DNA from: Chitinophagaceae bacterium
GTDB taxonomy: Bacteria > Bacteroidota > Bacteroidia > Chitinophagales > Chitinophagaceae
Assembly: GCA_019638595.1 (NCBI GenBank)
Contig: JAHBTJ010000001.1
Span: forward strand, 430,366-494,365
Length of the DNA stretch: 64,000 nt
Direction: 5' to 3'
Shown here: positions 1 through 64,000 of the stretch, piece after piece
Layout: each line of letters opens with the position of its first letter
Numbering within the stretch: position 1 is the stretch's first letter
Program-made: the position numbers and the translations under genes
Notes under the pieces: generated by a model
Told to the model about the DNA's origin: nothing
Databases searched by the model: none
The model's input: only the letters and a program-made list of their open reading frames with translations

Positions 1-495
1 TGCCTGTCCGAAAATACCTACCGGTCCTAATTCAACATTTAACCCGGCGCGTGGCGCTGCACCGAAATAGGTTTTCTTGTTGGAAGTATTGTAAAAAGAG
101 CTGCTGCCATTATTTTCTGTCATCGAAAAAACATATTGTGTAAAATAAGCGCCCAGGTCGGCACCCAGGTATGGACGAACCGGCGCTTCTCCGAAGTAAT
201 AGTCCAAAGAAGCCGTTACCGGCACAATGGTATTACCACGTGCAATTTTATAATTGGTACCACCCACATTTACCTGCTCAGTCTTCATATCTTTGGGATA
301 TCCTCTAACGCTGGCACCTATGGCGAATTTATCAGCTATTAAAAACTTTACATTACCACCCAGCCCCCACTGAGAGCTTCCAGACCCCTCGAGCCTGGAA
401 CCATGAACACCGATCTGGACTTGAGAAAAAGAAACACCGGAAACCAACACTAAAAGAGTGGTTGCACTTAACAGGCACAATAATCTGCATTTCAT
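1..495 (-). CDS. outer-membrane beta-barrel protein (3' end outside window)
   Basis: The protein starts at the ATG read from 495 with a clear signal peptide (MKCRLLCLLSATTLLVLVSG then VSFSQ). It continues with alternating, glycine-rich, aromatic-rich strands such as WGLGGNVKFLIADKFAIGAS and DYYFGEAPVRPYLGADLGAY. This is the pattern of the small porin-like outer-membrane beta-barrel domain family common in Bacteroidota (8-10 strands, about 180-220 residues). Only the first 165 residues are present; the C-terminus lies before base 1. No ligand can be inferred. It is transcribed away from the proline dehydrogenase gene's upstream neighbour region and appears to be a single gene. Confidence 0.8.
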   Translation of the reverse strand, partial: MKCRLLCLLSATTLLVLVSGVSFSQVQIGVHGSRLEGSGSSQWGLGGNVKFLIADKFAIGASVRGYPKDMKTEQVNVGGTNYKIARGNTIVPVTASLDYYFGEAPVRPYLGADLGAYFTQYVFSMTENNGSSSFYNTSNKKTYFGAAPRAGLNVELGPVGIFGQA

Positions 496-703
496 ATCAA
501 TTAATTTTTAGTATTAAACAGCCGCTTTTTTAGCTGCCGTGAATACCAACTGATTTTAAAAAACTATGCCAAAAGAAAATGCAGGAATGATTTTAACAGA
601 ATCGGGCATCCCGATCGCAAACGTGTTATAGCGGAAAAATATTTTTCACTTCAACCTTCATAATACAACGTGTTATATTTTTACCTTTTGTGGTAATATT
701 TCC

Positions 704-1939
704 TCATGAAAGGTATTTTCTTCTCTGTATTTCTTTTTTGATGAGGCGGAGTTCCCGGCCTGTTTGTCCTGCCACTGAACTATTCTCCTGCGCCCTGCGC
801 ATTAAATAGGGAATTACATCTTCCAGGGGACCAAAAGGTAAATACTTGCTTACCGAGCAACCCGCTTTGGCAAGATTAAAAGTAATATTATCGCTCATGC
901 CATATAATTGCGAGAAATGAATATGCGGATGATGAAGCGGGAAACCTTTTTCCCGCAACAAACGTATAGCCAGCAAATTACTTTGTTCATTATGCGAAGC
1001 AACGATCGTGGCGATCTTATCAAGATGCTTAATACAAAAGCTTACTGCCGCATCATAGTCTCTGTCGGTAGCAGCTTTATCGGGCTGAATAGGCGAAGGA
1101 TACTGCATATCGGCAGCTCTTGTTCTTTCTTTCTCCATATATGCGCCCCGCACCAGCTTCGTGCCCAGTATAAAGTTCCTGAGCTCCGCGGCCTCCAGCG
1201 AATCCTTTAAAAATGCTAACCGGTCATGGCGGTACAACTGAACCGTATTGTATACCACCGGCTTTACTGTATTGTATCGCTCCATCATTAAAATGGTGAG
1301 TACGTCTACCGGGTCCTGTATCCAGGTTTCTTCAGCATCTACCAACACTCCTGTATTTTTTTCTGCCGCGCGTTTGCATATCGTATCCATCCTCGCCTGC
1401 ACCCTTTCCCATTCTTTTTTTTCCTCCGGCGAAAGCGTTCCTATCGCTTTCGTATACCGTTTCATCAACGATCCTGTATTACCGGCAACCGATGAGTCAA
1501 GCTTTTCCAGCAAACCGAACCTTGAAAAACCGGTAACCTTGATACTCATAAAAGGAATATTGGGCTGCGTGGCGGCGTAATCAATCACACGGATAAATTC
1601 TTCCATGGCATGATCAAATTCTTCTTCTCCCTCGCCGCCGCCTTCCACGCCATAGTCAAGTATTACGCTCACATTAAAGGCTCCCAGCTTTTTAGCAACC
1701 TGCGCGGTTTCTTCCAGGGTTTCGCCTCCAACAAATTGCGTAAAAATGGTATTGCGTATCAGGCTTTTTACAGGCAGTCCCGCTTTAATTGCCTTTGGAG
1801 TAAGTCCCGTACCTATTTTAACCAGCCAGGAATACCCCATAGAAGCAAAAAGAAAGGCTGCCTTTTTAAGCTCCTTATCGGTTTTATATGCAAATGCATT
1901 CTCCGTATTATCAAACGAAACCACTTCAGATGCTCCCAT
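704..1939 (-). CDS. proline dehydrogenase (PutA/FadM PRODH domain)
   Basis: 411-residue FAD enzyme that oxidises L-proline to 1-pyrroline-5-carboxylate, the first step of proline catabolism, passing electrons to the quinone pool. Family features seen: the TIM-barrel segments SVILDYGVEGGGEGEEEFDHAM and SIKVTGFSRFGLLEKLD, GVLVDAEETWIQDPVD, the strand NTVQLYRHDRLAFL, the substrate-binding KLVRGAYMEKER, and the C-terminal FAD/substrate region with ASHNEQSN and QLYGMSDN. It is a stand-alone PRODH, not fused to P5C dehydrogenase, which is usual in Bacteroidota. The downstream dehydrogenase is not in this window. The chosen start gives MGASEVVSFDNTENAFAYKT; a later VSFDNTE start without the first residues is possible. 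Confidence 0.93.
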   Translation of the reverse strand: MGASEVVSFDNTENAFAYKTDKELKKAAFLFASMGYSWLVKIGTGLTPKAIKAGLPVKSLIRNTIFTQFVGGETLEETAQVAKKLGAFNVSVILDYGVEGGGEGEEEFDHAMEEFIRVIDYAATQPNIPFMSIKVTGFSRFGLLEKLDSSVAGNTGSLMKRYTKAIGTLSPEEKKEWERVQARMDTICKRAAEKNTGVLVDAEETWIQDPVDVLTILMMERYNTVKPVVYNTVQLYRHDRLAFLKDSLEAAELRNFILGTKLVRGAYMEKERTRAADMQYPSPIQPDKAATDRDYDAAVSFCIKHLDKIATIVASHNEQSNLLAIRLLREKGFPLHHPHIHFSQLYGMSDNITFNLAKAGCSVSKYLPFGPLEDVIPYLMRRAQENSSVAGQTGRELRLIKKEIQRRKYLS

Positions 1940-1974
1940 ACCGTTTTATTTAAATCAAATGTAAGGATGATTGG

Positions 1975-2276
1975 AAAATTTGAGATTTGAAATTTGAGAT
2001 CCGTCACGGCAGACAGGCTTAACATTGGATAGCAGGCATTTGTTGTTTATTGTTTTTCGTTAGCCATTGGGCTGTGAGCTGTTAGTCTATCAGCGATCAG
2101 CCTTCAGCAATTTATGGTTTATGGTTTTTTGTTTATAGAAACCATAAACTACAAACTATAAACAACAAACCTGCAACCTGCCACCTGTAACAGCCATCAA
2201 ATCTCAAATTTCAAATCTCAGATCAGAAATCTCCCGAAGCCCGAAACCTGTATCTTGCAACCTGAAACCTGCAATT
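1975..2276. repeat. modular intergenic word repeat, copy A
   Basis: This 346-bp gap (1940-2285) contains no gene. It is built of short reiterated words: TTTGAGATTTGAAATTTGAG near 1979, AGCGATCAGCCTTCAGCAA at 2092-2110, TTTATGGTTTATGG near 2110, then the complementary AAACCATAAACTACAAAC, a CAACCTG/CACCTG/CAACCTG run, ATCTCAAATTTCAAATCTCA near 2200, and CGAAACCTG...CAACCTGAAACCTG up to the epimerase gene. The outer words are reverse complements of each other, so the block is a loose long-range palindrome. Much the same word order, read on the opposite strand, occurs at 47104-47337. Confidence 0.75.
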
Positions 2277-2285
2277 TTACTTATC

Positions 2286-3383
2286 ATGAAAATTACGCAT
2301 ACCGATATCTACAGGTTCAGCATACCCATGCATCCTTTTACCATTGCTACTGGTACCATGTATTTTGCACAGAATATATTCATCCGTGTTTTTACCGATG
2401 AGGGTATATATGGCGTGGGGGAATGTTCCGCCTTCCCCATGATAGTGGGAGAAACGCAAAACACCTGCTTTGAAATGGCAAAAGATTTTGCCGCCTTATG
2501 GAGAGGAAAATATCCGCTTGCCATACCGGAAAGAATGAGTGAGCTGCACGCATTCACGGCATATAACAGTACCGCTAAAAGCGCATTCGATATGGCTTTG
2601 TACGATATCGCTGCCAAACAGGCTAGCCAGCCGCTCTACCGGTTTTTAGGGGGAGAGAAAAAAAACATGGAAACCGATCTTACGGTAGGTATCCAGGCTC
2701 CGGAGCAAATGGCAAAACAGGCGCTGGATTTTAAGCAACAGGGAGTGCGTATCATTAAAGTAAAGTTAGGGAAGCGGCCCGGAGACGATATAGAACGCAT
2801 CCGCTGCATACGGGAAGCCATAGGCGAAAACTTACAGTTAAGGATAGATGCCAACCAGGGCTGGGACTATGAAGAAGCTATAACCGTTCTATCTGCCATT
2901 GAAAAATATAAGATAGCATTTTGCGAACAGCCTATGCGGCGGTACAACGACCACCTGTTGCCGGCATTAAAAAAAGTATCACCCATCCCTATAATGGCCG
3001 ATGAAAGCGTATTTGATCATCATGATGCTGAAAGGGTTGTTACAAGCGACGGTTGCAGCTTTGTAAATATTAAACTTTCCAAAAGCGGCGGCATACTGGA
3101 GGCCCTGGAAATAAACAGGGTTTGCAGCCAGCGCCATATTCCCTGCATGATGGGCGGTATGCTGGAAAGCCGTTTGGCGCTCACCGCCTTTGCGCATTTC
3201 GCATCTTCACAAAACAATATTATTTTCTACGATATGGATACCTGTATGCTGGGGCATACAATTGACCCTGTTACAGGGGGCGTTCGCTACAACAACTTTT
3301 TCGTGGAATTACCGGATGCCCCCGGTATAGGCGCCGATGTGGATGACAGCTTTTTAGCTACCCTGGAAAAGGTTAGGGTATAA
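2286..3383 (+). CDS. dipeptide epimerase (L-Ala-D/L-Glu epimerase type), enolase superfamily
   Basis: 365-residue enzyme of the muconate-lactonising subgroup of the enolase superfamily. Visible catalytic set: KxK on the second barrel strand (IIKVKLG, K158/K160), metal ligands D188 (RIDANQGW), E214 (CEQP) and D239 (MADES), and the opposite-face lysine K263 (NIKLSKSGG). The C-terminal DxD (FYDMD) is the feature that binds the dipeptide alpha-amino group in Ala-Glu-type epimerases, so dipeptide epimerisation in murein peptide recycling is the best call; the exact dipeptide preference is not readable. It follows repeat block A directly and is 37 bp before the thioesterase gene. Confidence 0.88.
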   Translation: MKITHTDIYRFSIPMHPFTIATGTMYFAQNIFIRVFTDEGIYGVGECSAFPMIVGETQNTCFEMAKDFAALWRGKYPLAIPERMSELHAFTAYNSTAKSAFDMALYDIAAKQASQPLYRFLGGEKKNMETDLTVGIQAPEQMAKQALDFKQQGVRIIKVKLGKRPGDDIERIRCIREAIGENLQLRIDANQGWDYEEAITVLSAIEKYKIAFCEQPMRRYNDHLLPALKKVSPIPIMADESVFDHHDAERVVTSDGCSFVNIKLSKSGGILEALEINRVCSQRHIPCMMGGMLESRLALTAFAHFASSQNNIIFYDMDTCMLGHTIDPVTGGVRYNNFFVELPDAPGIGADVDDSFLATLEKVRV

Positions 3384-3398
3384 GCAGGCATCAACACT

Positions 3399-3406
3399 TA
3401 TCTTTG
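3399..3406 (+). promoter_or_regulatory. candidate -7 box (TATCTTTG) for the thioesterase gene
   Basis: TATCTTTG matches the Bacteroidota -7 consensus TAnnTTTG. It ends 14 bases before the ATG at 3421, implying a leader of about ten bases. No clear -33 TTTG is visible at the usual spacing. Confidence 0.5.
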
Positions 3407-3420
3407 CAAAAATCTTTTAC

Positions 3421-3939
3421 ATGAGCGTAACATCTAAGAGAGCGCAGGACTCGCTGGTAATGATGACGGAACTGGTATTACCCAACGACACCAATGTATT
3501 CGGCAACCTGATGGGGGGAAGGCTGATGTACTGGATGGATATTGCCGCGGCGTTGTCTGCGCAAAAACATGCCAATGCGCCGGTAGTTACGGCTTCGGTA
3601 GATAATATTTCATTTGAAAACCCTATTAAGCTGGGTAACGCTGTATACATAGAAGCGAAAGTAAGCAGGGCTTTTAACAGCTCTATGGAAGTGCATATGC
3701 GGGTATGGGGGGAAGATCTTAAAAATCAGTATAAATACAAAAGCAACGAAGCCTATTATACTTTTGTAGCGCTTGATGCATCGGGCAAATCAAGCCCCGT
3801 TCCGCAACTGGTACCCGAAACAGAAGATGAGAACCGGCTGTTTGAGGGCGCTATGCGCCGCCGGCAACTGAGGCTGATACTCGGCGGAAAGATGAAACCG
3901 AATGACGCGGTGGAGCTGAAGGCATTGTTTTCGGAATAA
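3421..3939 (+). CDS. acyl-CoA thioesterase (hotdog fold, YciA/BACH type)
   Basis: 172-residue hotdog protein hydrolysing acyl-CoA to free fatty acid and CoA in the cytoplasm. The family core is visible: LVLPNDTNVFGNLMGGRLMY with the catalytic Asn/Asp region, WMDIAAALSAQKHANAPVVT, then VDNISFENPIKLGNAVYIEA and VHMRVWGED. One hotdog domain, so it should act as an oligomer. The C-terminal tail RRRQLRLILGGKMKPNDAVE is charged. Its stop codon is separated by one base from the stop of the convergent acyltransferase gene, so the two genes share essentially no spacer. Confidence 0.92.
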   Translation: MSVTSKRAQDSLVMMTELVLPNDTNVFGNLMGGRLMYWMDIAAALSAQKHANAPVVTASVDNISFENPIKLGNAVYIEAKVSRAFNSSMEVHMRVWGEDLKNQYKYKSNEAYYTFVALDASGKSSPVPQLVPETEDENRLFEGAMRRRQLRLILGGKMKPNDAVELKALFSE

Positions 3940-3940
3940 C

Positions 3941-4720
3941 TCAGGAAGCTTCTTTTTCTTTATATTGCTCACTCTGCTCAATCGCATCCATTAATTGAGT
4001 TAGAATGGTATTCAGATCATCACTGTAATTGATCTCCATCGGCGGCTTGAATGTTACCGTCATTACCGTGCCCTTCTGCATTAGCTTCAGGCTTTTTTTA
4101 TGGAAGGCTTTATTAAAACCCGTGATCACGATAGGCACTACGATCGCTTTGCTTTGTCTTACAAGAAATGCCGTTCCCTTACGCCCGGCTGCGAACGGAG
4201 TAGTGGTCCCTTGCGGAAAAGTAATGACCCAGTTCCTTTCCAGCGCCTGCAGTATTTTTTTTGTGTCTGAAAGATTGAGTCCCTTCCTCACTGCCTTATC
4301 TTCCTCTACCCAGGTACGCTTTACCGTGAGCGCGCCGGCCATTGCCATTAAACGGCTCATAAAAGTCTTTTTCATGGTATCTTCCGCCGATACAAAGTAT
4401 ACGCTTGAAAAAGGGTTCAGCAGGTAATAAGGAACACCCAGCTTATTCTTTTTCCGCCATTTTACCGCGCAAAAAATATGCAGGAAGGCAATCACATCCA
4501 TAAAATAGGTTTGATGATTGCTTACAAAAAGAACATTTTTACGGGGAAGATCTTTAAGATGCTCGGTTCCGTTGATCTTTAATTTGTTGATAATAGCCAG
4601 ACCGGGGTACGACAGCATCCCGATGATTACATATACGAACTTTCTTACCAGCTTAACATATCGCAGCCTTTCGAAAAATGAGGGCATCTCTGAAATTTTA
4701 GTCCTTGGTTTGCATCGCAA
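3941..4720 (-). CDS. 1-acyl-sn-glycerol-3-phosphate acyltransferase family protein (PlsC-like)
   Basis: 259-residue membrane-associated acyltransferase of phospholipid synthesis. Block I is SNHQTYFMD (the NHxxxxD catalytic motif), and block III reads FPQGTTTPF where most family members have FPEGTRS, so the usual Glu is Gln and the Arg is Thr. A hydrophobic segment near the N-terminus (FVYVIIGMLSYPGLAII) would anchor it. The first ATG gives MRCKPRTKISEMPSFFERLR; a start at MPSFFERLR (4687) is equally plausible. The gene is convergent with the thioesterase. The substitution in block III may change acceptor or simply reflect a paralogue family; glycerophosphate acylation is therefore an inference. 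Confidence 0.85.
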   Translation of the reverse strand: MRCKPRTKISEMPSFFERLRYVKLVRKFVYVIIGMLSYPGLAIINKLKINGTEHLKDLPRKNVLFVSNHQTYFMDVIAFLHIFCAVKWRKKNKLGVPYYLLNPFSSVYFVSAEDTMKKTFMSRLMAMAGALTVKRTWVEEDKAVRKGLNLSDTKKILQALERNWVITFPQGTTTPFAAGRKGTAFLVRQSKAIVVPIVITGFNKAFHKKSLKLMQKGTVMTVTFKPPMEINYSDDLNTILTQLMDAIEQSEQYKEKEAS

Positions 4721-4832
4721 TATAGGTTATTTGTAAAGACTTTGTTAACTCCCATGCAACGGTTCTCCTCATTTATGTAATCTTTCCCGGCAACACATCT
4801 TCCTTTTGTAAAAAACAATAAAAATATTACAG

Positions 4833-5561
4833 ATGAAAAGGATCTTTTTAGCCCTCAGCTTTATTGCAACAGTAAGTGTAACAACAGCCCAGGTAAATAC
4901 AACAGTAAATCCATTTCCCAAAACCATCCAGGTAACAGGCAGCGCCGAAATGGAAATAGTGCCCGACGAAATTTTTGTGCAGGTAGACCTGCGGGAATAT
5001 GAAAAGAAAGGCTCGGGAAAAACAACGATCGAAACCATACAAAAGAAATTCATGGATGCCTGCAAAGCAGCCGGCATAGCGGAAACCAATATCAGCGTGG
5101 CCTCCTACCAGGGGTTCGACCGCCAGTACTGGCTGAATAAAAAGAAAAAGAACCCTGATATGATGGCAGGCGTCAGCTATCTGATAAAGTTTGCCAATAC
5201 CGCGAAGATAGACGCGCTGGTAGAAAGGCTGGACGATGAAGCCACACAATCGTTTTTTATAACCAGCACCTCGCACAGTAAAATAGAGGAATTCCGCAGG
5301 CAATTAAAAATACAGGCGGTGAAAGCGGCTAAAGAAAAGGCCATTTACCTGAGTGAAGCCATAGGTGAAAAAGCAGGTGCAGCGGTAACCATACAGGAGC
5401 CGGTAGATCATTCCGTTGTGCCGGTATTTAGAAACCTGGCGGTTTCAAATGTAATGCTGAGAGGTGTGGAAGCTTATGACAACAACCAGTCCGAACCATC
5501 GGTTGATTTCAAAAAAATAAAGCTGAGGTTTGAAGTGAACGCAGTATTCGCATTACAGTAA
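4833..5561 (+). CDS. SIMPL domain (DUF541, YggE-like) periplasmic protein
   Basis: 242 residues with signal peptide MKRIFLALSFIATVSVTTAQ followed by the SIMPL core: IQVTGSAEMEIVPDEIFVQVDL, IETIQKKFMDACKAAGI, VSYLIKFANTAKIDALVERLDD and the conserved helix LKIQAVKAAKEKAIYLSEAIGEKAGA. E. coli YggE and the mammalian SIMPL protein are the named relatives; YggE is linked to lower oxidative stress, but no enzymatic activity is established. Predicted to be periplasmic or outer-membrane attached. It is a stand-alone gene, convergent with the glycine-zipper protein gene downstream. Confidence 0.88.
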   Translation: MKRIFLALSFIATVSVTTAQVNTTVNPFPKTIQVTGSAEMEIVPDEIFVQVDLREYEKKGSGKTTIETIQKKFMDACKAAGIAETNISVASYQGFDRQYWLNKKKKNPDMMAGVSYLIKFANTAKIDALVERLDDEATQSFFITSTSHSKIEEFRRQLKIQAVKAAKEKAIYLSEAIGEKAGAAVTIQEPVDHSVVPVFRNLAVSNVMLRGVEAYDNNQSEPSVDFKKIKLRFEVNAVFALQ

Positions 5562-5592
5562 TATAGCCCGTTCACAGCGGGGGTGCAGGAAG

Positions 5593-6102
5593 TTATGGGG
5601 TAGCTGTTAGTTTTTCCGACATATACAGTTGAAAAGCCTTCCACTCCTGCACACTCCCGTTTACAATAAAGGTTTTTGGATTATTAAAGAGTGCTGTTAT
5701 ACCGCCTGCTGCAGCGCCAAGCGGCGGACCGATAAATAATGCGCCAACCAATATGCCTGCCGCAGTGCCCAACCCGCTGGTAGGATCATCTTCCGAACTT
5801 CCATTGCCCGACACTCCTCCAATTACCGCCCCTGCACCGATACCTGCTAAAGCACCTATCCATATATTCCGTCCGGCGGAGCGCTTTGTTTTTATTTTCC
5901 CGATATTACCCACCATCAGATCAACAGAACCTTTCTTTTTTATATTCAATTGCAGGGCGCTGTCGCCTACCGTTGCCACATGCCCCTGGGTAATCTTCTT
6001 TCCGTTTAAATCATATACTCTTACAAAAAGCTTCTTTTGTGCATTTACAGTACTCATTACAAAACCAAGAAAGAGCAGTGTGCATAGCAATCTCATAAAC
6101 AT
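5593..6102 (-). CDS. secreted glycine-zipper protein of unknown function
   Basis: 169 residues. A signal peptide (RLLCTLLFLGFVMSTVNAQ) precedes a small N-terminal domain that looks like a carboxypeptidase-regulatory or SH3-like strand set (FVRVYDLNGKKITQGHVATV, DLMVGNIGKIKTKRSAG). It is followed by a long glycine-rich hydrophobic zone with two zipper stretches (IWIGALAGIGAGAVIGGVSG and LGTAAGILVGALFIGPPLGA), the type seen in membrane-inserting glycine-zipper proteins, and a soluble tail (KTFIVNGSVQEWKAFQLYM). I do not recognise a named family. Envelope location is likely; a function cannot be given. Confidence 0.75.
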   Translation of the reverse strand: MFMRLLCTLLFLGFVMSTVNAQKKLFVRVYDLNGKKITQGHVATVGDSALQLNIKKKGSVDLMVGNIGKIKTKRSAGRNIWIGALAGIGAGAVIGGVSGNGSSEDDPTSGLGTAAGILVGALFIGPPLGAAAGGITALFNNPKTFIVNGSVQEWKAFQLYMSEKLTATP

Positions 6103-6470
6103 GTTTGGATTCGTTAAAAATTAATTGCACAACAGGATGAGGTGGTTAAAAATATACCGGCCCAGGCATGTTTGGGCATATTGCACTAAAGAGTTACGGC
6201 TCAGGATTATCTTAAGAACAGGATCAATATTATATTCCGAATATAATGATTCTTTTTATGAGGAGAAAATATTTTGGTGCATTCCAAATTTTTGCAAAGG
6301 TGTTTTATCAGTTCACTCATTAATACTACGTTTTAACCCTGTCAGTCGGGGGCAGGCGGGTTTATGACCTTAGTAAGAAAAGCCAATCGTTAGCCGCGCC
6401 AAAAAAAGTTATACTAATTACTCCGTAAAATGTATCCATCCACTTTGCAACTTCCCTCTATATTTGCCGC
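6103..6470. other. intergenic gap, no gene seen
   Basis: 368 bases between divergent genes. AT-rich, with no ORF of convincing composition and no repeat. It presumably holds the promoters of both flanking genes; only the -7 box at 6459-6466 could be picked out. Confidence 0.5.
6459..6466 (+). promoter_or_regulatory. candidate -7 box (TATATTTG), predicted leaderless start
   Basis: TATATTTG matches TAnnTTTG exactly and ends only four bases before the ATG at 6471. With transcription usually starting about five bases after the box, the mRNA would begin at or within the start codon. Confidence 0.5.
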
Positions 6471-7136
6471 ATGAAACCAGATACATTCATTTTCGATATG
6501 GACGGGCTGCTGATAGATTCTGAACCTTTATGGGAAGAAGCCGGGGCGGAGCTGCTGAGGGAATTTGATATAGAGCTTACCACCGGGCAATACCAAAGCT
6601 CAACAGGATTGCGTACCCGCGAATGGATCACTCACTGGTTCAGCTTTTTTGGCATTGACATACGCTTTGGCGATGACGCTGTAGACAGGATCGTGAACAA
6701 GGCGATCGGTAAAATAGATAGCCACGGAGTAATTATGCCCGGTGTACTGGAAATACTTGAATTTTTATACGAAAGAAATTTTACCATCGGCCTGGCCACC
6801 TCTTCTCCCATGAGCCTGGTAGATGTGGTAGTTGATAAGATCGGTATCCGCCCTTACCTGCATACCGCTACCTCCGCCGAAGATCTTCCTTACGGCAAAC
6901 CTCACCCTGAAGTATACCTGAACTGCGCCAGGGAACTAAACAAACATCCCATACAATGTATTTGCTTTGAAGATTCTTTCAATGGAATGATCGCTGCCAA
7001 AGCCGCCCGCATGAAATGTGTAGTGGTTCCGGCGCCTGTATTTCAACAGCAGTTGAAATGGAACGCGGCCGACCTGCAGCTTACAAGCCTGCTTGATTTC
7101 GGGGAAAAGGAATTACACCTGCTGCTTTCACAGTAG
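6471..7136 (+). CDS. hxpB: HAD-family hexitol/2-deoxyglucose-6-phosphate phosphatase (HxpB/YniC-like)
   Basis: 221-residue HAD phosphatase. Motif I is FDMDGLLIDSEPLW with both catalytic aspartates, motif II GLATSSP (Ser), motif III the Lys in LPYGKPHPEVYLNCA, and motif IV FEDSFNGMIAAKAARM. The long identity with E. coli YniC (HxpB) around LPYxKPHPxVYL and EDSxNGMIAxKAARM supports that subfamily, which dephosphorylates sugar or hexitol phosphates such as 2-deoxyglucose-6-phosphate. Length is the same as YniC. It stands alone, read from a -7 box placed so close that the mRNA is probably leaderless. The true in vivo substrate is unknown. Confidence 0.88.
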   Translation: MKPDTFIFDMDGLLIDSEPLWEEAGAELLREFDIELTTGQYQSSTGLRTREWITHWFSFFGIDIRFGDDAVDRIVNKAIGKIDSHGVIMPGVLEILEFLYERNFTIGLATSSPMSLVDVVVDKIGIRPYLHTATSAEDLPYGKPHPEVYLNCARELNKHPIQCICFEDSFNGMIAAKAARMKCVVVPAPVFQQQLKWNAADLQLTSLLDFGEKELHLLLSQ

Positions 7137-7265
7137 TGTCCGTTTTCGAACAGTATTTGTCCAAATGCGTACATTCCAATCAGCCCAAACAGAAATTATC
7201 AACTGGTTATCAATCATTTATCTTGTGGCATATACATTGAACCGGTAAAGTATAATCGCTGAATC

Positions 7266-9665
7266 ATGTTCCGGAACTACTTTAAAACCGCTTTCAGAAA
7301 CCTGCAGAGAAACAAAATCTACTCCTTTATTAATGTAATGGGGTTAAGTCTTGGACTGGCTTGTTCCATGCTGATCATCCTATACGTGAAAGACGAAGTA
7401 AGCTTCGACAGGTTTCATAAAAATGGTGATCATATTTATCGCGTAGTATCAAAGATTGAAAAAAATGGTGAAGTACGTAAAAGCAGTCATACCGGTTTTT
7501 TGCAAGGCCCGCGGTTTACAGCTAATGTTCCGGGTATTGAATCTTTTGTACGCATTCAGAGCGGCAGGCAGGATATAAAAAAAGGTACTGATATACAAAG
7601 CAGTGATCTGTTGTTTGTTGATTCCTCTTTTTTTCCCGTTTTCAGCTTTCCCCTGTTGCATGGCGATCCTGTAACCTGCCTTAAAGACCCCAGGTCAATT
7701 GTGCTTTCTGAAGACGAAGCAATAAAACAATTTGGCACTACGGATGCCGTGGGTAAAATAGTAATGCTCAAAGCAGATTCCGCATTCTCTCCGCACAGCG
7801 TTTCGGCTGTTGCCAAACGCGTTCCTCAAAATTCGTCTATTCAATTCAACATATTGCTTCCATTCAGGGAATCCGAAAAAGATGCGCTCAATAACGACAA
7901 CTGGTACAACTTCTTCCTCAACACATTTGTTGTGGTTAACTCCAACAGTAACCTGGCAACGATAGAAGCCAATATGCAAAAGTTTTATATAGCCGATGCA
8001 GGTAAAACTTTTAAGGCAATGACAGAAAAATTCGGGATGGGAGATGAAGCTTCAATGGGCGTCTATTATCTGCAGCCTTACACCGATATGCATATGAATA
8101 CTGAACTGCCTGCACAAAACGGGCTCACCAACGCAAGCAACCCTGTATATTCGTATATCCTCTCCGGCATAGCACTATTTGTATTATTAATAGCCTGCAT
8201 CAATTTTGTAAACTTAACTGTTGCCCGTTCGGTAAAACGTGTGAAAGAAATCGGTATCCGTAAAGTAGTAGGCGGCAACAGGAGGCAGTTGATATTCCAG
8301 TTCCTCGGCGAATCATTTGTGTTATGTTTTATCGCGTTTTCTTTAGCCGCGATCCTTGTATGGACAATATTGCCTTTATTCAATGATCTTGCCAACAAAG
8401 CGTTGAGCTTTTCCTATCTTTTTGACGCGAAACTTATCGGCGGATACATACTGCTTTTTGTTGTAACAGGATTGCTTTCAGGGTTCTATCCCGCGCTGGT
8501 TTTATCAGGTTACAATCCTGTTGAAACCTTATACAGCCGGTTCAACCTGAAAGGCAAAAATTATTTGCAGAAATCACTGGTGGTTTTACAATTTGCGCTG
8601 GCTTCCTTTTTAATCATTGCCACATTTACTATTTATGCGCAGTTCAATTATCTCACGCATAAAGATCTCGGTTATGATGACCGCAATGTTATTGAGCTGT
8701 ACAAAGACCAGATAAAGCATGACGAAGCCGCTTTGTTTAAATCCGAGCTGCTGAAGAATCCGGATATTCTTGAAGTAGCGTTGAAAAATTCCGGAGGCTG
8801 GGTTACCGGGGCAAAAATAGCCAACGATTCCAGTATAATGTTTGATTATGAAACAGTAGATGACGCCTATATACCATTGATGAAGATCCCGGTTGTAAAA
8901 GGAAGGAATTTTTCAAAAGACTACCCGGGAGATGCGGCTCATTCCATATTGGTGAACGAATCATTTGTGCAAAAGGCGGGATGGAAAAATCCCATTGGCG
9001 AAACAGTCAACTTTTTTTATAACAATAACGAAATCTTTACCGTGGTTGGAGTGGTTAAGGATTATCATAATAAATCGCTGAACCAAAAAATAAGCCCGCA
9101 ACTATTTACGATGAAGAAGGACAATCTTTTCGGGCAATACGAAATCAGGGTAAAGCCGGGAACGGAAACACAGTCGCTCAATTATATTCAAAAAGCCTTC
9201 AAACAATTTTATCCGTTGAGTCCGTATAGTTATGTGTTTAAAGATCAGCAGAAGTTAAAGGAATATGAGAAAGAGGCTAAATGGAAACAGATCATTTTGT
9301 TTGGGGCCATACTCACCATTTTTATTTCTTGTATTGGTCTCTTTGGCTTATCCGTGCTATCTGCTGAAAAGCGTACCAAAGAAATCGGAATACGCAAAGT
9401 GCTGGGCGCATCTGTTAACGGGTTGGTCACTATTCTTTCTAAAGATTTTTTGAAGCTGGTATTCATTGCGCTTATGGTGGCTATTCCCGCGGCATGGCTG
9501 GCATCCGATAAATGGCTGCAAAATTATCCGTACCGTATAACATTAGGCTGGTGGCTATTTGCCGGAGCGGCATTGCTGGTGGTAATGATAGCATTGCTTA
9601 CGGTAAGTTTCCAGGCGATTAAGGCGGCGGTGGCGAATCCGGTGAAGGCGTTGCGAACAGAATAA
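7266..9665 (+). CDS. ABC transporter permease, MacB/FtsX-type, two-domain
   Basis: 799 residues with the Bacteroidota double-MacB layout: N-terminal MFRNYFKTAFRNLQRNKIYS and first TM segment, a MacB-like periplasmic core (about 45-280), three TM segments of FtsX type around 290-430 (YILSGIALFVLLIACINFVN, then the signature VKRVKEIGIRKVVGGNRRQL), a second TM-plus-periplasmic unit, and a final FtsX domain with KRTKEIGIRKVLGASVNGLV. Such proteins export or signal through the envelope with a separate ATPase; no ATPase gene is next to it here, so it must pair in trans or be an orphan. Substrate unknown. Confidence 0.9.
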   Translation: MFRNYFKTAFRNLQRNKIYSFINVMGLSLGLACSMLIILYVKDEVSFDRFHKNGDHIYRVVSKIEKNGEVRKSSHTGFLQGPRFTANVPGIESFVRIQSGRQDIKKGTDIQSSDLLFVDSSFFPVFSFPLLHGDPVTCLKDPRSIVLSEDEAIKQFGTTDAVGKIVMLKADSAFSPHSVSAVAKRVPQNSSIQFNILLPFRESEKDALNNDNWYNFFLNTFVVVNSNSNLATIEANMQKFYIADAGKTFKAMTEKFGMGDEASMGVYYLQPYTDMHMNTELPAQNGLTNASNPVYSYILSGIALFVLLIACINFVNLTVARSVKRVKEIGIRKVVGGNRRQLIFQFLGESFVLCFIAFSLAAILVWTILPLFNDLANKALSFSYLFDAKLIGGYILLFVVTGLLSGFYPALVLSGYNPVETLYSRFNLKGKNYLQKSLVVLQFALASFLIIATFTIYAQFNYLTHKDLGYDDRNVIELYKDQIKHDEAALFKSELLKNPDILEVALKNSGGWVTGAKIANDSSIMFDYETVDDAYIPLMKIPVVKGRNFSKDYPGDAAHSILVNESFVQKAGWKNPIGETVNFFYNNNEIFTVVGVVKDYHNKSLNQKISPQLFTMKKDNLFGQYEIRVKPGTETQSLNYIQKAFKQFYPLSPYSYVFKDQQKLKEYEKEAKWKQIILFGAILTIFISCIGLFGLSVLSAEKRTKEIGIRKVLGASVNGLVTILSKDFLKLVFIALMVAIPAAWLASDKWLQNYPYRITLGWWLFAGAALLVVMIALLTVSFQAIKAAVANPVKALRTE

Positions 9666-9666
9666 A

Positions 9667-9778
9667 ATGCAGGAATTTGAAAATTTGATGATTTGAAAAT
9701 TTGAAAATGAGAGAACAATGTGAAACCCGAAACCAGTAACTACCCTCCCAACCATAAACTACAAACCTGAAACCCTTT
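9667..9778. repeat. modular intergenic word repeat, copy B (short)
   Basis: The 147-bp gap after the permease carries a shorter form of the word repeat: GGAATTTGAAAATTTGATGA and further TTTGAAAATTTGAAAAT units, then GAAACCCGAAACCAGTAAC, then AACCATAAACTACAAACCTG and AAACCC. The ATAAACTACAAACCTG-type words are shared with copies A and C; the CTCATTGCTCA/AGCGATCAGC module is missing. Confidence 0.6.
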
Positions 9779-9793
9779 CTTCCACTTTTTACG

Positions 9794-9801
9794 TAGGTTT
9801 G
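9794..9801 (+). promoter_or_regulatory. candidate -7 box (TAGGTTTG) for the MATE gene
   Basis: TAGGTTTG fits TAnnTTTG and ends 11 bases before the ATG at 9813. It lies directly after the word-repeat block, so the promoter's upstream half would be made of repeat sequence. Confidence 0.45.
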
Positions 9802-9812
9802 CGCCCGTTTGT

Positions 9813-11171
9813 ATGGCAGGCACCTCCTCCAATATTGATTTGCGGCTGAATATCTCGTATCAACAGATATTAAAGATATCGCTGCCTATTTCCGCTTCTT
9901 TGCTGGTTCCGCAAATTAATTTTATTACCAACAACATTTTTCTTTCAGGACTGGGTGAAAGGGAGTTAGGCGCTGCAGGTATAACCGGCGTATTCTACCT
10001 GATCTTCGCCTGCATTGGCATGGGGCTGAACAATGGACTGCAATCCCTGATTTCCAGGCGCGCTGGTGAAAACCGTATAGAGGAAATAGGAAAGATATTC
10101 TCACAGGGGGTGATCATCTCCATCGCTGTTGCAGCATTGGGTATTGTTCTTACCTATTTGCTGGCGCCGGTAGTTTTCCGTTATACCATTCATTCTCAGG
10201 AAACATACGACATGTGTGTACATTTTTTAAAGGTACGCATCTGGGGACTTCCGTTCCTGTACCTGTACCAGATGCGGAACGCCCTGCTGGTTGGCACCAA
10301 CCAAAGCAAATACCTGGTGGTGGGCACTGTTGCCGAAGCGGTCACCAATGTTTTTTTTGACTACTCGCTCATATACGGGCACTTTGGATTACCGGCACTT
10401 GGCTTTAATGGCGCCGCTTATGCATCCATCATCGCCGAATTTACAGGCATGTTCGTAGTATTTGCTATTATCCATTTTAAAAAATTCCACCAATCCTTTT
10501 CTTTATATAAACATTTCCGGTTCAATAAAAGCATGTCGAAGCTGGTATTAGGCTACTCCTCCCCTCTCATCATGCAATACGCCATCAGCATTATAAGCTG
10601 GGAGTTTTTTTATATACTGATAGAGCACAAGGGTGAAAGAGATCTGGCGATCTCTAATACCATGCGGAATATTTTTGGCTTTTTTGGCGTATTTACCTGG
10701 GCGTTTGCCGCTACCAGCAATACGATGGTGAGCAACATCATCGGGCAGGGTCAAAAAGAAAATGTAATCCCGCTTATTCATAAAATCGTGCGCATAAGCG
10801 CGGGCACGGCTATCGGCATATGCATCATCCTTAATTTTTTTCCACATTTCTTTTTATCGGTGTATGGCAGGGGCGAAGATTTTATTGAAGCGGCCATACC
10901 CATACTAAGGGTTGTTTCAACAGCATTGGTGCTAATGTCGTTTTCTACCGTTTGGCTGAACGCGGTAACCGGAACCGGCAATACAAAGATCAACCTGGGT
11001 ATTGAAGCGGTAGCTATAGTGTTGTATTGCGTGTACGCTTATATAGTGCTGGAAAAGCTCAACCTGCCCACGGCCTGGGGCTGGGCCGCGGAATGGCTAT
11101 ACTGGAGCACCCTGTTTATTTTTTCTTACCTGTACATTAAAAGCGGCAGGTGGAAGAAAAAGGTGATATGA
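9813..11171 (+). CDS. MATE family efflux transporter
   Basis: 452 residues, twelve hydrophobic segments in two similar halves, as expected for multidrug and toxic compound extrusion antiporters that export cationic compounds using Na+ or H+. Recognisable stretches: KISLPISASLLVPQINFITN in TM1, the GAAGITGVFYLIFACIGMGL region of TM2, the inter-half NGAAYASIIAEFTGMFVVFA, and the second-half start LVLGYSSPLIMQYAISIISW. Length is typical (about 450). No neighbouring regulator. The substrate cannot be read. Convergent with malQ. Confidence 0.92.
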   Translation: MAGTSSNIDLRLNISYQQILKISLPISASLLVPQINFITNNIFLSGLGERELGAAGITGVFYLIFACIGMGLNNGLQSLISRRAGENRIEEIGKIFSQGVIISIAVAALGIVLTYLLAPVVFRYTIHSQETYDMCVHFLKVRIWGLPFLYLYQMRNALLVGTNQSKYLVVGTVAEAVTNVFFDYSLIYGHFGLPALGFNGAAYASIIAEFTGMFVVFAIIHFKKFHQSFSLYKHFRFNKSMSKLVLGYSSPLIMQYAISIISWEFFYILIEHKGERDLAISNTMRNIFGFFGVFTWAFAATSNTMVSNIIGQGQKENVIPLIHKIVRISAGTAIGICIILNFFPHFFLSVYGRGEDFIEAAIPILRVVSTALVLMSFSTVWLNAVTGTGNTKINLGIEAVAIVLYCVYAYIVLEKLNLPTAWGWAAEWLYWSTLFIFSYLYIKSGRWKKKVI

Positions 11172-11186
11172 TAGCATATACCCCGC

Positions 11187-13880
11187 TCAGGCTCTTCCGC
11201 TGGAATGAATGTAACTGGTCAGCTCATTGTTGAAGTCTTTTTCCTTCAGCAACTGCTCAAGTGTAATATGCATGCGGTAACGCCAGTAATGCCTTGGTAT
11301 GGCAGGCACATTGATCCTTTCTTCCACGGGGTTTTCACGCCTTATCCTATTATCAATGCCCATCAGGTCCTGTAGCTGAAAAATACTCCACATGGCAGGC
11401 GAATACAGGTGTTGTATGATGATCGCCTTATCTATCCACGATTCGCAATAAAAAGGCGCTAAGCCGGGGTGCTGCATTTCATGATTAAAGAACCGTTGTG
11501 TTTTCCCCCGATCCTCCTCCCACCAGCCACGTATGGTGCTCATATCGTGTGTGGATGGAGTGATCACAGAAAGATAGGGTGCGTATTCAGGTTTAAAAAA
11601 CTCCATGCCCGGCTGCTTGGGCATACGCTGTATCTCCAGGCTTAATATGCCCAGTTGACGCATGATCTCCGGCACGCAGGCAGGAACCATCCCCAGGTCT
11701 TCGCCGCACACCAGCATATTCGTAGCTTTTTTCAAAGCAGGTAATGTACGCATTGCCTGCTTTGCCCACAATGCATCCTGGCGACGATAGAAATAATCTA
11801 TGTACAATTGCATGAAATGATATTGATCATGCACGTCCAGTAAACGGAAACTGGTCGTTTTCTCCATATCTATCCGGAAATGAAACTGCTGCCCCTGGCT
11901 TCCCTCCACTTCCAGTAAAAGAACATTTGAAATAAGCTCGTACAACACATCCCGAACGATCACATTCTCTTCCGTATTTTCCAGCGCTGCAAAATAAGAC
12001 TCAACCTGTCTTTGTGTAACAAAAGCTTCTTTTATAAAATAAGTTCCATCCCCATTATCTCCCAGGTACTCTTCCAGTAAATTTCTCTTTTCGCCCAGCA
12101 ACGCATTTAATATTTCATCCGGTATATAAGGATTGCAAAAACGGTTGTAATCAAAGCTGATGCCGCGTTGCGCAAATTCGTTAATATGCACCGGAACGGC
12201 AGGAACGAAATGCCCCATTACTCCTTCTACAGCATGTACCGGTATGCTCCATATTCTGAAAAAGCCCAGTATATGATCAATACGGAAAGCATCAAAATAA
12301 TAGCTCATTTGCCTGAAGCGCCGCTGCCACCATTCAAACCCATCCAGTTCCATCCGTTTCCAGTTGTAGGTAGGAAATCCCCAGTTTTGTCCTCTTACCG
12401 CGAATGCGTCGGGAGGAGCGCCCGCCTGCATATCCAGGTGAAACAAAGCAGGCTCCATCCATGCATCGCAGCTATGCGGACTAACGCCTATGGCTATATC
12501 TCCTTTTAATACCACTCCTTTTTTATGCGCGTAGTCCACGGCAGCCTTTAGCTGCACATGCAAATGATATTGAACAAAATAGTATATACCTATACCATCC
12601 GGTATCCTGGCGCCGGGCAAAGCCAGCTTTTCTACTGCTTTCGCATCGTATACGGAAAGCTGATCCCACCGTGCAAAATCGGCTGTTTTATTTTTATCTC
12701 TCAGGTAACTGTATACCACATACGGGGTCAGCCATTTTTTATTTTCCTCCAAAAAGGCCCGGAATGCTTCATTCGCGAAAAAGCTTTCCTTTTGCGCCTT
12801 GTACAATTCCCTTACCAGCTTCCATTTATAATTCAATACCGCTTCATAATCCACCTCAGTAAGCTGATTCAGCTCCTTTCTTTTTTTATTCAGGGTACGC
12901 AATACGGCCGTGTCCTCTTTCCCGGCAACTGCCTCTATATTCAGGTACAAAGGATGCAATGCAAAGGCAGATACAGCATTATAGGGATAAGAATCTTTCC
13001 AGGTGTACGTAGAAATGGTATCGTTTACAGGCAACAGTTGTATCAGCTTAATACCTGTTTTTTTTGCCCAGTCGGCCAGCAGGCATATATCTGTAAATTC
13101 GCCTACGCCCAAACCGTTAGCCGACCGCAGACTAAATACAGGTATGGCAACGCCCGTTCCCCGCCACCGGCTATCATTAAAATGCAGAAAGCCGTCGTGA
13201 AGAATAGTTACCGACTTTTTTGCGCTGTTTCCCGGCAGCAAACGATTGTCGCCATCCTCGTAACGCACAAAAGCTTTTGTTTTACTGTTGTATACTACAT
13301 ATTTATAGGCAACCGGGAAAGTAGCTTTTAAAAGATTCACCTTGAGCGTCCACCAGCATCCTTCTTTGCTCATCCACAACGGTTGATCAATATTCCATTC
13401 TCCCAATTGAGGTACGCTGCCCAACAGGCATATTACTTCATTTTTTGCCAGCAATGGCGCCTTTACTTTAAATACATGCGTATTGCCCCTGTAGGGCTGG
13501 GGCTTTACCTGCGGTTTCTGCGCAGGCAGTAATACCTCGCTGAAGGGGGCAGTATACAAAGCGTTTTCTGCCTGCCCCGTAAAGTTCCAGGTGTCTGTTA
13601 CAAAAATTTCTTCGGCGGTTATCTTGTGCAGCTCGATCGTTTTACCATCATCCCATTCGGCATTGGTTTCGCCGGTTTTATCTTTAAGAAGATATTTATA
13701 ATGAATAACATCCGGAATATCTGACGCTGTATTGTCCAGCTCAAGGTCATAGCTCCAAAAGAATTCATTCAGGTAATTCATTACTACCGGTTCTCCGCTC
13801 AATTGCGGGATATTTCCTGTAAGCAGCAACGACTGCCCGAACCGGGTACTGAAGCGGATATTAAAATGAATTTTTATCAT
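11187..13880 (-). CDS. malQ: 4-alpha-glucanotransferase (GH77) with two N-terminal starch-binding domains
   Basis: 897 residues from the ATG at 13880, chosen because the sequence then opens directly with a CBM20 strand (MIKIHFNIRFSTRFGQSLLL); a longer reading would add 26 residues of non-matching sequence that includes the -7 box. Two CBM20 domains (about 1-115 and 130-235) precede the GH77 barrel. Catalytic residues visible: nucleophile D535 in FDAFRIDHILGFFR, acid/base E727 in VCGEDLGMVP, and D779 in PSTHDMSTIRGWW. The enzyme transfers alpha-1,4-glucan segments between maltodextrins in glycogen/starch metabolism. The long CBM20-bearing type (about 900 residues) is usual in Bacteroidota and in plant DPE2. 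No other glycogen gene is adjacent. Confidence 0.93.
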   Translation of the reverse strand: MIKIHFNIRFSTRFGQSLLLTGNIPQLSGEPVVMNYLNEFFWSYDLELDNTASDIPDVIHYKYLLKDKTGETNAEWDDGKTIELHKITAEEIFVTDTWNFTGQAENALYTAPFSEVLLPAQKPQVKPQPYRGNTHVFKVKAPLLAKNEVICLLGSVPQLGEWNIDQPLWMSKEGCWWTLKVNLLKATFPVAYKYVVYNSKTKAFVRYEDGDNRLLPGNSAKKSVTILHDGFLHFNDSRWRGTGVAIPVFSLRSANGLGVGEFTDICLLADWAKKTGIKLIQLLPVNDTISTYTWKDSYPYNAVSAFALHPLYLNIEAVAGKEDTAVLRTLNKKRKELNQLTEVDYEAVLNYKWKLVRELYKAQKESFFANEAFRAFLEENKKWLTPYVVYSYLRDKNKTADFARWDQLSVYDAKAVEKLALPGARIPDGIGIYYFVQYHLHVQLKAAVDYAHKKGVVLKGDIAIGVSPHSCDAWMEPALFHLDMQAGAPPDAFAVRGQNWGFPTYNWKRMELDGFEWWQRRFRQMSYYFDAFRIDHILGFFRIWSIPVHAVEGVMGHFVPAVPVHINEFAQRGISFDYNRFCNPYIPDEILNALLGEKRNLLEEYLGDNGDGTYFIKEAFVTQRQVESYFAALENTEENVIVRDVLYELISNVLLLEVEGSQGQQFHFRIDMEKTTSFRLLDVHDQYHFMQLYIDYFYRRQDALWAKQAMRTLPALKKATNMLVCGEDLGMVPACVPEIMRQLGILSLEIQRMPKQPGMEFFKPEYAPYLSVITPSTHDMSTIRGWWEEDRGKTQRFFNHEMQHPGLAPFYCESWIDKAIIIQHLYSPAMWSIFQLQDLMGIDNRIRRENPVEERINVPAIPRHYWRYRMHITLEQLLKEKDFNNELTSYIHSSGRA

Positions 13881-13926
13881 AACTGTGAACCTACAGCTTT
13901 GTAAAGAAAAATGAGCCGAAAACGGG

Positions 13927-13934
13927 CAAAAATA
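13927..13934 (-). promoter_or_regulatory. candidate -7 box (TATTTTTG) for malQ
   Basis: On the minus strand TATTTTTG fits TAnnTTTG and lies 46 bases before the chosen malQ ATG. This supports the shorter start, since a longer protein would have to begin upstream of this box. Confidence 0.4.
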
Positions 13935-13987
13935 CTGTGTAAGCACAAATTTTCCCATTGCCCCTGCAAAACAAGTAAATTCATCAT

Positions 13988-13995
13988 TATATTTG
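13988..13995 (+). promoter_or_regulatory. candidate -7 box (TATATTTG) for the small membrane protein/MutS-like operon
   Basis: TATATTTG is an exact TAnnTTTG match ending 20 bases before the ATG at 14016. It is divergent from the malQ box about 60 bp away. Confidence 0.5.
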
Positions 13996-14015
13996 CGTCA
14001 AATAAATTGTAAGGC

Positions 14016-14174
14016 ATGGACAATACTAAAAGCAAATCAACTTTTTTATATTGGATCTTATTTTTGGCCAGTGTAGCCTCTTTCTTTTTAGTATACGCGT
14101 TTGCGGGTAATTATATTACAGTAACATTGCCTTTTATCTGCTACTTTTTTGCTAAGGCGCTGGATATCATTTAA
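14016..14174 (+). CDS. 52-residue single- or double-pass membrane protein
   Basis: A short gene with a complete reading frame from ATG to TAA. The product has a polar start (MDNTKSKST) and then is almost wholly hydrophobic (FLYWILFLASVASFFLVYAF, AGNYITVTLPFICYFFAKAL), ending in DII. Two closely packed TM helices are likely. A TAnnTTTG box precedes it and the MutS-like gene starts 14 bases after its stop, so the two are probably one transcript and may work together at the membrane. I do not recognise a family; the small size lowers confidence that it is translated. Confidence 0.6.
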   Translation: MDNTKSKSTFLYWILFLASVASFFLVYAFAGNYITVTLPFICYFFAKALDII

Positions 14175-14188
14175 CCCGCGCTGTACGA

Positions 14189-15970
14189 ATGAATGCCTCC
14201 GCCTATTACAAAGAAAAAACCGGCTTTTACGCGGATGCTGTTGAAAGCGTGAAACGGGAAATGTTCCTTTCATCGGCGCTCAGGCTTATTAGCTTTACCG
14301 CTGTTGTAATTACCGCCTATTACTATTTCACCCGGCACAACCCCATCCTGTTGATTGTGTCGCTGCTTTGTGCGGCGTTGTTTATTTTCCTGGTAAAAAG
14401 AGCGTTTGCGCTGAGCGATAAGAAAGCACTGCTGGAAAAGCTGCTTTTTATAAATGAAAACGAAACAGGAACTATAAACGGACAGCCAAACCGGCTTGAC
14501 GACGGGAGTATTTTTAATGACGGCTCCGGCTACACTACAGACCTTGATATATTCGGAAAAGGTTCTCTCTATCACTTACTCAACCGTTGCACCACATCGC
14601 ATGGAAAAGACAGGCTGGGCACGATGTTACGCCGGCCCCTGCCGGATGCGGAAGAAATAAGCCAACGGCAGCACGCTGTAAAAAAGCTGGCTGAACAACC
14701 AGGAAAAAGACAGGAAATTACCGCCTACGGGTTATTGAATGAAGAAGGGGAAGGGAACCTGCACAGCATCAGCACCTGGCTCGGTACTCCCTCCAGGCTG
14801 TACAGGAAAAAATGGCTGCACGTTGTTCGCTGGGTGATCCCCCTGTACAATATTCCCTGCCTGCTGCTATATATTGCCACCGGAAAAGTAATATGGTTAC
14901 TGGCAGGCGTAGGCGCCGGATGGCTGATCACCGGTATATATGCCAAATACATTCATCGCCAGCACCAGTTGCTGAGCAAAAAGCAGGCTGTGCTGAAGCA
15001 ATATGCCAATATATTAAAAAGCTTTAGCGGAACCGACGTCGGCGATGCCAGCCTGCTGCTGAATTTAAAGCAATCTGCGGCGCAGGCGGGCGGGGCTATT
15101 AAAAGCCTTTCAGGATTATCATCCATGTTCGATCAACGGCTCAACCTGCTGGTCAATCTATTTTTAAACAGCATTATACTATACGATCTGCAATGTATCC
15201 TTTCACTTGAGAAGTGGAAAGAAAAACATACACATCACTTTTCGAAGTGGTTATATACTGTGGGTGATATTGAATGCCTGAACGCGTTGGCTACTTTCGC
15301 ATATAACAATCCCGGGTTTGCCTATCCCCTGGTAAAAAGCCATGAGCCTGTTTTTATTAAAGCCACACAGCTTGCCCATCCGCTTATTGCCGGGAAAGAA
15401 AGAGTTGCCAATGATCTTGAAACAGGAAAAAATGAAAAATTATTACTGGTCACCGGCTCCAACATGTCGGGCAAAACCACTTTTTTGCGCACACTGGGAG
15501 TTAACCTTATACTGGCCCAATGCGGGGCGCCGGTTTGTGCCACATCGTTTTCCTGTTGTCCCATGGATATTCTTACCTCCATCAGGGTAAGCGATTCGTT
15601 GCAGGAACATACTTCGTATTTTATGGCAGAATTAAAAAAGCTGCACTCCATTATACAGGAATTACAGAACGGGAAACCAGCATTGGTGCTGATTGATGAA
15701 ATACTACGGGGTACCAATTCCGAAGACAAAACATATGGATCGGAAGCATTTATCAAACAACTGATCCAATACAACTGCATTACGCTGTTTGCTACGCACG
15801 ACCTTATGCTTTCCGGGCTTGAAAACGAGTATCGCGGCGTAATCAGCAATTACTGCTTTGAAAGTGTTATCCGCGACGGCAACCTGTACTTCGACTATAC
15901 TTTGCAGAAAGGCATTGCCAAAAACAGGAATGCTTCTTTTTTAATGAAGAAGATGGGTATTATTGGTTAA
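14189..15970 (+). CDS. membrane-anchored MutS-family ATPase (MutS-related, not MutS1)
   Basis: 593 residues. Two hydrophobic segments near the start (about 30-46 and 51-67) and further ones near 215-255 suggest membrane attachment. The C-terminal third is the MutS ABC ATPase: Walker A GSNMSGKTTFLRTLG, the Q-loop/N3 region GAPVCATSFSC, signature-like DSLQEHTSYFMAELKKL, Walker B ALVLIDEILRGTNSEDK, and ATHDLML. The mismatch-recognition domain I (Phe-x-Glu) of MutS1 is missing and there is no Smr domain, so this is the Bacteroidota MutS-related family rather than MutS1 or MutS2. A role in mismatch repair is not supported. DNA or membrane function is unknown. Confidence 0.82.
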   Translation: MNASAYYKEKTGFYADAVESVKREMFLSSALRLISFTAVVITAYYYFTRHNPILLIVSLLCAALFIFLVKRAFALSDKKALLEKLLFINENETGTINGQPNRLDDGSIFNDGSGYTTDLDIFGKGSLYHLLNRCTTSHGKDRLGTMLRRPLPDAEEISQRQHAVKKLAEQPGKRQEITAYGLLNEEGEGNLHSISTWLGTPSRLYRKKWLHVVRWVIPLYNIPCLLLYIATGKVIWLLAGVGAGWLITGIYAKYIHRQHQLLSKKQAVLKQYANILKSFSGTDVGDASLLLNLKQSAAQAGGAIKSLSGLSSMFDQRLNLLVNLFLNSIILYDLQCILSLEKWKEKHTHHFSKWLYTVGDIECLNALATFAYNNPGFAYPLVKSHEPVFIKATQLAHPLIAGKERVANDLETGKNEKLLLVTGSNMSGKTTFLRTLGVNLILAQCGAPVCATSFSCCPMDILTSIRVSDSLQEHTSYFMAELKKLHSIIQELQNGKPALVLIDEILRGTNSEDKTYGSEAFIKQLIQYNCITLFATHDLMLSGLENEYRGVISNYCFESVIRDGNLYFDYTLQKGIAKNRNASFLMKKMGIIG

Positions 15971-16008
15971 AACCGGGAATGTCGTTAACAGCAAACGTTG
16001 CTTACGTA

Positions 16009-16611
16009 TAGGGTACATTTAAAATTGTCGCACCATATGTAGATTACCCTCACACTTTATCTCAATGTTGTTTAGTCAGGAAAAGAGCAATACCCGAAAA
16101 TAGTATCTGATTCTGAAACATCATATGAAGAAAAATATTCTTTTTGATTTTTATGACGATTGACAAACAGAGAAATGTCGCCTCTTCGAGGCTTTGTTCC
16201 AACCACAACCGCTCAGCTATCAAAATACCGGTCGTACCGACCTGGGAAGCAAATTTGTAAACGTGTTTTGAATCATTATCATTGAATGAATGCTGTCGTT
16301 TTATCGTGAAGCTGTAAACAAAACCCTGTAAGGGTGATATTTGGGTAGTTATCAAAATACCGGTCGTACCCACCTGGGGAAGCAAATTTGTAAACGTGTT
16401 TTGAATCATTATCATTGAATGAATGCTGTCGTTTTATCGTGAAGCTGTAAACAAAACCCTGTAAGGGTGATATTTGGGTAGAACCAATAATCCGCGTTAT
16501 CAAAGCCTCGTAGAGGCGACATTATTTTCATGCCCCCCGCAACAAGACCTTCTCCAAGCTATAAATGGTCATTTAACCGCTTAACTAAGCGACAATTTTA
16601 AATGTACCCTA
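16009..16611. mobile_element. MITE-like element with 23-bp perfect terminal inverted repeats
   Basis: Positions 16009-16031 and 16589-16611 are perfect 23-bp inverted repeats (start TAGGGTACATTTAAAATTGT, then CGC). The ends are TA dinucleotides, compatible with insertion at TA as in the IS630/Tc1-mariner superfamily, although the family is not established. The interior carries no transposase; it holds a second inverted pair (ATGTCGCCTCTTCGAGGCTTTG-like at about 16174-16195 against 16498-16519, one mismatch) and a tandem duplication. The element occupies nearly the whole gap between two convergent genes: 38 bp after the MutS-like stop and 6 bp before the GH31 stop. Confidence 0.7.
16218..16481. 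repeat. tandem duplication of a 131/132-bp unit
   Basis: 16218-16348 and 16350-16481 are near-identical head-to-tail copies starting TATCAAAATACCGGTCGTAC. I count two or three differences, one being an extra G. Each unit contains the short palindrome CCCTGTAAGGG and ends GATATTTGGGTAG. Small open frames crossing the two copies simply encode the repeat twice and are not taken as genes. Confidence 0.85.
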
Positions 16612-16617
16612 CGCATA

Positions 16618-18789
16618 TCACTTATCATTATTCGCAGTCATAAACTCCCAGGTCACTTTATTATAATGGAAATCTTTGCTCTCAGGCAACACAGCATTGC
16701 CTTTCAGCGTTCCCTTCTTATCTTTTTTAACCGACAATACGGCTTTCGCGAAATTGCCTTTTTCATAATCGAACGTTTCACCGTCGTCGTCGTACAGTTC
16801 CATATTATTTTCCGCGTTCCCATAATATTTAATATGAAGCGGCAGCAGCTCGTTTTTACGGGGTGTATGTAATACGGCAGGGATCATAGGTATCATTCCA
16901 CCGTCTTTTACAAATAAGGGTATCTTTCCCATTTCCTGCTTTATTTCAATAATATTTCCTTCACCGGCTAATTTACCTGTATAGAAATCGTACCATTTTC
17001 CCTGGGGCAACACCACTTTTCTTTCTTTTTGCCCGGCAAACAAAGGCGCTACCAACAGGTAATCGCCTACCATAAACTGGTCGTTGATATCGCGCCGCAG
17101 GGCCATTTCATAGGGATTATCTGAAGAGCTCAGGTTACCCCTTTCGGCAGTTGCATTAAAATAAAAACCATCTACCAGGTTCATTGCCCGCACAGGTGGC
17201 TTACCTTCAAAATGATATTGGGCAAAAGTATTGTACAGGTAAGGCAGCAATTGCATGCGCAACAGCATTACCTCTTTCACTTCATCTGCCACTTCCGGGA
17301 AGGTCCAGGGTTTGGTGCCATCCGCCCACGCATTCAGCATCGCCATAGGTGAAAAACAAACGGTCTGCATCCGGCGCAACCATTCTTCCGCAGTTTTAGA
17401 AGAACGCGCTTCCGGCGTCCACAAAACGCCGATAAAGCTACTGTTACATAAAGCCGTTATAAAATCGCGGTGATTGTAGTAATCGTTGTAAATAACATAC
17501 GGCATTGAAGGCGAGCCCGCATTAGAAGCGCGTGTTAATCCGTAAGTACGTTGGTTCTTTTCCCGGAACCAGTTGTCGCTCATTTTCTGGAACTGCAGTC
17601 CGTATACCTGGCGCATCTGTTCGCCGCTTAGTCCCGACGGGAATTTCGCGTTATCGGGCCATAACCAAAAATCATATCCGTCTGTCTCGTCTACTTTATA
17701 TCCCGACACACCTATATCAATATGCTTTTCAGTGAACAGCTTTTTATACAGATCCTGAACAGGCGCCATGGTGAGATCCGGCACCTGCCCTGCCCATACC
17801 AGGTGCGAACCGGTATAAGGCTGCATGTTCTTAAAAAACGGTGCATGCGAAGATATATAGGGATTGATCCAAAGATTTACACGAATGTTTTTTAACAACA
17901 ATTGCTGCACAAATTGCTGTGGCTGAGGATAGCGTATACTATCCCACACAAAATTATTAGGATATGAATATTGCTGCCACCCCGGTTCCAGTCCTATAAA
18001 GCTGAGCGGATAGCCTTTCTGCTCAAATGCGGCAATTTCTTCCAGCACCTGCTGATCGGTGAACAAAGTTGGTGTACGTTGTGTAAAACCAAGTCCCCAT
18101 TTGGGCGGTAATACCCCCCCGCCACAAAACAGGTTGTAACGTTGCACCACTTCCAGGGGGCTTTTCCCGGCAAACACATATATCTCTGTTCCTGCCGCGG
18201 GAATGATCATTTCCACCACATCGGAGCCCGGTTCGGGATTCCAGTCGCGTTGCGTATTGCGGTTCATTTCAGGAGGAGGATCTTTACTATCCTTTCGGGC
18301 AATGATACCGGCATATACTTTTACTCTTCTCGCCACATTGACCAGGACGCCATAGCCATTACCGGAAACGTAGAATGGTACGGGAGCATGTGTTCGCCCG
18401 TTGTCCTCGCCGCCATAATGATCTACCTGTAGTTCCTTTACCGTTCTCCTTTGCTGCACCGACTTAAAATTCAGGCCCAGCCCGTATAGCTGTTCGTTTT
18501 TTTGAAGCGGGAAAGACAGGAAAGTTCCGGCATCGGATTGTTCGCCTGTGCTTTTCCGTAAGTGTTCAGGAAAAGAAATATCACCCATTTTTTCAAGCGC
18601 GGTTGTATTGGGCTTAATACCGGCAACGCGCAAAGGATCCATATTTTCCGGCATACCGGTAACTGCCTTCCATACGCCCGGGGCAACCGGAACCCACTCC
18701 ATTTGCCGGGATTGCGCCAAAATACTTGTATATAAAACCTGGCAAAGAACGTACACAGCGATCATGCGGGGAATAGCAAATTGTTTCAT
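16618..18789 (-). CDS. secreted GH31-family glycoside hydrolase
   Basis: 723 residues with a signal peptide (MIAVYVLCQVLYTSILAQ), an N-terminal beta-sandwich (about 30-225), the GH31 barrel (about 230-600) and a C-terminal beta domain. The nucleophile motif reads GYKVDETDGYDFW with D367, where classical alpha-glucosidases have WxDMNE; later motifs include RASNAGSPSMPYVIYNDYYN. GH31 enzymes cleave alpha-glucosides, alpha-xylosides or alpha-galactosides; the substrate cannot be assigned from the motif alone. Predicted periplasmic. Divergently transcribed from the ROK sugar kinase gene, which suggests a sugar-release-and-phosphorylation pair. Confidence 0.85.
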   Translation of the reverse strand: MKQFAIPRMIAVYVLCQVLYTSILAQSRQMEWVPVAPGVWKAVTGMPENMDPLRVAGIKPNTTALEKMGDISFPEHLRKSTGEQSDAGTFLSFPLQKNEQLYGLGLNFKSVQQRRTVKELQVDHYGGEDNGRTHAPVPFYVSGNGYGVLVNVARRVKVYAGIIARKDSKDPPPEMNRNTQRDWNPEPGSDVVEMIIPAAGTEIYVFAGKSPLEVVQRYNLFCGGGVLPPKWGLGFTQRTPTLFTDQQVLEEIAAFEQKGYPLSFIGLEPGWQQYSYPNNFVWDSIRYPQPQQFVQQLLLKNIRVNLWINPYISSHAPFFKNMQPYTGSHLVWAGQVPDLTMAPVQDLYKKLFTEKHIDIGVSGYKVDETDGYDFWLWPDNAKFPSGLSGEQMRQVYGLQFQKMSDNWFREKNQRTYGLTRASNAGSPSMPYVIYNDYYNHRDFITALCNSSFIGVLWTPEARSSKTAEEWLRRMQTVCFSPMAMLNAWADGTKPWTFPEVADEVKEVMLLRMQLLPYLYNTFAQYHFEGKPPVRAMNLVDGFYFNATAERGNLSSSDNPYEMALRRDINDQFMVGDYLLVAPLFAGQKERKVVLPQGKWYDFYTGKLAGEGNIIEIKQEMGKIPLFVKDGGMIPMIPAVLHTPRKNELLPLHIKYYGNAENNMELYDDDGETFDYEKGNFAKAVLSVKKDKKGTLKGNAVLPESKDFHYNKVTWEFMTANNDK

Positions 18790-18880
18790 TCAAAAATGGT
18801 TGAAGGATTTTACGAACATCGAAGCGCTAAGATAATAGGCAAAATATTTTCCGCTATATTTAATTTTCAAAACAACAAAT

Positions 18881-19840
18881 ATGCTTGTAGGATTTGACAT
18901 TGGCGGTACCAAGTGCGCCGTAACGCTGGGCAAAGAAAAAAACGGGAACGAGCTCAGCATTATTGGTAAGGAAGCAATGCAAACTCAGGGCACCCCGGCG
19001 CAAATGATTGAAAAGATGTTTGCCGCTGCAGACAACCTGCTTACAGCCAGCCATCTTACGTACCAGGATGTATCAGGCATTGGTATCAGTTGCGGCGGCC
19101 CGCTGAGCAGTAAAACGGGCACAATCCTTTCTCCCCCTAATTTGCCGGGCTGGGATAATATACCCATCGTTGAAACAGGCTTCAAAAAATATGGTATACG
19201 TCCCACATTGCAAAACGATGCCAACGCCTGCGCGGTAGCCGAATGGAAATACGGCGCCGGAAAAGGATACGACAATATTATATTCCTCACTTTTGGAACA
19301 GGCATGGGCGCGGGACTAATTTTAAACGGACAGTTATATTCAGGCACCACAGATCTTGCAGGCGAGGTGGGACATCTGCGGCTTGCGGAAATGGGACCGG
19401 TAGGTTTTGGCAAGGCAGGGTCGTTTGAAGGATTTTGCAGCGGTGGCGGCATTGCGCAACTGGCGCAGGTAAAGGTGAGGGAGCAATTACAAATGGGGCG
19501 GCGGGTGTCGTTTTGCAGGAACCTCGATGAGCTTCCGCACCTCACTGCTAAAACAGTTGCGGATGCGGCAGTTGAAGGCGATGAGCTGGCAAAAGAAATT
19601 TACAGGATCTGCGGATTTTACCTGGGCAGAGGCCTCTCACTGCTGATAGACATACTGAACCCGCAGGTAATTATTCTCGGAAGTATTTTTGCGAGAAGCG
19701 GAAGCCTGCTGTATACCGCCATGCATGAAGTGATCGGTAAAGAAGCATTGAAAGATGCGTATGCAGACTGTAAGATCCTGCCGGCGGCATTGGGCGAATC
19801 TATCGGGGATTACGCAGCACTGTCGCTGGCTACGGTGTGA
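18881..19840 (+). CDS. ROK-family sugar kinase lacking the zinc cysteine motif
   Basis: 319 residues. The ATP-binding phosphate loop is VGFDIGGTKCAVTLG; the catalytic Asp sits in LQNDANACAVAEWKYGAGKG; the second phosphate motif is LTFGTGMGAGLILNG; and GEVGHLRL keeps the conserved His. Where most ROK proteins carry CxCGxxGCxE, this one reads GPVGFGKAGSFEGFCSGGG, so three of the four zinc-binding cysteine positions are absent and the metal is probably not bound. Glucokinase or N-acetylhexosamine kinase activity is the family expectation. It could supply the GlcNAc kinase step (RokA) missing from the sialic acid cluster 11 kb away, but this is inference. Confidence 0.82.
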   Translation: MLVGFDIGGTKCAVTLGKEKNGNELSIIGKEAMQTQGTPAQMIEKMFAAADNLLTASHLTYQDVSGIGISCGGPLSSKTGTILSPPNLPGWDNIPIVETGFKKYGIRPTLQNDANACAVAEWKYGAGKGYDNIIFLTFGTGMGAGLILNGQLYSGTTDLAGEVGHLRLAEMGPVGFGKAGSFEGFCSGGGIAQLAQVKVREQLQMGRRVSFCRNLDELPHLTAKTVADAAVEGDELAKEIYRICGFYLGRGLSLLIDILNPQVIILGSIFARSGSLLYTAMHEVIGKEALKDAYADCKILPAALGESIGDYAALSLATV

Positions 19841-20009
19841 GTGCTGCCCTCTTCCCGCTTTCAGGGCCGGAAGGTAACGTTAACGCATACCCTAATACAT
19901 CAATTGTCACCAATAAGTCAGTTTCCTGCTTTCGTAACAAAGTTTCCTGCTTTAGCAAATCATTGCTTTGCAGCGCACTTACTTTTGCGAAAAAACCAGG
20001 GAACTGTTT

Positions 20010-21275
20010 ATGAAGCAACCAGGCGCTGCTATAAAGAAGAAAAAAGCTTCACGAAGCTTATTTTACCGGGTTTCCGCATGGCTGCATTTATGGCTGGGAC
20101 TTGTTTCCGGTATCATTATGGTGATCGTGTGCCTTACGGGATGTATCTGGGTTTTCCAGGATGAGATTACAACATGGCTGGAACCTGAAACTAAAGTTGC
20201 AGCAGAAAATAAGCCAGTCATCGCTCCGTCGGCATTGATGCACATTGCAGACTCTTTATACCCAAGAAAGAAGCCTAACTATGCAACATACCAGCAGGGA
20301 AAAGCCATTACACTGGCGTTGGGGCAGGGACGGAGAGGCAATACCATGCTCCGCATCAATCCTTATACAGCAGAGGTCATCAAAAAAGTAGAAAGAAAAG
20401 AAGGTGAAACGGATTTTTTCCGTTTTATATTGAACGGCCACCGGTTTTTATGGCTGCCCTATGAAATAGGACGCCCTATCGTGAACTATGGTACACTCAT
20501 ATTTGTGATCATACTGATTACCGGCATGGTGCTGTGGTGGCCTAAGAAATGGACAAAAGCCACCCGTGAACAAAGCTTTAAAATAAAATGGAAAGCTTCT
20601 TTCAAAAGGGTGAATTACGATCTTCATAACGTGCTGGGATTCTATTCCCTGCTGGTATTGCTGGCTATTGCGCTGACGGGAATGGTGTATGGTATAGAGT
20701 GGTATAGTAAGGGGCTATATTGGGTTACATCCGGCGGGCAAACGCTTCCTGAATTTAACAGGAACAAATCAGATTCACTACAGCTTGGCAAGTTTTATAC
20801 GCCTCAGCAGGTAATGGATCTTTCGTGGAACAAAGTAATTACCGATCATCCCGAAGCAAAAGGGTTCTACTACGCTTTCGCGGATACATCCAGGCCTTCA
20901 TCCGCCATCTCTATTACCATATACCCAACTGTAGGTAAGTATTATAATAACAGGAGCTTTTCTTTTGACCAGCATACCGGGCAACAGTTACCCGGAGCCA
21001 ATAAAATATATGATACCGGTTTTGAAGATGCCCCGATAGGCGCTAAAATCAGGCGGATGAATTATGATATACACGTGGGAGCGATATTGGGTCTGCCGGG
21101 TAAAATACTTGCCTTTTTTGCATCCCTTATTGGTGCAAGCCTGCCCGTAACAGGCTTTATTGTATGGTGGGGAAAGCAAAAGAAAAAATCTAAAAAAGGG
21201 AAGGCCAAACCTGCTTTTCAAAATGAAAAAGCACCGATTGTTCAAATAAAAAAGGAAACCATGCCGGCAACATAA
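20010..21275 (+). CDS. PepSY-associated membrane protein (XusC-like putative ferric reductase)
   Basis: 421 residues from ATG 20010, preferred over an upstream frame start because MKQPGAAIKKKKASRS gives the usual cytoplasmic basic N-terminus. Four TM segments are visible: LHLWLGLVSGIIMVIVCLTG, YGTLIFVIILITGMVLWW, NVLGFYSLLVLLAIALTGMV, and ILAFFASLIGASLPVTGFIV; the WLHLWLGL and YDLHNVLGF histidines resemble haem/iron ligands of the family. A PepSY domain lies in the first periplasmic loop. Members reduce or process iron-siderophore complexes at the inner membrane. Order with the next genes matches the XusC-XusA-XusB xenosiderophore set of Bacteroides in rearranged order. Confidence 0.85.
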   Translation: MKQPGAAIKKKKASRSLFYRVSAWLHLWLGLVSGIIMVIVCLTGCIWVFQDEITTWLEPETKVAAENKPVIAPSALMHIADSLYPRKKPNYATYQQGKAITLALGQGRRGNTMLRINPYTAEVIKKVERKEGETDFFRFILNGHRFLWLPYEIGRPIVNYGTLIFVIILITGMVLWWPKKWTKATREQSFKIKWKASFKRVNYDLHNVLGFYSLLVLLAIALTGMVYGIEWYSKGLYWVTSGGQTLPEFNRNKSDSLQLGKFYTPQQVMDLSWNKVITDHPEAKGFYYAFADTSRPSSAISITIYPTVGKYYNNRSFSFDQHTGQQLPGANKIYDTGFEDAPIGAKIRRMNYDIHVGAILGLPGKILAFFASLIGASLPVTGFIVWWGKQKKKSKKGKAKPAFQNEKAPIVQIKKETMPAT

Positions 21276-21306
21276 TATAAAGTACATCACTATTTATAAA
21301 ACAAAA

Positions 21307-21350
21307 GAGCCGCACAGGTGCAACTGTAACGGCTCATCCGCCAAAGCGGA
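21307..21350 (+). promoter_or_regulatory. double-hairpin leader before the TonB receptor gene
   Basis: Stem 1 pairs GAGCCG (21307-21312) with CGGCTC (21330-21335), with an inner ACAG/CTGT extension. Stem 2 pairs TCCGC (21337-21341) with GCGGA (21346-21350) across a CAAA loop. The pair ends 30 bases before the receptor ATG and is not followed by a T-run, so it is more likely an mRNA 5' structure than a terminator. No known riboswitch class was recognised. Confidence 0.4.
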
Positions 21351-21380
21351 GCTTTCAAAATCTGTTCAATTTTTAAGCAT

Positions 21381-23768
21381 ATGCAATATAAGCAAATATT
21401 GTTAACAGGCATGGTATGCCTTTGTATTCAGCTATTAACTGCTCAACAAAAAACCTCCACCGGTACTGTTTCGGGAATTATTAGAGATAAAGCCGGATCC
21501 CCTGTTCCTCACGCTACTGTCAGCATTAAAAAAACATCTATAGCCACCACTGCCGGAGAAAACGGGCGGTTTATGCTGGGCAATGTTCCCACAGGTAATA
21601 AAATAGTTGTTATTTCCGCTGTAGGTTTTGCAGAGGTTGAAAAGAAAGTGATAGTAGAGCCGGATAAAACAACAACGCTGGATATTGAAACCGAGTCTAT
21701 CGGAACTACGCTGGAAACGGTCTCGGTCATTGGCCGTTCTGCCACACAGCTCGCCAACAGGCAGTCGTATAATATTACGGCGATTGACGCCAAACAACTG
21801 CATAATTCCACACTTGATCTTTCGCATACGCTTGACCGTGTGTCGGGTGTGCGTGTAAGGGAAACAGGCGGTGTGGGCTCCAGCTTTAATTTTTCGCTGA
21901 ATGGCTTCTCCGGTAACCAGGTGCGATTTTTTTTGGATGGCGTACCGATGGATAATTTCGGGTCATCTTTCCAGATCAATAATATACCCATCAATTTTGC
22001 AGACAGGGTTGAAGTATATAAGGGCGTTGTGCCCATCTGGCTCGGTTCTGATGCGTTGGGCGGCGCTGTAAATATCATTACAGGCAACAGGCACCGCAAC
22101 TATATAGATGCTTCCTATTCCTACGGTTCATTTAATACACATCGTTCAGCCATTAACACTGCCTTTACCACCCGGAAGGGATTTACCGTTCAATTAAACG
22201 CCTTCCAGAATTATTCCGATAATAATTATAAAGTAACATTAGATGTTGCCGATATCAATACCGGTAAATATTATCCCAATACAACGGTTAAAAGGTTTCA
22301 CGACAGGTATTATAATGAAACGCTTGTTACCAATATAGGATTTGTAAATAAAAAATGGGCCGATAAATTTTTAGTGGGCATCACGCTCGGTAAAAACAGC
22401 AAGGAAATACAAACAGGCGCCCGCATGGTTTCTGTGTTTGGTGCATGGAACAGAAAAGGTTCTATTATAATGCCTGCCCTGAAGTATCAAAAAAGAGATT
22501 TGATCGTAAAAGGACTGGATGTTGTTGTAAATGCCAACTACAATTTGGGCAATGAGCAGAATATTGATACCGCGTTCAGGCGTTATGACTGGTTTGGTAA
22601 CTATAAGCAATACGACGGGCCGGGAAGCGAAAGGTCGAGAACCATGTATAAGTTCAAAAATAATATTGGTTTAGCTACTGCAACGCTCTCTTATAAAATA
22701 AACGATAACCATTCTGTTGCTGTTAATAATGTATATAGCTCGTTCAACAGGAAAGGAAGTGATGAATTATACCCCGACGAAGCAAGATACCAGCAGCCGC
22801 AGCAAACAGATAAAAATATACTTGGCTTCAGCTATAAATATGATTATAAAAGTAAGTGGAGCATTATGGCTTTTGGCAAGTACCTGTTTCAGCACGCGCA
22901 TACCCGTGTATCATACAACCCTTCGGGAAGCTACGGAGATGTAGCGTATAAAGACCAGGATAATACAACCAGCAAAATGGGATATGGTATAGCTACCAGT
23001 TATTTCATAACACCCGCATTGCAGGCAAAAGCGTCTTACGAAAGAAGCAACCGCCTGCCGGAAAATGAAGAGATGTTTGGCGATTTGATCAACCAGGAAA
23101 GCAACTTTGATTTAAAGCCGGAGATGAGCGACAATTTTAATTTGGGACTGCATTATTCCTTTAAGCTGAACGAAGATCATCGTTTCGCAGTATCTGCCGG
23201 AGGCATTTACAGGAGAGCCACAGATTTCATTTATTTCAGGTTGAATGCTAACCAGTCTATGCTGGTAGCCGATAACCTTGCCGGTGTAAAAAATACCGGG
23301 GGAGAAGGGGAAATAAGATATTCTTACAAAACCTGGTTATCTGCAGGCGTAAATTTTACATACCAGAACATCATCAACAAACGTAAATATGAGTCGGGGT
23401 ATACCAGTGTAAGCCTGGTATACAATGACCGTATGCCTAATCTTCCCTTCATGTTTGGTAACGCGGATGCCGCAGTTTATTTCAAAAATGTGTGGAAGGA
23501 AGGAGATAACCTCAGCATAGGCTATAACCTGCTGTATGTGCATGCATTTTACCTGTACTGGCCCAGCCAGGGTGGCAGTAAAGACAAGTATGGCATACCT
23601 CAACAACTGGCGCATGATGTAAACATCATCTACACATTAAAAAACGGCCGGTACAACATTGGGCTTGAGTGTAAAAACATTACCAACGATCAGTTGTACG
23701 ACAATTTCAGCCTGCAAAAGCCGGGCAGGGGCTTTTATGGCAAGCTCCGGTATTTTTTCGCAAAATAA
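21381..23768 (+). CDS. TonB-dependent outer-membrane receptor (XusA-like, siderophore/metal uptake)
   Basis: 795 residues. Signal peptide (QILLTGMVCLCIQLLTAQ), a carboxypeptidase-regulatory N-domain (GTVSGIIRDKAGSPVPHATV), a plug with SVIGRSATQLANRQSYNITA and the typical VEVYKGVVPIWLGSDALGGA, then the 22-strand barrel ending in FYGKLRYFFAK (C-terminal aromatic). No SusC-type long extension and no SusD partner, so a small chelate such as a ferric siderophore or metal complex fits better than a glycan. It sits between a PepSY membrane protein and a DUF4374 lipoprotein, the combination found in Xus loci. Confidence 0.88.
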   Translation: MQYKQILLTGMVCLCIQLLTAQQKTSTGTVSGIIRDKAGSPVPHATVSIKKTSIATTAGENGRFMLGNVPTGNKIVVISAVGFAEVEKKVIVEPDKTTTLDIETESIGTTLETVSVIGRSATQLANRQSYNITAIDAKQLHNSTLDLSHTLDRVSGVRVRETGGVGSSFNFSLNGFSGNQVRFFLDGVPMDNFGSSFQINNIPINFADRVEVYKGVVPIWLGSDALGGAVNIITGNRHRNYIDASYSYGSFNTHRSAINTAFTTRKGFTVQLNAFQNYSDNNYKVTLDVADINTGKYYPNTTVKRFHDRYYNETLVTNIGFVNKKWADKFLVGITLGKNSKEIQTGARMVSVFGAWNRKGSIIMPALKYQKRDLIVKGLDVVVNANYNLGNEQNIDTAFRRYDWFGNYKQYDGPGSERSRTMYKFKNNIGLATATLSYKINDNHSVAVNNVYSSFNRKGSDELYPDEARYQQPQQTDKNILGFSYKYDYKSKWSIMAFGKYLFQHAHTRVSYNPSGSYGDVAYKDQDNTTSKMGYGIATSYFITPALQAKASYERSNRLPENEEMFGDLINQESNFDLKPEMSDNFNLGLHYSFKLNEDHRFAVSAGGIYRRATDFIYFRLNANQSMLVADNLAGVKNTGGEGEIRYSYKTWLSAGVNFTYQNIINKRKYESGYTSVSLVYNDRMPNLPFMFGNADAAVYFKNVWKEGDNLSIGYNLLYVHAFYLYWPSQGGSKDKYGIPQQLAHDVNIIYTLKNGRYNIGLECKNITNDQLYDNFSLQKPGRGFYGKLRYFFAK

Positions 23769-23796
23769 AATCATACAAATTAAAACTACATACACA

Positions 23797-25056
23797 ATGA
23801 AAAAAGTAAACTACGCCACATTGATGCTGATATTTATGGTGGCACTTATAGCATGCAAAAAAAACAACGACCCTTCTCCGGAGCCTGTAGATCCTAACAA
23901 CCCCGACAAGGGAAGGTTTGTGCTGGCTGTAAATCCCATAGCAAGCACAGCGGTTGCAGATTATTTGTTAACCACGACTTCGCTTGAAAGCGGCACTTTA
24001 TCTACAACAGGAAATGGTATAGAGCAGGATGGTACCTACCGGTATTATACTACTTCAGGCAATAAGTTTTTCAGCATGTTATATGGACAGGGTAACCCCG
24101 GGGCCGTAACAGTCTATGATCTTAACGAACAAAGTAAGCTGAACAAACTTACCAATTTTCAATCGGAAACGGTTCAGGCATTTGCGCCGGTAAACAAGGA
24201 TATATTAATGGTGAAAATGGGAAGAAGTGTAACGAGTCCTGTTAGCCGCTGGTACAGGGTCAGCACAGAAAGTCTTGTGATCACAGGTGAAGGGCAGTTT
24301 AACGCGCTTGACCTGGCAGGTAACGGGGAATTAGCCGAGTTTAGCTGGATACAGCAGGTAGGCAATAAAGTGTTCGCCCCTTATTTTTGTATAAAAGGCA
24401 CAACTGACGGTGGGTGGACAACCAGCTATCCGGACAGTGCATGGATCGCCGTATTTTCTTATCCCGAAATGCAGTTAGAAAAAATAATCAGGGATAACCG
24501 TACCAGTTCCATCGGGTTGTATTTTCAAAACGGGTTAACGGTTGTTGAAAACGGCGATACTTATGCCTTTTCTCCATCCAATACTGTTGGACAATCAGAA
24601 GGAACCCAGTTTTTTAATTCTACAAAGCCATCTTCTGTTACACGTATAAAAGCCGGTACCACCGAGTTTGACCAGACTTACCTGTTCGATGTGGAGGCTG
24701 TATCCGGCGGGGCATATATTGCCGGCTGGATTTATGTGGGCAATAATACCGTTGTTGCTGCTTTAAATTCAAAAGATAAAAAAAGTCAGTGGCAGGGTGC
24801 TGACAGGTTTGCTATTATTAACCTTGAAAGCAAAAGCTTTAAATGGGTAACAGGCATTCCTGATGCAGCAACTATTGCTGATTTTTCAATGACCAATTAT
24901 TCACCCGGGAACGGAATAGCTTATTTAGGCATAACTACTACTGATAATACAAGCGCAGTATATAAAGTGGATGCCGGTACCGCAACTGCAACCCGCGGTC
25001 TCCAGGTAAATGGGGGTATTATTACCGCTATACAGTGGGTGCCTTACGAAAACTAA
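23797..25056 (+). CDS. DUF4374 surface lipoprotein (XusB-like)
   Basis: 419 residues from ATG 23797; the open frame extends upstream into the receptor gene, but this ATG gives a proper lipoprotein signal (MKKVNYATLMLIFMVALIAC) with lipobox LIAC and a polar, proline-rich tether KKNNDPSPEPVDPNNP. The rest is a beta-propeller-like series (GRFVLAVNPIAS, YYTTSGNKFFSMLYGQG, DSAWIAVFSYPEMQLEKIIR, GAYIAGWIYVGNNTVVAALN). In Bacteroides the DUF4374-type lipoprotein XusB captures ferric enterobactin for XusA. The ligand here is unknown. Twenty-eight bases after the receptor gene; likely the same operon. Confidence 0.85.
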   Translation: MKKVNYATLMLIFMVALIACKKNNDPSPEPVDPNNPDKGRFVLAVNPIASTAVADYLLTTTSLESGTLSTTGNGIEQDGTYRYYTTSGNKFFSMLYGQGNPGAVTVYDLNEQSKLNKLTNFQSETVQAFAPVNKDILMVKMGRSVTSPVSRWYRVSTESLVITGEGQFNALDLAGNGELAEFSWIQQVGNKVFAPYFCIKGTTDGGWTTSYPDSAWIAVFSYPEMQLEKIIRDNRTSSIGLYFQNGLTVVENGDTYAFSPSNTVGQSEGTQFFNSTKPSSVTRIKAGTTEFDQTYLFDVEAVSGGAYIAGWIYVGNNTVVAALNSKDKKSQWQGADRFAIINLESKSFKWVTGIPDAATIADFSMTNYSPGNGIAYLGITTTDNTSAVYKVDAGTATATRGLQVNGGIITAIQWVPYEN

Positions 25057-25075
25057 ACCTTAAATAATATATAAA

Positions 25076-25771
25076 ATGAAAAAGTTTTTTTTAAGTATTG
25101 TATTGATGATGCTCACTTTCAGCATCTACGCCCACGCATTATGGATAGAAACCAATGCAACCGGCAAAAAAGGACAGGCACAGGAAGTAAAGATATTTTA
25201 TGGAGAATATGCCGAGTTCTCTCCTGAAAAAGTAAAGGACTGGTATTCTGACGTAAAGGAATTTGAACTGTGGCTTGTATCCCCAGACGGGCAAAAAGCA
25301 AAACTCGGAACATCCGCTAAAGAAGATCATTATAGCACGACGTTTACGCCTGATAAAGACGGTGTATATACATTGCAGGTAAGCCATAGTGCAAAAGACC
25401 TTGGCAGAACCACGGTATACCAGTTTAATACAAGCGCAATAGTTGCGGTAGGAAAAAATGAAGCGGCTGATATTAAGAACAACAGCAACCCGCTGAAGTT
25501 TCAATTAAAGAGCGGTAAGGTTAATGAGCCTGTAACCATACAGGGCTTTTACAAAGACGCAGCTTCTGAGAAAATGAGCGTTACTGTTTTTTCTCCTAAA
25601 GGATGGACCAGGCAAATAGAAGGAAAAAACGGCGTGGCTGAATTTGTGCCGGAATGGAAAGGAAAATATATGATCGAAATTTCAAGAAGCGATGATGAAA
25701 AAGGGGAACATTATGGTAAAGAATATACCGGTATATGGCGTTGCGCTACCTACCTGGTGGAAATAAAATAG
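25076..25771 (+). CDS. DUF4198 (NikM-like) periplasmic metal-associated protein
   Basis: 231 residues with signal peptide MKKFFLSIVLMMLTFSIYAH. The mature start HALWIETNATGKKGQAQEV and the phrase KIFYGEYAEFSPEKVKDWYS are typical of DUF4198; the family places an N-terminal His at the signal-cleavage site, as here, where it can bind a metal ion. A second beta-sandwich follows (FQLKSGKVNEPVTIQGFYKD), ending with GKYMIEISRSDDEKGEHYGK. DUF4198 genes are linked to nickel, cobalt and iron uptake. It closes the four-gene locus, 19 bases after the DUF4374 gene, and is followed by a terminator. Confidence 0.85.
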   Translation: MKKFFLSIVLMMLTFSIYAHALWIETNATGKKGQAQEVKIFYGEYAEFSPEKVKDWYSDVKEFELWLVSPDGQKAKLGTSAKEDHYSTTFTPDKDGVYTLQVSHSAKDLGRTTVYQFNTSAIVAVGKNEAADIKNNSNPLKFQLKSGKVNEPVTIQGFYKDAASEKMSVTVFSPKGWTRQIEGKNGVAEFVPEWKGKYMIEISRSDDEKGEHYGKEYTGIWRCATYLVEIK

Positions 25772-25787
25772 GGAAGATTTACTTTAT

Positions 25788-25822
25788 AAAACCCGGGCGC
25801 TATCATGGTTGTCCGGGTTTTT
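25788..25822 (+). terminator. rho-independent terminator of the Xus-like locus
   Basis: AAAACCCGG (25788-25796) pairs with CCGGGTTTT (25813-25821) across a 16-base loop, and the stem runs into T residues. It lies 17 bases after the DUF4198 stop; the convergent small gene ends just beyond it. Confidence 0.7.
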
Positions 25823-25825
25823 AAT

Positions 25826-26158
25826 TTAGCAGGTTCTGTTAAACGACCGGATAAGCTTTTGCGCTTTAAGCTCATTATCTGCGCTTTCAAGCATGTCATG
25901 CAACTCATCCAGTTCTGATCCGGTAAGATACATCTGGAAAAATTCCGTTGCGGCAATATCCAGCATAATTGTTTTAATCGAAGAGCTTTTATTTGGATGT
26001 GTTTGCCGTACGTGCAGAATATATTGCAGGAAACTTGTCCATTGCAGCTCCGCGAGTTGGATAATACAGTTACCATGCACTATTTCCAAACCGTCGCAAT
26101 GAATACATTGGGCTACATACCCGTTTTTATTACCGGCAATTTTTACGAACTCACACAT
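25826..26158 (-). CDS. small cysteine-containing protein, conserved Bacteroidota type
   Basis: 110 residues, cytoplasmic, no signal peptide. It begins MCEFVKIAGNKNGYVAQCIH with an N-terminal Cys and a CxxC pair (QCIHCDGLEIVHGN), then a hydrophobic middle (QWTSFLQYILHVRQ) and an acidic helix (LTGSELDELHDMLESADNEL). The CxxC with nearby His suggests a small zinc or iron-sulfur site. It resembles a short family widespread in Bacteroidota (possibly DUF6686) but I cannot assign a role. It is convergent with the Xus-like locus and may be regulated with iron, which is only a guess. Confidence 0.6.
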   Translation of the reverse strand: MCEFVKIAGNKNGYVAQCIHCDGLEIVHGNCIIQLAELQWTSFLQYILHVRQTHPNKSSSIKTIMLDIAATEFFQMYLTGSELDELHDMLESADNELKAQKLIRSFNRTC

Positions 26159-26452
26159 AGTCCGGATATTTTAAAATAAATTAGAAAAAGGATCAACAGG
26201 TAATCCGGGTAAAATTATTAACTGCCGGTATACAGGTAATGCCGGATCGGGAAAACCATTGTCGTTATCGGTAAATAAAGGGAAGCAGCAATGCAATCCG
26301 TTTGTCGTTTTCGAAAAATCAATGCCCAATAGCTCTATTACTATCAATAAAAAACATGTACGCTCTCCGGAAATACAATTTTACAAAACAATATATCCGA
26401 AGCAGGAACCATATCTCAGTCTGACCATACTTTTCGGGGCAGCGAGATTGAA

Positions 26453-27388
26453 CTATGCATCTACTTTCTTTAGGCAGGCAACAGATTGTTTTATCCCTTC
26501 TTCATAAGACGTTGGCGTGAATTGAAAGGCTTTGTTGAATTTTTCACTATTGAAAAAATAATCCTGGTTGTTTTGATATTGCATTTCTACCAGCTCCTTT
26601 ATTTTTCTTGAAAACAATCCTACGGTTTTCATTAGAAAAGGAGACAGCACCAGGAATGAAGGCTTTCGATTTGCCGCCTTTGCTGCAATGTCAATCAACT
26701 GCCTGCCATTTAATTTTTCAGGCGATGTGGGTAAATGCCATACCTGGTTGTACGCGCTTTCAGTATTACCGAGTATAGCTGTTGCTTTTGCGGCATCGGG
26801 TGTGTAAGTAACACTGTGAATTTTAGTGGTATCAGATTGCCAGTTGGCGGTTTTGCCTTTTGCATAATTGTCTGTTACCAGTATGTTTAAAATACCATTT
26901 TTGGCACCAGGACCATAAAAATCAGCGCTGCGTGCAATAATGGCTTTCAATCCTTTGTCCGCTATTGCTTCATTGATCATTTGCACCAACTGTGCTCTTA
27001 CTTTTCCTTTTTTTGAGGGAGGATTGATTGGACTGCCTTCTGTCATGTTTGGAATGGCATTCTTATCGTACATATAAACATTATCGAAGAACACCAATTT
27101 GCAGTTATGTGCAATACAGGCATCAATGGTGCTTTGCATAATTACCGGCCACTGTTTTTGCCATACTCTTACATCATAGGTTAAACCTACGGTAAGATAA
27201 GCTATATCTGATCCTTTAATTGCCGCATTTACCTCATCTGCATCAAGCAGGTTGGCGGTAAATAATTCATCATTTCCGTTTACCTGTTGCGGGTTACGGG
27301 CAACCAGTCTTATCTTATCAGTATACCTTTTCAGCTCTTTTGCTAACAATTTGCCTATATCGCCGCCGGCTCCTAAAATAGTTTGCAT
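26453..27388 (-). CDS. NAD(P)-dependent epimerase/dehydratase family protein
   Basis: 311 residues with a Rossmann start MQTILGAGGDIGKLLAKELK (variant GxGGxxG), LVARNP after the second strand, and an acidic pocket AAIKGSDIAYLTVGLTYDVR. The active-site region lacks a clear YxxxK, so it is an atypical (NmrA/extended-like) SDR. The C-terminal half (NQVWHLPTSPEKLNGRQLID, FLVLSPFLMKTVGLFSRKIK) matches NAD-dependent epimerase proteins of Bacteroidota often annotated without substrate. Monocistronic. Substrate unknown. Confidence 0.75.
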   Translation of the reverse strand: MQTILGAGGDIGKLLAKELKRYTDKIRLVARNPQQVNGNDELFTANLLDADEVNAAIKGSDIAYLTVGLTYDVRVWQKQWPVIMQSTIDACIAHNCKLVFFDNVYMYDKNAIPNMTEGSPINPPSKKGKVRAQLVQMINEAIADKGLKAIIARSADFYGPGAKNGILNILVTDNYAKGKTANWQSDTTKIHSVTYTPDAAKATAILGNTESAYNQVWHLPTSPEKLNGRQLIDIAAKAANRKPSFLVLSPFLMKTVGLFSRKIKELVEMQYQNNQDYFFNSEKFNKAFQFTPTSYEEGIKQSVACLKKVDA

Positions 27389-27895
27389 GGCTGTTTGTTT
27401 TTCTGTAAAAGTAAATGCTGGCTATTAGGCGATAGGAAACGCCATGCCAACAGGATGTTTACTATAATAATCATCATAAATTCTTTTTACAGCTTATGTT
27501 GAATATCATTTAGTTGCTTTTTTGTCTTATTCAGAATAATTCCATTTCTGCCCGGCTTAAGTCCGTAAAATGACTTCTGGCTCAGGCATAACACCTCCTG
27601 TATCTAAAGCTGCATGCACATATGATATGCTATAACGGTCAACAGCCTTGCGTTCGGCAGTCCCGAATTTTCGGGATGAAAAACGTCCAACCCGGTACTG
27701 TTGCCAGTGTAAGATACAAAAGTTGGAAATATATTTCCCGCCCGTACCGTTTGGTACGGGCGGGCGGTATTGCTCATTAGCGTTCGACCAGCCCGATATG
27801 CCGCTGACAGTAGCACTAAGATGAGGATTTATTCGTCGCCCCCTGCTGACGCAAAACTGACTGTTGGAGATAGGCTATTTGTTAATCACCTGCTT
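27389..27895. other. intergenic accessory region with strong hairpin and cassette-like edges
   Basis: 507 bases with no convincing gene. It holds a 12-bp perfect hairpin (CCCGCCCGTACC at 27737-27748, complement at 27753-27764, loop GTTT) and a stretch ATTTATTCGTCGCCCC...CTGTTGG (27828-27867) that resembles ATATATTCATCGCCCC...CTGTTAGCGG at 28559-28601 on the far side of the next small gene. This looks like boundary sequence of inserted gene units rather than ordinary spacer. Confidence 0.45.
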
Positions 27896-28366
27896 TCAGT
27901 CCTTTATTATATGTTTCCATGAACCACCTAACAGCAACTTGGGTTTCTTCACAAAATCTCTTCCGTATCTTATTAGTTTAATGGTGTCTTTCTGGTCTAT
28001 GATGAAGATTTGCCCGAATGTCGGTAGTGAGGAAAAAGAACGCCCCTCAACAGTCGCAGAATAGTTGGGTTTGAGAACAAACGAATATGTCCTTTCAACT
28101 GTGTCTTTTGAAAGCATAGGAACAATAAATGGGTTTAAATAACTATCCTTATCGCTCAAATCAAACGTTTTTACAGAGTCACGCAAACAAAAATTATTTT
28201 GTGCGCCACCACTGTCACCCGGAAATTTAAAGTTAGCTGGATAAATCACTTTAATTGTCTTTTCTGTGGAGGTCTTGTTCTGAATTGCTACTCCGATGCT
28301 GGGGTCACATGAGTATAGAGAAAAGATAAAAAATAAAAGAAATCCCCATAAAATTTTATTTGTCAT
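27896..28366 (-). CDS. small lipoprotein of unknown function
   Basis: 156 residues from the ATG at 28366, chosen because it opens with a lipoprotein signal (MTNKILWGFLLFFIFSLYSC, lipobox LYSC); a longer reading would add 11 residues before it. The mature part has beta-rich segments (VAIQNKTSTEKTIKVIYPAN, TYSFVLKPNYSATVEGRSFS, QIFIIDQKDTIKLIRYGRDF) and no motif I recognise. Base composition is AT-richer than the flanking core genes and the gene is bounded by similar non-coding edges, suggesting a horizontally acquired unit. Confidence 0.65.
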   Translation of the reverse strand: MTNKILWGFLLFFIFSLYSCDPSIGVAIQNKTSTEKTIKVIYPANFKFPGDSGGAQNNFCLRDSVKTFDLSDKDSYLNPFIVPMLSKDTVERTYSFVLKPNYSATVEGRSFSSLPTFGQIFIIDQKDTIKLIRYGRDFVKKPKLLLGGSWKHIIKD

Positions 28367-28399
28367 ATAAGTAGAGTGTCTGTTGAGGCTTACTGCCAA

Positions 28400-28631
28400 C
28401 GGTGTGGATTAGCAATATGTCGGTATTCCGTGATTAGCCTGCCCGTAACTGATGCTAAATTTATAAATAAAATTCATTGTTTATTCTGCTGCCCGGCGTT
28501 ATTCGTGGGCGGGAACTGAAGCCGAATAGCGAACAATCTCGATTGCTATCGGGAGAGCATATATTCATCGCCCCGCCATATTGCCAATGCACTGTTAGCG
28601 GTTTGTGCCTTACGTTGTTAGTTTGAAGTAT
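28400..28631. other. non-coding edge sequence between two accessory units
   Basis: No gene. It contains TGCCCGGCGTTATTCGTGGG, GATTGCTATCGGGAG, ATTCATCGCCCCGCCATATTG and CACTGTTAGCGG, words resembling those after the lipoprotein gene. The CTGTTAGCGG stretch recalls recombination-site cores (GTTRRRY) but no paired site could be confirmed. Confidence 0.35.
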
Positions 28632-29195
28632 TTACAATAGCGCATGCAAATAATTTGCTGTGCCTTTAAGCCCTGCATTTCTTAATAGATTTAGCACTTC
28701 AAATTCATCCTGTTTGGGGTTTTTTTTATTCAAAACCATTTCCCTGAAAGCAGCGACAGCTTGTTCTTGATTGAGGTCTATAATATCAGTTAGAAAGTCA
28801 TCAGCGGTTTTTGCACGTAGACTAAAAGATTGCAAATACTCTTCCGGAAAGTCTTTAATATTGTTTGTTACTATAAGATTAGCATTTGTCTTTATTGCCG
28901 CAGCTAAGACATGGCGGTCGTTTTTATCTGGCAATTCCAAATGGTCTATTAAGCCTTTATAATTTTGAACTAAAGCGTCTGGGAAAGCTGAATTTGCTTT
29001 TGATATTCTTTTATTTGCCTCTTCCTCTGAAACTTCTTTTTCCATCATTACTCTTTTCCACTCATCAAATATATGTTCGCTCCATTTTGGAGTATAAAGG
29101 TCATAATATGCAAACCAAAATAAAATATCTCTGATAATTACAGGATAGACAACATTTGTATCTAAGACAGCTGTAAAGCGAACACTATGAATCAT
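28632..29195 (-). CDS. PIN-domain putative ribonuclease toxin (VapC-like)
   Basis: 187 residues. PIN features: N-terminal strand and first acid in TAVLDTNVVYPVIIRD, a middle acid in PKWSEHIFDEWKRVMM, and the pair in LPDKNDRHVLAAAIKTNANL followed by IVTNNIKDFPEEYL, the normal Mg2+ site of VapC-type ribonucleases. A 60-residue C-terminal helical extension (TDIIDLNQEQAVAAFREMVL) makes it longer than classical VapC (about 130). It overlaps the HTH partner by 11 bases in the same operon, the standard toxin-second layout. RNA target unknown. AT-rich relative to surrounding core genes. Confidence 0.82.
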   Translation of the reverse strand: MIHSVRFTAVLDTNVVYPVIIRDILFWFAYYDLYTPKWSEHIFDEWKRVMMEKEVSEEEANKRISKANSAFPDALVQNYKGLIDHLELPDKNDRHVLAAAIKTNANLIVTNNIKDFPEEYLQSFSLRAKTADDFLTDIIDLNQEQAVAAFREMVLNKKNPKQDEFEVLNLLRNAGLKGTANYLHALL

Positions 29196-29640
29196 ACAAA
29201 CCAGCTTCTTCGTCTAAATTCATTATATCAATAATGTTTTGTTTCTGTTGCTCTTTCATTTGTTTTCTATACCCCATAATATCATCAAATTTTATTCTTC
29301 TATGCTTTCCAACTTTAGTAAATGCAATCTTTCCATCTTCAAGTAGCTTTACCAAATGAGGTCTTGAACATCCAAGGATTTCAGCCGCAGCTTGAGTAGT
29401 TACTTCAGTAGCAATAGGCACAAGAGAAATTAATTTACCTTGCCCCATAGCTTTTAAAATATCCCCTAAAAGCTTTAAGGCACTCAAGGGAATTTTGATT
29501 TTTTCGCTTGTTTCTTCAATTTCAATTTCAGGTTGCTCAGAACTAAGTTGCTCTATCACTGAAGTTAAAGCGTCGTAAGATTCGCTTGCAATCTTTTGGT
29601 CAAGCTTCGAAGGTTTTCTTATTTGCTCTAATACTTTCAT
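29185..29640 (-). CDS. excisionase-type HTH antitoxin partner of the PIN protein
   Basis: 151 residues. The N-terminal 70 residues are polar/acidic (KIASESYDALTSVIEQLSSE, PEIEIEETSEKIKIPLSALK), and the C-terminal part is a MerR/Xis-like winged helix: VTTQAAAEILGCSRPHLVKL, LLEDGKIAFTKVGKHRRIKF, then DDIMGYRKQM. Such a DNA-binding protein directly before a PIN gene is a known type II toxin-antitoxin arrangement in Bacteroidota, in which the HTH protein should also repress the operon. The tandem nine-base repeat at 29672-29689 is a candidate operator. Confidence 0.8.
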   Translation of the reverse strand: MKVLEQIRKPSKLDQKIASESYDALTSVIEQLSSEQPEIEIEETSEKIKIPLSALKLLGDILKAMGQGKLISLVPIATEVTTQAAAEILGCSRPHLVKLLEDGKIAFTKVGKHRRIKFDDIMGYRKQMKEQQKQNIIDIMNLDEEAGLYDS

Positions 29641-29671
29641 GATTATAAATTTTTGAGTTCTGTCGTAAATT

Positions 29672-29689
29672 AAACGAAATAAACGAAAT
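29672..29689. promoter_or_regulatory. tandem AAACGAAAT repeat, candidate antitoxin operator
   Basis: Two exact head-to-tail copies of AAACGAAAT, 32 bases upstream of the antitoxin ATG, in an AT-rich promoter. Suited to binding of a winged-helix dimer, unproven. Confidence 0.4.
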
Positions 29690-29821
29690 AATCAAAATAA
29701 AAGAAAATAGAGTTATGTATTTTAATAATTTATCAAGCGAATAGAAAATATCAGTATTGATTATCAGAGTGTTAGCATAAGATCAAGGTTTGGGAATACA
29801 ACAGCAGTTTTCAATAATTTC

Positions 29822-30037
29822 TCAATTCAGTAAACTCTGTTCAATGGCATAACCACTAATGCCGGTATATTTGAAAATCACTGCTACATTACCATTTTTA
29901 AAGATTGCTTTTACAGGCAATGGGCATGAGGGAATGATCTCCTTTTTATAAGCATCATACAATGCCCATCTTGCTAATCTTTCACCCACCTCTTTTTTGT
30001 TCAAAGGATGTGCTTTAGTGCTGACATTAAAACCAAC
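29822..30037 (-). pseudogene. 3' remnant of a sialate O-acetylesterase gene
   Basis: The frame ending at 29822 reads VGFNVSTKAHPLNKKEVGER then LARWALYDAYKKEIIPSCPL, matching the C-terminus of sialate O-acetylesterases (HPxNKxxVGxRLAxWAL with the catalytic-triad His of the SGNH-type domain). The next segment VKAIFKNGNVAVIFKYTGIS also fits. Upstream of about 30037 the similarity stops and palindromic repeat sequence begins, so at least 400 residues of the normal protein, with the catalytic Ser, are missing. No ATG starts the frame. It lies at the end of the sialic acid cluster, where an intact NanS would belong. Confidence 0.7.
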
Positions 30038-30053
30038 ACACTTTCGCCGCCAC

Positions 30054-30202
30054 TGCGATCCCGCCCGCAGGTTCTATTGAATTAAAGGCGTATTGCGGCG
30101 GGAGAAGCAGCCCTCGCAGTTGGAAAAATATGAGACGCACGAGGATTGCTTCTCCCGCCAAAGCTTTGCTTCAACTCAAATGTTGATGCGGGCGGGATCG
30201 CA
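30054..30202. repeat. nested palindromic intergenic repeat
   Basis: A perfect 16-bp inverted pair (TGCGATCCCGCCCGCA at 30054-30069, complement at 30187-30202) encloses a perfect 13-bp inverted pair (GGCGGGAGAAGCA at 30097-30109, complement at 30147-30159). The 469-bp gap 30005-30473 holds no gene; the rest of it is repeat-like GC-rich sequence and the short remnant of the esterase. Confidence 0.75.
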
Positions 30203-30473
30203 AGGACGGCGAGGGGTTGATGAAACATATGCTTTGCTTCTGACTGTCTGAGCTTTGCCATTCGCTTTAATTCAACGTGAGTTTTGGGTCTTAAGCGAGT
30301 ATAAAAAAGTATTATTTCACGCAGTGTACGCAACGGTGCGAAGCCCGCAAAGAAATAGTTCGTTGTGAACGTTGCTTCTCCGCGAACGCCGCGAGAAATT
30401 ATGGATGAAATATTGGGAAGAAGGCATACAACTTACCGGCTATCATTTTTGAACACTCAAAACTCGCGTTAAT

Positions 30474-31655
30474 TTATTCTGAAAAAGCTTCCAGCAATCT
30501 ATAACAATACCATTCCTGCCGCGGCAAATGGAACGGGCCCTTGAATAAATTTCCTTTCGCGGTTTGCGCAATGCTGCCATTGCGGTGAAGATATCCAAAC
30601 CATTCGCCGTGCACCGCATCGGCAAAATGACTATAAGCATAATCATGCACCAGCTTATGCCATTGCGCATATTTCTCATTGCCGGTAAGCTGGTAGGCAA
30701 GTAATGTAGCGATGATGGTTTCATTGTGCGGCCACCAGAATTTCATATCCTGCCAGTATTCCTGCACAGGCTTGTTATATACATCGCGGAAATACAATAT
30801 GCCGCCATGCGCCGCATCCCAGCCACGTTCCCACATATAATCGAGCATGCGGCAGCCGAGGTTAATGAGATGAGGATCATTATTGCGGTATTTTGCTTCG
30901 TGTAAAATAAACCACGCGCCCTCAATAGCATGACCCGGATTCAACGTTCTGCCGTCTATATGATCAATGATCTTTCCATCCGGCGATACCTGCTCCATTA
31001 CACAGCGTATATCATCTTTTACAAAGTCACGCTCAATTTCATCGATCCATTTCGCGATAAATGCATCGCAACGTTCATCGCCAATCGTTTCTCTTAATTG
31101 CTGTGCGGTGTTCATCAAAATCATAGGCACACCTATGCCTTTTGAAGGACGTGTACCGGTAAACTTTGATGGCAAAGTCTTTTCCCCATTTGCATAAGCA
31201 AGGCAATCGCTGAAAACGCGTCTTGCATTTTGCGCTGCTGCTTCATCGCCACTGGCTTTTGCATAGGCAGCCGCGGCAATCACATAAAAAGTTTCGGAGA
31301 AAAAATACCGCCGTTTGCGGACAGGTTTGCCATCGCGGGTTACATGAAAAAACATTTGCCCGTCTATATCAAAACAATGACTGTTGAGAAAATCATAACC
31401 TGATCCTGCCGCGGATAGCCATTCCGTTTTTTGTTCGATGGTGTTATATAATGTTGATAACAACCAGGTGGCCCTGCCCTGGATCCAAACCGCTTTATCA
31501 TCATCTATCAATGATCCGTCTGCATCACGCATTAATAAAAAACCTCCATATGTTTCATCCACAGAACGCGGAAACCAGAATGGTACAGTGTTATTTAAAA
31601 GCCTGTCTTTATAAAAAATTTTTAATGCCCCGAGATCCTTTGCAGTATATGCCAT
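30474..31655 (-). CDS. nanE: N-acylglucosamine 2-epimerase (ManNAc to GlcNAc)
   Basis: 393-residue AGE-type (alpha6/alpha6 barrel) epimerase that interconverts N-acetylmannosamine and N-acetylglucosamine. Visible family features: PFWFPRSVDETYGGFLLMRD near the start, VWIQGRATWLLSTLYNTIEQ, the His-containing NPGHAIEGAWFILHEA, WWPHNETIIATLLAYQLTGN and the final HGEWFGYLHRNG. Length is normal (about 390-400). This is the eukaryote-like epimerase that replaces the phospho-epimerase NanE of E. coli in Bacteroides nan loci (B. fragilis NanE). It is eight bases from the sialidase gene and last of the intact operon genes. Confidence 0.9.
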   Translation of the reverse strand: MAYTAKDLGALKIFYKDRLLNNTVPFWFPRSVDETYGGFLLMRDADGSLIDDDKAVWIQGRATWLLSTLYNTIEQKTEWLSAAGSGYDFLNSHCFDIDGQMFFHVTRDGKPVRKRRYFFSETFYVIAAAAYAKASGDEAAAQNARRVFSDCLAYANGEKTLPSKFTGTRPSKGIGVPMILMNTAQQLRETIGDERCDAFIAKWIDEIERDFVKDDIRCVMEQVSPDGKIIDHIDGRTLNPGHAIEGAWFILHEAKYRNNDPHLINLGCRMLDYMWERGWDAAHGGILYFRDVYNKPVQEYWQDMKFWWPHNETIIATLLAYQLTGNEKYAQWHKLVHDYAYSHFADAVHGEWFGYLHRNGSIAQTAKGNLFKGPFHLPRQEWYCYRLLEAFSE

Positions 31656-31663
31656 TGCTGAAT

Positions 31664-33229
31664 CTATTTAATAATTTCAGTTACGGGTATACGTACGAAA
31701 TACATGTCGCCCCTTCCTTCATACAGCATACCAATGGTGTTGTCATCAATTTTTACCAGTGTGGAATAGCCGTAACATTCATTTTCATCCACCAGTGTTT
31801 CATTGGCAGGAAGCCAGTTTTCACCCAAATCCAAGCTTGCTTTTATCGTCATATTATATCTTTCCAGCACGGTATTGGGATTGCTGAAAAATAATACCTC
31901 TTTCAGTTTCCCTTTTACATCTACGTTTGCTTTAATAAAGCTGCCCATGCAAACAGGGTCTGCCAATGCGCTGCGGGAGGTAGCATGTTCTTTCCATGTT
32001 TTGCCCATATCAGTGGTGGTAGCAACGCTTCGGAATTTACCCCGGTTATCACGCATATTCAGCATCAACATGCCCGGCGTTGTTTCTACCACCTGCGCTT
32101 CGGTAGTATTGGATTTAGCGCCGGTACCGCTTTTCCATGTTTCGCCATGATCTTCACTGTATATAATTGCCGAGTGCGGAATGCCCGGTTTTTTTTGTTC
32201 ATCCCAGTATTGAGAAGGAAAAACAAGCGTGCCATTCTGCATGGCTATACCGCTGCCCGGCCCCTGGAAATACAAATGCCATACCGGGTTTTTTACCTGC
32301 GTTGTAATATTTATGGGTGCAGACCAGGTAAGGCCGTCATCATCGCTGCTCACCAGCACAAACTGTCCGGTTGTATCGGGCGAGAGGCCCGGTTCAGAAC
32401 CTGCGATGGAACGGTTGCCTTTGCTCCATAATGCAGCTACCCATGTTTTCTTTGTTACAGGGTCAAATAAAACAGCAGGATCCCCGATGCCGTTATTTTC
32501 ATGCGGTTCGCCCATGTCCATGATTATTTTCATCGGCTCCCAGCTTTTACCGCCGTCTGTACTGCGGCTTAAGCCTACATCAATATTTTCAGGAAGATCT
32601 TTTGAGTTATTGTAACGGATATCATATACGGCCAGCAGTGTTCCTTTGTCTGTAGCAACAATACCGGGTATGCGATAAGTGTTCACCTTATCATCACCTT
32701 TTTTACGGATGGCTATACCGATATGTTTTTTAAAAGAGGAAATTTCTTTTGCGATAGTATATTGCTTTTTATCAGTTGATACGCGTGTTACCTGCACATC
32801 TATAATATCATCCATATTGGCAGAGGGTTTTGCGGTTGCGCTTATCCATAGCCGGTGCTTACCCGCAGGCAGGGTTATTTCAAAAGGGATCTCGCCGGAT
32901 GTTGAAGATGGTACAACAGAAGCGAAACGACGGGTGGTATTAAAATCCTGTAAAGGCCCTGTAGCGTATACTTCCATTTTTTCAAAAGCATTCAACGCCG
33001 CTTTGTTCAGCGTGTAGAATATTTTTTGGAGAGATACGCCTTTGCTGCCGGTTGGTACGGTGATGTCTAATTTTGTGAGGGCGCTTGCTTTTACCCCGAT
33101 CAGTACCGGCGCTTTTACGGTTGAGGCCGTAATGCTGAACTCAGTATTTTGTGCAAGTGCCAGCGAAGATGCGAGACAAATACATATAACAGCAAAGCCT
33201 GACCGGAATAACATTGATTTTCTTTTCAT
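31664..33229 (-). CDS. nanH: exo-alpha-sialidase (GH33)
   Basis: 521 residues with signal peptide (FAVICICLASSLALAQ). A 130-residue N-terminal beta domain (carbohydrate-binding type) precedes the six-bladed GH33 propeller. The arginine motif is YRIPGIVATDKGTLLAVYD (RIP box), and five Asp boxes S/TxDxGxxW are visible: STDGGKSW, SSDDDGLTW, SEDHGETW, TTDMGKTW and SLDLGENW. The end carries ENECYGYSTLVKI with the nucleophile Tyr region. It releases terminal sialic acid from glycans in the periplasm or on the cell surface. Located between the transporter and epimerase genes of the nan operon. Confidence 0.93.
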   Translation of the reverse strand: MKRKSMLFRSGFAVICICLASSLALAQNTEFSITASTVKAPVLIGVKASALTKLDITVPTGSKGVSLQKIFYTLNKAALNAFEKMEVYATGPLQDFNTTRRFASVVPSSTSGEIPFEITLPAGKHRLWISATAKPSANMDDIIDVQVTRVSTDKKQYTIAKEISSFKKHIGIAIRKKGDDKVNTYRIPGIVATDKGTLLAVYDIRYNNSKDLPENIDVGLSRSTDGGKSWEPMKIIMDMGEPHENNGIGDPAVLFDPVTKKTWVAALWSKGNRSIAGSEPGLSPDTTGQFVLVSSDDDGLTWSAPINITTQVKNPVWHLYFQGPGSGIAMQNGTLVFPSQYWDEQKKPGIPHSAIIYSEDHGETWKSGTGAKSNTTEAQVVETTPGMLMLNMRDNRGKFRSVATTTDMGKTWKEHATSRSALADPVCMGSFIKANVDVKGKLKEVLFFSNPNTVLERYNMTIKASLDLGENWLPANETLVDENECYGYSTLVKIDDNTIGMLYEGRGDMYFVRIPVTEIIK

Positions 33230-33276
33230 TATTAAATTTTTTAAATACTGTCCGACAATAATCGTTTTTAAATACG

Positions 33277-34512
33277 TTAAGGTTTTGCCGCATCCGCTTT
33301 TGGGCGAAGCATGCTCAATTGTATGATCAGCGCCACAAGCACCACAAAGGAGAGCATGGCGAAATCTTTTCCGAGGTTTCCCTGGTCAGTGGATTTTCCC
33401 AACAGGTCTGTTATAAAAGCGCCCGCAAATACACCCGTCATATTCATCAGCCCGTAAGCGGTTGCCCGGTATTGCGGCTGCACAAACTGGCATACCAGGG
33501 GCATGTTGTTCGCATCAAACATACCAAAGCCGAACCCAAAGCAAAGCGCCGAGCCTATTACACTGAACGTGGAATTGCCAAAGCCGATGAGCAGTAATGC
33601 GGGAATGGTAAGCGCAATGCCGATAGCGCTTGTAAATACCCTGCCGCGTATGTTTTTCTGCACCCACCTGTCGGATAATATACCCCCGAAGATCACACCG
33701 AGAAAGGATGATGCGGCAATAGTGATGGTAGACATTGGCCCTGCTGCAGACATATCTATTTTCAGGTTCTCCGAGAAAAGGGTAGGCAGCCAGTTCTTCA
33801 CGCCCCAGCCCGGCAGGCTGGGTATAGCGAAATACAGGAGTATTACCCAGAATGAAATATTAGACAACAATACCGCCAATCCTTTGAATAATGAAGGTTT
33901 AGCGGTTACTTGTTTCAGGGTATCACTGCCAGGGAATACAGGGCGTTTATACTCTTTTAAGAAGAAGATCAGTATAACGGCATATACAATACCGATCAGT
34001 CCGAATGAATGAAAGGTTTCCTGCCAGGAATATTTACCGGCAATGGTTGCGCCGAATCCCCCCAATGCCTGCCCCATATACAGGCCGGTCATATGTATAC
34101 CTATTGCCAGCGATCTTGTTTTGTCGCTGTGATAATCCGCTATCAAAGAAAGCCCGGCCGGAATATACAATGCTTCACTAACGCCCATCACTGCCCGAAG
34201 CCAGTAGAGCTGCTGAAAGCTGGTTGCGTACCCCATCATAAATGTTACGGCAGACCATACGAACAGGCTCACAACGATCAGCCATTTGCGGTTCATCCTG
34301 TCTGCAATTATGCCGGATACAGGGCTCATCAACCCGTATATCCATAAAAATACTGCCATCAGGTACCCGAAATTGGTAGCGGATTGCAGCTCGGCAATAT
34401 CTGCCTGCATGGATGGCTTCATGGTTGACAACATCTGCCGGTCCATATAGTTCAGCAATGCTACTACCCATAGCAAACCAACCACTATCCACGGGTATCT
34501 TTTTGTATTCAT
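33277..34512 (-). CDS. nanT: MFS transporter, ACS family, probable sialic acid permease
   Basis: 411 residues, twelve TM segments in the major facilitator layout of the anion:cation symporter group (ExuT/GudP-like): WIVVGLLWVVALLNYMDRQM in TM1, the GxxxDRxxR loop as GIIADRMNRKWLIVVSL, ALYIPAGLSLIADYHSDKTR after TM4, and GGILSDRWVQKNIRGRV in the second half. In this position, between the mutarotase and sialidase genes, it is best read as the inner-membrane importer of N-acetylneuraminate (NanT role); sequence alone would also allow hexuronates. Its start overlaps the NanM stop by one base. Confidence 0.85.
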   Translation of the reverse strand: MNTKRYPWIVVGLLWVVALLNYMDRQMLSTMKPSMQADIAELQSATNFGYLMAVFLWIYGLMSPVSGIIADRMNRKWLIVVSLFVWSAVTFMMGYATSFQQLYWLRAVMGVSEALYIPAGLSLIADYHSDKTRSLAIGIHMTGLYMGQALGGFGATIAGKYSWQETFHSFGLIGIVYAVILIFFLKEYKRPVFPGSDTLKQVTAKPSLFKGLAVLLSNISFWVILLYFAIPSLPGWGVKNWLPTLFSENLKIDMSAAGPMSTITIAASSFLGVIFGGILSDRWVQKNIRGRVFTSAIGIALTIPALLLIGFGNSTFSVIGSALCFGFGFGMFDANNMPLVCQFVQPQYRATAYGLMNMTGVFAGAFITDLLGKSTDQGNLGKDFAMLSFVVLVALIIQLSMLRPKADAAKP

Positions 34513-35666
34513 TATTGCTTTGTATTAATGATGGACGCTGACCATATATCCGGTGTACGAACACCTGCTCTTATTTCCCCGCCGGCTATTAATATTTTAT
34601 TATTCCACAATACTGCCGTAGCAGTTGCCGGTGTTTGAAAAGGAAGTGAACCTTCTTGTGTACATGAGTCTTTGCGACTATTGTATACCAGTACTTTCCT
34701 GCTAAAACCGGGGTGCCCGTTTAAAAGTGCCACACGTTCTTTATTCAATTGTGCGAGACGGGCCGTGTCTTTTTCTGCTTTGATGGCGGCGGTCAGTAAT
34801 TCAGACTGATGAAATGTTTCTCCCGTATCGCCGCCTAATAGAGCGATATGCTCATCATCCGTTTTAATGCCGGTGCCTGCGGTAAGCGTATAAGGCAAAG
34901 CTGTTTTCTTTTCCCATTTGTTTTCCTCCAGATCAAGCGCGTACACATCTTTATACAAATCACTGACACCGGTTTCTTTTTTACAGCGCCCGCCCAGGAG
35001 ATATACATAATCATGACCATCAACTGACTGCAGTGCCAGCACCATATGCGAAACAGCCCGGAGCATTTGCGCCAGCGCTTTCCATCCGCCTGTAGTATCT
35101 GTAAGATTCAATGAGAAACATGCTGCAGAAGTTGCGGTTGCGGTTTCTCCGCCGCAAATGATCAGTTGATCGTTGTAAGCAACCATTCCTGCATTGGTGA
35201 GCGCAACAGGTAAATCGGGCAAACGCGCTGCATCTAATTCCCCTGTACTATTATTCCAGCTCAACTGAAATACCTTGTTGCTGATGCCATTTTCATTTTC
35301 TCCGCCTGCATATATTACCACATCTTTTGTTGAGCAATTTGCCGCATAGGCTACCGGGCTGCTTAGCTTAAACGATTTACTTTTTTGTATAAGTGTATCA
35401 GGGTTTAACTCATACATACATACTTCATCATAATATTTCTTCTTTCCGCCCAGCCAGGGCAGTGCACCCGGAAAATCAGCGCCACCGCCTACTATTAAAA
35501 CATTGTTTGATATACCGGTTACAGGAGCGGCAACGCCGCTTTTTCCCAGGGCAGAGAGTGAACCAACCTTTTTCCAGTCAGACACAGGTAAAGTTTTCTT
35601 CTCTGTTACAGCGCAGTGCATAAAAAATATTATGATGACAAATAACAATATGCTGGATCGTTTCAT
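34512..35666 (-). CDS. nanM: N-acetylneuraminate epimerase/mutarotase (kelch propeller)
   Basis: 384 residues with a lipoprotein-type signal (RSSILLFVIIIFFMHC). The mature part is a kelch beta-propeller: VAAPVTGISNNVLIVGGGAD, VIYAGGENENGISNKVFQLS, QLIICGGETATATSAACFSL, YVYLLGGRCKKETGVSDLYK and ILIAGGEIRAGVRTP are successive blades. This is the cyclically permuted mutarotase family (E. coli NanM/YjhT), which speeds conversion of alpha- to beta-Neu5Ac released by sialidase. A periplasmic lipoprotein position fits. It is five bases from nanA upstream and overlaps nanT by one base, so translation may be coupled. Confidence 0.88.
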   Translation of the reverse strand: MKRSSILLFVIIIFFMHCAVTEKKTLPVSDWKKVGSLSALGKSGVAAPVTGISNNVLIVGGGADFPGALPWLGGKKKYYDEVCMYELNPDTLIQKSKSFKLSSPVAYAANCSTKDVVIYAGGENENGISNKVFQLSWNNSTGELDAARLPDLPVALTNAGMVAYNDQLIICGGETATATSAACFSLNLTDTTGGWKALAQMLRAVSHMVLALQSVDGHDYVYLLGGRCKKETGVSDLYKDVYALDLEENKWEKKTALPYTLTAGTGIKTDDEHIALLGGDTGETFHQSELLTAAIKAEKDTARLAQLNKERVALLNGHPGFSRKVLVYNSRKDSCTQEGSLPFQTPATATAVLWNNKILIAGGEIRAGVRTPDIWSASIINTKQ

Positions 35667-35671
35667 CGTGT

Positions 35672-36613
35672 TTATCGGCTCACCGCAGTTGAGATTTTTG
35701 AACTGTATGAGGAAAAGTTAATGGCTTCTGTATCTTTTCTGAATTTTACAAAATCCTCATCACTCATATTTTTTACCGGCAGGCGGAATTTACCGCAATC
35801 CAAACCGATCAGCTTCATATAGGCTTTACCGGTAGCAATGCCGCCGTATTTTCCCAGCAATCTTATCATCTCAACAGACTGCTCCTGCAATTGAGCGGCT
35901 TCTTCCGGTTTACCATGTTCAAATGCCTGTATGAGCCGGTGGTATAACGGAGCCGAATAGTTGTAAGTGCTTCCTACGGCGCCTTTAGCACCAACAGATA
36001 AGGCAGGCAGCATATTTTCATCCCTGCCCCAGAGCATGTCATACTTTTTATTGTTGAAAAGCAGGCAGGACAGGTAATCCATAAAATCTTCGTGTGTGTA
36101 TTTTATGCCGGCGAAATTAGGGATGCTGCCATCCACTTCTTTCAGCAGATCATACATAGGAAAGTGTACGCCTGTTAATACAGGAATATGATAATAATAA
36201 AAAGGCATACCCGGTACTGCAGCCGCAATTTCCGCACAGCATTGTGCAAGCATCCGCACATCGGCGGGTTTAAAATAATTGGGAGCGGTAAATGATACGG
36301 CGTACAGTCCCGCTTTTTTTGCATGCACGGCCAGCTCTTTGCAATCTGCAATGCAGGTACCGCCCAACAGTGTCATTACTTTAAAACCAGCGTCAGCTTT
36401 TGTGCAGGAAGCCCAGGCATCTATTACTTCCTTTTTCTCAGCCAGGGTGAGCGAAACACCTTCGCCTGTAGAGCCATTGATAAAAGCGCCGGTAACACCG
36501 TTGCCTTTAAGAAGCGCGTAATATTCCGGTATGATGATACTGTTTAACGTTCCGTCTGCATGCATAGGCGTAAAAGGCGCCGCGATCAAACCTGTTAGAT
36601 GTTTAGATGTCAC
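35672..36613 (-). CDS. nanA: N-acetylneuraminate lyase
   Basis: 313-residue DHDPS/NAL-family aldolase that splits Neu5Ac to pyruvate and N-acetylmannosamine. Active-site parts: FINGSTGEGVSLT (pyruvate carboxylate loop), the Tyr of FYYYHIPVLTGV (Y141), and the Schiff-base lysine K171 in NFAGIKYTHEDF, where the T/E after it fits lyases better than DHDPS. The start is GTG at 36613: an in-frame TAA lies two codons upstream and no ATG exists between. Five bases separate it from nanM. Two palindromic sites lie 26-57 bases upstream. Confidence 0.92.
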   Translation of the reverse strand: MTSKHLTGLIAAPFTPMHADGTLNSIIIPEYYALLKGNGVTGAFINGSTGEGVSLTLAEKKEVIDAWASCTKADAGFKVMTLLGGTCIADCKELAVHAKKAGLYAVSFTAPNYFKPADVRMLAQCCAEIAAAVPGMPFYYYHIPVLTGVHFPMYDLLKEVDGSIPNFAGIKYTHEDFMDYLSCLLFNNKKYDMLWGRDENMLPALSVGAKGAVGSTYNYSAPLYHRLIQAFEHGKPEEAAQLQEQSVEMIRLLGKYGGIATGKAYMKLIGLDCGKFRLPVKNMSDEDFVKFRKDTEAINFSSYSSKISTAVSR

Positions 36614-36638
36614 TTGTTATGATTTTTTGTTTGGTTTT

Positions 36639-36670
36639 AATCATTTATTGAATGATTAAATGTATCATTT
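36639..36670 (-). promoter_or_regulatory. two palindromes upstream of nanA, candidate NanR sites
   Basis: AATCATT-TATTG-AATGATT (36639-36657) is directly followed by AAATG-TAT-CATTT (36658-36670). The second shares the core AATGTATCAT with the sequence just before the nanR start codon (43124-43133) and ATGTAT with the nanO palindrome. They suggest a second, internal promoter for nanA-nanM-nanT-nanH-nanE. Confidence 0.4.
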
Positions 36671-36692
36671 TTTTGCCACCGCCTGTGGCTCC

Positions 36693-36727
36693 ACTGCCAT
36701 GGTTCGCGAGACACAAACCATGGCAGT
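36693..36727. other. 12-bp perfect inverted repeat between the esterase gene and nanA
   Basis: ACTGCCATGGTT (36693-36704) pairs with AACCATGGCAGT (36716-36727), loop 11 bases. On the transcribed (minus) strand no T-run follows, so it may be a transcript-end or processing stem rather than a classical terminator. Confidence 0.5.
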
Positions 36728-36741
36728 AGTAAGATAAAATC

Positions 36742-38016
36742 TTAGTTTTTTTCTGACAATACTTTTTCCAGCCATGGTATAATTAATTCCTTTTTAAAAT
36801 AATGGTTAGCCGGGTCAACATTTACATCTGCCAGGTATGTTTTCTGATCAATACCCTCTGGTATCTCTTTAATCTTTGAACGATAGGTTTCATCAGAAAA
36901 CCTGGGATAATAATAGTACCGGTAGTTATGCTCATTGCCTGTGAGCTCATAGGCTTTTTTGACAAGCTCTAAATCCCTTGGCAGACCACCTTCTGTGATA
37001 ATAAGATGTCTCGGAGCTAAGGCGGCGCATAAATCCGGGAAGTCGAAATATTTCCAAAAATTCGGAACCGAGTGACTTATATTGTGATTGGGTACAGGCC
37101 TGTTACCCTTATCATCAGGTTTTGTAACAGTAAGCTGACGCTCCCTGGTATTACATAAAAAATCATTAAACACAAACGCATAAATATCAGGATTGAGAAC
37201 ACCGAGCGCCATTAATGGTTCTGTACCTAAAGAAAAGCCACTGATGATTATCCTGGAAACATTTATATACGGTTGTTGTTTTATCCAGTTTAATACAGCC
37301 TGGTGCAGAAAAACAGAAAATCCAAGATAGTTCCATCCAGCCTCTAACAAGTTTTTCGCTACAACGCTGTATCTAAAACCGGTTATTCCCATTGTTTGTT
37401 CAAGATCAGATGTTTCTCCGGCCCCGGGTTCATCAACGGCAACAGCCACCAGTCCCATTTTTACATAATGAAGCGCCTGGGTATTTTTATCATACCATTT
37501 GCTGCGGGGGCCGGGTATGAACTCAGGCTCGCCAGCCATTGATTCCTTTGTTTCGTTAGTACCTGGTATGCATAAAACGGCGGGGGCAGGCGATTTGGTG
37601 CTTATGTTATCGGGTATCAATACTAAAAAGCTTACAACGCCACCTGGAAGTGGATATGCTTCCCATTTCTGAACCTTATATCCGTCTCTTGGCATTTCAT
37701 ATATCATTTTCGGCACAGGTTGACCGGTATATTCCGGCATATTCATCAGTTCCCGCATCTTTGATCTTACATTCTTCTGCCATTCCTTAAATTTATTATG
37801 CGAAAAGCTTTGCTTAAAGCTGAGTGACGGCTGACTTTGCCTGATCAGATTCAACGAAATTGTGAATGCATTTGCAGTCCTGCCGTCAATTCTATCAGAC
37901 AAAGATGGCGGCTTATTATGATCCGTACCAATTGAATCAGGTTGTGCATTTAATTTTGCTGTAATAAGAATAAGCACAATCATAAAGGCAAGCCTGGTTA
38001 AATGATTTTTCTCCAT
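36742..38016 (-). CDS. secreted alpha/beta-hydrolase, probable esterase of the nan locus
   Basis: 424 residues with signal peptide (LAFMIVLILITAKLNAQ). The Abhydrolase/acetyl-xylan-esterase-like fold shows the nucleophile elbow GFSLGTEPLMALG (GxSxG), preceded by AVDEPGAGETSDLE and ALHYVKMGLVAVAVDEP; the C-terminal region carries candidate Asp and His (DPANHYFKKE). Related proteins deacetylate sugars or hydrolyse sugar esters. Being between nanU and nanA, and with the adjacent NanS-type gene reduced to a remnant, a role in removing O-acetyl groups from sialic acids is plausible but inferred. 91 bases separate it from nanU. Confidence 0.75.
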   Translation of the reverse strand: MEKNHLTRLAFMIVLILITAKLNAQPDSIGTDHNKPPSLSDRIDGRTANAFTISLNLIRQSQPSLSFKQSFSHNKFKEWQKNVRSKMRELMNMPEYTGQPVPKMIYEMPRDGYKVQKWEAYPLPGGVVSFLVLIPDNISTKSPAPAVLCIPGTNETKESMAGEPEFIPGPRSKWYDKNTQALHYVKMGLVAVAVDEPGAGETSDLEQTMGITGFRYSVVAKNLLEAGWNYLGFSVFLHQAVLNWIKQQPYINVSRIIISGFSLGTEPLMALGVLNPDIYAFVFNDFLCNTRERQLTVTKPDDKGNRPVPNHNISHSVPNFWKYFDFPDLCAALAPRHLIITEGGLPRDLELVKKAYELTGNEHNYRYYYYPRFSDETYRSKIKEIPEGIDQKTYLADVNVDPANHYFKKELIIPWLEKVLSEKN

Positions 38017-38107
38017 AAAAACAACCTCTTACGTTATTGGTTGAACAAAAATAATTTTTATAACCGTGATTACTGCGATAATAGATTGCAGTCCTGTCAT
38101 CAAAAAA

Positions 38108-39655
38108 TTAAAATGCCGGATATCCGGGATTCTGGTTTAAAGCCCTGTTATTAGTTAAGGAAGATCTATCAATGGGCCACAATAATTTATAGGCATCAGA
38201 AGCAGCAACACTTGTATTTTCGTATACATAGTTATCTCCCAATCTTCTTAGGTCATACCATCGTTTTCCCTCAAAAACAAATTCAAAAAAGCGTTCCTGC
38301 AAAAGTGCTTCTTTTGGGTCAATATCAATTAGCTGGTTCGGGTACCCGTCTGCAGTGGCGTCATAATGGTTGCCATATGCCCTGGCTCTCACAAGATTTA
38401 TTTCAGCAGAAGGATCCTGCCCTAATATCAGTTTCGCCTCGGCAGCCATGAGCAATAAATCTGCATAGCGATATATGGGAAAATCATTTGTATAAACCCT
38501 TGCACCCGCATTTTGTTCGCCTTTATACTTGTTTACAAAGCATCCGGCAATTGTATAATTACCATTAGCCAAATTATAGGCAGGTTGAATAGAGGCCCAT
38601 TTTCTGCTATCGTTATCCTCAAACTTCCTGAATGTGGCAATTTTAATTGGTGCTCTTAATAACCCGCCCCAATTATCTGTTGCCACGTTAAATTTCCTGT
38701 TTTCAGAAGAATCATAAAAATTAGCTATTAAGCCGGACTGCGGGAAAAATGTGTTTTTAAAAGCCCCTGCGGAGCTTCCCAATTCACTTTCATTAAGCTG
38801 ATTATGGACAGTAAAAATAATTTCGCTGTTTCCTTTGTTAGATGCTGTAAAAACATCTGCATAGTTTGGCAGCAGCGATAAGCCGGGTATACTATTTTGA
38901 ATATCAGTTAATGCATCTTTTGCTGTGCTGGCATCGGCTGTTCCGCCACCGCGATAGCTTGTCCATAAATATACTTCTGCTTTCAGCATCAGGGTTGCCG
39001 CTTTCGACCAATATCCTTTCTGATTTCTGAATGAATAATCAGCTCCAAAGCTGCTTACTGAATTGTCTATATCACTTTTAATAAGCATCATTACAGAGTC
39101 TTCAGGCGATGCGGCTTTTGCGAGATTAGAAATATCAATAGAAATTGTTGGTTCAGTTTGAATGATCACTTTGCCCCATGTGCGTAATAACTGGAAATAA
39201 TAAAAAGCACGCATACCGTACGCTTCGCCCAAATAGTAGTTTTTGTTGGACGTTGTAACCATATTTATTGTACCAAGCTTGCTGATGAGCAGGTTGAGCT
39301 GGTTGATGTTAAAATAAAAATTGCCAAAATTACTTACACCCGGGTTATCAAGGTCCAGTGTATTATTCCACATGTATTCAACACCCTGTGTTGCTTCGCC
39401 TGTAAATGCAGAATTTGAACCCGGATCCGTACCAAAAACATCTGCACGCATTTCGCCAAGGTATTGAAATGCAGATGTGTTGTTTCTGAATGCGATGTGA
39501 ATACCGGAAACAAATGCATCCACCTGCTCCGGTGTCTGCCAATAGCTATTATCGCTGATGCTGCTTATCGGAGTAAGGTCAAGTTTTTTGCTGCATCCAC
39601 TAACCGCAAGTATAAAAACGGCTAATAATGTAAAAAAGTCGGATCTATTTTTCAT
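38108..39655 (-). CDS. nanU: SusD/RagB-family sialic acid-binding lipoprotein
   Basis: 515 residues. Lipoprotein signal with lipobox (LLAVFILAVSGC) and the usual KKLDLTP start of SusD proteins. SusD features: SYWQTPEQVDAFVSGIH, GEAYGMRAFYYFQLLRTWG (TPR-like helix pair), YRYADLLLMAAEAKLILGQD and the family ending ERFFEFVFEGKRWYDLRRLG, ALNQNPGYPAF. It should lie on the outer surface capping the SusC-type pore and capture sialic acid or sialyl-glycans (NanU role in Tannerella and Bacteroides). Gene 21 bases after nanO, same operon. Confidence 0.92.
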   Translation of the reverse strand: MKNRSDFFTLLAVFILAVSGCSKKLDLTPISSISDNSYWQTPEQVDAFVSGIHIAFRNNTSAFQYLGEMRADVFGTDPGSNSAFTGEATQGVEYMWNNTLDLDNPGVSNFGNFYFNINQLNLLISKLGTINMVTTSNKNYYLGEAYGMRAFYYFQLLRTWGKVIIQTEPTISIDISNLAKAASPEDSVMMLIKSDIDNSVSSFGADYSFRNQKGYWSKAATLMLKAEVYLWTSYRGGGTADASTAKDALTDIQNSIPGLSLLPNYADVFTASNKGNSEIIFTVHNQLNESELGSSAGAFKNTFFPQSGLIANFYDSSENRKFNVATDNWGGLLRAPIKIATFRKFEDNDSRKWASIQPAYNLANGNYTIAGCFVNKYKGEQNAGARVYTNDFPIYRYADLLLMAAEAKLILGQDPSAEINLVRARAYGNHYDATADGYPNQLIDIDPKEALLQERFFEFVFEGKRWYDLRRLGDNYVYENTSVAASDAYKLLWPIDRSSLTNNRALNQNPGYPAF

Positions 39656-39676
39656 AATAATATCTTTATCGTTTGA

Positions 39677-42600
39677 TTAGAAAGTTATTTGCAAGCCAAG
39701 TACAATTGTTTTAGGTGTAGGATAAGTACCCGCATATACACCAGTTATAGTACTTGTTCCTTCTGAAACCGGAGGCTCAGGCGTAGGCCCTGAAAATTTG
39801 GTGATATAAAACATATTGAGCATGCTTACATACACTCTTGACTGAGAGAGCACTTTACTACGCGACAAGATCGTTTTTGGAATATCATACGATAAAGTAA
39901 TTTCCCTGCAGGCGAGGTAATCACCTTTTTCGTAAAAACGGGAATTATGACTGTTAAGCGCATCATTAGGATTTCGGATATAGTTCTTTTTACCTAATGG
40001 AGCAGAAACCTGGTCGGCGTAATATACCTTTGGAATATCCGTATTGGTATTGGTTGGCGTCCACGAATTTTTCATCCAGTCAATGTAATTAAATGTACCC
40101 TGGTAGTTGCCTAATATCCTTGAAACTCCATCATTATAAATAGTGTGTCCAAGCGCAAAATCAAAACGCGAATACAGTGTAAAACCTTTATAACTTAAGT
40201 TGGTTGAAAAACCACCGGTCCATTTTGGATAAATATTACCAACATATACCTGGTCTCTTGAATCAATAGTGTCGTTTTTATCTATATCCATCCAGTTAAC
40301 GTCGCCGGGTGTAATTTTTCCGCTTCCATAATTTGAATTGGGCCCGCTGATACCTGCCACGAGGTCAACCCTGTTGCCTGCATCCTTTGCAATTTCTTCC
40401 TCGCTGCTAAAAATACCGAGCTGTTTAAAAGCATAGATGCTACCCATAGGCTGTCCTTCCTGTAAACCGCCAACCCATTCTACCAAACCTGTTTTAGGAT
40501 TATAAATCTGAAGGCCACCCTGCCGGTTATTTTCATTGCCGTTATAAGGCAATTGCAATATTTTGTTTTTAACATACGATGCATTGGCGCTTACACTAAG
40601 ACTCACACCCTGGGTATTTTTAAGCAGATCGGCATTTACGGCAAATTCATATCCCTTGTTTTGAAGTGTGCCGAGGTTGGTCCTTACAGTATTAAAACCC
40701 GTATAACTTGGAAGAGATAAATTAGTCAGCAGATCGCTGGTCTTCCTGTTATAATAATCGAATATTAAGGTTATCCTGTTTTGCAGAAAACCTATGTCTG
40801 CACCAATGCCGGTTGTTTTACTCTTTTCCCAATGCAGGTTAGTATTAACGATACCTGTATTTAAAAAACCTGCATTATTGGAATACAATCCCTGTAAGCT
40901 GTATCCGCCCTGTACTTCATACCTGCCAAGTCCCCCCACATTCCCGTTAACTCCATAGCTTATTCGTGGTTTTAGTGTTGAAATAACATGGCTTATACCC
41001 GAGTTTTTAAAAAATGCTTCCCTGTGCATGTTCCAGCCCGCAGACATGCCCGGGAAAAATCCCCAGCGGTTCTCTTTGGCAAGGCTTGAAACACCATCTT
41101 CTCTAAATACGAGTGTAAACAGGTAACGGTTATCATAAGCATAATTCAATCTTCCAAATGCAGAAATGATGCGGTATTCAGAACCATTGCTGTAATTATC
41201 CCCCGCAGCAAAGGTGGTTGATGCATTTACAGTAGGAATATCATCGGTAGGTGCTTTAGTACCTAATACCCGTTGTGCAAAAGATGTTATACCAAAGTAT
41301 TCTGTACCCAGCATAGCATTTACATCATGCTTTTCAGCAAATGTTTTTGTATAATTAATGATGCCGTTGTACTGCTGTTGAAAATCTCTCACAAAAGTTG
41401 AATACGCTGTTCTGTTGGTGTTGCTGTATGTTTGGGGGTTTGAAAATATGTTGCTGTATGTTTGAGTAGCTTTTGTAAATGACTGGTCCAGTTGCTCAAA
41501 CAAATAAATATTCCCCGAAGCTTTTATGTATAACGACGGAAGAATATCCCACTTTACCGATGCATTGGCCGTTATCCTGTTTACTTCATTGCTTATGCTT
41601 TGTTTACCTAGCCAATATACCGGGTTACCATCGTTAATGCCATTGCCGGGGTTGGGCAAAGTTTTGGCTGAATCTATCCAGGGATTAAATGTTGGCCATA
41701 AGCTAAGATTACGGTACATATTATTTACAGTGCTGCCATTAACGCCAATTTGGGACGAAGTTGATAAAGTTGCGCCTGAGCTTATTTCAATAGCCGGTGA
41801 TATTTTATAGGAACCATTTATATTACCGCTGAATCTCCTGTATTGGGAGCCGATAATCACACCATCCTCTTTATAGTAGTCAAAGCTGCTGAAATATTTT
41901 CCCTTGTCGTTGCCGCCGGCTACATTGATGTAATGCTCCTGGGTTTTTGTGTTTCTGAAAACAAGGTTTTCAACCTCGCCTGAATGGTCTTTAAAAATAA
42001 TAGTGCCGCCGTAAGGATCACCAACGGTATCCCATCCGTAACCCATTAAATATGCAGTAGAGGCATCATATCTTCTTATATCAAACGAAGAAAGGTTGGC
42101 AGAATCGGTTAGTAACCCATAACCTCTTGACGAATTTACTTCCGCCAGTGTTCTGCCTGAATTTAAATTCCCAAGGCGGTTATAATAAATATAATCTTTC
42201 GTATCTAAATATTTATATCCTTCCCTCCTGTTGTTGAAGCCTTCCGTAAATTTATAAGAAACCTGTGCCTTACCGGCAGCGCCACGTTTGGTTGTTATAA
42301 GAACAACGCCGTTATTGGCCCTGGCGCCATAAATTGCCGTAGCTGCTGCATCTTTTAATAACTCCATTGAGGCGATATCTTCTACAGCGATATCATTATA
42401 TGATCTTATAATGCCATCTATAACTACTAACGGGCTTCCAGGGTTATTGATGGAAGCGCCCCCGCGCAATACCAATACAGGCCCTGCACCTGGCTGACCG
42501 GTAGAATTCACTACCTGTAAACCCGGAACGGATCCCTGCAATGCAGAACCTACATTTGCCCTTGGTGCATTTGCCAATACCTTGTTATCCAGCTTGGCAA

Positions 42601-42970
42601 TGGAACTTGTGATGTTTCTTCGCGATTGTGTGCCATACCCTACTACCACAATTTCTCCAAGGTTGTCTGATGTTCTTTCGAGGGCAGCATTGATAACAGC
42701 GCTGTTGCCTGCTGTAATTTCTTTTGTATTATAACCTGTGGAAGAAAAGACGAGCACATCGCCTGCTGTTGCCGTAATACTGAAAGTGCCTGATTCATCG
42801 GTTTGAGTGCCGCCTGTTTTTCCTTTAACAGTAACCGATACTCCCGGCAATGGTGAATTATCATCGGCAGATAACACTGTTCCGGTAATTATTTTTTCCT
42901 GGGATTTGCCGGCAAGGGAAACAGCCAGCAGGCAAGCTAAGAGCCATACTCTCATAATTGCAGTGATCAT
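39677..42970 (-). CDS. nanO: SusC/RagA-family TonB-linked transporter
   Basis: 1097 residues with signal peptide, carboxypeptidase-regulatory domain (ITGTVLSADDNSPLPGVSVT), plug with GEIVVVGYGTQSRRNITSSI and the SusC signature NNGVVLITTKRGAAGKAQVS, then the barrel ending TIVLGLQITF. First gene of the minus-strand nan operon, read from a promoter region that contains a 17-bp palindrome. The start at 42970 gives MITAIMRVWLLACLLAVSLA; MRVWLLAC (42955) is possible. Partner of the SusD protein next to it; the sialic acid specificity comes from context. Confidence 0.92.
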   Translation of the reverse strand: MITAIMRVWLLACLLAVSLAGKSQEKIITGTVLSADDNSPLPGVSVTVKGKTGGTQTDESGTFSITATAGDVLVFSSTGYNTKEITAGNSAVINAALERTSDNLGEIVVVGYGTQSRRNITSSIAKLDNKVLANAPRANVGSALQGSVPGLQVVNSTGQPGAGPVLVLRGGASINNPGSPLVVIDGIIRSYNDIAVEDIASMELLKDAAATAIYGARANNGVVLITTKRGAAGKAQVSYKFTEGFNNRREGYKYLDTKDYIYYNRLGNLNSGRTLAEVNSSRGYGLLTDSANLSSFDIRRYDASTAYLMGYGWDTVGDPYGGTIIFKDHSGEVENLVFRNTKTQEHYINVAGGNDKGKYFSSFDYYKEDGVIIGSQYRRFSGNINGSYKISPAIEISSGATLSTSSQIGVNGSTVNNMYRNLSLWPTFNPWIDSAKTLPNPGNGINDGNPVYWLGKQSISNEVNRITANASVKWDILPSLYIKASGNIYLFEQLDQSFTKATQTYSNIFSNPQTYSNTNRTAYSTFVRDFQQQYNGIINYTKTFAEKHDVNAMLGTEYFGITSFAQRVLGTKAPTDDIPTVNASTTFAAGDNYSNGSEYRIISAFGRLNYAYDNRYLFTLVFREDGVSSLAKENRWGFFPGMSAGWNMHREAFFKNSGISHVISTLKPRISYGVNGNVGGLGRYEVQGGYSLQGLYSNNAGFLNTGIVNTNLHWEKSKTTGIGADIGFLQNRITLIFDYYNRKTSDLLTNLSLPSYTGFNTVRTNLGTLQNKGYEFAVNADLLKNTQGVSLSVSANASYVKNKILQLPYNGNENNRQGGLQIYNPKTGLVEWVGGLQEGQPMGSIYAFKQLGIFSSEEEIAKDAGNRVDLVAGISGPNSNYGSGKITPGDVNWMDIDKNDTIDSRDQVYVGNIYPKWTGGFSTNLSYKGFTLYSRFDFALGHTIYNDGVSRILGNYQGTFNYIDWMKNSWTPTNTNTDIPKVYYADQVSAPLGKKNYIRNPNDALNSHNSRFYEKGDYLACREITLSYDIPKTILSRSKVLSQSRVYVSMLNMFYITKFSGPTPEPPVSEGTSTITGVYAGTYPTPKTIVLGLQITF

Positions 42971-42990
42971 CGTTAAAAATTTAATTTTGT

Positions 42991-43007
42991 ATTATGTATG
43001 ACATAAT
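42991..43007. promoter_or_regulatory. 17-bp perfect palindrome, candidate NanR operator at the nanO promoter
   Basis: ATTATGTATGACATAAT, arms of eight bases about a central base, 20 bp before the nanO start. On the minus strand it abuts a possible -7 box (TAGTTTTA, 43007-43014), so a bound GntR dimer would cover the transcription start, as expected of a repressor lifted by sialic acid or ManNAc. Confidence 0.55.
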
Positions 43008-43133
43008 AAAACTATAAACTAAATTTGTATCAGAAAAATTTTTTTTGCAGATTGTGAGAAGATTTTACTAAAATGATTATTGTTATTAATAAATATATAG
43101 TTACATATTGTGTTAAAATATATTTAATGTATC

Positions 43134-43844
43134 ATGGCTAACGAAACTTTAAAAATAGAGCTAAAAACGGTGGATACCAGCTCGCTGGTTGACAAAGTAG
43201 TGGAGCGCCTGGTGGATCTGCTGCAACAGAAAAAGCTCAGGGTTGGAGATAATATACCTAAAGAGCTGGAGCTTACGGAAACGCTTGGCGTGAGCCGCAC
43301 GGTAATACGTGAAGCGCTCACAAGGCTGAAGATGATGGGATTGATTGAGTCGAAAAAGAAAAAAGGCGCCGTAATTACAAGCCCCGACCTGTTTGGTATA
43401 ATGGGCAAAAGCATGAACCCGCATGTGCTGGATCAAACAACGCTGAAAGATATATTCGAGATAAGGCTTGTGCTTGAAATAGGGATGGCTGATTTTATTT
43501 TTGAGCGGATAACGAAAGAGGATATAAAGGAGCTCAGAAAAATAGTGAGCAAGGAGCCGCCGGTAACGCAATACCATTTATTTAATATTGACCACGAAAT
43601 AAAATTCCACGGAAAGCTGTACGAGATAACGGGTAATGAGGCATTAAAAAAGTTCCAGAGAATGTTGCTGCCGGTTTTTGATTATGTGCATAACAGCAGT
43701 CATTTATTTAAAGAGCCTTATCCGTTCAAGACCTTTGTTTCGCATAACCAGTTGGTGGATATACTGGAGCATGGTACACCTGAAGAATTTCGCAATGGCA
43801 TGCGGGCGCATCTTGAAAATCATTTTGCGCGGTTGTTTGCTTAG
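43134..43844 (+). CDS. nanR: GntR/FadR-family regulator, probable NanR
   Basis: 236 residues. N-terminal winged helix: VVERLVDLLQQKKLRVGDNI, PKELELTETLGVSRTVIREA then LTRLKMMGLIESKKKKGAVI, the standard GntR recognition helix. The C-terminal FCD-type helical ligand domain has the metal/ligand pattern EIRLVLEIGMADFIFERITK, HEIKFHGKLYEITGNEALKK and HNQLVDILEHGTPEEFRNGM then RAHLENHF with the expected histidines. Divergent from nanO with a 163-bp shared promoter, so it most likely controls the nan operon. The effector is unknown; Neu5Ac or ManNAc is expected. Confidence 0.85.
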   Translation: MANETLKIELKTVDTSSLVDKVVERLVDLLQQKKLRVGDNIPKELELTETLGVSRTVIREALTRLKMMGLIESKKKKGAVITSPDLFGIMGKSMNPHVLDQTTLKDIFEIRLVLEIGMADFIFERITKEDIKELRKIVSKEPPVTQYHLFNIDHEIKFHGKLYEITGNEALKKFQRMLLPVFDYVHNSSHLFKEPYPFKTFVSHNQLVDILEHGTPEEFRNGMRAHLENHFARLFA

Positions 43845-43979
43845 AAACTACTACGGCGATGAAGTTATAATTCTTACTATTCACTATAGCTCCCGGTTAT
43901 TAATGAACGATCCTCGTTTTGACGCCCTTTTTCAATAGTAATTTGATCGCTATGACTTTCCTGTCTATATTATTATTGA

Positions 43980-43987
43980 TACATTTG
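43980..43987 (+). promoter_or_regulatory. candidate -7 box (TACATTTG) for the PhnA-domain gene
   Basis: TACATTTG fits TAnnTTTG, ending 25 bases before the ATG at 44013. The rest of the 168-bp gap holds nothing recognisable. Confidence 0.45.
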
Positions 43988-44012
43988 CGCACTATCAAAA
44001 AAATAAACGATC

Positions 44013-44570
44013 ATGGCTATCGGCACAAAACTGAACGAACGTTGCCAGGGAATATGTGAATTATGCAATACTTCTCCTGCCGTTCACGAATACACAATAA
44101 GTCCTAAAAAAGATGATATGATTGAAAACCAGGCAGCCCTGTGCAACACGTGCCTCGAAAATATACAGACAGCCGGCAGCGGCGCCTACTGGAGCTTCCT
44201 GGAAGGTAGTATATGGAATCCGGAACCGGCTATACAGGCCTTAAGCTATCGCATACTGCAGGTATATAAAGAGGAAGACTGGGCAAATAATATTATCAGC
44301 TCGGTAGAACTGGATGAAGACATTGTACAATGGGCCATGAGCGCTTTTGAAACAGCCGATGTGCACAAAGACGCGTTTGGAAATACGTTGGTCAACGGCG
44401 ATAACGTGGTACTTACCCAATCGCTCGATGTAAAAGGAACCAGCTTTTCTGCTCCCAAAGGAACAGTAGTAAAAAAAATTCGGCTGGTTGCCGATAATAC
44501 AGACCAGGTTGAAGGAAAAATCAATGAACAAACAATTGTTATTCTTACCAAATATGTAAAAAAAGGGTAA
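44013..44570 (+). CDS. PhnA/YjdM-domain zinc-ribbon protein
   Basis: 185 residues. N-terminal cysteine pairs (CQGICELC and ALCNTCLEN) form a zinc-ribbon unit different from the one in E. coli YjdM; the C-terminal 70 residues are the PhnA barrel: DAFGNTLVNGDNVVLTQSLD, VKGTSFSAPKGTVVKKIRLV, and GKINEQTIVILTKYVKKG. The family was named after phosphonate operons, but no phosphonate function is established and none of those genes is near. Longer than YjdM (111 residues) because of the added N-terminal domain. Cytoplasmic. Single gene with its own -7 box. Confidence 0.85.
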   Translation: MAIGTKLNERCQGICELCNTSPAVHEYTISPKKDDMIENQAALCNTCLENIQTAGSGAYWSFLEGSIWNPEPAIQALSYRILQVYKEEDWANNIISSVELDEDIVQWAMSAFETADVHKDAFGNTLVNGDNVVLTQSLDVKGTSFSAPKGTVVKKIRLVADNTDQVEGKINEQTIVILTKYVKKG

Positions 44571-44669
44571 TCATCCGGGTTTTCCTCTTTCGTAAATCAT
44601 TTTCCTGATTGTTGCTGAGTTTACACTTATATAACAGACCTTTGCCCCTTTTATAAAGCAACCTTGCTC

Positions 44670-47102
44670 ATGAAACAATCCGGCTGGCTTATTCTTATAT
44701 TCACTGCACTGGTATTGCCCGTTCTTGCCCAGCAACCTGCTAATAAACTGGTGCTGAACGGCTCATTGAAAGACGCTTCCAATGCCAAACCGGTAGCATA
44801 TGCCACCATTAGCGTTTGGGACGACAAGAACATCAACATTGTTAGTACTTACTCGCTCGAAAACGGCACTTTTAAAATAGAGCTGCCCGCACCCGGCGCT
44901 TACAAACTGGAGTTGAGCTGTGTAGGATACAGGCACCAAGAAATGCACATACAGTTTCCTGCCAACCAGTTAAATTACAAGATTGATCCTGTTTTACTTA
45001 CCGCCGGCGAAGATGTGCTGCAGGAAATAAAAATTACGGGGCGCAAAAGATTGATTGAACAAAAGCCCGGTATGCTGGTGTACAATGCCGAAACCGATGT
45101 TACCAACAAAGGTGGCACGGCTGCGGATGTGCTGCGCAAAGCGCCTATACTGAATGTAGATGCCCAGGGCAACGTGAGTATGCGCGGCAGCAGCAATCTT
45201 AAAATACTCATCAACGGAAAATACTCAGGACAGATGGCACGCAGCGCGGCAGACGCCTTGAACATGATGCCTGCCGCTATGATCAAATCTGTTGAAATTG
45301 TTACCACTCCTTCTGCCAAATACGACGCGGAAGGGGCAGCCGGTGTAATCAATATCATTACCCAAAAGGGAAAAAGTGATGTTAGCGGAACGCTGGAAGC
45401 AAGCGTAAGCAACCTGGAGCAAATGCTGAACCCCCGGATATCCTTCGCTAAAAATAAGTGGAATGCAACCCTTTCAGGACATATTCACAGGCTACGGCGA
45501 AAGGAGGATGTACTGCTTGACAGAACTTCTTTTAACAACAGCTCTCCTGTTAACCGGCTGCTGCAAACCACCCAAAAAGATAACGCGGCGCCACACGGGT
45601 CGGCCGACCTGGCCATTACTTACGAAATTGATGAGAGAAATGAACTGAGCTTCGGCGCTAATACATGGGTAGGCAATTGGCCCGATGACAGTCGTATGAC
45701 CAGCACCGTTCGTTTACCCAACGGATCACCTGTTGAGCAATACGCCCAATATATAGACGCCAGCAATAACTACCTGGGCATTGATATGAATATTGGCTAC
45801 AACAGGATTTTTAAACGCCAGGGGCAGCAGCTCACCCTGCTTGCACAAAGCTCACCCTCCAGGGATAAATCGGGTTACGATGCCGTGCAAACCAGCGATC
45901 ACCATGAATTGTTATACCGGGAAGTGAATCATAGCAAGACCGGCAACCGGGAGTGGACCATACAGGCGGATTATGTTCACCCGCTGAACAAAAGAAACAC
46001 GCTGCACCTGGAAGCAGGCGCCAAGATCATATTGCGCAATGTGGGCAACCGGTATAATGTATCGGCAAGCAGCGCGCAAAACGCGGAAATAATGGAGCCG
46101 GTTACCGGCAGATCCGATGATTTCAGGTACAGCCAGGATGTATGGGCCGGTTACAGCATGCTGAAAGTAAATTTTAAGAACAACTGGTATTTAGAAGCAG
46201 GAGCAAGGCTGGAAGCTACTTACATTCAAGGGCATTTTATATACAATGGTACTGCTTTCTACAACAACTTTCTCAACTTTGTACCCTCGGCTACCCTTTC
46301 AAAAAAGCTGGATGAATGGAATACGCTGAACCTGAGCTATACCAAAAGGCTTACCCGTCCTTATATATGGGATCTGAACCCCAATGCCGATGCCAGCGAT
46401 CCCAAGAACATACACTCAGGCAACCCTGCGCTGAAACCCGAAATAGCCCACCAGGCCGAGCTATCGTATGGATTAAATACCGGCTCCAGCTTCTTTATGA
46501 ACACAGCGTTGTTTTTGAAGCAAACCGATAATTCCATTATTCAATTTGTTGAAACAGACAACAATGGAATATCATACAGCAGCAAACAAAACCTTGCCGT
46601 TAACCGCCAGTTCGGTCTCAACTTATCCGCTACCGCCAATCTTACCGCTCAATGGGGATTGAACGGCAACTTTAATGTAAACTACCTTGATTACAGCAGC
46701 GGGGCCCTGGAGATATTCCGTTCGGGGTGGGCTACAGATTTTAGCCTGAATACTACGTATAAGCTTCCCCGTAACTTTTCCGTGCAGGCATTTGGAGAAT
46801 ACAATACACGTATGGTAACCCTGCAGGGCTACCGTACCGGCAGGTATTACTACAGCTTTGCCGGTAAAAAAGAGCTGAAAAAGTACAAGATCAATATTAC
46901 ACTTGCTGCAGTAAACCTGTTCAACAAATTCATTTCGCAGGAAAATGTGTTTGAGCGCCCCGATTTTTACTCAAGGATAGACAACAGGTATTACAACCGT
47001 GCCGTAAAGCTTACGGTAAACTGGGAATTTGGCGGCATGTACCGGCAGAAAGAAAGAAAAAAGATAAGCAACGACGATGTGAATGTACAGGGAAGGGGAT
47101 AG
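44670..47102 (+). CDS. TonB-dependent receptor-like outer-membrane protein (OMP_b-brl_3 type)
   Basis: 810 residues from the ATG at 44670, which gives a signal peptide (GWLILIFTALVLPVLAQ). A carboxypeptidase-regulatory domain (VLNGSLKDASNAKPVAYATI) is followed by a reduced plug (EIKITGRKRLIEQKPGMLVY, GGTAADVLRKAPILNVDAQG, MMPAAMIKSVEIVTTPSAKY) and the outer-membrane beta-barrel family barrel. This branch differs from SusC and siderophore receptors and often has no clear partner genes. The substrate is unknown. It stands alone, followed by word-repeat copy C. Confidence 0.85.
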   Translation: MKQSGWLILIFTALVLPVLAQQPANKLVLNGSLKDASNAKPVAYATISVWDDKNINIVSTYSLENGTFKIELPAPGAYKLELSCVGYRHQEMHIQFPANQLNYKIDPVLLTAGEDVLQEIKITGRKRLIEQKPGMLVYNAETDVTNKGGTAADVLRKAPILNVDAQGNVSMRGSSNLKILINGKYSGQMARSAADALNMMPAAMIKSVEIVTTPSAKYDAEGAAGVINIITQKGKSDVSGTLEASVSNLEQMLNPRISFAKNKWNATLSGHIHRLRRKEDVLLDRTSFNNSSPVNRLLQTTQKDNAAPHGSADLAITYEIDERNELSFGANTWVGNWPDDSRMTSTVRLPNGSPVEQYAQYIDASNNYLGIDMNIGYNRIFKRQGQQLTLLAQSSPSRDKSGYDAVQTSDHHELLYREVNHSKTGNREWTIQADYVHPLNKRNTLHLEAGAKIILRNVGNRYNVSASSAQNAEIMEPVTGRSDDFRYSQDVWAGYSMLKVNFKNNWYLEAGARLEATYIQGHFIYNGTAFYNNFLNFVPSATLSKKLDEWNTLNLSYTKRLTRPYIWDLNPNADASDPKNIHSGNPALKPEIAHQAELSYGLNTGSSFFMNTALFLKQTDNSIIQFVETDNNGISYSSKQNLAVNRQFGLNLSATANLTAQWGLNGNFNVNYLDYSSGALEIFRSGWATDFSLNTTYKLPRNFSVQAFGEYNTRMVTLQGYRTGRYYYSFAGKKELKKYKINITLAAVNLFNKFISQENVFERPDFYSRIDNRYYNRAVKLTVNWEFGGMYRQKERKKISNDDVNVQGRG

Positions 47103-47103
47103 G

Positions 47104-47337
47104 GATGCAGGTTACAAGATTATTTGAGATTTGAAATTTGAGATTTGAGATTTGAGATTTGATGGCTGTTGCAGGTTACAGGTCGCAGGTTTGTTGTTTC
47201 AGGTTGTCAACCATAAACAACAAACCATAAACTATAAATTGATAGACTGTTCGCCAAACGCTCATTGCTCATTGCTCACAGCCGATAGCTCAATGCTGAT
47301 CGCTCATTTCAAATCTCAAATCCCCGATTCTCCCTTC
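47104..47337. repeat. modular intergenic word repeat, copy C
   Basis: In the 320-bp gap between the receptor and ric. Words in order: TTTGAGATTTGAAATTTGAG and further TTTGAGA units, TGGCTGTTGCAGGTTACAGG, TCGCAGGTTTGTTGTTTCAG, ACCATAAACAACAAACC and ATAAACTATAAA, then GCTCATTGCTCATTGCTCAC with CTGATCGCTCA, ending TTTCAAATCTCAAATC. Its reverse complement runs in much the same word order as copy A (2000-2276). It ends four bases before the distal regulatory site of ric. Confidence 0.75.
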
Positions 47338-47340
47338 CAC

Positions 47341-47406
47341 ATGACATAAATCATATTCCTTAATAAGCACAATCAGCTTCCCTGTATATAGGGAATTTTA
47401 ACTTGG
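47341..47406 (+). promoter_or_regulatory. ric promoter: two CRP/FNR-type sites 22 bp apart plus -7 box
   Basis: Distal site ATGACATAAATCAT (47341-47354, core TGA-N6-TCA). Proximal site ATAAGCACAATCAG (47363-47376), with one good half (ATCAG). Centres are 22 bp apart. A TAACTTGG box at 47399-47406 ends 36.5 bp after the proximal centre, predicting a start near 47411, 12 bases before the ATG. Confidence 0.6.
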
Positions 47407-47422
47407 GACTCTAATTTTACTT

Positions 47423-48190
47423 ATGCCAACAGGAGTTATTATAAAACCGGGCGATTTTGTATCGGATATTGTGAACAGGTATTACAGCACCGCCGATGTA
47501 TTCCGGAAGCATGGAATTGATTATTGCTGCGGCGCCAAATGGAGCATTGAAGACACCTGCCTCTCAAAGCAACTGGATACCGGCATGGTCGTATCGCAAC
47601 TCAACCAATCGGTAAATGCCGGCCAATTCTCTTTGCTGAACTGCGCTGAGTGGAATACTGATTTCCTGGTTGAATTCATCCAGAATATATATCACACTTA
47701 TTACAAAGAAGCGCTGCCCGATATACAATCGCTTACTAAAAGCTTTACAGACAAGCACCAAAAAAAATTTGCCCGGCTGATGGAGCTGAATGTATTATTA
47801 ACTGAATTAGCTGCCATCATACAAAGCGGTATCGCCATTAAAGAAAATACGCTTTTTCCATATATCAGGAGAATGGCACACGCGTACGAGGGAAAAGAAT
47901 CATATGCAGGCTTAATGGTACGAACACTTCAAAAACCACTCAACAGCCTCATTCCTGCCGGACATGAAAAAGTAACTTCACTAATAACAGCCATAAAAAC
48001 GCTTACAGACAACTATACACCCCCCCCGCTTACATGCACCTCTCACAAAATAACTTTTTATAAGCTGCAGCAGCTATGTAATAACCTGGAACAACAGCTA
48101 TACGTCGAGTATGAAGTGCTTTATCCCAAAGCATTGCTGATGGAAAAAGAAGTACTGCTGCCCGCCACAGGCAAAGAGGATGATATATAG
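47423..48190 (+). CDS. ric: iron-sulfur cluster repair di-iron protein (Ric/YtfE/ScdA)
   Basis: 255 residues. The N-terminal DUF542 (ScdA_N) domain has FVSDIVNRYYSTADVFRKHG then IDYCCGAKWSIEDTC with the conserved CC pair. A hemerythrin-like four-helix domain follows, carrying histidine/glutamate ligands of the di-iron site in FIQNIYHTYYKEALPDIQSL, FTDKHQKKFARLMELNVLLT and later helices (ENTLFPYIRRM, EYEVLYPKALLMEKEV). It repairs Fe-S clusters damaged by nitric oxide or oxidants. Its promoter has tandem CRP/FNR-type sites, consistent with low-oxygen or NO control. Probably co-transcribed with the histidine kinase 21 bases downstream. Confidence 0.9.
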   Translation: MPTGVIIKPGDFVSDIVNRYYSTADVFRKHGIDYCCGAKWSIEDTCLSKQLDTGMVVSQLNQSVNAGQFSLLNCAEWNTDFLVEFIQNIYHTYYKEALPDIQSLTKSFTDKHQKKFARLMELNVLLTELAAIIQSGIAIKENTLFPYIRRMAHAYEGKESYAGLMVRTLQKPLNSLIPAGHEKVTSLITAIKTLTDNYTPPPLTCTSHKITFYKLQQLCNNLEQQLYVEYEVLYPKALLMEKEVLLPATGKEDDI

Positions 48191-48211
48191 CCTTATTTGT
48201 TAATTTAGCTG

Positions 48212-49768
48212 ATGATTAGTTTGAACAGCAGGCAGGCAACCTTCCTGGCTATCGTAATTTTTACCGCAACTGTTATATTCGGCTATTATTTTCCGGGAAA
48301 GCCTATCATAAGCAGCGGCATGTTGGTGGCAATTTTCCTCACCATATTCATCCGCCATACCTATTCTACCATAATAGCAGGGGTATTGAGCATTACCATC
48401 GCCACCATATACCCCGTTATTCACCAGTACCAGACCGGTTTTTTTACAGGGGTAACGGAAAATCTTTTTATCATCATCCTTATTTTTTTTTCCACGCTGC
48501 TGGCCTGGTATGTAAAATCGCTGTTGCTTCACCTGCAGTTCGACCGCACCCATATGACCTCTCTCTTTGAAAACGCCACAGAAGGGATCGTACTTACCAA
48601 TGGAAAAGGAAACATTATACTTGCCAACCCTTCGGCCGAACAAATTTTTGGCTATTCCAGCGATGAGCTGATAGGAAAAGAGATAGAGATCCTGATCCCG
48701 AAAAAAGTAAAGCCTCATCATACGGAACTACGGTCGGGGTATTACAAAGCACCCTCCAACAGAACAATGGGATCGGGGAGAGACCTGTATGCCGTTAAAA
48801 AGGACGGAACGGAATTTCCGGTAGAAGTGAGCCTGAGCTTTTACAAACAAAACGATGAGCAATACGTAATAGCCTTTGTTGTAGACATTACAACGCGTAA
48901 GCAAACCGAACATAACATACAGCAAAAGCAGGCGGAGCTGGAAGCCATTACCTCGGAAATACAGCTTTTAAATACGCAACTGGAAGCCAAGGTGGAAGAA
49001 AGAACAGCCATCCTGAAAGAAGCGCTTGAAAAGCTGGAACAGTCACAAAAAGAGCTTCATGACGCGCTGAATAAAGAAAAGGAGCTCAACGAGCTGAAAA
49101 GCCGGTTTGTTTCGATGGCATCGCATGAATTCAGAACGCCGCTCAGCACTATTCTTTCTTCCGCCACACTGGTAAGCAAATACCCGCTCAGCGAAGACAA
49201 TGAGAAAAGAATGAAGCACATTACGAGGATAAAAGACGCGGTGGATCACATGAACGAATTGCTGGAAGATTTTCTTTCGCTGGGAAAGCTGGAGGAAAAC
49301 CGGGTTGGATTTTTACCAGGCGCCTTTTCCCCTTTCGACTTTATTGAAGAAACGGTGGATGAAATGAAAACACAGGCAAAACCGGGGCAGGAAATATCTT
49401 TTTCCTTTGATGGGGAAAATGAATTTGTTACCGACAAACGGCTGCTAAAAAATACGCTTATCAACCTGCTGTCCAACGCTCTTAAATTTTCGGGAGAAAA
49501 TAAGCCGGTGCATCTTTCGGCTTCCCACCACAATAACAAACTCACCATCACCATACGGGATAGCGGTATCGGTATCCCTCCTGAAGACATCCCTTATTTA
49601 TTTGATACTTTTTTCCGAAGCAGGAATGCTTCCAACATACAGGGAACCGGGCTGGGACTTCCCATCATCAAAAGATACCTGAACCTGCTGCAGGGAAGCA
49701 TAGATGTAGAAAGCACCCTGGGGAAAGGTACTACTTTTACTATTGTATTACCCCGGATAACCGCATAA
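48212..49768 (+). CDS. FixL-like PAS sensor histidine kinase
   Basis: 518 residues. Three or four TM segments in the first 105 residues, then a PAS domain (about 115-230: SLFENATEGIVLTNGKGNII, AEQIFGYSSDELIGKEIEIL), a coiled coil (235-295), HisKA with H305 in MASHEFRTPLSTIL, and HATPase with N (LINLLSNALKFS), DSGIGIPPED and GTGLGLPIIKRYL. The PAS has His169/170 and MGSGRD with Arg190 at positions like the haem-proximal His and regulatory Arg of FixL, but these residues occur in many PAS domains, so haem binding is only possible. No response regulator is adjacent; the receiver-CRP protein at 58802 is a candidate partner. Confidence 0.85.
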   Translation: MISLNSRQATFLAIVIFTATVIFGYYFPGKPIISSGMLVAIFLTIFIRHTYSTIIAGVLSITIATIYPVIHQYQTGFFTGVTENLFIIILIFFSTLLAWYVKSLLLHLQFDRTHMTSLFENATEGIVLTNGKGNIILANPSAEQIFGYSSDELIGKEIEILIPKKVKPHHTELRSGYYKAPSNRTMGSGRDLYAVKKDGTEFPVEVSLSFYKQNDEQYVIAFVVDITTRKQTEHNIQQKQAELEAITSEIQLLNTQLEAKVEERTAILKEALEKLEQSQKELHDALNKEKELNELKSRFVSMASHEFRTPLSTILSSATLVSKYPLSEDNEKRMKHITRIKDAVDHMNELLEDFLSLGKLEENRVGFLPGAFSPFDFIEETVDEMKTQAKPGQEISFSFDGENEFVTDKRLLKNTLINLLSNALKFSGENKPVHLSASHHNNKLTITIRDSGIGIPPEDIPYLFDTFFRSRNASNIQGTGLGLPIIKRYLNLLQGSIDVESTLGKGTTFTIVLPRITA

Positions 49769-49779
49769 AGCGTAACAGG

Positions 49780-50487
49780 TCAGGGGTGGCAGATAACCGC
49801 GTCGCCATTGCTATGAGGTAGCACCGGGCTTATAAAAGGTATGCCCAGGTTTAAGCCCCGTAAAATAAGCAGTATACCAACGATCGCCATACCATAGGGC
49901 ATTGCCTTTTTGAACAGGCTGCGCAGGGTAATATTCATCGACAGCCCGGCATACACTGCTATGACCATCGCAGGGGCAGTACCCAATCCGAACATCATCA
50001 TAAATAATACAGTATCAAAAGTGCCCGGCATGGTAAGCGCCGTAGCCAGGGCCATATATACCATACCACAGGGCAGCAACCCGTTTAACATGCCCAACCA
50101 AAGATAAGAGACTATACCTCCCGGGGAACGCAGTATACGCGCGATACGTTGCTGTATTGCTTTATACAGGCGGTTAATAAATGGAATTTGTATAGCCGGT
50201 CTGAAATAGCTGAAAATTAAAAACACGAGGATGATGATACCCATTGTTACAGATATCCACTGCTGCACTCCCGCCAGGTATAGCTGCCGGCCGGCCAGTC
50301 CAAATAAAAAGCCAATAGCCGCGTAAGATGCTACCCTGCCAATATTGTATAGCAAAATGCCTGCGTTGCGTTTAAAAGCAGTAAGATGATGTACAGGCAA
50401 AGCCAGGGCTAAAGGCCCGCACATTCCCACACAGTGCAGGCTGCTTAAAAATCCCAACAATAATCCTCCGGCCGCCAGTTGCCACAT
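49780..50487 (-). CDS. TauE/SafE-type membrane protein of the cbb3 oxidase cluster
   Basis: 235 residues, six TM segments: AAGGLLLGFLSSLHCVGMCG at the N-terminus carries the HCxxMCG motif typical of the CcoH/urease-accessory-like DUF2/sulfite exporter family members found in oxidase loci, then GILLYNIGRVASYAAIGFLF and WLGMLNGLLPCGMVYMALAT. The paired HCxxMCG and PCGMVY cysteines suggest copper handling. In Bacteroidota this gene is the usual end of ccoNOPGH operons and likely helps copper delivery to the oxidase. Last of the cluster; nine bases after fixH. Confidence 0.82.
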   Translation of the reverse strand: MWQLAAGGLLLGFLSSLHCVGMCGPLALALPVHHLTAFKRNAGILLYNIGRVASYAAIGFLFGLAGRQLYLAGVQQWISVTMGIIILVFLIFSYFRPAIQIPFINRLYKAIQQRIARILRSPGGIVSYLWLGMLNGLLPCGMVYMALATALTMPGTFDTVLFMMMFGLGTAPAMVIAVYAGLSMNITLRSLFKKAMPYGMAIVGILLILRGLNLGIPFISPVLPHSNGDAVICHP

Positions 50488-50496
50488 ATCAGTTAA

Positions 50497-50931
50497 TTAA
50501 AGGGTAAGTTGTTCTTCTTTAAAATAAGACAGGTCATTACAGGTCCATTCTATCTTAACCGTATACCTGCCCGGTTTAAGCTCTGCTACATCCAGCACCT
50601 GCATACCATCATTATTAGTTTGTAATGGCATTTTTTTATCCAGCCCCGCGTCGTAGGCGCAATAGAACCAAAGGCTTCCTTTGATCTCCTGGTCTTTCAT
50701 TTCCCCGGGAAATTGTACCACAATTTTATCCTCCTGCCGGCTGATGATTGCCAGGTCTCCCAATTCGCTCGTCCTCGCCTTTGCATCAATTACTTCCTGG
50801 TAACGCAATTCATTTTTATAGTAGTCCTTTTCCACCAGTTGAAAATCGGTGGTAATGCAACGATAAAGCATATACCCCATCCATGCAACAAAAACCGCAA
50901 TAACGATGGTTAATTTATGTCCCCAGTTCAT
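50497..50931 (-). CDS. fixH: FixH/CcoH family oxidase assembly protein
   Basis: 144 residues with an N-terminal TM anchor (KLTIVIAVFVAWMGYMLYRC) and the FixH periplasmic beta-sandwich: DFQLVEKDYYKNELRYQEVI, VQFPGEMKDQEIKGSLWFYC, and PGRYTVKIEWTCNDLSYFKE. It is required for maturation or stability of cbb3 oxidase in other bacteria. The gene lies between ccoG and the TauE-like gene, with repeat copy D inserted between it and ccoG. Confidence 0.85.
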   Translation of the reverse strand: MNWGHKLTIVIAVFVAWMGYMLYRCITTDFQLVEKDYYKNELRYQEVIDAKARTSELGDLAIISRQEDKIVVQFPGEMKDQEIKGSLWFYCAYDAGLDKKMPLQTNNDGMQVLDVAELKPGRYTVKIEWTCNDLSYFKEEQLTL

Positions 50932-50937
50932 ATAGAA

Positions 50938-51073
50938 TGATTTGAAATTTGAGATTTATGGTTTATAGTTTGTTGTTTATGGTTGGGCTATGGCTATGAG
51001 CGATCAGCGATCAGCTTTCAGCAAATCCTATAACCTGTAACCTGAAACTTGTAACCTGCGACCTGCAACCTGC
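50938..51073. repeat. modular intergenic word repeat, copy D, inside the cbb3 cluster
   Basis: Fills the 145-bp gap between ccoG and fixH: TTTGAAATTTGAGATTTATG, TTTATAGTTTGTTGTTTATG, AGCGATCAGCGATCAGC (50999-51015) running into TTTCAGCAAA, then CCTGTAACCTGAAACTTG, TAACCTGCGACCTGCAACCT. AGCGATCAGCTTTCAGCAA here and AGCGATCAGCCTTCAGCAA in copy A differ at one base. Confidence 0.75.
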
Positions 51074-51076
51074 TTC

Positions 51077-52525
51077 CTACCTCCCCGCCGGCCCCATAAA
51101 ATTTGTAGTAAGGGTTGTGATCTTTTTGTCATTCTCATCGTACAACCCTACGCGTAATTTTGTTTTGCGCTCACTGATAACATTACGGGGCAGCACTATA
51201 AAGAATGATCCCTTTCCCTGCCCTTCCCGCTGCACTTCTATATTATGCCCTTCCGCTTCTATGATCCTGCCCGCTACATCCTCCAGCTTCAGCGAAAGCG
51301 AGATATCATGTACAGACTTATTGATCACTTTAATATTATATAAATTAGATACACTGTCCTCACCCCGCTCCTGGTACAGCATTCCGCCTGCCCTTAAGAT
51401 AGTGCCATCCACTTCCTTTCTGGATAATAACAGCGTTGCCAGTATGCCGGTCAGCAATACCAACATCACTGTATAAAACTTCATCCTGCCGGTATATTCC
51501 AGCTTCTTGCCTTCTGCAATTCCATTTTCCGACGCGTACCGTATCAGACCCCGCTCCCTCCCTACCCCATCCATCATTTTATTACAGGCATCAATACACG
51601 AAGTGCAACCCACACATTCCATTTGAGTACCGTTACGTATATCTATGCCGGTAGGACAAACCTTGACACACTGAAAACAATCTATGCAATCACCGAGGGG
51701 CGGAAAAGCTGCCGCCGCCCCGGCTTTTTGTTTTTTGAATTTTCCACGCGGCTCACCCCGTTTATAGTCGTATGCCACAATCATTGAGTTCCTGTCAAGG
51801 AGCACGCCCTGTAATCTTCCGTAGGGACATACCACCGTGCAGGCCTGCTCCCTGAAATACGCATATACTCCATAAAAAACAGCCGCAAACAGGATGATGG
51901 AGATCAACCCGCCAATGTGCTGAGATGCCGGCTCTGTTACGATTAGCAACAACTCTTTCATGCCAATGATATATGCCAGGAAAAAGTTGGAAATGATAAA
52001 GGCAAGCAGGAAAAATACAATATGCTTGGAAGTCTTTTTTATGATTTTAGACCTGGACCAGGGAGCTTTATTCAGCAGCTTTTGAGCCGGCGCATCACCC
52101 TCAATCCAAAATTCAATTTTACGGAAAAGCATTTCCATAAAAATAGTTTGAGGACATACCCACCCGCAAAACAGCCTCCCGAAAGCAGCTGTGAACAGGA
52201 TGATAAACACGATCCCCGTGATCATCGTAATACCGAATATGAAAAAGTCCTGCGGCCAAAATACCTGCCCGAATAAAATAAATTTCGCTTCAGGAATATT
52301 AAACAGGAAAAGTGGCCTTCCTTTATACTGGATAAACGGCAGCAAAAAAAACAAGGCGAAAAAACCCCAACTCACCCAGGTTCTGATGTTAAACAGGCGC
52401 CCTTTTGTTTTGTGGGCGTAAACCCATTTGCGCTTGCCTTTTTCATCTACCGTCGCTATCCTGTCACGGAAGCTTTCGTCTACATAAGTAGCTGCCTGTT
52501 CTTTTATATTGTCCTCTTCTTTCAC
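51077..52525 (-). CDS. ccoG: cbb3 oxidase accessory protein CcoG (4Fe-4S, Cu-related)
   Basis: 482 residues, about six TM segments with a polyferredoxin part: FCGWVCPQTIF, CTVVCPYGRLQGV, and the cluster sites CIDCFQCVKVCPTGIDIRNG and CVGCTSCIDACNKMMDGVGR. A C-terminal immunoglobulin-like periplasmic domain follows (SVSNLYNIKVINKSVHDISL). CcoG is reported as a membrane cupric reductase/assembly factor for cbb3 oxidase. Sits seven bases after ccoP. Confidence 0.92.
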   Translation of the reverse strand: MKEEDNIKEQAATYVDESFRDRIATVDEKGKRKWVYAHKTKGRLFNIRTWVSWGFFALFFLLPFIQYKGRPLFLFNIPEAKFILFGQVFWPQDFFIFGITMITGIVFIILFTAAFGRLFCGWVCPQTIFMEMLFRKIEFWIEGDAPAQKLLNKAPWSRSKIIKKTSKHIVFFLLAFIISNFFLAYIIGMKELLLIVTEPASQHIGGLISIILFAAVFYGVYAYFREQACTVVCPYGRLQGVLLDRNSMIVAYDYKRGEPRGKFKKQKAGAAAAFPPLGDCIDCFQCVKVCPTGIDIRNGTQMECVGCTSCIDACNKMMDGVGRERGLIRYASENGIAEGKKLEYTGRMKFYTVMLVLLTGILATLLLSRKEVDGTILRAGGMLYQERGEDSVSNLYNIKVINKSVHDISLSLKLEDVAGRIIEAEGHNIEVQREGQGKGSFFIVLPRNVISERKTKLRVGLYDENDKKITTLTTNFMGPAGR

Positions 52526-52531
52526 AGTACA

Positions 52532-53647
52532 CTAATTTTTGGTAGCAGCACCATCGCCTGCAGCAGCCGCATCTTCTTTATACAATTCTCCTTCCTGGGC
52601 TTTTGCGTCAGGAGGATTGGTACCATGCAAAGATTTTACATAACCGGTTATTTGTGCTATCTGCTTATTGGAATAGCTTGTTTGCCACTGTGGCATGGCA
52701 TTAATGCCATATTTTATGGTTTTAAAAATACTTTTCACATCGCCGCCATGCACCCAGTAGTCATCAGTAAGATTTGGTCCTACCAGGCCTCCGCCGTCTG
52801 CTTTATGGCAGGCAACACAGGCCGTGTTAAAGATAGCCTTTCCGGCGGCCAAATCGCCTGCATCGGTAAGCAACGTTACCGTATTTTCGTCCACCGATTC
52901 TCCTTTGGCTTCCAGGTATGCCTTCACCTTTTCATCGGCTTTTTTCATTGAAATTTCAAACTCCTCCTTGCTTAAAGGAGCACTATACGCCACATGATAA
53001 CGCCATAAATAAACAACACTAAAGATAATGGTTACATAAAAACCATACAACCACCACGGCGGCAGCCTGTTATCCAGCTCTCTTATTCCATCATATTCAT
53101 GTTCGAGCGCTATGGCAGACTCCTGCTCTATAGGCTTGAATTTGTTTAAACGCCCCCACCATGCAGCAAGGGATGAAGGTTTGGCAAAAGCAGGCTCAAA
53201 TACCGTTTCCTTATCTTTTTGTAAAAGGAATTTCATATTAATGAGCAGCACCAGTATGATCAGCATTTCAACAAACAAGATGGTGATCATGGAATAGAAC
53301 GCAAAAGCGCTCAGCCCGCCAATGGTGGCGGGGGCTTGCGTTGCGCCGCCGGCATCCTGGGCAAAAGTTGCCACGCTGCTGAAAAGCATTACCAGCAGCA
53401 TTGTTGCCGTAACACCCGTATGGCCCTTTTCTTCCTTTTCGTTTTTCATTTTTATTTCAGCTAACCCCAGCAACAATCTTCCTAACATCATAATTATTAT
53501 CAGGAGTATGATCATTAATGTTATAAGCGTAAGCGCCAACGGGTTATCAAGAGCGGAGGGTGCAGGAGGTTCTGCCGCAAAAACGCGGCTGCTGCCAACT
53601 GTCAGCAAAACAGTTAACATCAGTAACGGTTTCAACCTGCTTTTCAT
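52532..53647 (-). CDS. ccoP: cbb3-type oxidase cytochrome c subunit (CcoP)
   Basis: 371 residues from the ATG at 53647, which gives signal-anchor MKSRLKPLLMLTVLLTVGSS; a start 30 bases upstream is possible. Two more TM segments (LALTLITLMIILLIIIMMLG, FAFYSMITILFVEMLIILVL) precede the FixP N-terminal domain with DNRLPPWWLYGFYVTIIFSV and a single c-type haem site ACVACHKADGG with axial Met region NAMPQW. Proteobacterial CcoP has two CxxCH sites; here only one is seen, a form common in Bacteroidota. A hydrophobic Ala-Ala-Gly tail ends the protein. It passes electrons to the CcoNO catalytic subunit. Confidence 0.9.
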   Translation of the reverse strand: MKSRLKPLLMLTVLLTVGSSRVFAAEPPAPSALDNPLALTLITLMIILLIIIMMLGRLLLGLAEIKMKNEKEEKGHTGVTATMLLVMLFSSVATFAQDAGGATQAPATIGGLSAFAFYSMITILFVEMLIILVLLINMKFLLQKDKETVFEPAFAKPSSLAAWWGRLNKFKPIEQESAIALEHEYDGIRELDNRLPPWWLYGFYVTIIFSVVYLWRYHVAYSAPLSKEEFEISMKKADEKVKAYLEAKGESVDENTVTLLTDAGDLAAGKAIFNTACVACHKADGGGLVGPNLTDDYWVHGGDVKSIFKTIKYGINAMPQWQTSYSNKQIAQITGYVKSLHGTNPPDAKAQEGELYKEDAAAAGDGAATKN

Positions 53648-53687
53648 AAAAACTTTCCGGATAATAGCTGATAGCATAACAGTTATT

Positions 53688-53858
53688 TTATTGATTCTGA
53701 TTGTCTAATGGAATACGACTGATTTCTTCTATTTTCTTTTTATCTGACTTCCATACCCAGGCAAGAACAGCTAAAAAGAAGAGGAAAAAAATACTGAGCG
53801 ATGCAAGTCCGTAAATGTCCACACCGCTTATTTTTTCCAGGTAATTGATAAACTTCAT
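53688..53858 (-). CDS. ccoQ: cbb3 oxidase small subunit CcoQ-like
   Basis: 56-residue single-TM protein: polar start MKFINYLEKISGVDIYGLAS, a helix LSIFFLFFLAVLAWVWKSDK, and a charged cytosolic tail KKKIEEISRIPLDNQNQ. Its place between ccoNO and ccoP and the WxWKxDKK helix-end pattern fit CcoQ/FixQ, which stabilises the oxidase complex. Below the size many gene callers accept. The name rests on position and topology, since CcoQ sequences are weakly conserved. Confidence 0.8.
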   Translation of the reverse strand: MKFINYLEKISGVDIYGLASLSIFFLFFLAVLAWVWKSDKKKIEEISRIPLDNQNQ

Positions 53859-53878
53859 AACAATATTTTTAAAATAGT

Positions 53879-56011
53879 TTATTTAAGCGCTGTTTGCTCT
53901 TCCTTTTTTTCCTGCTTAATATCTTTTCCTATGCGTTGCAGGTAAGCGATCAATGCGATGATCTCCCTGTCTGCAGGCGTTTCGATCTTGTCCTTTTTCA
54001 AGCTGGCGGCTATGGATTCCGACTGGGCCTTTATATCCGCGTTCGCCTTCTTGTCATATCCTTCGGGATAAGGAACTCCCAGCTTTTGCATAGCTCTTAT
54101 TTTAGCGGGGGTAGACGAAGTATCTAATTTAGTATCAAGCAGCCACGAGTAGACCGGCATTACGGATCCGGGAGACATTGACGCGGGATCGTCCATATGA
54201 TTATAGTGCCAGCTATCTGAATATTTTCCTCCTATACGCGCCAGGTCGGGACCGGTGCGTTTACTACCCCACTGGAACGGATGATCATATACGAACTCAC
54301 CGGCTTTTGAATATTCACCGTAACGTACCACCTCATCCCGGAAGGGGCGGATCATTTGTGAATGGCAAGTATAGCATCCTTCCCGGATATATATATCCCT
54401 GCCCTGTAATTCGAGCGGTGTATAAGGCTTTACGCTGGTAATGGTGGGTACGTTCGATTTTACCAGGAAGGTGGGAACAAACTCCAGTATACCGCCAATG
54501 GCAACTACTATTAAGCTCACCACCAACATGGCAACAGGACGGCGTTCTATCCTCCTGTGCCAGTGCTCCCTGCCGTGATGTACTGCCTTTTGCAAAGGAG
54601 CCGCCTCCGCTTCTTCGTTGGCAATAAATTTTCCTTTGGCAATGGTTTTATACAGGTTGAACACCATCAGGATGGCTCCTATGAGGTATATTAAACCGCC
54701 CAGGCTGCGGGTAACATACATGGGAATAATATTGGTTACAGTTTCCAGGAACTGGAATTTCAACTGCCCTTCGGGAGTAAATGTTTTCCACATAAGGCTT
54801 TGGGAAAAACCCGCCCAATACAACGGTACAGCGTACAGTATGATACCAATAGTACCCAGCCAGAAGTGGTTATTGGCAAGTTTTCTCGAATACAATGGAG
54901 TGCCCCACATTTTCGGAACAAGATAATACAGGATGGCAAAAGCCATAAAGCCGTTCCAGCCAAGTCCGCCTATATGAACGTGGGCGATGATCCAGTCGCT
55001 GAAATGCGCGATGGCGCTTACGTTCTTCAGGCTCAGCAACGGACCTTCCAGTGTGGCCATACCATAGCAGGTGATAGCCACCACCATGAATTTCAGGATA
55101 GGATCTTCCCGCACTTTATCCCATACGCCACGCAGCGTAAACAACCCGTTAAGCATACCTCCCCAGGATGGAAAGATCAGCATCAGCGAAAACACGGTAC
55201 CCAGCGACTGGGCCCAATCAGGTAACGAGGTATACAACAGGTGATGCGGCCCTGCCCAGATGTAGAGAAATATGAGCGACCAGAAGTGTATGATGGAAAG
55301 CCTGTAGGAATATACAGGACGGTTGGCTGCTTTAGGCAGAAAGTAATACATCAATCCCAGGATGGGAGTAGTAAGAAAGAATGCTACCGCGTTGTGCCCG
55401 TACCACCATTGCACCAGGGCATCCTGCACGCCTGCATACCAGCTATAGCTTTTCATGAACGAAACCGGAATTTCGAACGAGTTAACAATGTGCAGCATGG
55501 CTATAGTAACCCAGGTAGCAATGTAGAACCATATGGCAACATACAGGTGGCGCTCCCTTCTTTTAAGGATGGTGCCAAACATATTGATACCGAATACCAC
55601 CCAAATGAGGGTAATGGCAATATCAATCGGCCACTCAAGCTCCGCATATTCTTTACCGGTAGTATAGCCCATCAGCAGGGTAATGGCCGCCGATGCTATT
55701 ATCAGTTGCCAACCCCAGAAATGTATCCAGCTCAGCTTATCGCTGAACATCCTGGTTTTGCAAAGCCGTTGCAGCGAGTAGTATACTCCTGTAAAAATAG
55801 AGTTGCCTACAAAAGCAAAAATGATGGCATTGGTATGCAAAGGCCGTATACGGCCAAAAGTGGTAGGAGCTAATCCAAGGCTTGTAGAGGGCGCGTATAT
55901 TTGTATAGCTGCCCACAAGCCGGCCAGCATGCCCACCACCGCAAAAATAACTGTAGCATAACCGAAGGCTTTTACAATTTTATTGTCGTAATAAAATTTT
56001 TCCATCTGCAT
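53879..56011 (-). CDS. ccoNO: cbb3 oxidase fused subunits I and II (CcoN-CcoO)
   Basis: 710 residues from the ATG giving MQMEKFYYDNKIVKAFGYAT; longer readings would run into ccoS, so this start is preferred. CcoN part (about 1-470): twelve or more TM helices with haem/CuB histidines in QWWYGHNAVAFFLTTPILGL, WAGPHHLLYTSLPDW and DWIIAHVHIGGLGWNGFMAF. CcoO part (after about 490): a TM anchor and the c-haem site EGCYTCHSQMIRPFRDEVVR with the later Met of SMSPGSVMPVYSW. It is the catalytic unit of a high-affinity terminal oxidase. Fusion of the two subunits is typical for Bacteroidota. Translated just after ccoS. Confidence 0.95.
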   Translation of the reverse strand: MQMEKFYYDNKIVKAFGYATVIFAVVGMLAGLWAAIQIYAPSTSLGLAPTTFGRIRPLHTNAIIFAFVGNSIFTGVYYSLQRLCKTRMFSDKLSWIHFWGWQLIIASAAITLLMGYTTGKEYAELEWPIDIAITLIWVVFGINMFGTILKRRERHLYVAIWFYIATWVTIAMLHIVNSFEIPVSFMKSYSWYAGVQDALVQWWYGHNAVAFFLTTPILGLMYYFLPKAANRPVYSYRLSIIHFWSLIFLYIWAGPHHLLYTSLPDWAQSLGTVFSLMLIFPSWGGMLNGLFTLRGVWDKVREDPILKFMVVAITCYGMATLEGPLLSLKNVSAIAHFSDWIIAHVHIGGLGWNGFMAFAILYYLVPKMWGTPLYSRKLANNHFWLGTIGIILYAVPLYWAGFSQSLMWKTFTPEGQLKFQFLETVTNIIPMYVTRSLGGLIYLIGAILMVFNLYKTIAKGKFIANEEAEAAPLQKAVHHGREHWHRRIERRPVAMLVVSLIVVAIGGILEFVPTFLVKSNVPTITSVKPYTPLELQGRDIYIREGCYTCHSQMIRPFRDEVVRYGEYSKAGEFVYDHPFQWGSKRTGPDLARIGGKYSDSWHYNHMDDPASMSPGSVMPVYSWLLDTKLDTSSTPAKIRAMQKLGVPYPEGYDKKANADIKAQSESIAASLKKDKIETPADREIIALIAYLQRIGKDIKQEKKEEQTALK

Positions 56012-56033
56012 AATCCGTGAATGTTTATTGGGT

Positions 56034-56195
56034 TTATTGTTTTGGTTTGAGGTCAGTATGATCATCGAATAAAATGCGCGAAGGAGGGGCATAATCATCG
56101 TTGAACTGCCCGCTTTTAACGCTCCATAAAAAAGCAACCAGGAATATCCCTGCAACGAAAATGCTGGCCAGCAACAGAATAATTATTACACTCAT
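56034..56195 (-). CDS. ccoS: cbb3 oxidase maturation protein CcoS
   Basis: 53 residues: MSVIIILLLASIFVAGIFLV then AFLWSVKSGQFNDDYAPPSR, ILFDDHTDLKPKQ. The single TM plus WSVKSGQFDD... PxxRIL pattern is diagnostic of CcoS, needed to insert haem and copper into the oxidase. First gene of the operon, 18 bases after the predicted transcription start and 22 bases before ccoNO. Confidence 0.93.
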   Translation of the reverse strand: MSVIIILLLASIFVAGIFLVAFLWSVKSGQFNDDYAPPSRILFDDHTDLKPKQ

Positions 56196-56217
56196 ATTAT
56201 TTTATTGGAATGATTTG

Positions 56218-56283
56218 TAAAAGTACCCGCGGTTAAAACCGTTATTTATAAGCGCTATCAATTGGCGGTATGATCTTTGTCAT
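56218..56283 (-). promoter_or_regulatory. cbb3 operon promoter: two CRP/FNR-type sites 22 bp apart plus -7 box
   Basis: Distal ATGATCTTTGTCAT (56270-56283, part of TATGA-N6-TCATA). Proximal on the minus strand TTGATAGCGCTTAT (56248-56261), with one perfect half TTGAT. Centres 22 bp apart. A minus-strand TACTTTTA box (56218-56225) ends 36.5 bp from the proximal centre. Confidence 0.6.
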
Positions 56284-56290
56284 ACAATTG

Positions 56291-58675
56291 TCAGGATACC
56301 ATTTTCAGCCTCCCCGCAGAAATATGGCTTGATAAATAAGTAAGAAGAATAATGCTTAAGGAACTGGCAGGCATCAGCACAGCAGCTATAAGCGGCGAAA
56401 GCATGCCCTGCACCGCGAAGAACAGCCCTGTAATATTATATAATACAGACATTACAAAGCTCGCGATCACTATTTTCCGGTTATTACGGCACAGTTGCAG
56501 GAAAGCCGGCAGGCGCTCCAGTTGGGCCGCCTCAATGATTCCGTCGCTGGCAGGCGTAAAATTATTCGACTGATCACTTACCGCCAGTCCCACACTGCTT
56601 TCCAGCAAAGCGGCTCCGTCATTCAGCCCGTCGCCAACCATCATCACTTTATCGCCCTTTTCCTCCAGTTGTTTTACGTAATTCAGCTTGTCGGCAGGCA
56701 TTTGTTTAAAAAACAGCGCAGCCTTACCGTTTGTCATACGCCAAAGGTTGGCCTTTTCCGCCGCCGTATCGCCCGATATTACGGAAACCCTGCGCTTGCT
56801 GATCAGCTTCTTTAAAAGCCTGGGAATGAACGTACGGTACTGGTTGGTAAAATAAAAGCAGCCGGTCTTTTTGTTTTCAATGTATAGGAACACCGTCGTT
56901 GTTTTGTTGGATGCCCGCTCTTCAGCGCTCCCTGCATCCAGCCTGATCCAGGTATCATTTACATACCCCTCTATTCCCTTCCCGGGAATTTCCTTAAAAC
57001 CGTCCGCCTGTATATCCCCGGCTTCTCCAAGGTATTGCACAATGCTCCTGCTAAGGGGATGGTTGGAGCAGGATGCCAGCGCGGCTATGCTCCGCATGGT
57101 TTTTCCCGACAGCGGCTCCCCTTCGTAAGAAACATGCTGCTGCCCGGCCGAGGTAAGGGTGCCTGTTTTATCCAGCACTATATGATCCACGGCCGCCATG
57201 TCTTCTATTACCTGCGCGCTGCGCAGGTACAGCCCGTTACGGCCCAGTATACGTAAAATATGCCCGTTGGTAAAGCTATTGGCCAGCAGCAGCGCACATG
57301 GACAGGCTACAATAAAAACGGCGGTTACCGAGCTCCATACTTTTGAGGGATCGTTGAGCTGCCAGTATATGCCGGCAGCCAGGGCTATCGTGAAAACGAT
57401 GACAGTAAAATACCTGCTCACCGTATGTACGAACGACCGGTTCTTTTCTTCTTCCGCCGCATGTTCCCTGTTCCATAAACTGGTAAGATAGCTCTGGTTC
57501 ACCTCTTTCATAACCTTTACCTCCATATTGCCCCCGGTTTGCCGGCCACCCGCGTATATCATTTCACCCGGCGCTTTTGCTACAGGCAACGATTCGCCCG
57601 TAACAAAGCTGTAATCTATTAAAGCGTTCCCTTTGATTATCCATCCGTCAACAGGTACCAGCTCTTCATTATGAATAAGTATAGTGTCGTGTATCTTTAA
57701 CTCAGGCAATAAGCACGATCTTTGTTTACCTTCTTCAATAACAGTTACGGCAATGGGGAAATACGAGCGGTAATCTCTTTCAAACGAAAGCTGGCGGTAA
57801 GTCCTGTTTTGCAGTACCCGCCCTACCAGCATAAAAAATACAATGCCGCTCATCGAATCAAAATAGCCGCCGCCTGTTCCGGAAACCACTTCCCAAACAC
57901 TTCTTACAAAAGTGATGATGACCGCCAGGGCTATAGGCGCATCAATATTTAAAAACCGGTGCTTCAGGCTTTTCCACGACGATTCGTAAAACGGCCATGC
58001 CGCGTAAAAAAATACGGGGAGCGAAAGCAGCAGGTTCGCCCACCTGAACACGCTTCTGATCAGCTCCTCCCCCGCGTCTACCCCCAGATATTCGGGAAAG
58101 CTCATGAGCATAATGTTGCTGAAACAAAAGCCGGCCACCCCCAGGTGGTATATCAGGCTTTGATCACGGCGCTTTTGGGGGGATGAAATATCCTTTAAGC
58201 TGATATATGGCTCATATCCCACACCGGCCAGCAGAGAGGCCAGTTGCTGTAAAGAAATGACCGAATGATCGAAAAAGATCTCTACTGTTTTTTCAGGGAA
58301 ATTTACCCTTGATGAAATGACGCCTTTATTGATCCTGTGCAGGTTTTCCAGCAGGTAAAGGCAGGAGCTGCAATGCATTTGCGGCAGGGAAAAAATAACA
58401 TGTGTTTGTTCATCGTTCCTGAAAGAGATAAGCCTGGAAGCAATATTTTCATCTGCCAGAAAAGCGAACTTATCCTCCCTTATGGAAATACGCTGTGTGA
58501 TGCCGGGATTGGCGTTAAGGTCGTAATAGTTACAAAGCCCGCTTTCATTGATAATTTCATATACCATCCGGCAGCCTTCACAACAAAAAGTCTTATTATT
58601 GAAGTATGTTTTTCCGGCAGAACAGGGCTCGCCGCAATGAGCGCACTGTATCTTATCCGCCACTTTTATTGCCAT
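56291..58675 (-). CDS. ccoI: heavy-metal P-type ATPase of oxidase clusters (FixI/CcoI, copper)
   Basis: 794 residues. N-terminal zinc-ribbon-like Cys region typical of FixI (CAHCGEPCSAGKTYFNNKTF, FCCEGCRMVYEI), then an HMA domain with MHCSSCLYLLENL, TM segments, the copper-site VACPCALLLANSF (CPC), the phosphorylation motif VLDKTGTLTSAG, HPLSRSIVQYLGEAG and MVGDGLNDGAALLESSVGLA. It exports Cu+ to the periplasmic side for CuB assembly in cbb3 oxidase. It lies upstream of ccoS on the same strand with the regulated promoter in between, so ccoI is not under that promoter. Confidence 0.92.
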   Translation of the reverse strand: MAIKVADKIQCAHCGEPCSAGKTYFNNKTFCCEGCRMVYEIINESGLCNYYDLNANPGITQRISIREDKFAFLADENIASRLISFRNDEQTHVIFSLPQMHCSSCLYLLENLHRINKGVISSRVNFPEKTVEIFFDHSVISLQQLASLLAGVGYEPYISLKDISSPQKRRDQSLIYHLGVAGFCFSNIMLMSFPEYLGVDAGEELIRSVFRWANLLLSLPVFFYAAWPFYESSWKSLKHRFLNIDAPIALAVIITFVRSVWEVVSGTGGGYFDSMSGIVFFMLVGRVLQNRTYRQLSFERDYRSYFPIAVTVIEEGKQRSCLLPELKIHDTILIHNEELVPVDGWIIKGNALIDYSFVTGESLPVAKAPGEMIYAGGRQTGGNMEVKVMKEVNQSYLTSLWNREHAAEEEKNRSFVHTVSRYFTVIVFTIALAAGIYWQLNDPSKVWSSVTAVFIVACPCALLLANSFTNGHILRILGRNGLYLRSAQVIEDMAAVDHIVLDKTGTLTSAGQQHVSYEGEPLSGKTMRSIAALASCSNHPLSRSIVQYLGEAGDIQADGFKEIPGKGIEGYVNDTWIRLDAGSAEERASNKTTTVFLYIENKKTGCFYFTNQYRTFIPRLLKKLISKRRVSVISGDTAAEKANLWRMTNGKAALFFKQMPADKLNYVKQLEEKGDKVMMVGDGLNDGAALLESSVGLAVSDQSNNFTPASDGIIEAAQLERLPAFLQLCRNNRKIVIASFVMSVLYNITGLFFAVQGMLSPLIAAVLMPASSLSIILLTYLSSHISAGRLKMVS

Positions 58676-58711
58676 AATCGGCTAAAGTAAGGCGGCCATC
58701 GCTGCTGATCC

Positions 58712-58776
58712 ATGAGTGACATCAACAGAAAAACTGATTAAAATCAGCACTGGCTGCACTTCTGTTTTTACCTTTG
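58712..58776 (+). promoter_or_regulatory. receiver-CRP gene promoter: two full TGA-N6-TCA sites 22 bp apart plus -7 box
   Basis: Distal ATGAGTGACATCAA (58712-58725). Proximal CTGATTAAAATCAG (58734-58747), a 14-bp palindrome repeated exactly at 59869-59882. Centres 22 bp apart. -7 box TACCTTTG (58769-58776) ends 35.5 bp after the proximal centre. The predicted start near 58782 puts the sites at about -41.5 and -63.5. It suggests autoregulation. Confidence 0.65.
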
Positions 58777-58801
58777 ACCATTACAGTTATATTTATATTA
58801 A

Positions 58802-59872
58802 ATGAGCCTTATGTTACAGCGTACCATACTTATTATAGACGATAACAACGAATTAAGGGAAAATACAGCCGAACTGCTGTCGCTGGGGGGCTATAAAACC
58901 ATTACTGCCGAAAATGGCAAAAAGGGGGTATCCATGATACTGAATGAAAAGCCAGACCTGGTAGTATGTGATATTATGATGCCGGAACTGGATGGATACG
59001 GGGTTTTACACCTGGTGCGCAAAAATCCTGAAATGGAGAACATTCCTTTTATTTTTCTTACCGCCAAAACCGAAAGAAGCGACTTCAGGAAAGGGATGGA
59101 AATGGGCGCCGACGACTATCTTACCAAACCTTTTGAAGAACATGAGCTGATGAACGCTATAGAAAGCCGGTTGAAAAAACATGCAGTGCTCAACAGGAAA
59201 TACGCCGCTTCGGTAAAGGGATTGAGCGACCTGGCAACCGATCTGCGTAATAATGGCATGCTGTCGTTAGACATGAGCCAATACGCCACCGAATCGTACC
59301 AGAAGAAACAAACTATTCATGCAGAAGGCAAACGCCCCCGCTACCTCTACTATCTTGTAAGCGGCAAGGTGAAAGGTATAAGACTGCATGAAGACGGAAA
59401 GGAATATATAACCGACCTCTTCAGCCCGGGCGACTTTATAGGATACATGGCCCTGCTGGAAGGAAGGAACTACGACGAATCGGCCGTGGTGCTGGAAGAC
59501 GCCGAGGTACTGCAAATTCCCGCAAAAGACTTTATGGAGATGATTTACGCGGATATGGCTATTGCCGCACAGTTCATAAAGATCATTGCACAGAATATTA
59601 AAGACAAGGAAGCAAGGCTGCTGAGCCTGGCCTACAGTTCGCTGCGGAAACGGGTAGCGAAAGCGCTGGTGGAGATCCACGATAAGTTCAACCCCGGTAA
59701 AACTGCCGCCCCGCTCGAAATTTCAAGGGAAGACATGGCTCATTATATAGGCACTGCTACCGAATCATTAATACGCACCATCAGCGATTTTAAATCGGAA
59801 AAGCTGATTGCGATCAAAGAAGGGAAAATTATCATTACCGACCTTGAAAGGCTGAAAAATCTTTTATACTGA
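58802..59872 (+). CDS. receiver-CRP/FNR fusion transcription regulator
   Basis: 356 residues. Residues 5-125 are a response-regulator receiver: D13/D14, phosphoacceptor D57 in DLVVCDIMMPELDG, T87 in IFLTAKTE and K109 in DYLTKPFEE. A short link leads to a cyclic-nucleotide-binding-like beta-roll (about 155-260: YLVSGKVKGIRLHEDGKEYI, FSPGDFIGYMALLEGRNYDE), the dimer helix, and an HTH_Crp domain (305-350) with recognition helix TATESLIRTISDFKSE. No Fe-S cysteines as in FNR. The fusion combines the FixJ and FixK roles in one protein. Phosphorylation by a histidine kinase, possibly the one at 48212, would tune binding to TGA-N6-TCA sites. Confidence 0.88.
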   Translation: MSLMLQRTILIIDDNNELRENTAELLSLGGYKTITAENGKKGVSMILNEKPDLVVCDIMMPELDGYGVLHLVRKNPEMENIPFIFLTAKTERSDFRKGMEMGADDYLTKPFEEHELMNAIESRLKKHAVLNRKYAASVKGLSDLATDLRNNGMLSLDMSQYATESYQKKQTIHAEGKRPRYLYYLVSGKVKGIRLHEDGKEYITDLFSPGDFIGYMALLEGRNYDESAVVLEDAEVLQIPAKDFMEMIYADMAIAAQFIKIIAQNIKDKEARLLSLAYSSLRKRVAKALVEIHDKFNPGKTAAPLEISREDMAHYIGTATESLIRTISDFKSEKLIAIKEGKIIITDLERLKNLLY

Positions 59873-59933
59873 TTAAAATCAGACAATAGATTGACTCGGT
59901 TAACCTTACATGCCATTAAAGGGCATTAGTTTG
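59869..59933 (+). promoter_or_regulatory. SDR-CoA-transferase promoter: tandem CRP/FNR-type sites and -7 box
   Basis: Distal CTGATTAAAATCAG (59869-59882) overlaps the regulator gene's stop codon. Proximal TTGACTCGGTTAAC (59891-59904), one good half. Centres 22 bp apart. A near -7 box TTAGTTTG (59926-59933) ends 35.5 bp after the proximal centre. Confidence 0.55.
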
Positions 59934-59955
59934 CACCGCAACAAAAGCAGGAATT

Positions 59956-60705
59956 ATGGAAAGTATTAAAAACAAAGCAGCGCTGGTTACAGGCGCCGGT
60001 TCAGGCATTGGCAGAGCTACCGCTGAACTGTATGCGCAGTACGGAGCCAAAGTAGTAGTGAGTGATGTACATGAAGTAAACGGCAATGAAACAGTTGCTC
60101 TTATAAAAGCCAAAGGTGGGGAAGCTATATTTATTAAGGCAGACGTAAGCGATGCGGCGGCATGCGAAGCGCTGGTGGCGGGTACGGTAAAACAATATGG
60201 AAGTATTGATATAGCCTTTAACAACGCGGGCATAGGCGGAGAAGCCAATTTAATTGCCGACATGAGCGTTGAAGGATGGAACAAAGTAATTGCAGTGAAC
60301 CTGAACAGCGTTTTTTACTGTATGAAATACGAATTACAGGAAATGCTTAAACAAGGTAAGGGAGCTATTGTAAATATGTCTTCCATACTCGGGCAGGTTG
60401 GCTTTGCTACCGCGGCAGGTTATGTGGCGGCCAAACACGGAGTGGTGGGCTTAACTCAAAACGCGGCTATAGAGTATGCCGCGAAAGGCATCCGTGTAAA
60501 TGCCGTTGGGCCCGCTTTTATCAATACTCCTTTATTAGACCATATGGATGCGGCTACCAAACAAATGCTTGTTTCTTTGCATCCTGCCGGGCGGTTGGGA
60601 GAAGCAGGTGAAGTAGCGGAACTGGTGATATGGCTAAGCTCGGATAAAGCATCGTTTGTGAATGGCAGTTACTATGCCGTAGACGGAGGTTATCTTTCAA
60701 AATAA
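59956..60705 (+). CDS. SDR-family NAD(P)-dependent oxidoreductase
   Basis: 249 residues, classical short-chain dehydrogenase: cofactor motif TGAGSGIGRATAELYAQYGA, a likely NAD-preferring acidic end of strand 2 (VVVSDVHEVN), NNAG (IAFNNAGIGGE), catalytic Ser in MSSILGQVGF and YxxxK as YVAAKHGV, and the PG-type lid IRVNAVGPAFINTPL. Ending AVDGGYLSK is usual. The substrate is unknown; 3-oxoacyl or small alcohol/ketone substrates are possible. First gene of a two-gene operon with the CoA-transferase, controlled by tandem CRP/FNR-like sites. Confidence 0.88.
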   Translation: MESIKNKAALVTGAGSGIGRATAELYAQYGAKVVVSDVHEVNGNETVALIKAKGGEAIFIKADVSDAAACEALVAGTVKQYGSIDIAFNNAGIGGEANLIADMSVEGWNKVIAVNLNSVFYCMKYELQEMLKQGKGAIVNMSSILGQVGFATAAGYVAAKHGVVGLTQNAAIEYAAKGIRVNAVGPAFINTPLLDHMDAATKQMLVSLHPAGRLGEAGEVAELVIWLSSDKASFVNGSYYAVDGGYLSK

Positions 60706-60716
60706 ATTTTTACCCT

Positions 60717-61997
60717 GTGAACAACCATTATCTTTCTGCCGGGGAAGCAGTGAAAGTTATAAAACCGGGAGACCGTGTATTCCTGCATGGCAGCGCTGCT
60801 ACGCCGGTGCACCTGGTAAAAGCCCTGCAAAACAGGCATGCCGAACTGCGCGATGTGGAACTGGTAAGCATTACCAACCTCGGCCCTCTTGATTTTAATA
60901 ATCCTGATTACAGGAAAAGCTTTTTCTTTAACTCCCTGTTCGTATCGGCCAATACCCGCGCGGTTGCCAACAGCGAGGCGGGAGATTATGTACCTGTCTT
61001 CCTGAGCCAGATACCACAATTGTTCAGGAGGTCTATACTGCCTATTGATGTAGCGCTGATACAGGTATCGCCGCCCGATAAGCATGGCTATTGTTCCCTG
61101 GGAACATCGGTAGATATAGCTGTGGCCGCCGTAGAAACAGCCGGGCATGTAATAGCGCAGGTGAACCCGGCCATGCCGCGCACCCTGGGCGATGGTATTG
61201 TGCATATAAACAAAATACACGCGCTGGTAGAGCACCAGGCAGAGCTGCCCGAAATGAATTATTCATCCGGCGCTACAGAGATCAGCGAAAAGATAGGATA
61301 CAATGTGGCTTCGCTTATTGAAGATGGCGCTACCTTACAAATGGGTATCGGTACTATTCCCGACCAGGTATTGAAAAACCTCGGCAACCACAAAAACCTG
61401 GGACTGCACACCGAAATGTTTTCCGACGGCATTATTCCCCTGCTTGAAAAAGGAGTGATAAATAACAACTGCAAAAAGTTAAACCCCGGGCTTTCGGTTA
61501 CCAGCTTCCTGCTGGGCACCCGCAGGCTGTATGATTTTGTAGACAACAATCCGTCTATCCTGGTAATGGATATTGAATATGTGAACGACACCAGCGTTAT
61601 CAGGCAAAATGCAAAAGCTACCGCTATTAACAGCGCCATTGAAATTGATCTTACAGGGCAGGTGTGCGCAGATTCCATAGGCACTTATCAATATTCGGGA
61701 ATTGGCGGGCAAATGGACTTTATGCGCGGCGCCTCCCTGTCGGAAGGCGGTAAACCTATTATCGCCATGCCTTCCGTTACATCCAAAGGGATATCGCGCA
61801 TTGTTCCTTTTTTAAAAGAAGGCGCCGGCGTGGTTACTACCCGCGGGCATATACACTGGGTGGTAACAGAATATGGCATTGTTAACCTGTTTGGAAAAAA
61901 TCTCCGGCAAAGAGCTAAAGCGCTTATCAGCATCGCGCATCCCGATCACCGCGAAGCGCTTGAAAAAGCCATGCGCGACAGGTTTCATACAAGCTGA
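60717..61997 (+). CDS. acetyl-CoA hydrolase/CoA-transferase family (4-hydroxybutyrate CoA-transferase-like)
   Basis: 426 residues. Starts at GTG (no ATG is available before NNHYLSAGEA), 11 bases after the SDR stop. Family features: GDRVFLHGSAATPVHLVKAL, DVALIQVSPPDKHGYCSLGT, the catalytic zone TLQMGIGTIPDQVLKNLGNH with LGLHTEMFSDGIIPLLEKG, and the C-terminal FSGIGGQMDFMRGA-like segment (here YSGIGGQMDFMRGA) with TTRGHIHWVVTEYGIVNLFG. Enzymes of this group move CoA between acetate and acyl groups such as 4-hydroxybutyrate or succinate, or hydrolyse acetyl-CoA. Substrate not certain. With the SDR it suggests an anaerobic or low-oxygen carboxylate or alcohol pathway. Confidence 0.88.
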   Translation: MNNHYLSAGEAVKVIKPGDRVFLHGSAATPVHLVKALQNRHAELRDVELVSITNLGPLDFNNPDYRKSFFFNSLFVSANTRAVANSEAGDYVPVFLSQIPQLFRRSILPIDVALIQVSPPDKHGYCSLGTSVDIAVAAVETAGHVIAQVNPAMPRTLGDGIVHINKIHALVEHQAELPEMNYSSGATEISEKIGYNVASLIEDGATLQMGIGTIPDQVLKNLGNHKNLGLHTEMFSDGIIPLLEKGVINNNCKKLNPGLSVTSFLLGTRRLYDFVDNNPSILVMDIEYVNDTSVIRQNAKATAINSAIEIDLTGQVCADSIGTYQYSGIGGQMDFMRGASLSEGGKPIIAMPSVTSKGISRIVPFLKEGAGVVTTRGHIHWVVTEYGIVNLFGKNLRQRAKALISIAHPDHREALEKAMRDRFHTS

Positions 61998-62011
61998 TAC
62001 TTTTTCAGCGC

Positions 62012-62077
62012 TTGATATTGTTCAGCAAGTATGTTGACAGTGATCATAGTAATTCATCATACTCAATTATAATTTTG
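62012..62077 (+). promoter_or_regulatory. PNPOx-gene promoter: two full CRP/FNR-type sites 22 bp apart plus -7 box
   Basis: Distal TTGATATTGTTCAG (62012-62025), proximal TTGACAGTGATCAT (62034-62047), both TGA-N6-TCA, centres 22 bp apart. -7 box TAATTTTG (62070-62077) ends 36.5 bp from the proximal centre and only four bases before the ATG, predicting a leaderless mRNA with sites at about -41.5 and -63.5. Confidence 0.65.
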
Positions 62078-62081
62078 GATC

Positions 62082-62555
62082 ATGGTAGGAAATTTAACAG
62101 ATATTCAAATAGACGAGCTGCTGTCGAGGCTGGTTGTAGGTCGTATTGGCTGCAGCATTCATGATATGATCTATGTAGTGCCCATCAGCTACGTGTATAA
62201 CGGCAACAGCATTTACGCTCATACCGGGGAAGGTTTAAAGATTGAAGCGATGCGCTCCAACCCGAACGTATGCTTTGAAATAGATGACCATACAGACATG
62301 GCCAACTGGCAAAGTGTTATAGCCTGGGGTAAATTTGAGGAGATCACCGACCCCGCAGACAGGAGCGCGGCTATACAGCTTTTATTACAGCGTAAGCTGC
62401 CCGTACCTTCCAGCAGCACAACACACCTGGGAAAAGAATGGCCTTTTTCTACTGAAGACCTGGACAAAATTGAAGGGATTGTATTCAGGATAGTGCTGGA
62501 TACCAAAACCGGCAAGTACGAAAGCTATAGCAATGCCCCCAAGCTGAACGGCTGA
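62082..62555 (+). CDS. pyridoxamine 5'-phosphate oxidase-fold flavoprotein
   Basis: 157 residues of the FMN-binding split-barrel (PNPOx-like) group: LTDIQIDELLSRLVVGRIGC, SIHDMIYVVPISYVYNGNSI, YAHTGEGLKIEAMRSNPNVC, FEIDDHTDMANWQSVIAWGK. These proteins usually reduce small compounds or act as FMN/F420 or haem-binding redox proteins; nitroimidazole-resistance relatives share this layout. The predicted start at 62082 fits the N-terminal conserved LTDIQIDELL and the near-zero leader. The promoter has the clearest tandem CRP/FNR-type sites, so it belongs with the low-oxygen set. A hairpin terminator follows. Confidence 0.85.
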   Translation: MVGNLTDIQIDELLSRLVVGRIGCSIHDMIYVVPISYVYNGNSIYAHTGEGLKIEAMRSNPNVCFEIDDHTDMANWQSVIAWGKFEEITDPADRSAAIQLLLQRKLPVPSSSTTHLGKEWPFSTEDLDKIEGIVFRIVLDTKTGKYESYSNAPKLNG

Positions 62556-62599
62556 TAAAAGGGGAAGCAGCTTCTGCAACCGATACAGCAATTTTTAAT

Positions 62600-62639
62600 G
62601 AATAGCAACCGGTATGGCCGGCTGTTCATTTGTTTTTTT
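62600..62639 (+). terminator. terminator after the PNPOx gene
   Basis: GAATAG (62600-62605) pairs with CTGTTC (62622-62627, one G-U), and the inner CCGG stretches also pair; a T-rich run (62632-62639) follows on the plus strand. The convergent small membrane gene ends within the structure. Confidence 0.55.
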
Positions 62640-62817
62640 GCCACTGCCCCACTCTCCGGAAAACATAATAGCCGAAGCAAAACAACAAAACGGTAAAGGA
62701 AAGCAGTACCAGTGCCAGGTCGTGCCGCTGCACGGTGCTTTTAAACAGCTTTATAAAAAAAAGCACCAGCAAACTTATGGATAAACCAGCCAGGAAAGAC
62801 AAAATGTATTTTGACAT
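62626..62817 (-). CDS. small two-TM membrane protein
   Basis: 63 residues: TM1 ILSFLAGLSISLLVLFFIKL, a polar turn FKSTVQRHDL, TM2 ALVLLSFTVLLFCFGYYVFR, basic C-terminus RVGQWQKNK. No recognised family. Short genes of this type are common in Bacteroidota envelopes. Its place next to the redox genes may be chance. Convergent with the PNPOx gene. Confidence 0.55.
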   Translation of the reverse strand: MSKYILSFLAGLSISLLVLFFIKLFKSTVQRHDLALVLLSFTVLLFCFGYYVFRRVGQWQKNK

Positions 62818-62976
62818 GAGGTTCGATCAAAATGTGAACGATGATATCAGGTGCTTAAAACGTTTGGTATGAATATTTTATTATAGTGCTTACTTAAAAA
62901 ATAGCAACCGCCCGGTTACCGGTAGCCGCGCATATTAAGTGAAAAGTTTTACTTCCGGATCATAAACTACAGGCTC

Positions 62977-63891
62977 TTACCGCATTATAATATCGCGGCG
63001 ACTGATGCTGAACCCGCTGAAGCAACCTGTTACATTTTCGCCATCTATTGTATTAAGCACAGTTACCGGAGTTGAAAAAGGGCCATCATTGTTACGGGCT
63101 TTATTAAAGCTGTCCCAGAAATTATATACATCCCTGGTAACGCTGGCCATATAATAATTAACTGTATCGCCAATTTCAAAACCATGCGATTGGGTAAGCC
63201 GTATGTATTCTCCATTGGTTAGGTCATCCGTACCATTTCCACGTCGGCTGGCGCCTAAACCTCCCCACCCAAAACTGCCCCTGTTGTCTTTAAACTGCCA
63301 ATAAAACAATTGTACGTTCCCCAATGTATCAGGATCCTTGTAATGAATGGTCACCCTGGCTTTTTCCTTGCCGTCGTTGTCATCTGTAAAATAATAGCCG
63401 CTGGTAAGACTGTCTATAGGAACCACGGGTAGCAGCGGAGCGACGGCTGAATACTTTTTACTGTCTGTTTCAATTTCAAGTAGGTAATATTTTCCAGGTA
63501 TTCCTTTCAACGCATGTGCCGGATCGTTCAGTAAGCGAGGATCGAAGTAAACGCCCTTGCGGAAGTTTTCGGGTATTTGAGGAAGATCCGCTTCCATGAG
63601 CTGAACTTTCGATACCGCATCCCATTCATACGTATCATCTGCCTTCAACTCACCTTCGGTTACAGTAACCACTGCATCCCTCACTGCAGCGCTCTGAAAA
63701 TCCGGGGCATAATAGTCCAGGCTTTTGCTCAGCACCACATAATTATAGGCCTGCATTTCATTATTAATATAGCCTTCCACTACCAGTTGGGGCTCTCCGG
63801 ATTTTATGTCAATATCAAAATCACGTTCGCACGCAACCAATATCATTACAAAAGCAACCAGTAATTTTCGCGTTATAAAACTTCTTTTCAT
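62977..63891 (-). CDS. DUF4249 lipoprotein, partner of a TonB receptor
   Basis: 304 residues. Lipoprotein signal (KLLVAFVMILVAC) with CERDFDIDI after the lipid Cys. The body is the DUF4249 pattern: EPQLVVEGYINNEMQAYNYV, LSKSLDYYAPDFQSAAVRDA, VVTVTEGE, KGIPGKYYLLEIETDSKKYS and a final GCFSGFSISRRDIIMR. DUF4249 genes nearly always follow a TonB receptor gene in Bacteroidota; here the receptor's end lies three bases upstream (63895). Role presumed: outer-membrane partner in uptake of an unknown ligand. Confidence 0.85.
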   Translation of the reverse strand: MKRSFITRKLLVAFVMILVACERDFDIDIKSGEPQLVVEGYINNEMQAYNYVVLSKSLDYYAPDFQSAAVRDAVVTVTEGELKADDTYEWDAVSKVQLMEADLPQIPENFRKGVYFDPRLLNDPAHALKGIPGKYYLLEIETDSKKYSAVAPLLPVVPIDSLTSGYYFTDDNDGKEKARVTIHYKDPDTLGNVQLFYWQFKDNRGSFGWGGLGASRRGNGTDDLTNGEYIRLTQSHGFEIGDTVNYYMASVTRDVYNFWDSFNKARNNDGPFSTPVTVLNTIDGENVTGCFSGFSISRRDIIMR

Positions 63892-63894
63892 CCG

Positions 63895-64000
63895 TCAAAA
63901 TGTAAAGTTCCAGGTTACTGAAGGTATTACCGGGAACATGTAAACTTTTTTTCCTTTGATCATTTGCTCATCATTGTCAACATCCAGGTAAATAAAATAA
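63895..64000 (-). CDS. C-terminal end of a TonB-dependent receptor (5' part outside window)
   Basis: The last 34 codons, ending IKGKKVYMFPVIPSVTWNFT then F and TGA. The terminal aromatic residue and alternating hydrophobic pattern fit the last barrel strand of a TonB receptor. The distance of three bases to the DUF4249 start indicates one operon. The rest of the gene lies beyond base 64000. Confidence 0.75.
   Translation of the reverse strand, partial: YFIYLDVDNDEQMIKGKKVYMFPVIPSVTWNFTF

Follow-up and report, generated by a model that had tools for sequence, protein, structure and literature searches.

To our knowledge, low-oxygen regulation in aerobic Bacteroidota is little described compared with that in Proteobacteria. 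FixJ consists of a receiver fused to a LuxR-type output, and E. coli class II CRP/FNR promoters carry their proximal site near -41.5 and are missing the upstream core element. In rhizobia, hFixL-FxkR-FixK and FnrN constitute two sensor routes acting on the same operons, according to the excerpted text of PMC7888657. Within the Bacteroidota, HcpR2 likewise belongs to the CRP/FNR family; in most Bacteroides it is predicted to control only hcp, and, unlike in the system described here, a 22-bp double site is absent from its description, as far as the excerpted text of PMC1274295 goes. Among the open-licence PMC matches listed (titles and abstract openings), none concerned double sites at a fixed 22 bp, or a regulon of a receiver-CRP, in Bacteroidota.

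We analysed a window of 64,000 nucleotides from a Chitinophagaceae bacterium, which encodes a PAS kinase resembling FixL together with a receiver and, as candidate cbb3 activator, a protein of the CRP/FNR family, an arrangement that appears analogous to rhizobial FixL-FixJ/FxkR-FixK plus FnrN control of fixNOQP/fixGHIS. Two sensor routes on the same operons, as the excerpt of PMC7888657 describes for rhizobia, may be a further likeness. Unlike in the case of rhizobial FixK, the receiver is here fused straight to the CRP module, with no separate FixK transcription step; unlike in FixJ, the output domain is of the CRP type, and the fixed 22-bp double sites and the Bacteroidota -7 box also set this locus apart from the rhizobial system. 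The promoters share with E. coli class II CRP/FNR promoters a proximal site near -41.5 and the lack of an upstream core element, but in most of them a further site, stronger than the first, stands exactly 22 bp farther upstream. The receiver-CRP resembles stand-alone FNR in that relatives encode FNR-like proteins with a very similar helix and some genomes have the same promoter layout, whereas it differs from cysteine-bearing FNR in having a phospho-receiver and no cysteine set. We regard this as class II CRP/FNR control whose input resembles that of FixL-FixK, not as a new kind of system. The features concerned are as follows, in window coordinates.

47342..47375, plus strand: ric-kinase operator pair, distal TGACATAAATCA (47342-47353), proximal TAAGCACAATCA (47364-47375)
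47399..47406, plus strand: ric promoter -7 box TAACTTGG, 29.5 bp from the proximal centre
47423..48190, plus strand: ric-type iron-sulfur repair protein (ScdA_N; FeS_repair_RIC 141.6 bits, under the cut-off of 204.7)
48212..49768, plus strand: PAS histidine kinase, 21 bases 3' of ric
51077..52525, minus strand: ccoG
52532..56155, minus strand: fused ccoNO and ccoP, cbb3 oxidase subunits, downstream of ccoS
56195, minus strand: ccoS start codon, placed by eye
56218..56225, minus strand: cco operon -7 box TACTTTTA
56249..56282, minus strand: cco operon operator pair, distal TGACAAAGATCA (56282-56271), proximal TGATAGCGCTTA (56260-56249)
56291..58675, minus strand: ccoI-type heavy-metal P-type ATPase
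58682..58689, minus strand: -7 box TACTTTAG toward ccoI, 29.5 bp from 58718.5, in the conserved direction
58713..58746, no strand assigned: operator pair of the divergent ccoI/receiver-CRP region, TGAGTGACATCA (58713-58724) and TGATTAAAATCA (58735-58746)
58769..58776, plus strand: box TACCTTTG toward receiver-CRP, offset 28.5 bp, in a seldom conserved direction
58802..59872, plus strand: receiver-CRP fusion (Response_reg, cNMP_binding, HTH_Crp_2), the proposed regulator
59870..59903, plus strand: SDR operator pair, distal TGATTAAAATCA, proximal TGACTCGGTTAA
59927..59934, plus strand: weak -7 box TAGTTTGC of the SDR promoter
59956..61997, plus strand: SDR (59956-60705) and acetyl-CoA hydrolase/transferase (60717-61997), likely one operon
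62013..62046, plus strand: PNPOx operator pair, distal TGATATTGTTCA, proximal TGACAGTGATCA
62070..62077, plus strand: PNPOx -7 box TAATTTTG, the whole composite having 0 mismatches
62082..62555, plus strand: pyridoxamine-phosphate-oxidase-like protein (Pyridox_ox_2)

All ten site centres given in an earlier, sequence-only reading of this DNA were right to the base, each of the five pairs is spaced by 22 bp, and just two pairs (58718.5/58740.5 and 62018.5/62040.5) consist of two full TGA-N6-TCA sites, as that reading had said. With a composite defined as a pair followed by 23 bases and TAnnTTTG, the window promoters show two mismatches (ric and cco), one (ccoI), three (SDR) and none (PNPOx). 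The whole genome (7.06 Mb) holds three exact pairs, two of them inside the window, and 16 pairs with at most one mismatch against four for the reversed control; five of these 16 fall in the 14.7-kb stretch 47341-62077, where 0.03 would be expected (Poisson P 3e-10). Composites with up to three mismatches occur at 18 places on both strands, the window's five included, compared to one for the control. Ten of the eleven one-mismatch pairs outside the window were inspected as regulon members; five lie inside an open frame, and only C5:106396 was convincing.

A scan with the receiver-CRP protein yielded 80 loci in other genomes, taken with up to 10 kb of flank either side (1.45 Mb in all), in which exact TGA-N6-TCA pairs occur 114 times at 22 bp, spread over 70 of the loci, and zero to five times at every other distance from 6 to 60 bp, the highest of these counts being at 24 bp. 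Spacings below 22 bp were examined in this set, with no exact pair at 20 bp and one at 21 bp, and eight control motifs gave zero or one pair at 22 bp. With one mismatch allowed and the window included, the 22-bp spacing accounted for 206 pairs, and no other spacing from 14 to 40 bp exceeded 30; removal of near-identical copies, window included, left 82 at 22 bp versus zero to four at each of 18-21 and 23-27 bp. Exact pairs are intergenic in 109 of 116 cases (window included), in sequence of which open frames make up 93%. Across 60 whole genomes of the family, 328 exact pairs were found at 22 bp and 207 at 23, 24, 25, 26 and 27 bp summed, about 41 per spacing, a control that is conservative because a coding-like motif repeated in several genomes counts in it. 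The strong enrichment of 22 bp over 20, 21, 23 and 24 bp that the sequence-only reading had expected is thus present in the relatives' loci, and genome-wide it was borne out over 23-27 bp in the family. The paired-site layout is real and far beyond chance.

The distance to the core promoter is fixed too. Among promoters with a gene on one side only, a TAnnTTTG-like box (at least five of six positions) begins exactly 29.5 bp from the proximal centre in 44 of 52 with exact pairs and 40 of 52 with one-mismatch pairs, flanking offsets accounting for one to three promoters each, so the fixed box offset claimed earlier holds, the window's exception being the plus-strand box of the 58713-58746 pair at 28.5 bp. 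If +1 is presumed to lie five bases past the end of the box, the proximal and distal sites would usually fall near -41.5 and -63.5. When intergenic sites standing 29.5 bp from a box were collected whether paired or not, 118 of the 144 proved to have another site (at least 5/6) at 22 bp, compared to zero to four at any other distance from 13 to 44 bp; viewed from the distal side, a partner stands at 22 bp in 156 of 186 cases, versus zero to six at other distances. The second site is nearly obligatory. A profile of 124 promoters gave TGAtaAAAATCA for the distal site, which is stronger than the proximal TGAnnnnrTCAT, followed by the box TAnTTTTG; since the selection of these promoters required a box score of at least 5 and no more than one mismatch in the pair, it has partly shaped box and half-sites while leaving the interiors and the -33 place unaffected. 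No TTG appears at the -33 place of this profile, and single mismatches in pairs fall 45 times in the proximal and nine times in the distal site. A palindrome near -41.5 by the core box and a weak or absent upstream core element are the marks of class II CRP/FNR promoters, and we judge activation from -41.5/-63.5 to be very probable.

The pair at 58713-58746 had been read as the promoter of the receiver-CRP gene. The pair itself is real, but its minus-strand box (TACTTTAG, 58689-58682) stands at the canonical 29.5 bp, while the plus-strand box, at 28.5 bp, is off by one. Among 35 pairs in this position in the loci, 25 have a box (at least 5/6) at 29.5 bp that faces away from receiver-CRP and two have one that faces it; three boxes each at 27.5, 28.5 and 30.5 bp point toward it, and one each at 28.5 and 30.5 bp away. 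Because the conserved box direction points toward ccoI, we assign the pair, on conservation, mainly to the ccoI promoter, and autoregulation of receiver-CRP as its main role was dropped. Boxes (at least 4/6) at 29.5 bp with genes on both sides were found for 21 pairs; the ccoI/receiver-CRP region here counts as two-sided only if the 28.5-bp offset is allowed on the receiver-CRP side.

The targets were compared by looking up to 350 bp from each gene for a pair with no more than one mismatch, over the loci with the window included. Such a pair precedes ccoNO at 38 of 39 testable places (ccoS intervenes in the window) and ccoI at 39 of 44, so the conservation at orthologues that had been anticipated is present; and because conservation is greatest there, the cbb3 oxidase operon and the metal pump ccoI are the core of the candidate targets. 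Pairs also precede receiver-CRP (33/80, with a box of at least 4 toward it in two), ric (15/34 testable loci), PNPOx (6/8), the kinase (5/47), acetyl-CoA hydrolase (2/7) and SDR (1/2 testable places). None was found in the loci before ccoP, ccoG, ccoH or the transporter, which are cluster-internal here. One representative was scanned per cluster of the other proteins behind relatives' pairs, and these comprised Hsp20, universal stress protein, cytochrome c, FixS/CcoS, Rrf2, a beta-CASP hydrolase, flavodoxin, hemerythrin and a radical-SAM protein that we take to be HemN-like; one representative gave no family match.

The candidate regulator is a response-regulator receiver fused to a CRP module, and its gene often adjoins that of the FixL-like PAS kinase. 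In all 77 sequences compared, the receiver has D14, D57 and K109 and the recognition helix has E321 and R325; position 13 is D in 58 and E in 19, and position 87 is T in 75 and S in two, so that the acidic pair, phospho-Asp, T/S and K of response regulators are all there. The CRP part contains no cysteine in 66 of the 77, one in ten and two in one, so the N-terminal cysteine set with which FNR holds a 4Fe-4S cluster is absent. In the 80 loci, exact-pair density is 225/Mb within 1 kb of the receiver-CRP gene, 114 at 1-2.5 kb, 98 at 2.5-5 kb, and 28 and 40/Mb beyond 5 kb, against a background of 1.5/Mb over a different genome set, the 47 family genomes with receiver-CRP. These 47 genomes hold 316 exact pairs (mean 6.7) versus 12 in the 13 without it (0.9; one-sided P 1.5e-6), and at 90% completeness or more the means are 6.9 (44 genomes) versus 1.0 (10 genomes; P 1.9e-5), statistics that ignore phylogeny and in which genomes without receiver-CRP are smaller on average. 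In another genome of the same genus (G417), five pairs, each with a box of at least 4/6 on one side, lie within 9.3 kb around that genome's second kinase-receiver-CRP gene pair. The genome under study encodes other CRP proteins, one of them (L152) with the FNR-like helix GLRVETVIR, which would be another candidate binder.

In a phylum sample of 395 genomes, 161 have at least one composite (up to two mismatches), and 56 encode a full-length receiver-CRP; chance gives about 0.2 composites per genome (control columns, 98 rows examined), so single matches mean little. Over 98 genomes of the family, order and class, composites average 6.7 in the 56 with receiver-CRP and 2.0 in the 42 without. The same direction is seen in family f3 (9.9 with versus 1.0 without), f4 (4.0, one genome, versus 0.9), f1 (11.8 versus 6.5) and f8 (11.7 versus 4.8). 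In family f5 the presence of receiver-CRP barely shifts the count (2.1 in 22 genomes versus 1.4 in 18), five of the 22 (G053, G088, G130, G154, G355) being without any composite, and G403 and G415 have receiver-CRP and zero exact pairs. The layout extends well beyond this genome and its family and, taking these associations together, the pairs are most probably operators of receiver-CRP in this genome.

Nine genomes without receiver-CRP (G150, G383, G271, G306, G273, G111, G076, G194, G017) are nevertheless rich in composites (3-20). They encode a stand-alone CRP, about 235-255 aa long, in which an N-terminal C-x2-C is accompanied by more cysteines (three to five before the match start in the best match per genome) and whose helix, GTATES/T.IR, is very similar to the receiver-CRP recognition helix, as would be expected if the pairs primarily served an iron-sulfur FNR-type protein across the phylum and receiver-CRP read them only later or in parallel. 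Six of the nine contain 3-9 exact pairs, one contains two, and G076 and G194 contain none; one of the three in G017 is self-palindromic and may be chance. In three of them (G150, G383 and G273) the FNR-like gene ends 21-39 bp short of an exact pair, and several hundred unannotated bases separate this pair from a ccoI homologue that follows on the same strand; in two others (G271, G306) the distance between gene and pair is about 2.3 kb, and such linkage was not found in G111 or G017. G017 has a perfect pair with TAATTTTG directly before ccoI and before ccoNO, and G150 a composite before ccoNO. Protein P0001 scores best to Fnr (89.5 bits, below the cut-off of 228). Because these genomes keep the same layout, the receiver is not needed for it, and the receiver domain was rejected as the cause of the 22-bp spacing. 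In some of them the cysteine-bearing FNR-like protein probably reads the same pairs. As the primary reader across the whole phylum, an FNR-type protein is unlikely. The present genome's nearest match lacks the cysteines and has the helix GTARENVVR, and no GTATES helix occurs among its other CRPs listed; the other close CRP of G000 (C1:380144) was rejected as an FNR for its lack of N-terminal cysteines and its different helix. Moreover, 39 family genomes with receiver-CRP and no FNR-like match at 1e-50 hold 247 exact pairs, compared to six in the five with only the FNR-like protein. In the 98 class-level genomes, mean composites are 2.2 with FNR-like only (37 genomes), 7.5 with receiver-CRP only (32), 5.6 with both (24) and 0.6 with neither (5), and since many genomes carrying the FNR-like gene have few composites, that protein alone does not predict the layout.

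Geometry, near-obligatory pairing, the missing -33 TTG, the stronger distal site, target conservation, linkage and co-occurrence were computed here; the binder, activation, cooperativity, phosphorylation and the signal are inferred. A drop in oxygen or a related redox signal would be detected by the FixL-like PAS kinase, which would then phosphorylate receiver-CRP at D57, the conserved aspartate of its receiver. The activated CRP part would bind as a pair of dimers lying next to each other on one face of the DNA, near -41.5 and -63.5. The stronger distal site may anchor the first dimer, which would help the second onto the weaker proximal site, and the proximal dimer could then substitute for the missing -33 element and touch RNA polymerase at the TAnnTTTG box, as at class II CRP/FNR promoters. 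Because pairing is near-obligatory and the distal site is strong and the proximal weaker, cooperative binding of the two dimers seems reasonably likely. Upstream FNR sites limit or tune expression at some E. coli promoters, and one site here might likewise activate while the other limits or tunes; near-obligatory pairing and a better-conserved distal site are unexpected for an optional tuner, and this arrangement is doubtful. The receiver-CRP pair-operator model as a whole, with FixL-like kinase input and two-dimer class II activation, we consider likely.

As to the signal in that model, the best PDB matches of the kinase PAS domain are FixL (E 3e-17) and then DosP, and the kinase scores 108 bits against the FixL NCBIfam model (cut-off 850). 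The FixL haem-histidine position is H in 52 of 56 kinase homologues, the other four being gapped, and the R220 position is R in 51 of 56; we presume the roles of these positions from FixL, and the histidine is also common in PAS domains without haem. Of the 63 kinase homologues in the loci, 43 have receiver-CRP as their closest neighbour from the other genes of the window, 17 have the cco-end transporter and two have ric, and one has none of these nearby; in G091 the kinase and receiver-CRP genes overlap by 4 bp. In the window, since the kinase gene begins 21 bases after ric, the two are probably co-transcribed from a pair promoter. Nitric oxide as the signal instead of oxygen would suit the ric-type repair protein found behind a pair in 15 of the 34 testable loci and the pairs that some relatives have ahead of hemerythrin and Rrf2 proteins, but target conservation is highest for the high-affinity oxidase and the metal pump that goes with it, the kinase has a FixL-like PAS domain and the CRP part is mostly cysteine-free (66/77), which makes nitric oxide improbable. 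Of the cooperative low-oxygen or NO regulon that had been proposed from the window, the double-site set, its geometry, the low-oxygen targets and the orthologue conservation stand, cooperativity is something we infer, and oxygen is favoured over NO because of the core targets and the FixL-like kinase; an oxygen or redox signal through this kinase is the more plausible choice. Chance or a coding or composition artefact, for which the commonness of single TGA-N6-TCA sites (17 in the window) might speak, is refuted by the spacing spectrum and the mostly intergenic position of the pairs (109/116), and is next to impossible.

The finding provides a 65-bp promoter grammar that can be searched for, names a likely regulator and a likely kinase, and outlines a candidate regulon in dozens of sampled genomes. 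It also offers a natural strict-spacing case of two tandem CRP/FNR dimers, suited to tests of cooperative class II activation on Bacteroidota RNA polymerase. We lean slightly toward the view that an ancient Bacteroidota double-operator code, with abutting CRP/FNR dimers 22 bp apart as an obligatory pair, outlived its regulator, the reader being a receiver-CRP under kinase control or an iron-sulfur FNR-like protein depending on the lineage. If this is true, the sensing head was swapped and the DNA grammar kept before the same respiration genes, a possible exchange of regulators under a conserved promoter code.

Two further features of the Chitinophagaceae genome itself (G000) concern the paired TGA-N6-TCA sites and the CRP proteins:

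L003:1501–1534 (G000:C5:106396–106429), third exact pair with centres 22 bp apart, upstream of a gene for a 200-aa protein
L144:1639–2346 (G000:C1:380138–380845), further CRP gene, helix GTARENVVR

At the third pair, the TAnnTTTG-like box TACCTTTA lies at an offset of ~30.5, and the 200-aa protein downstream carries a CxxC motif near its start, resembling a metal-binding domain. Examination of the sequence of the further CRP revealed no N-terminal cysteines; its gene neighbours what we take to be a SulP-like transporter.

Among exact pairs listed for the sampled genomes, three consecutive sites in 22-bp steps, equivalent to two overlapping exact pairs, were observed at G150:C5:324937–324992 and G413:C6:776–831. 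Across the 80 receiver-CRP loci of relatives (L016–L095), the 24-bp spacing (5 exact, 4 non-redundant) slightly exceeded the remaining non-22 spacings.

The PNPOx protein (window 62082–62555) matched the nitroimidazole-reductase families NimABCDEF and NimIJ only weakly, at 39 and 32 bits, far under the respective cut-offs of 260 and 270. Predicted start sites of PNPOx (window 62070–62082) and of the P-type ATPase gene ccoI (window 58675–58689) fall on or within 2 bases of the listed start codons, which suggests that both mRNAs are leaderless. A predicted leader length of 0 occurred in 9 cases of the pair-promoter tally, but the start codons used there were assigned mechanically, and for some promoters the predicted leader length is below zero.
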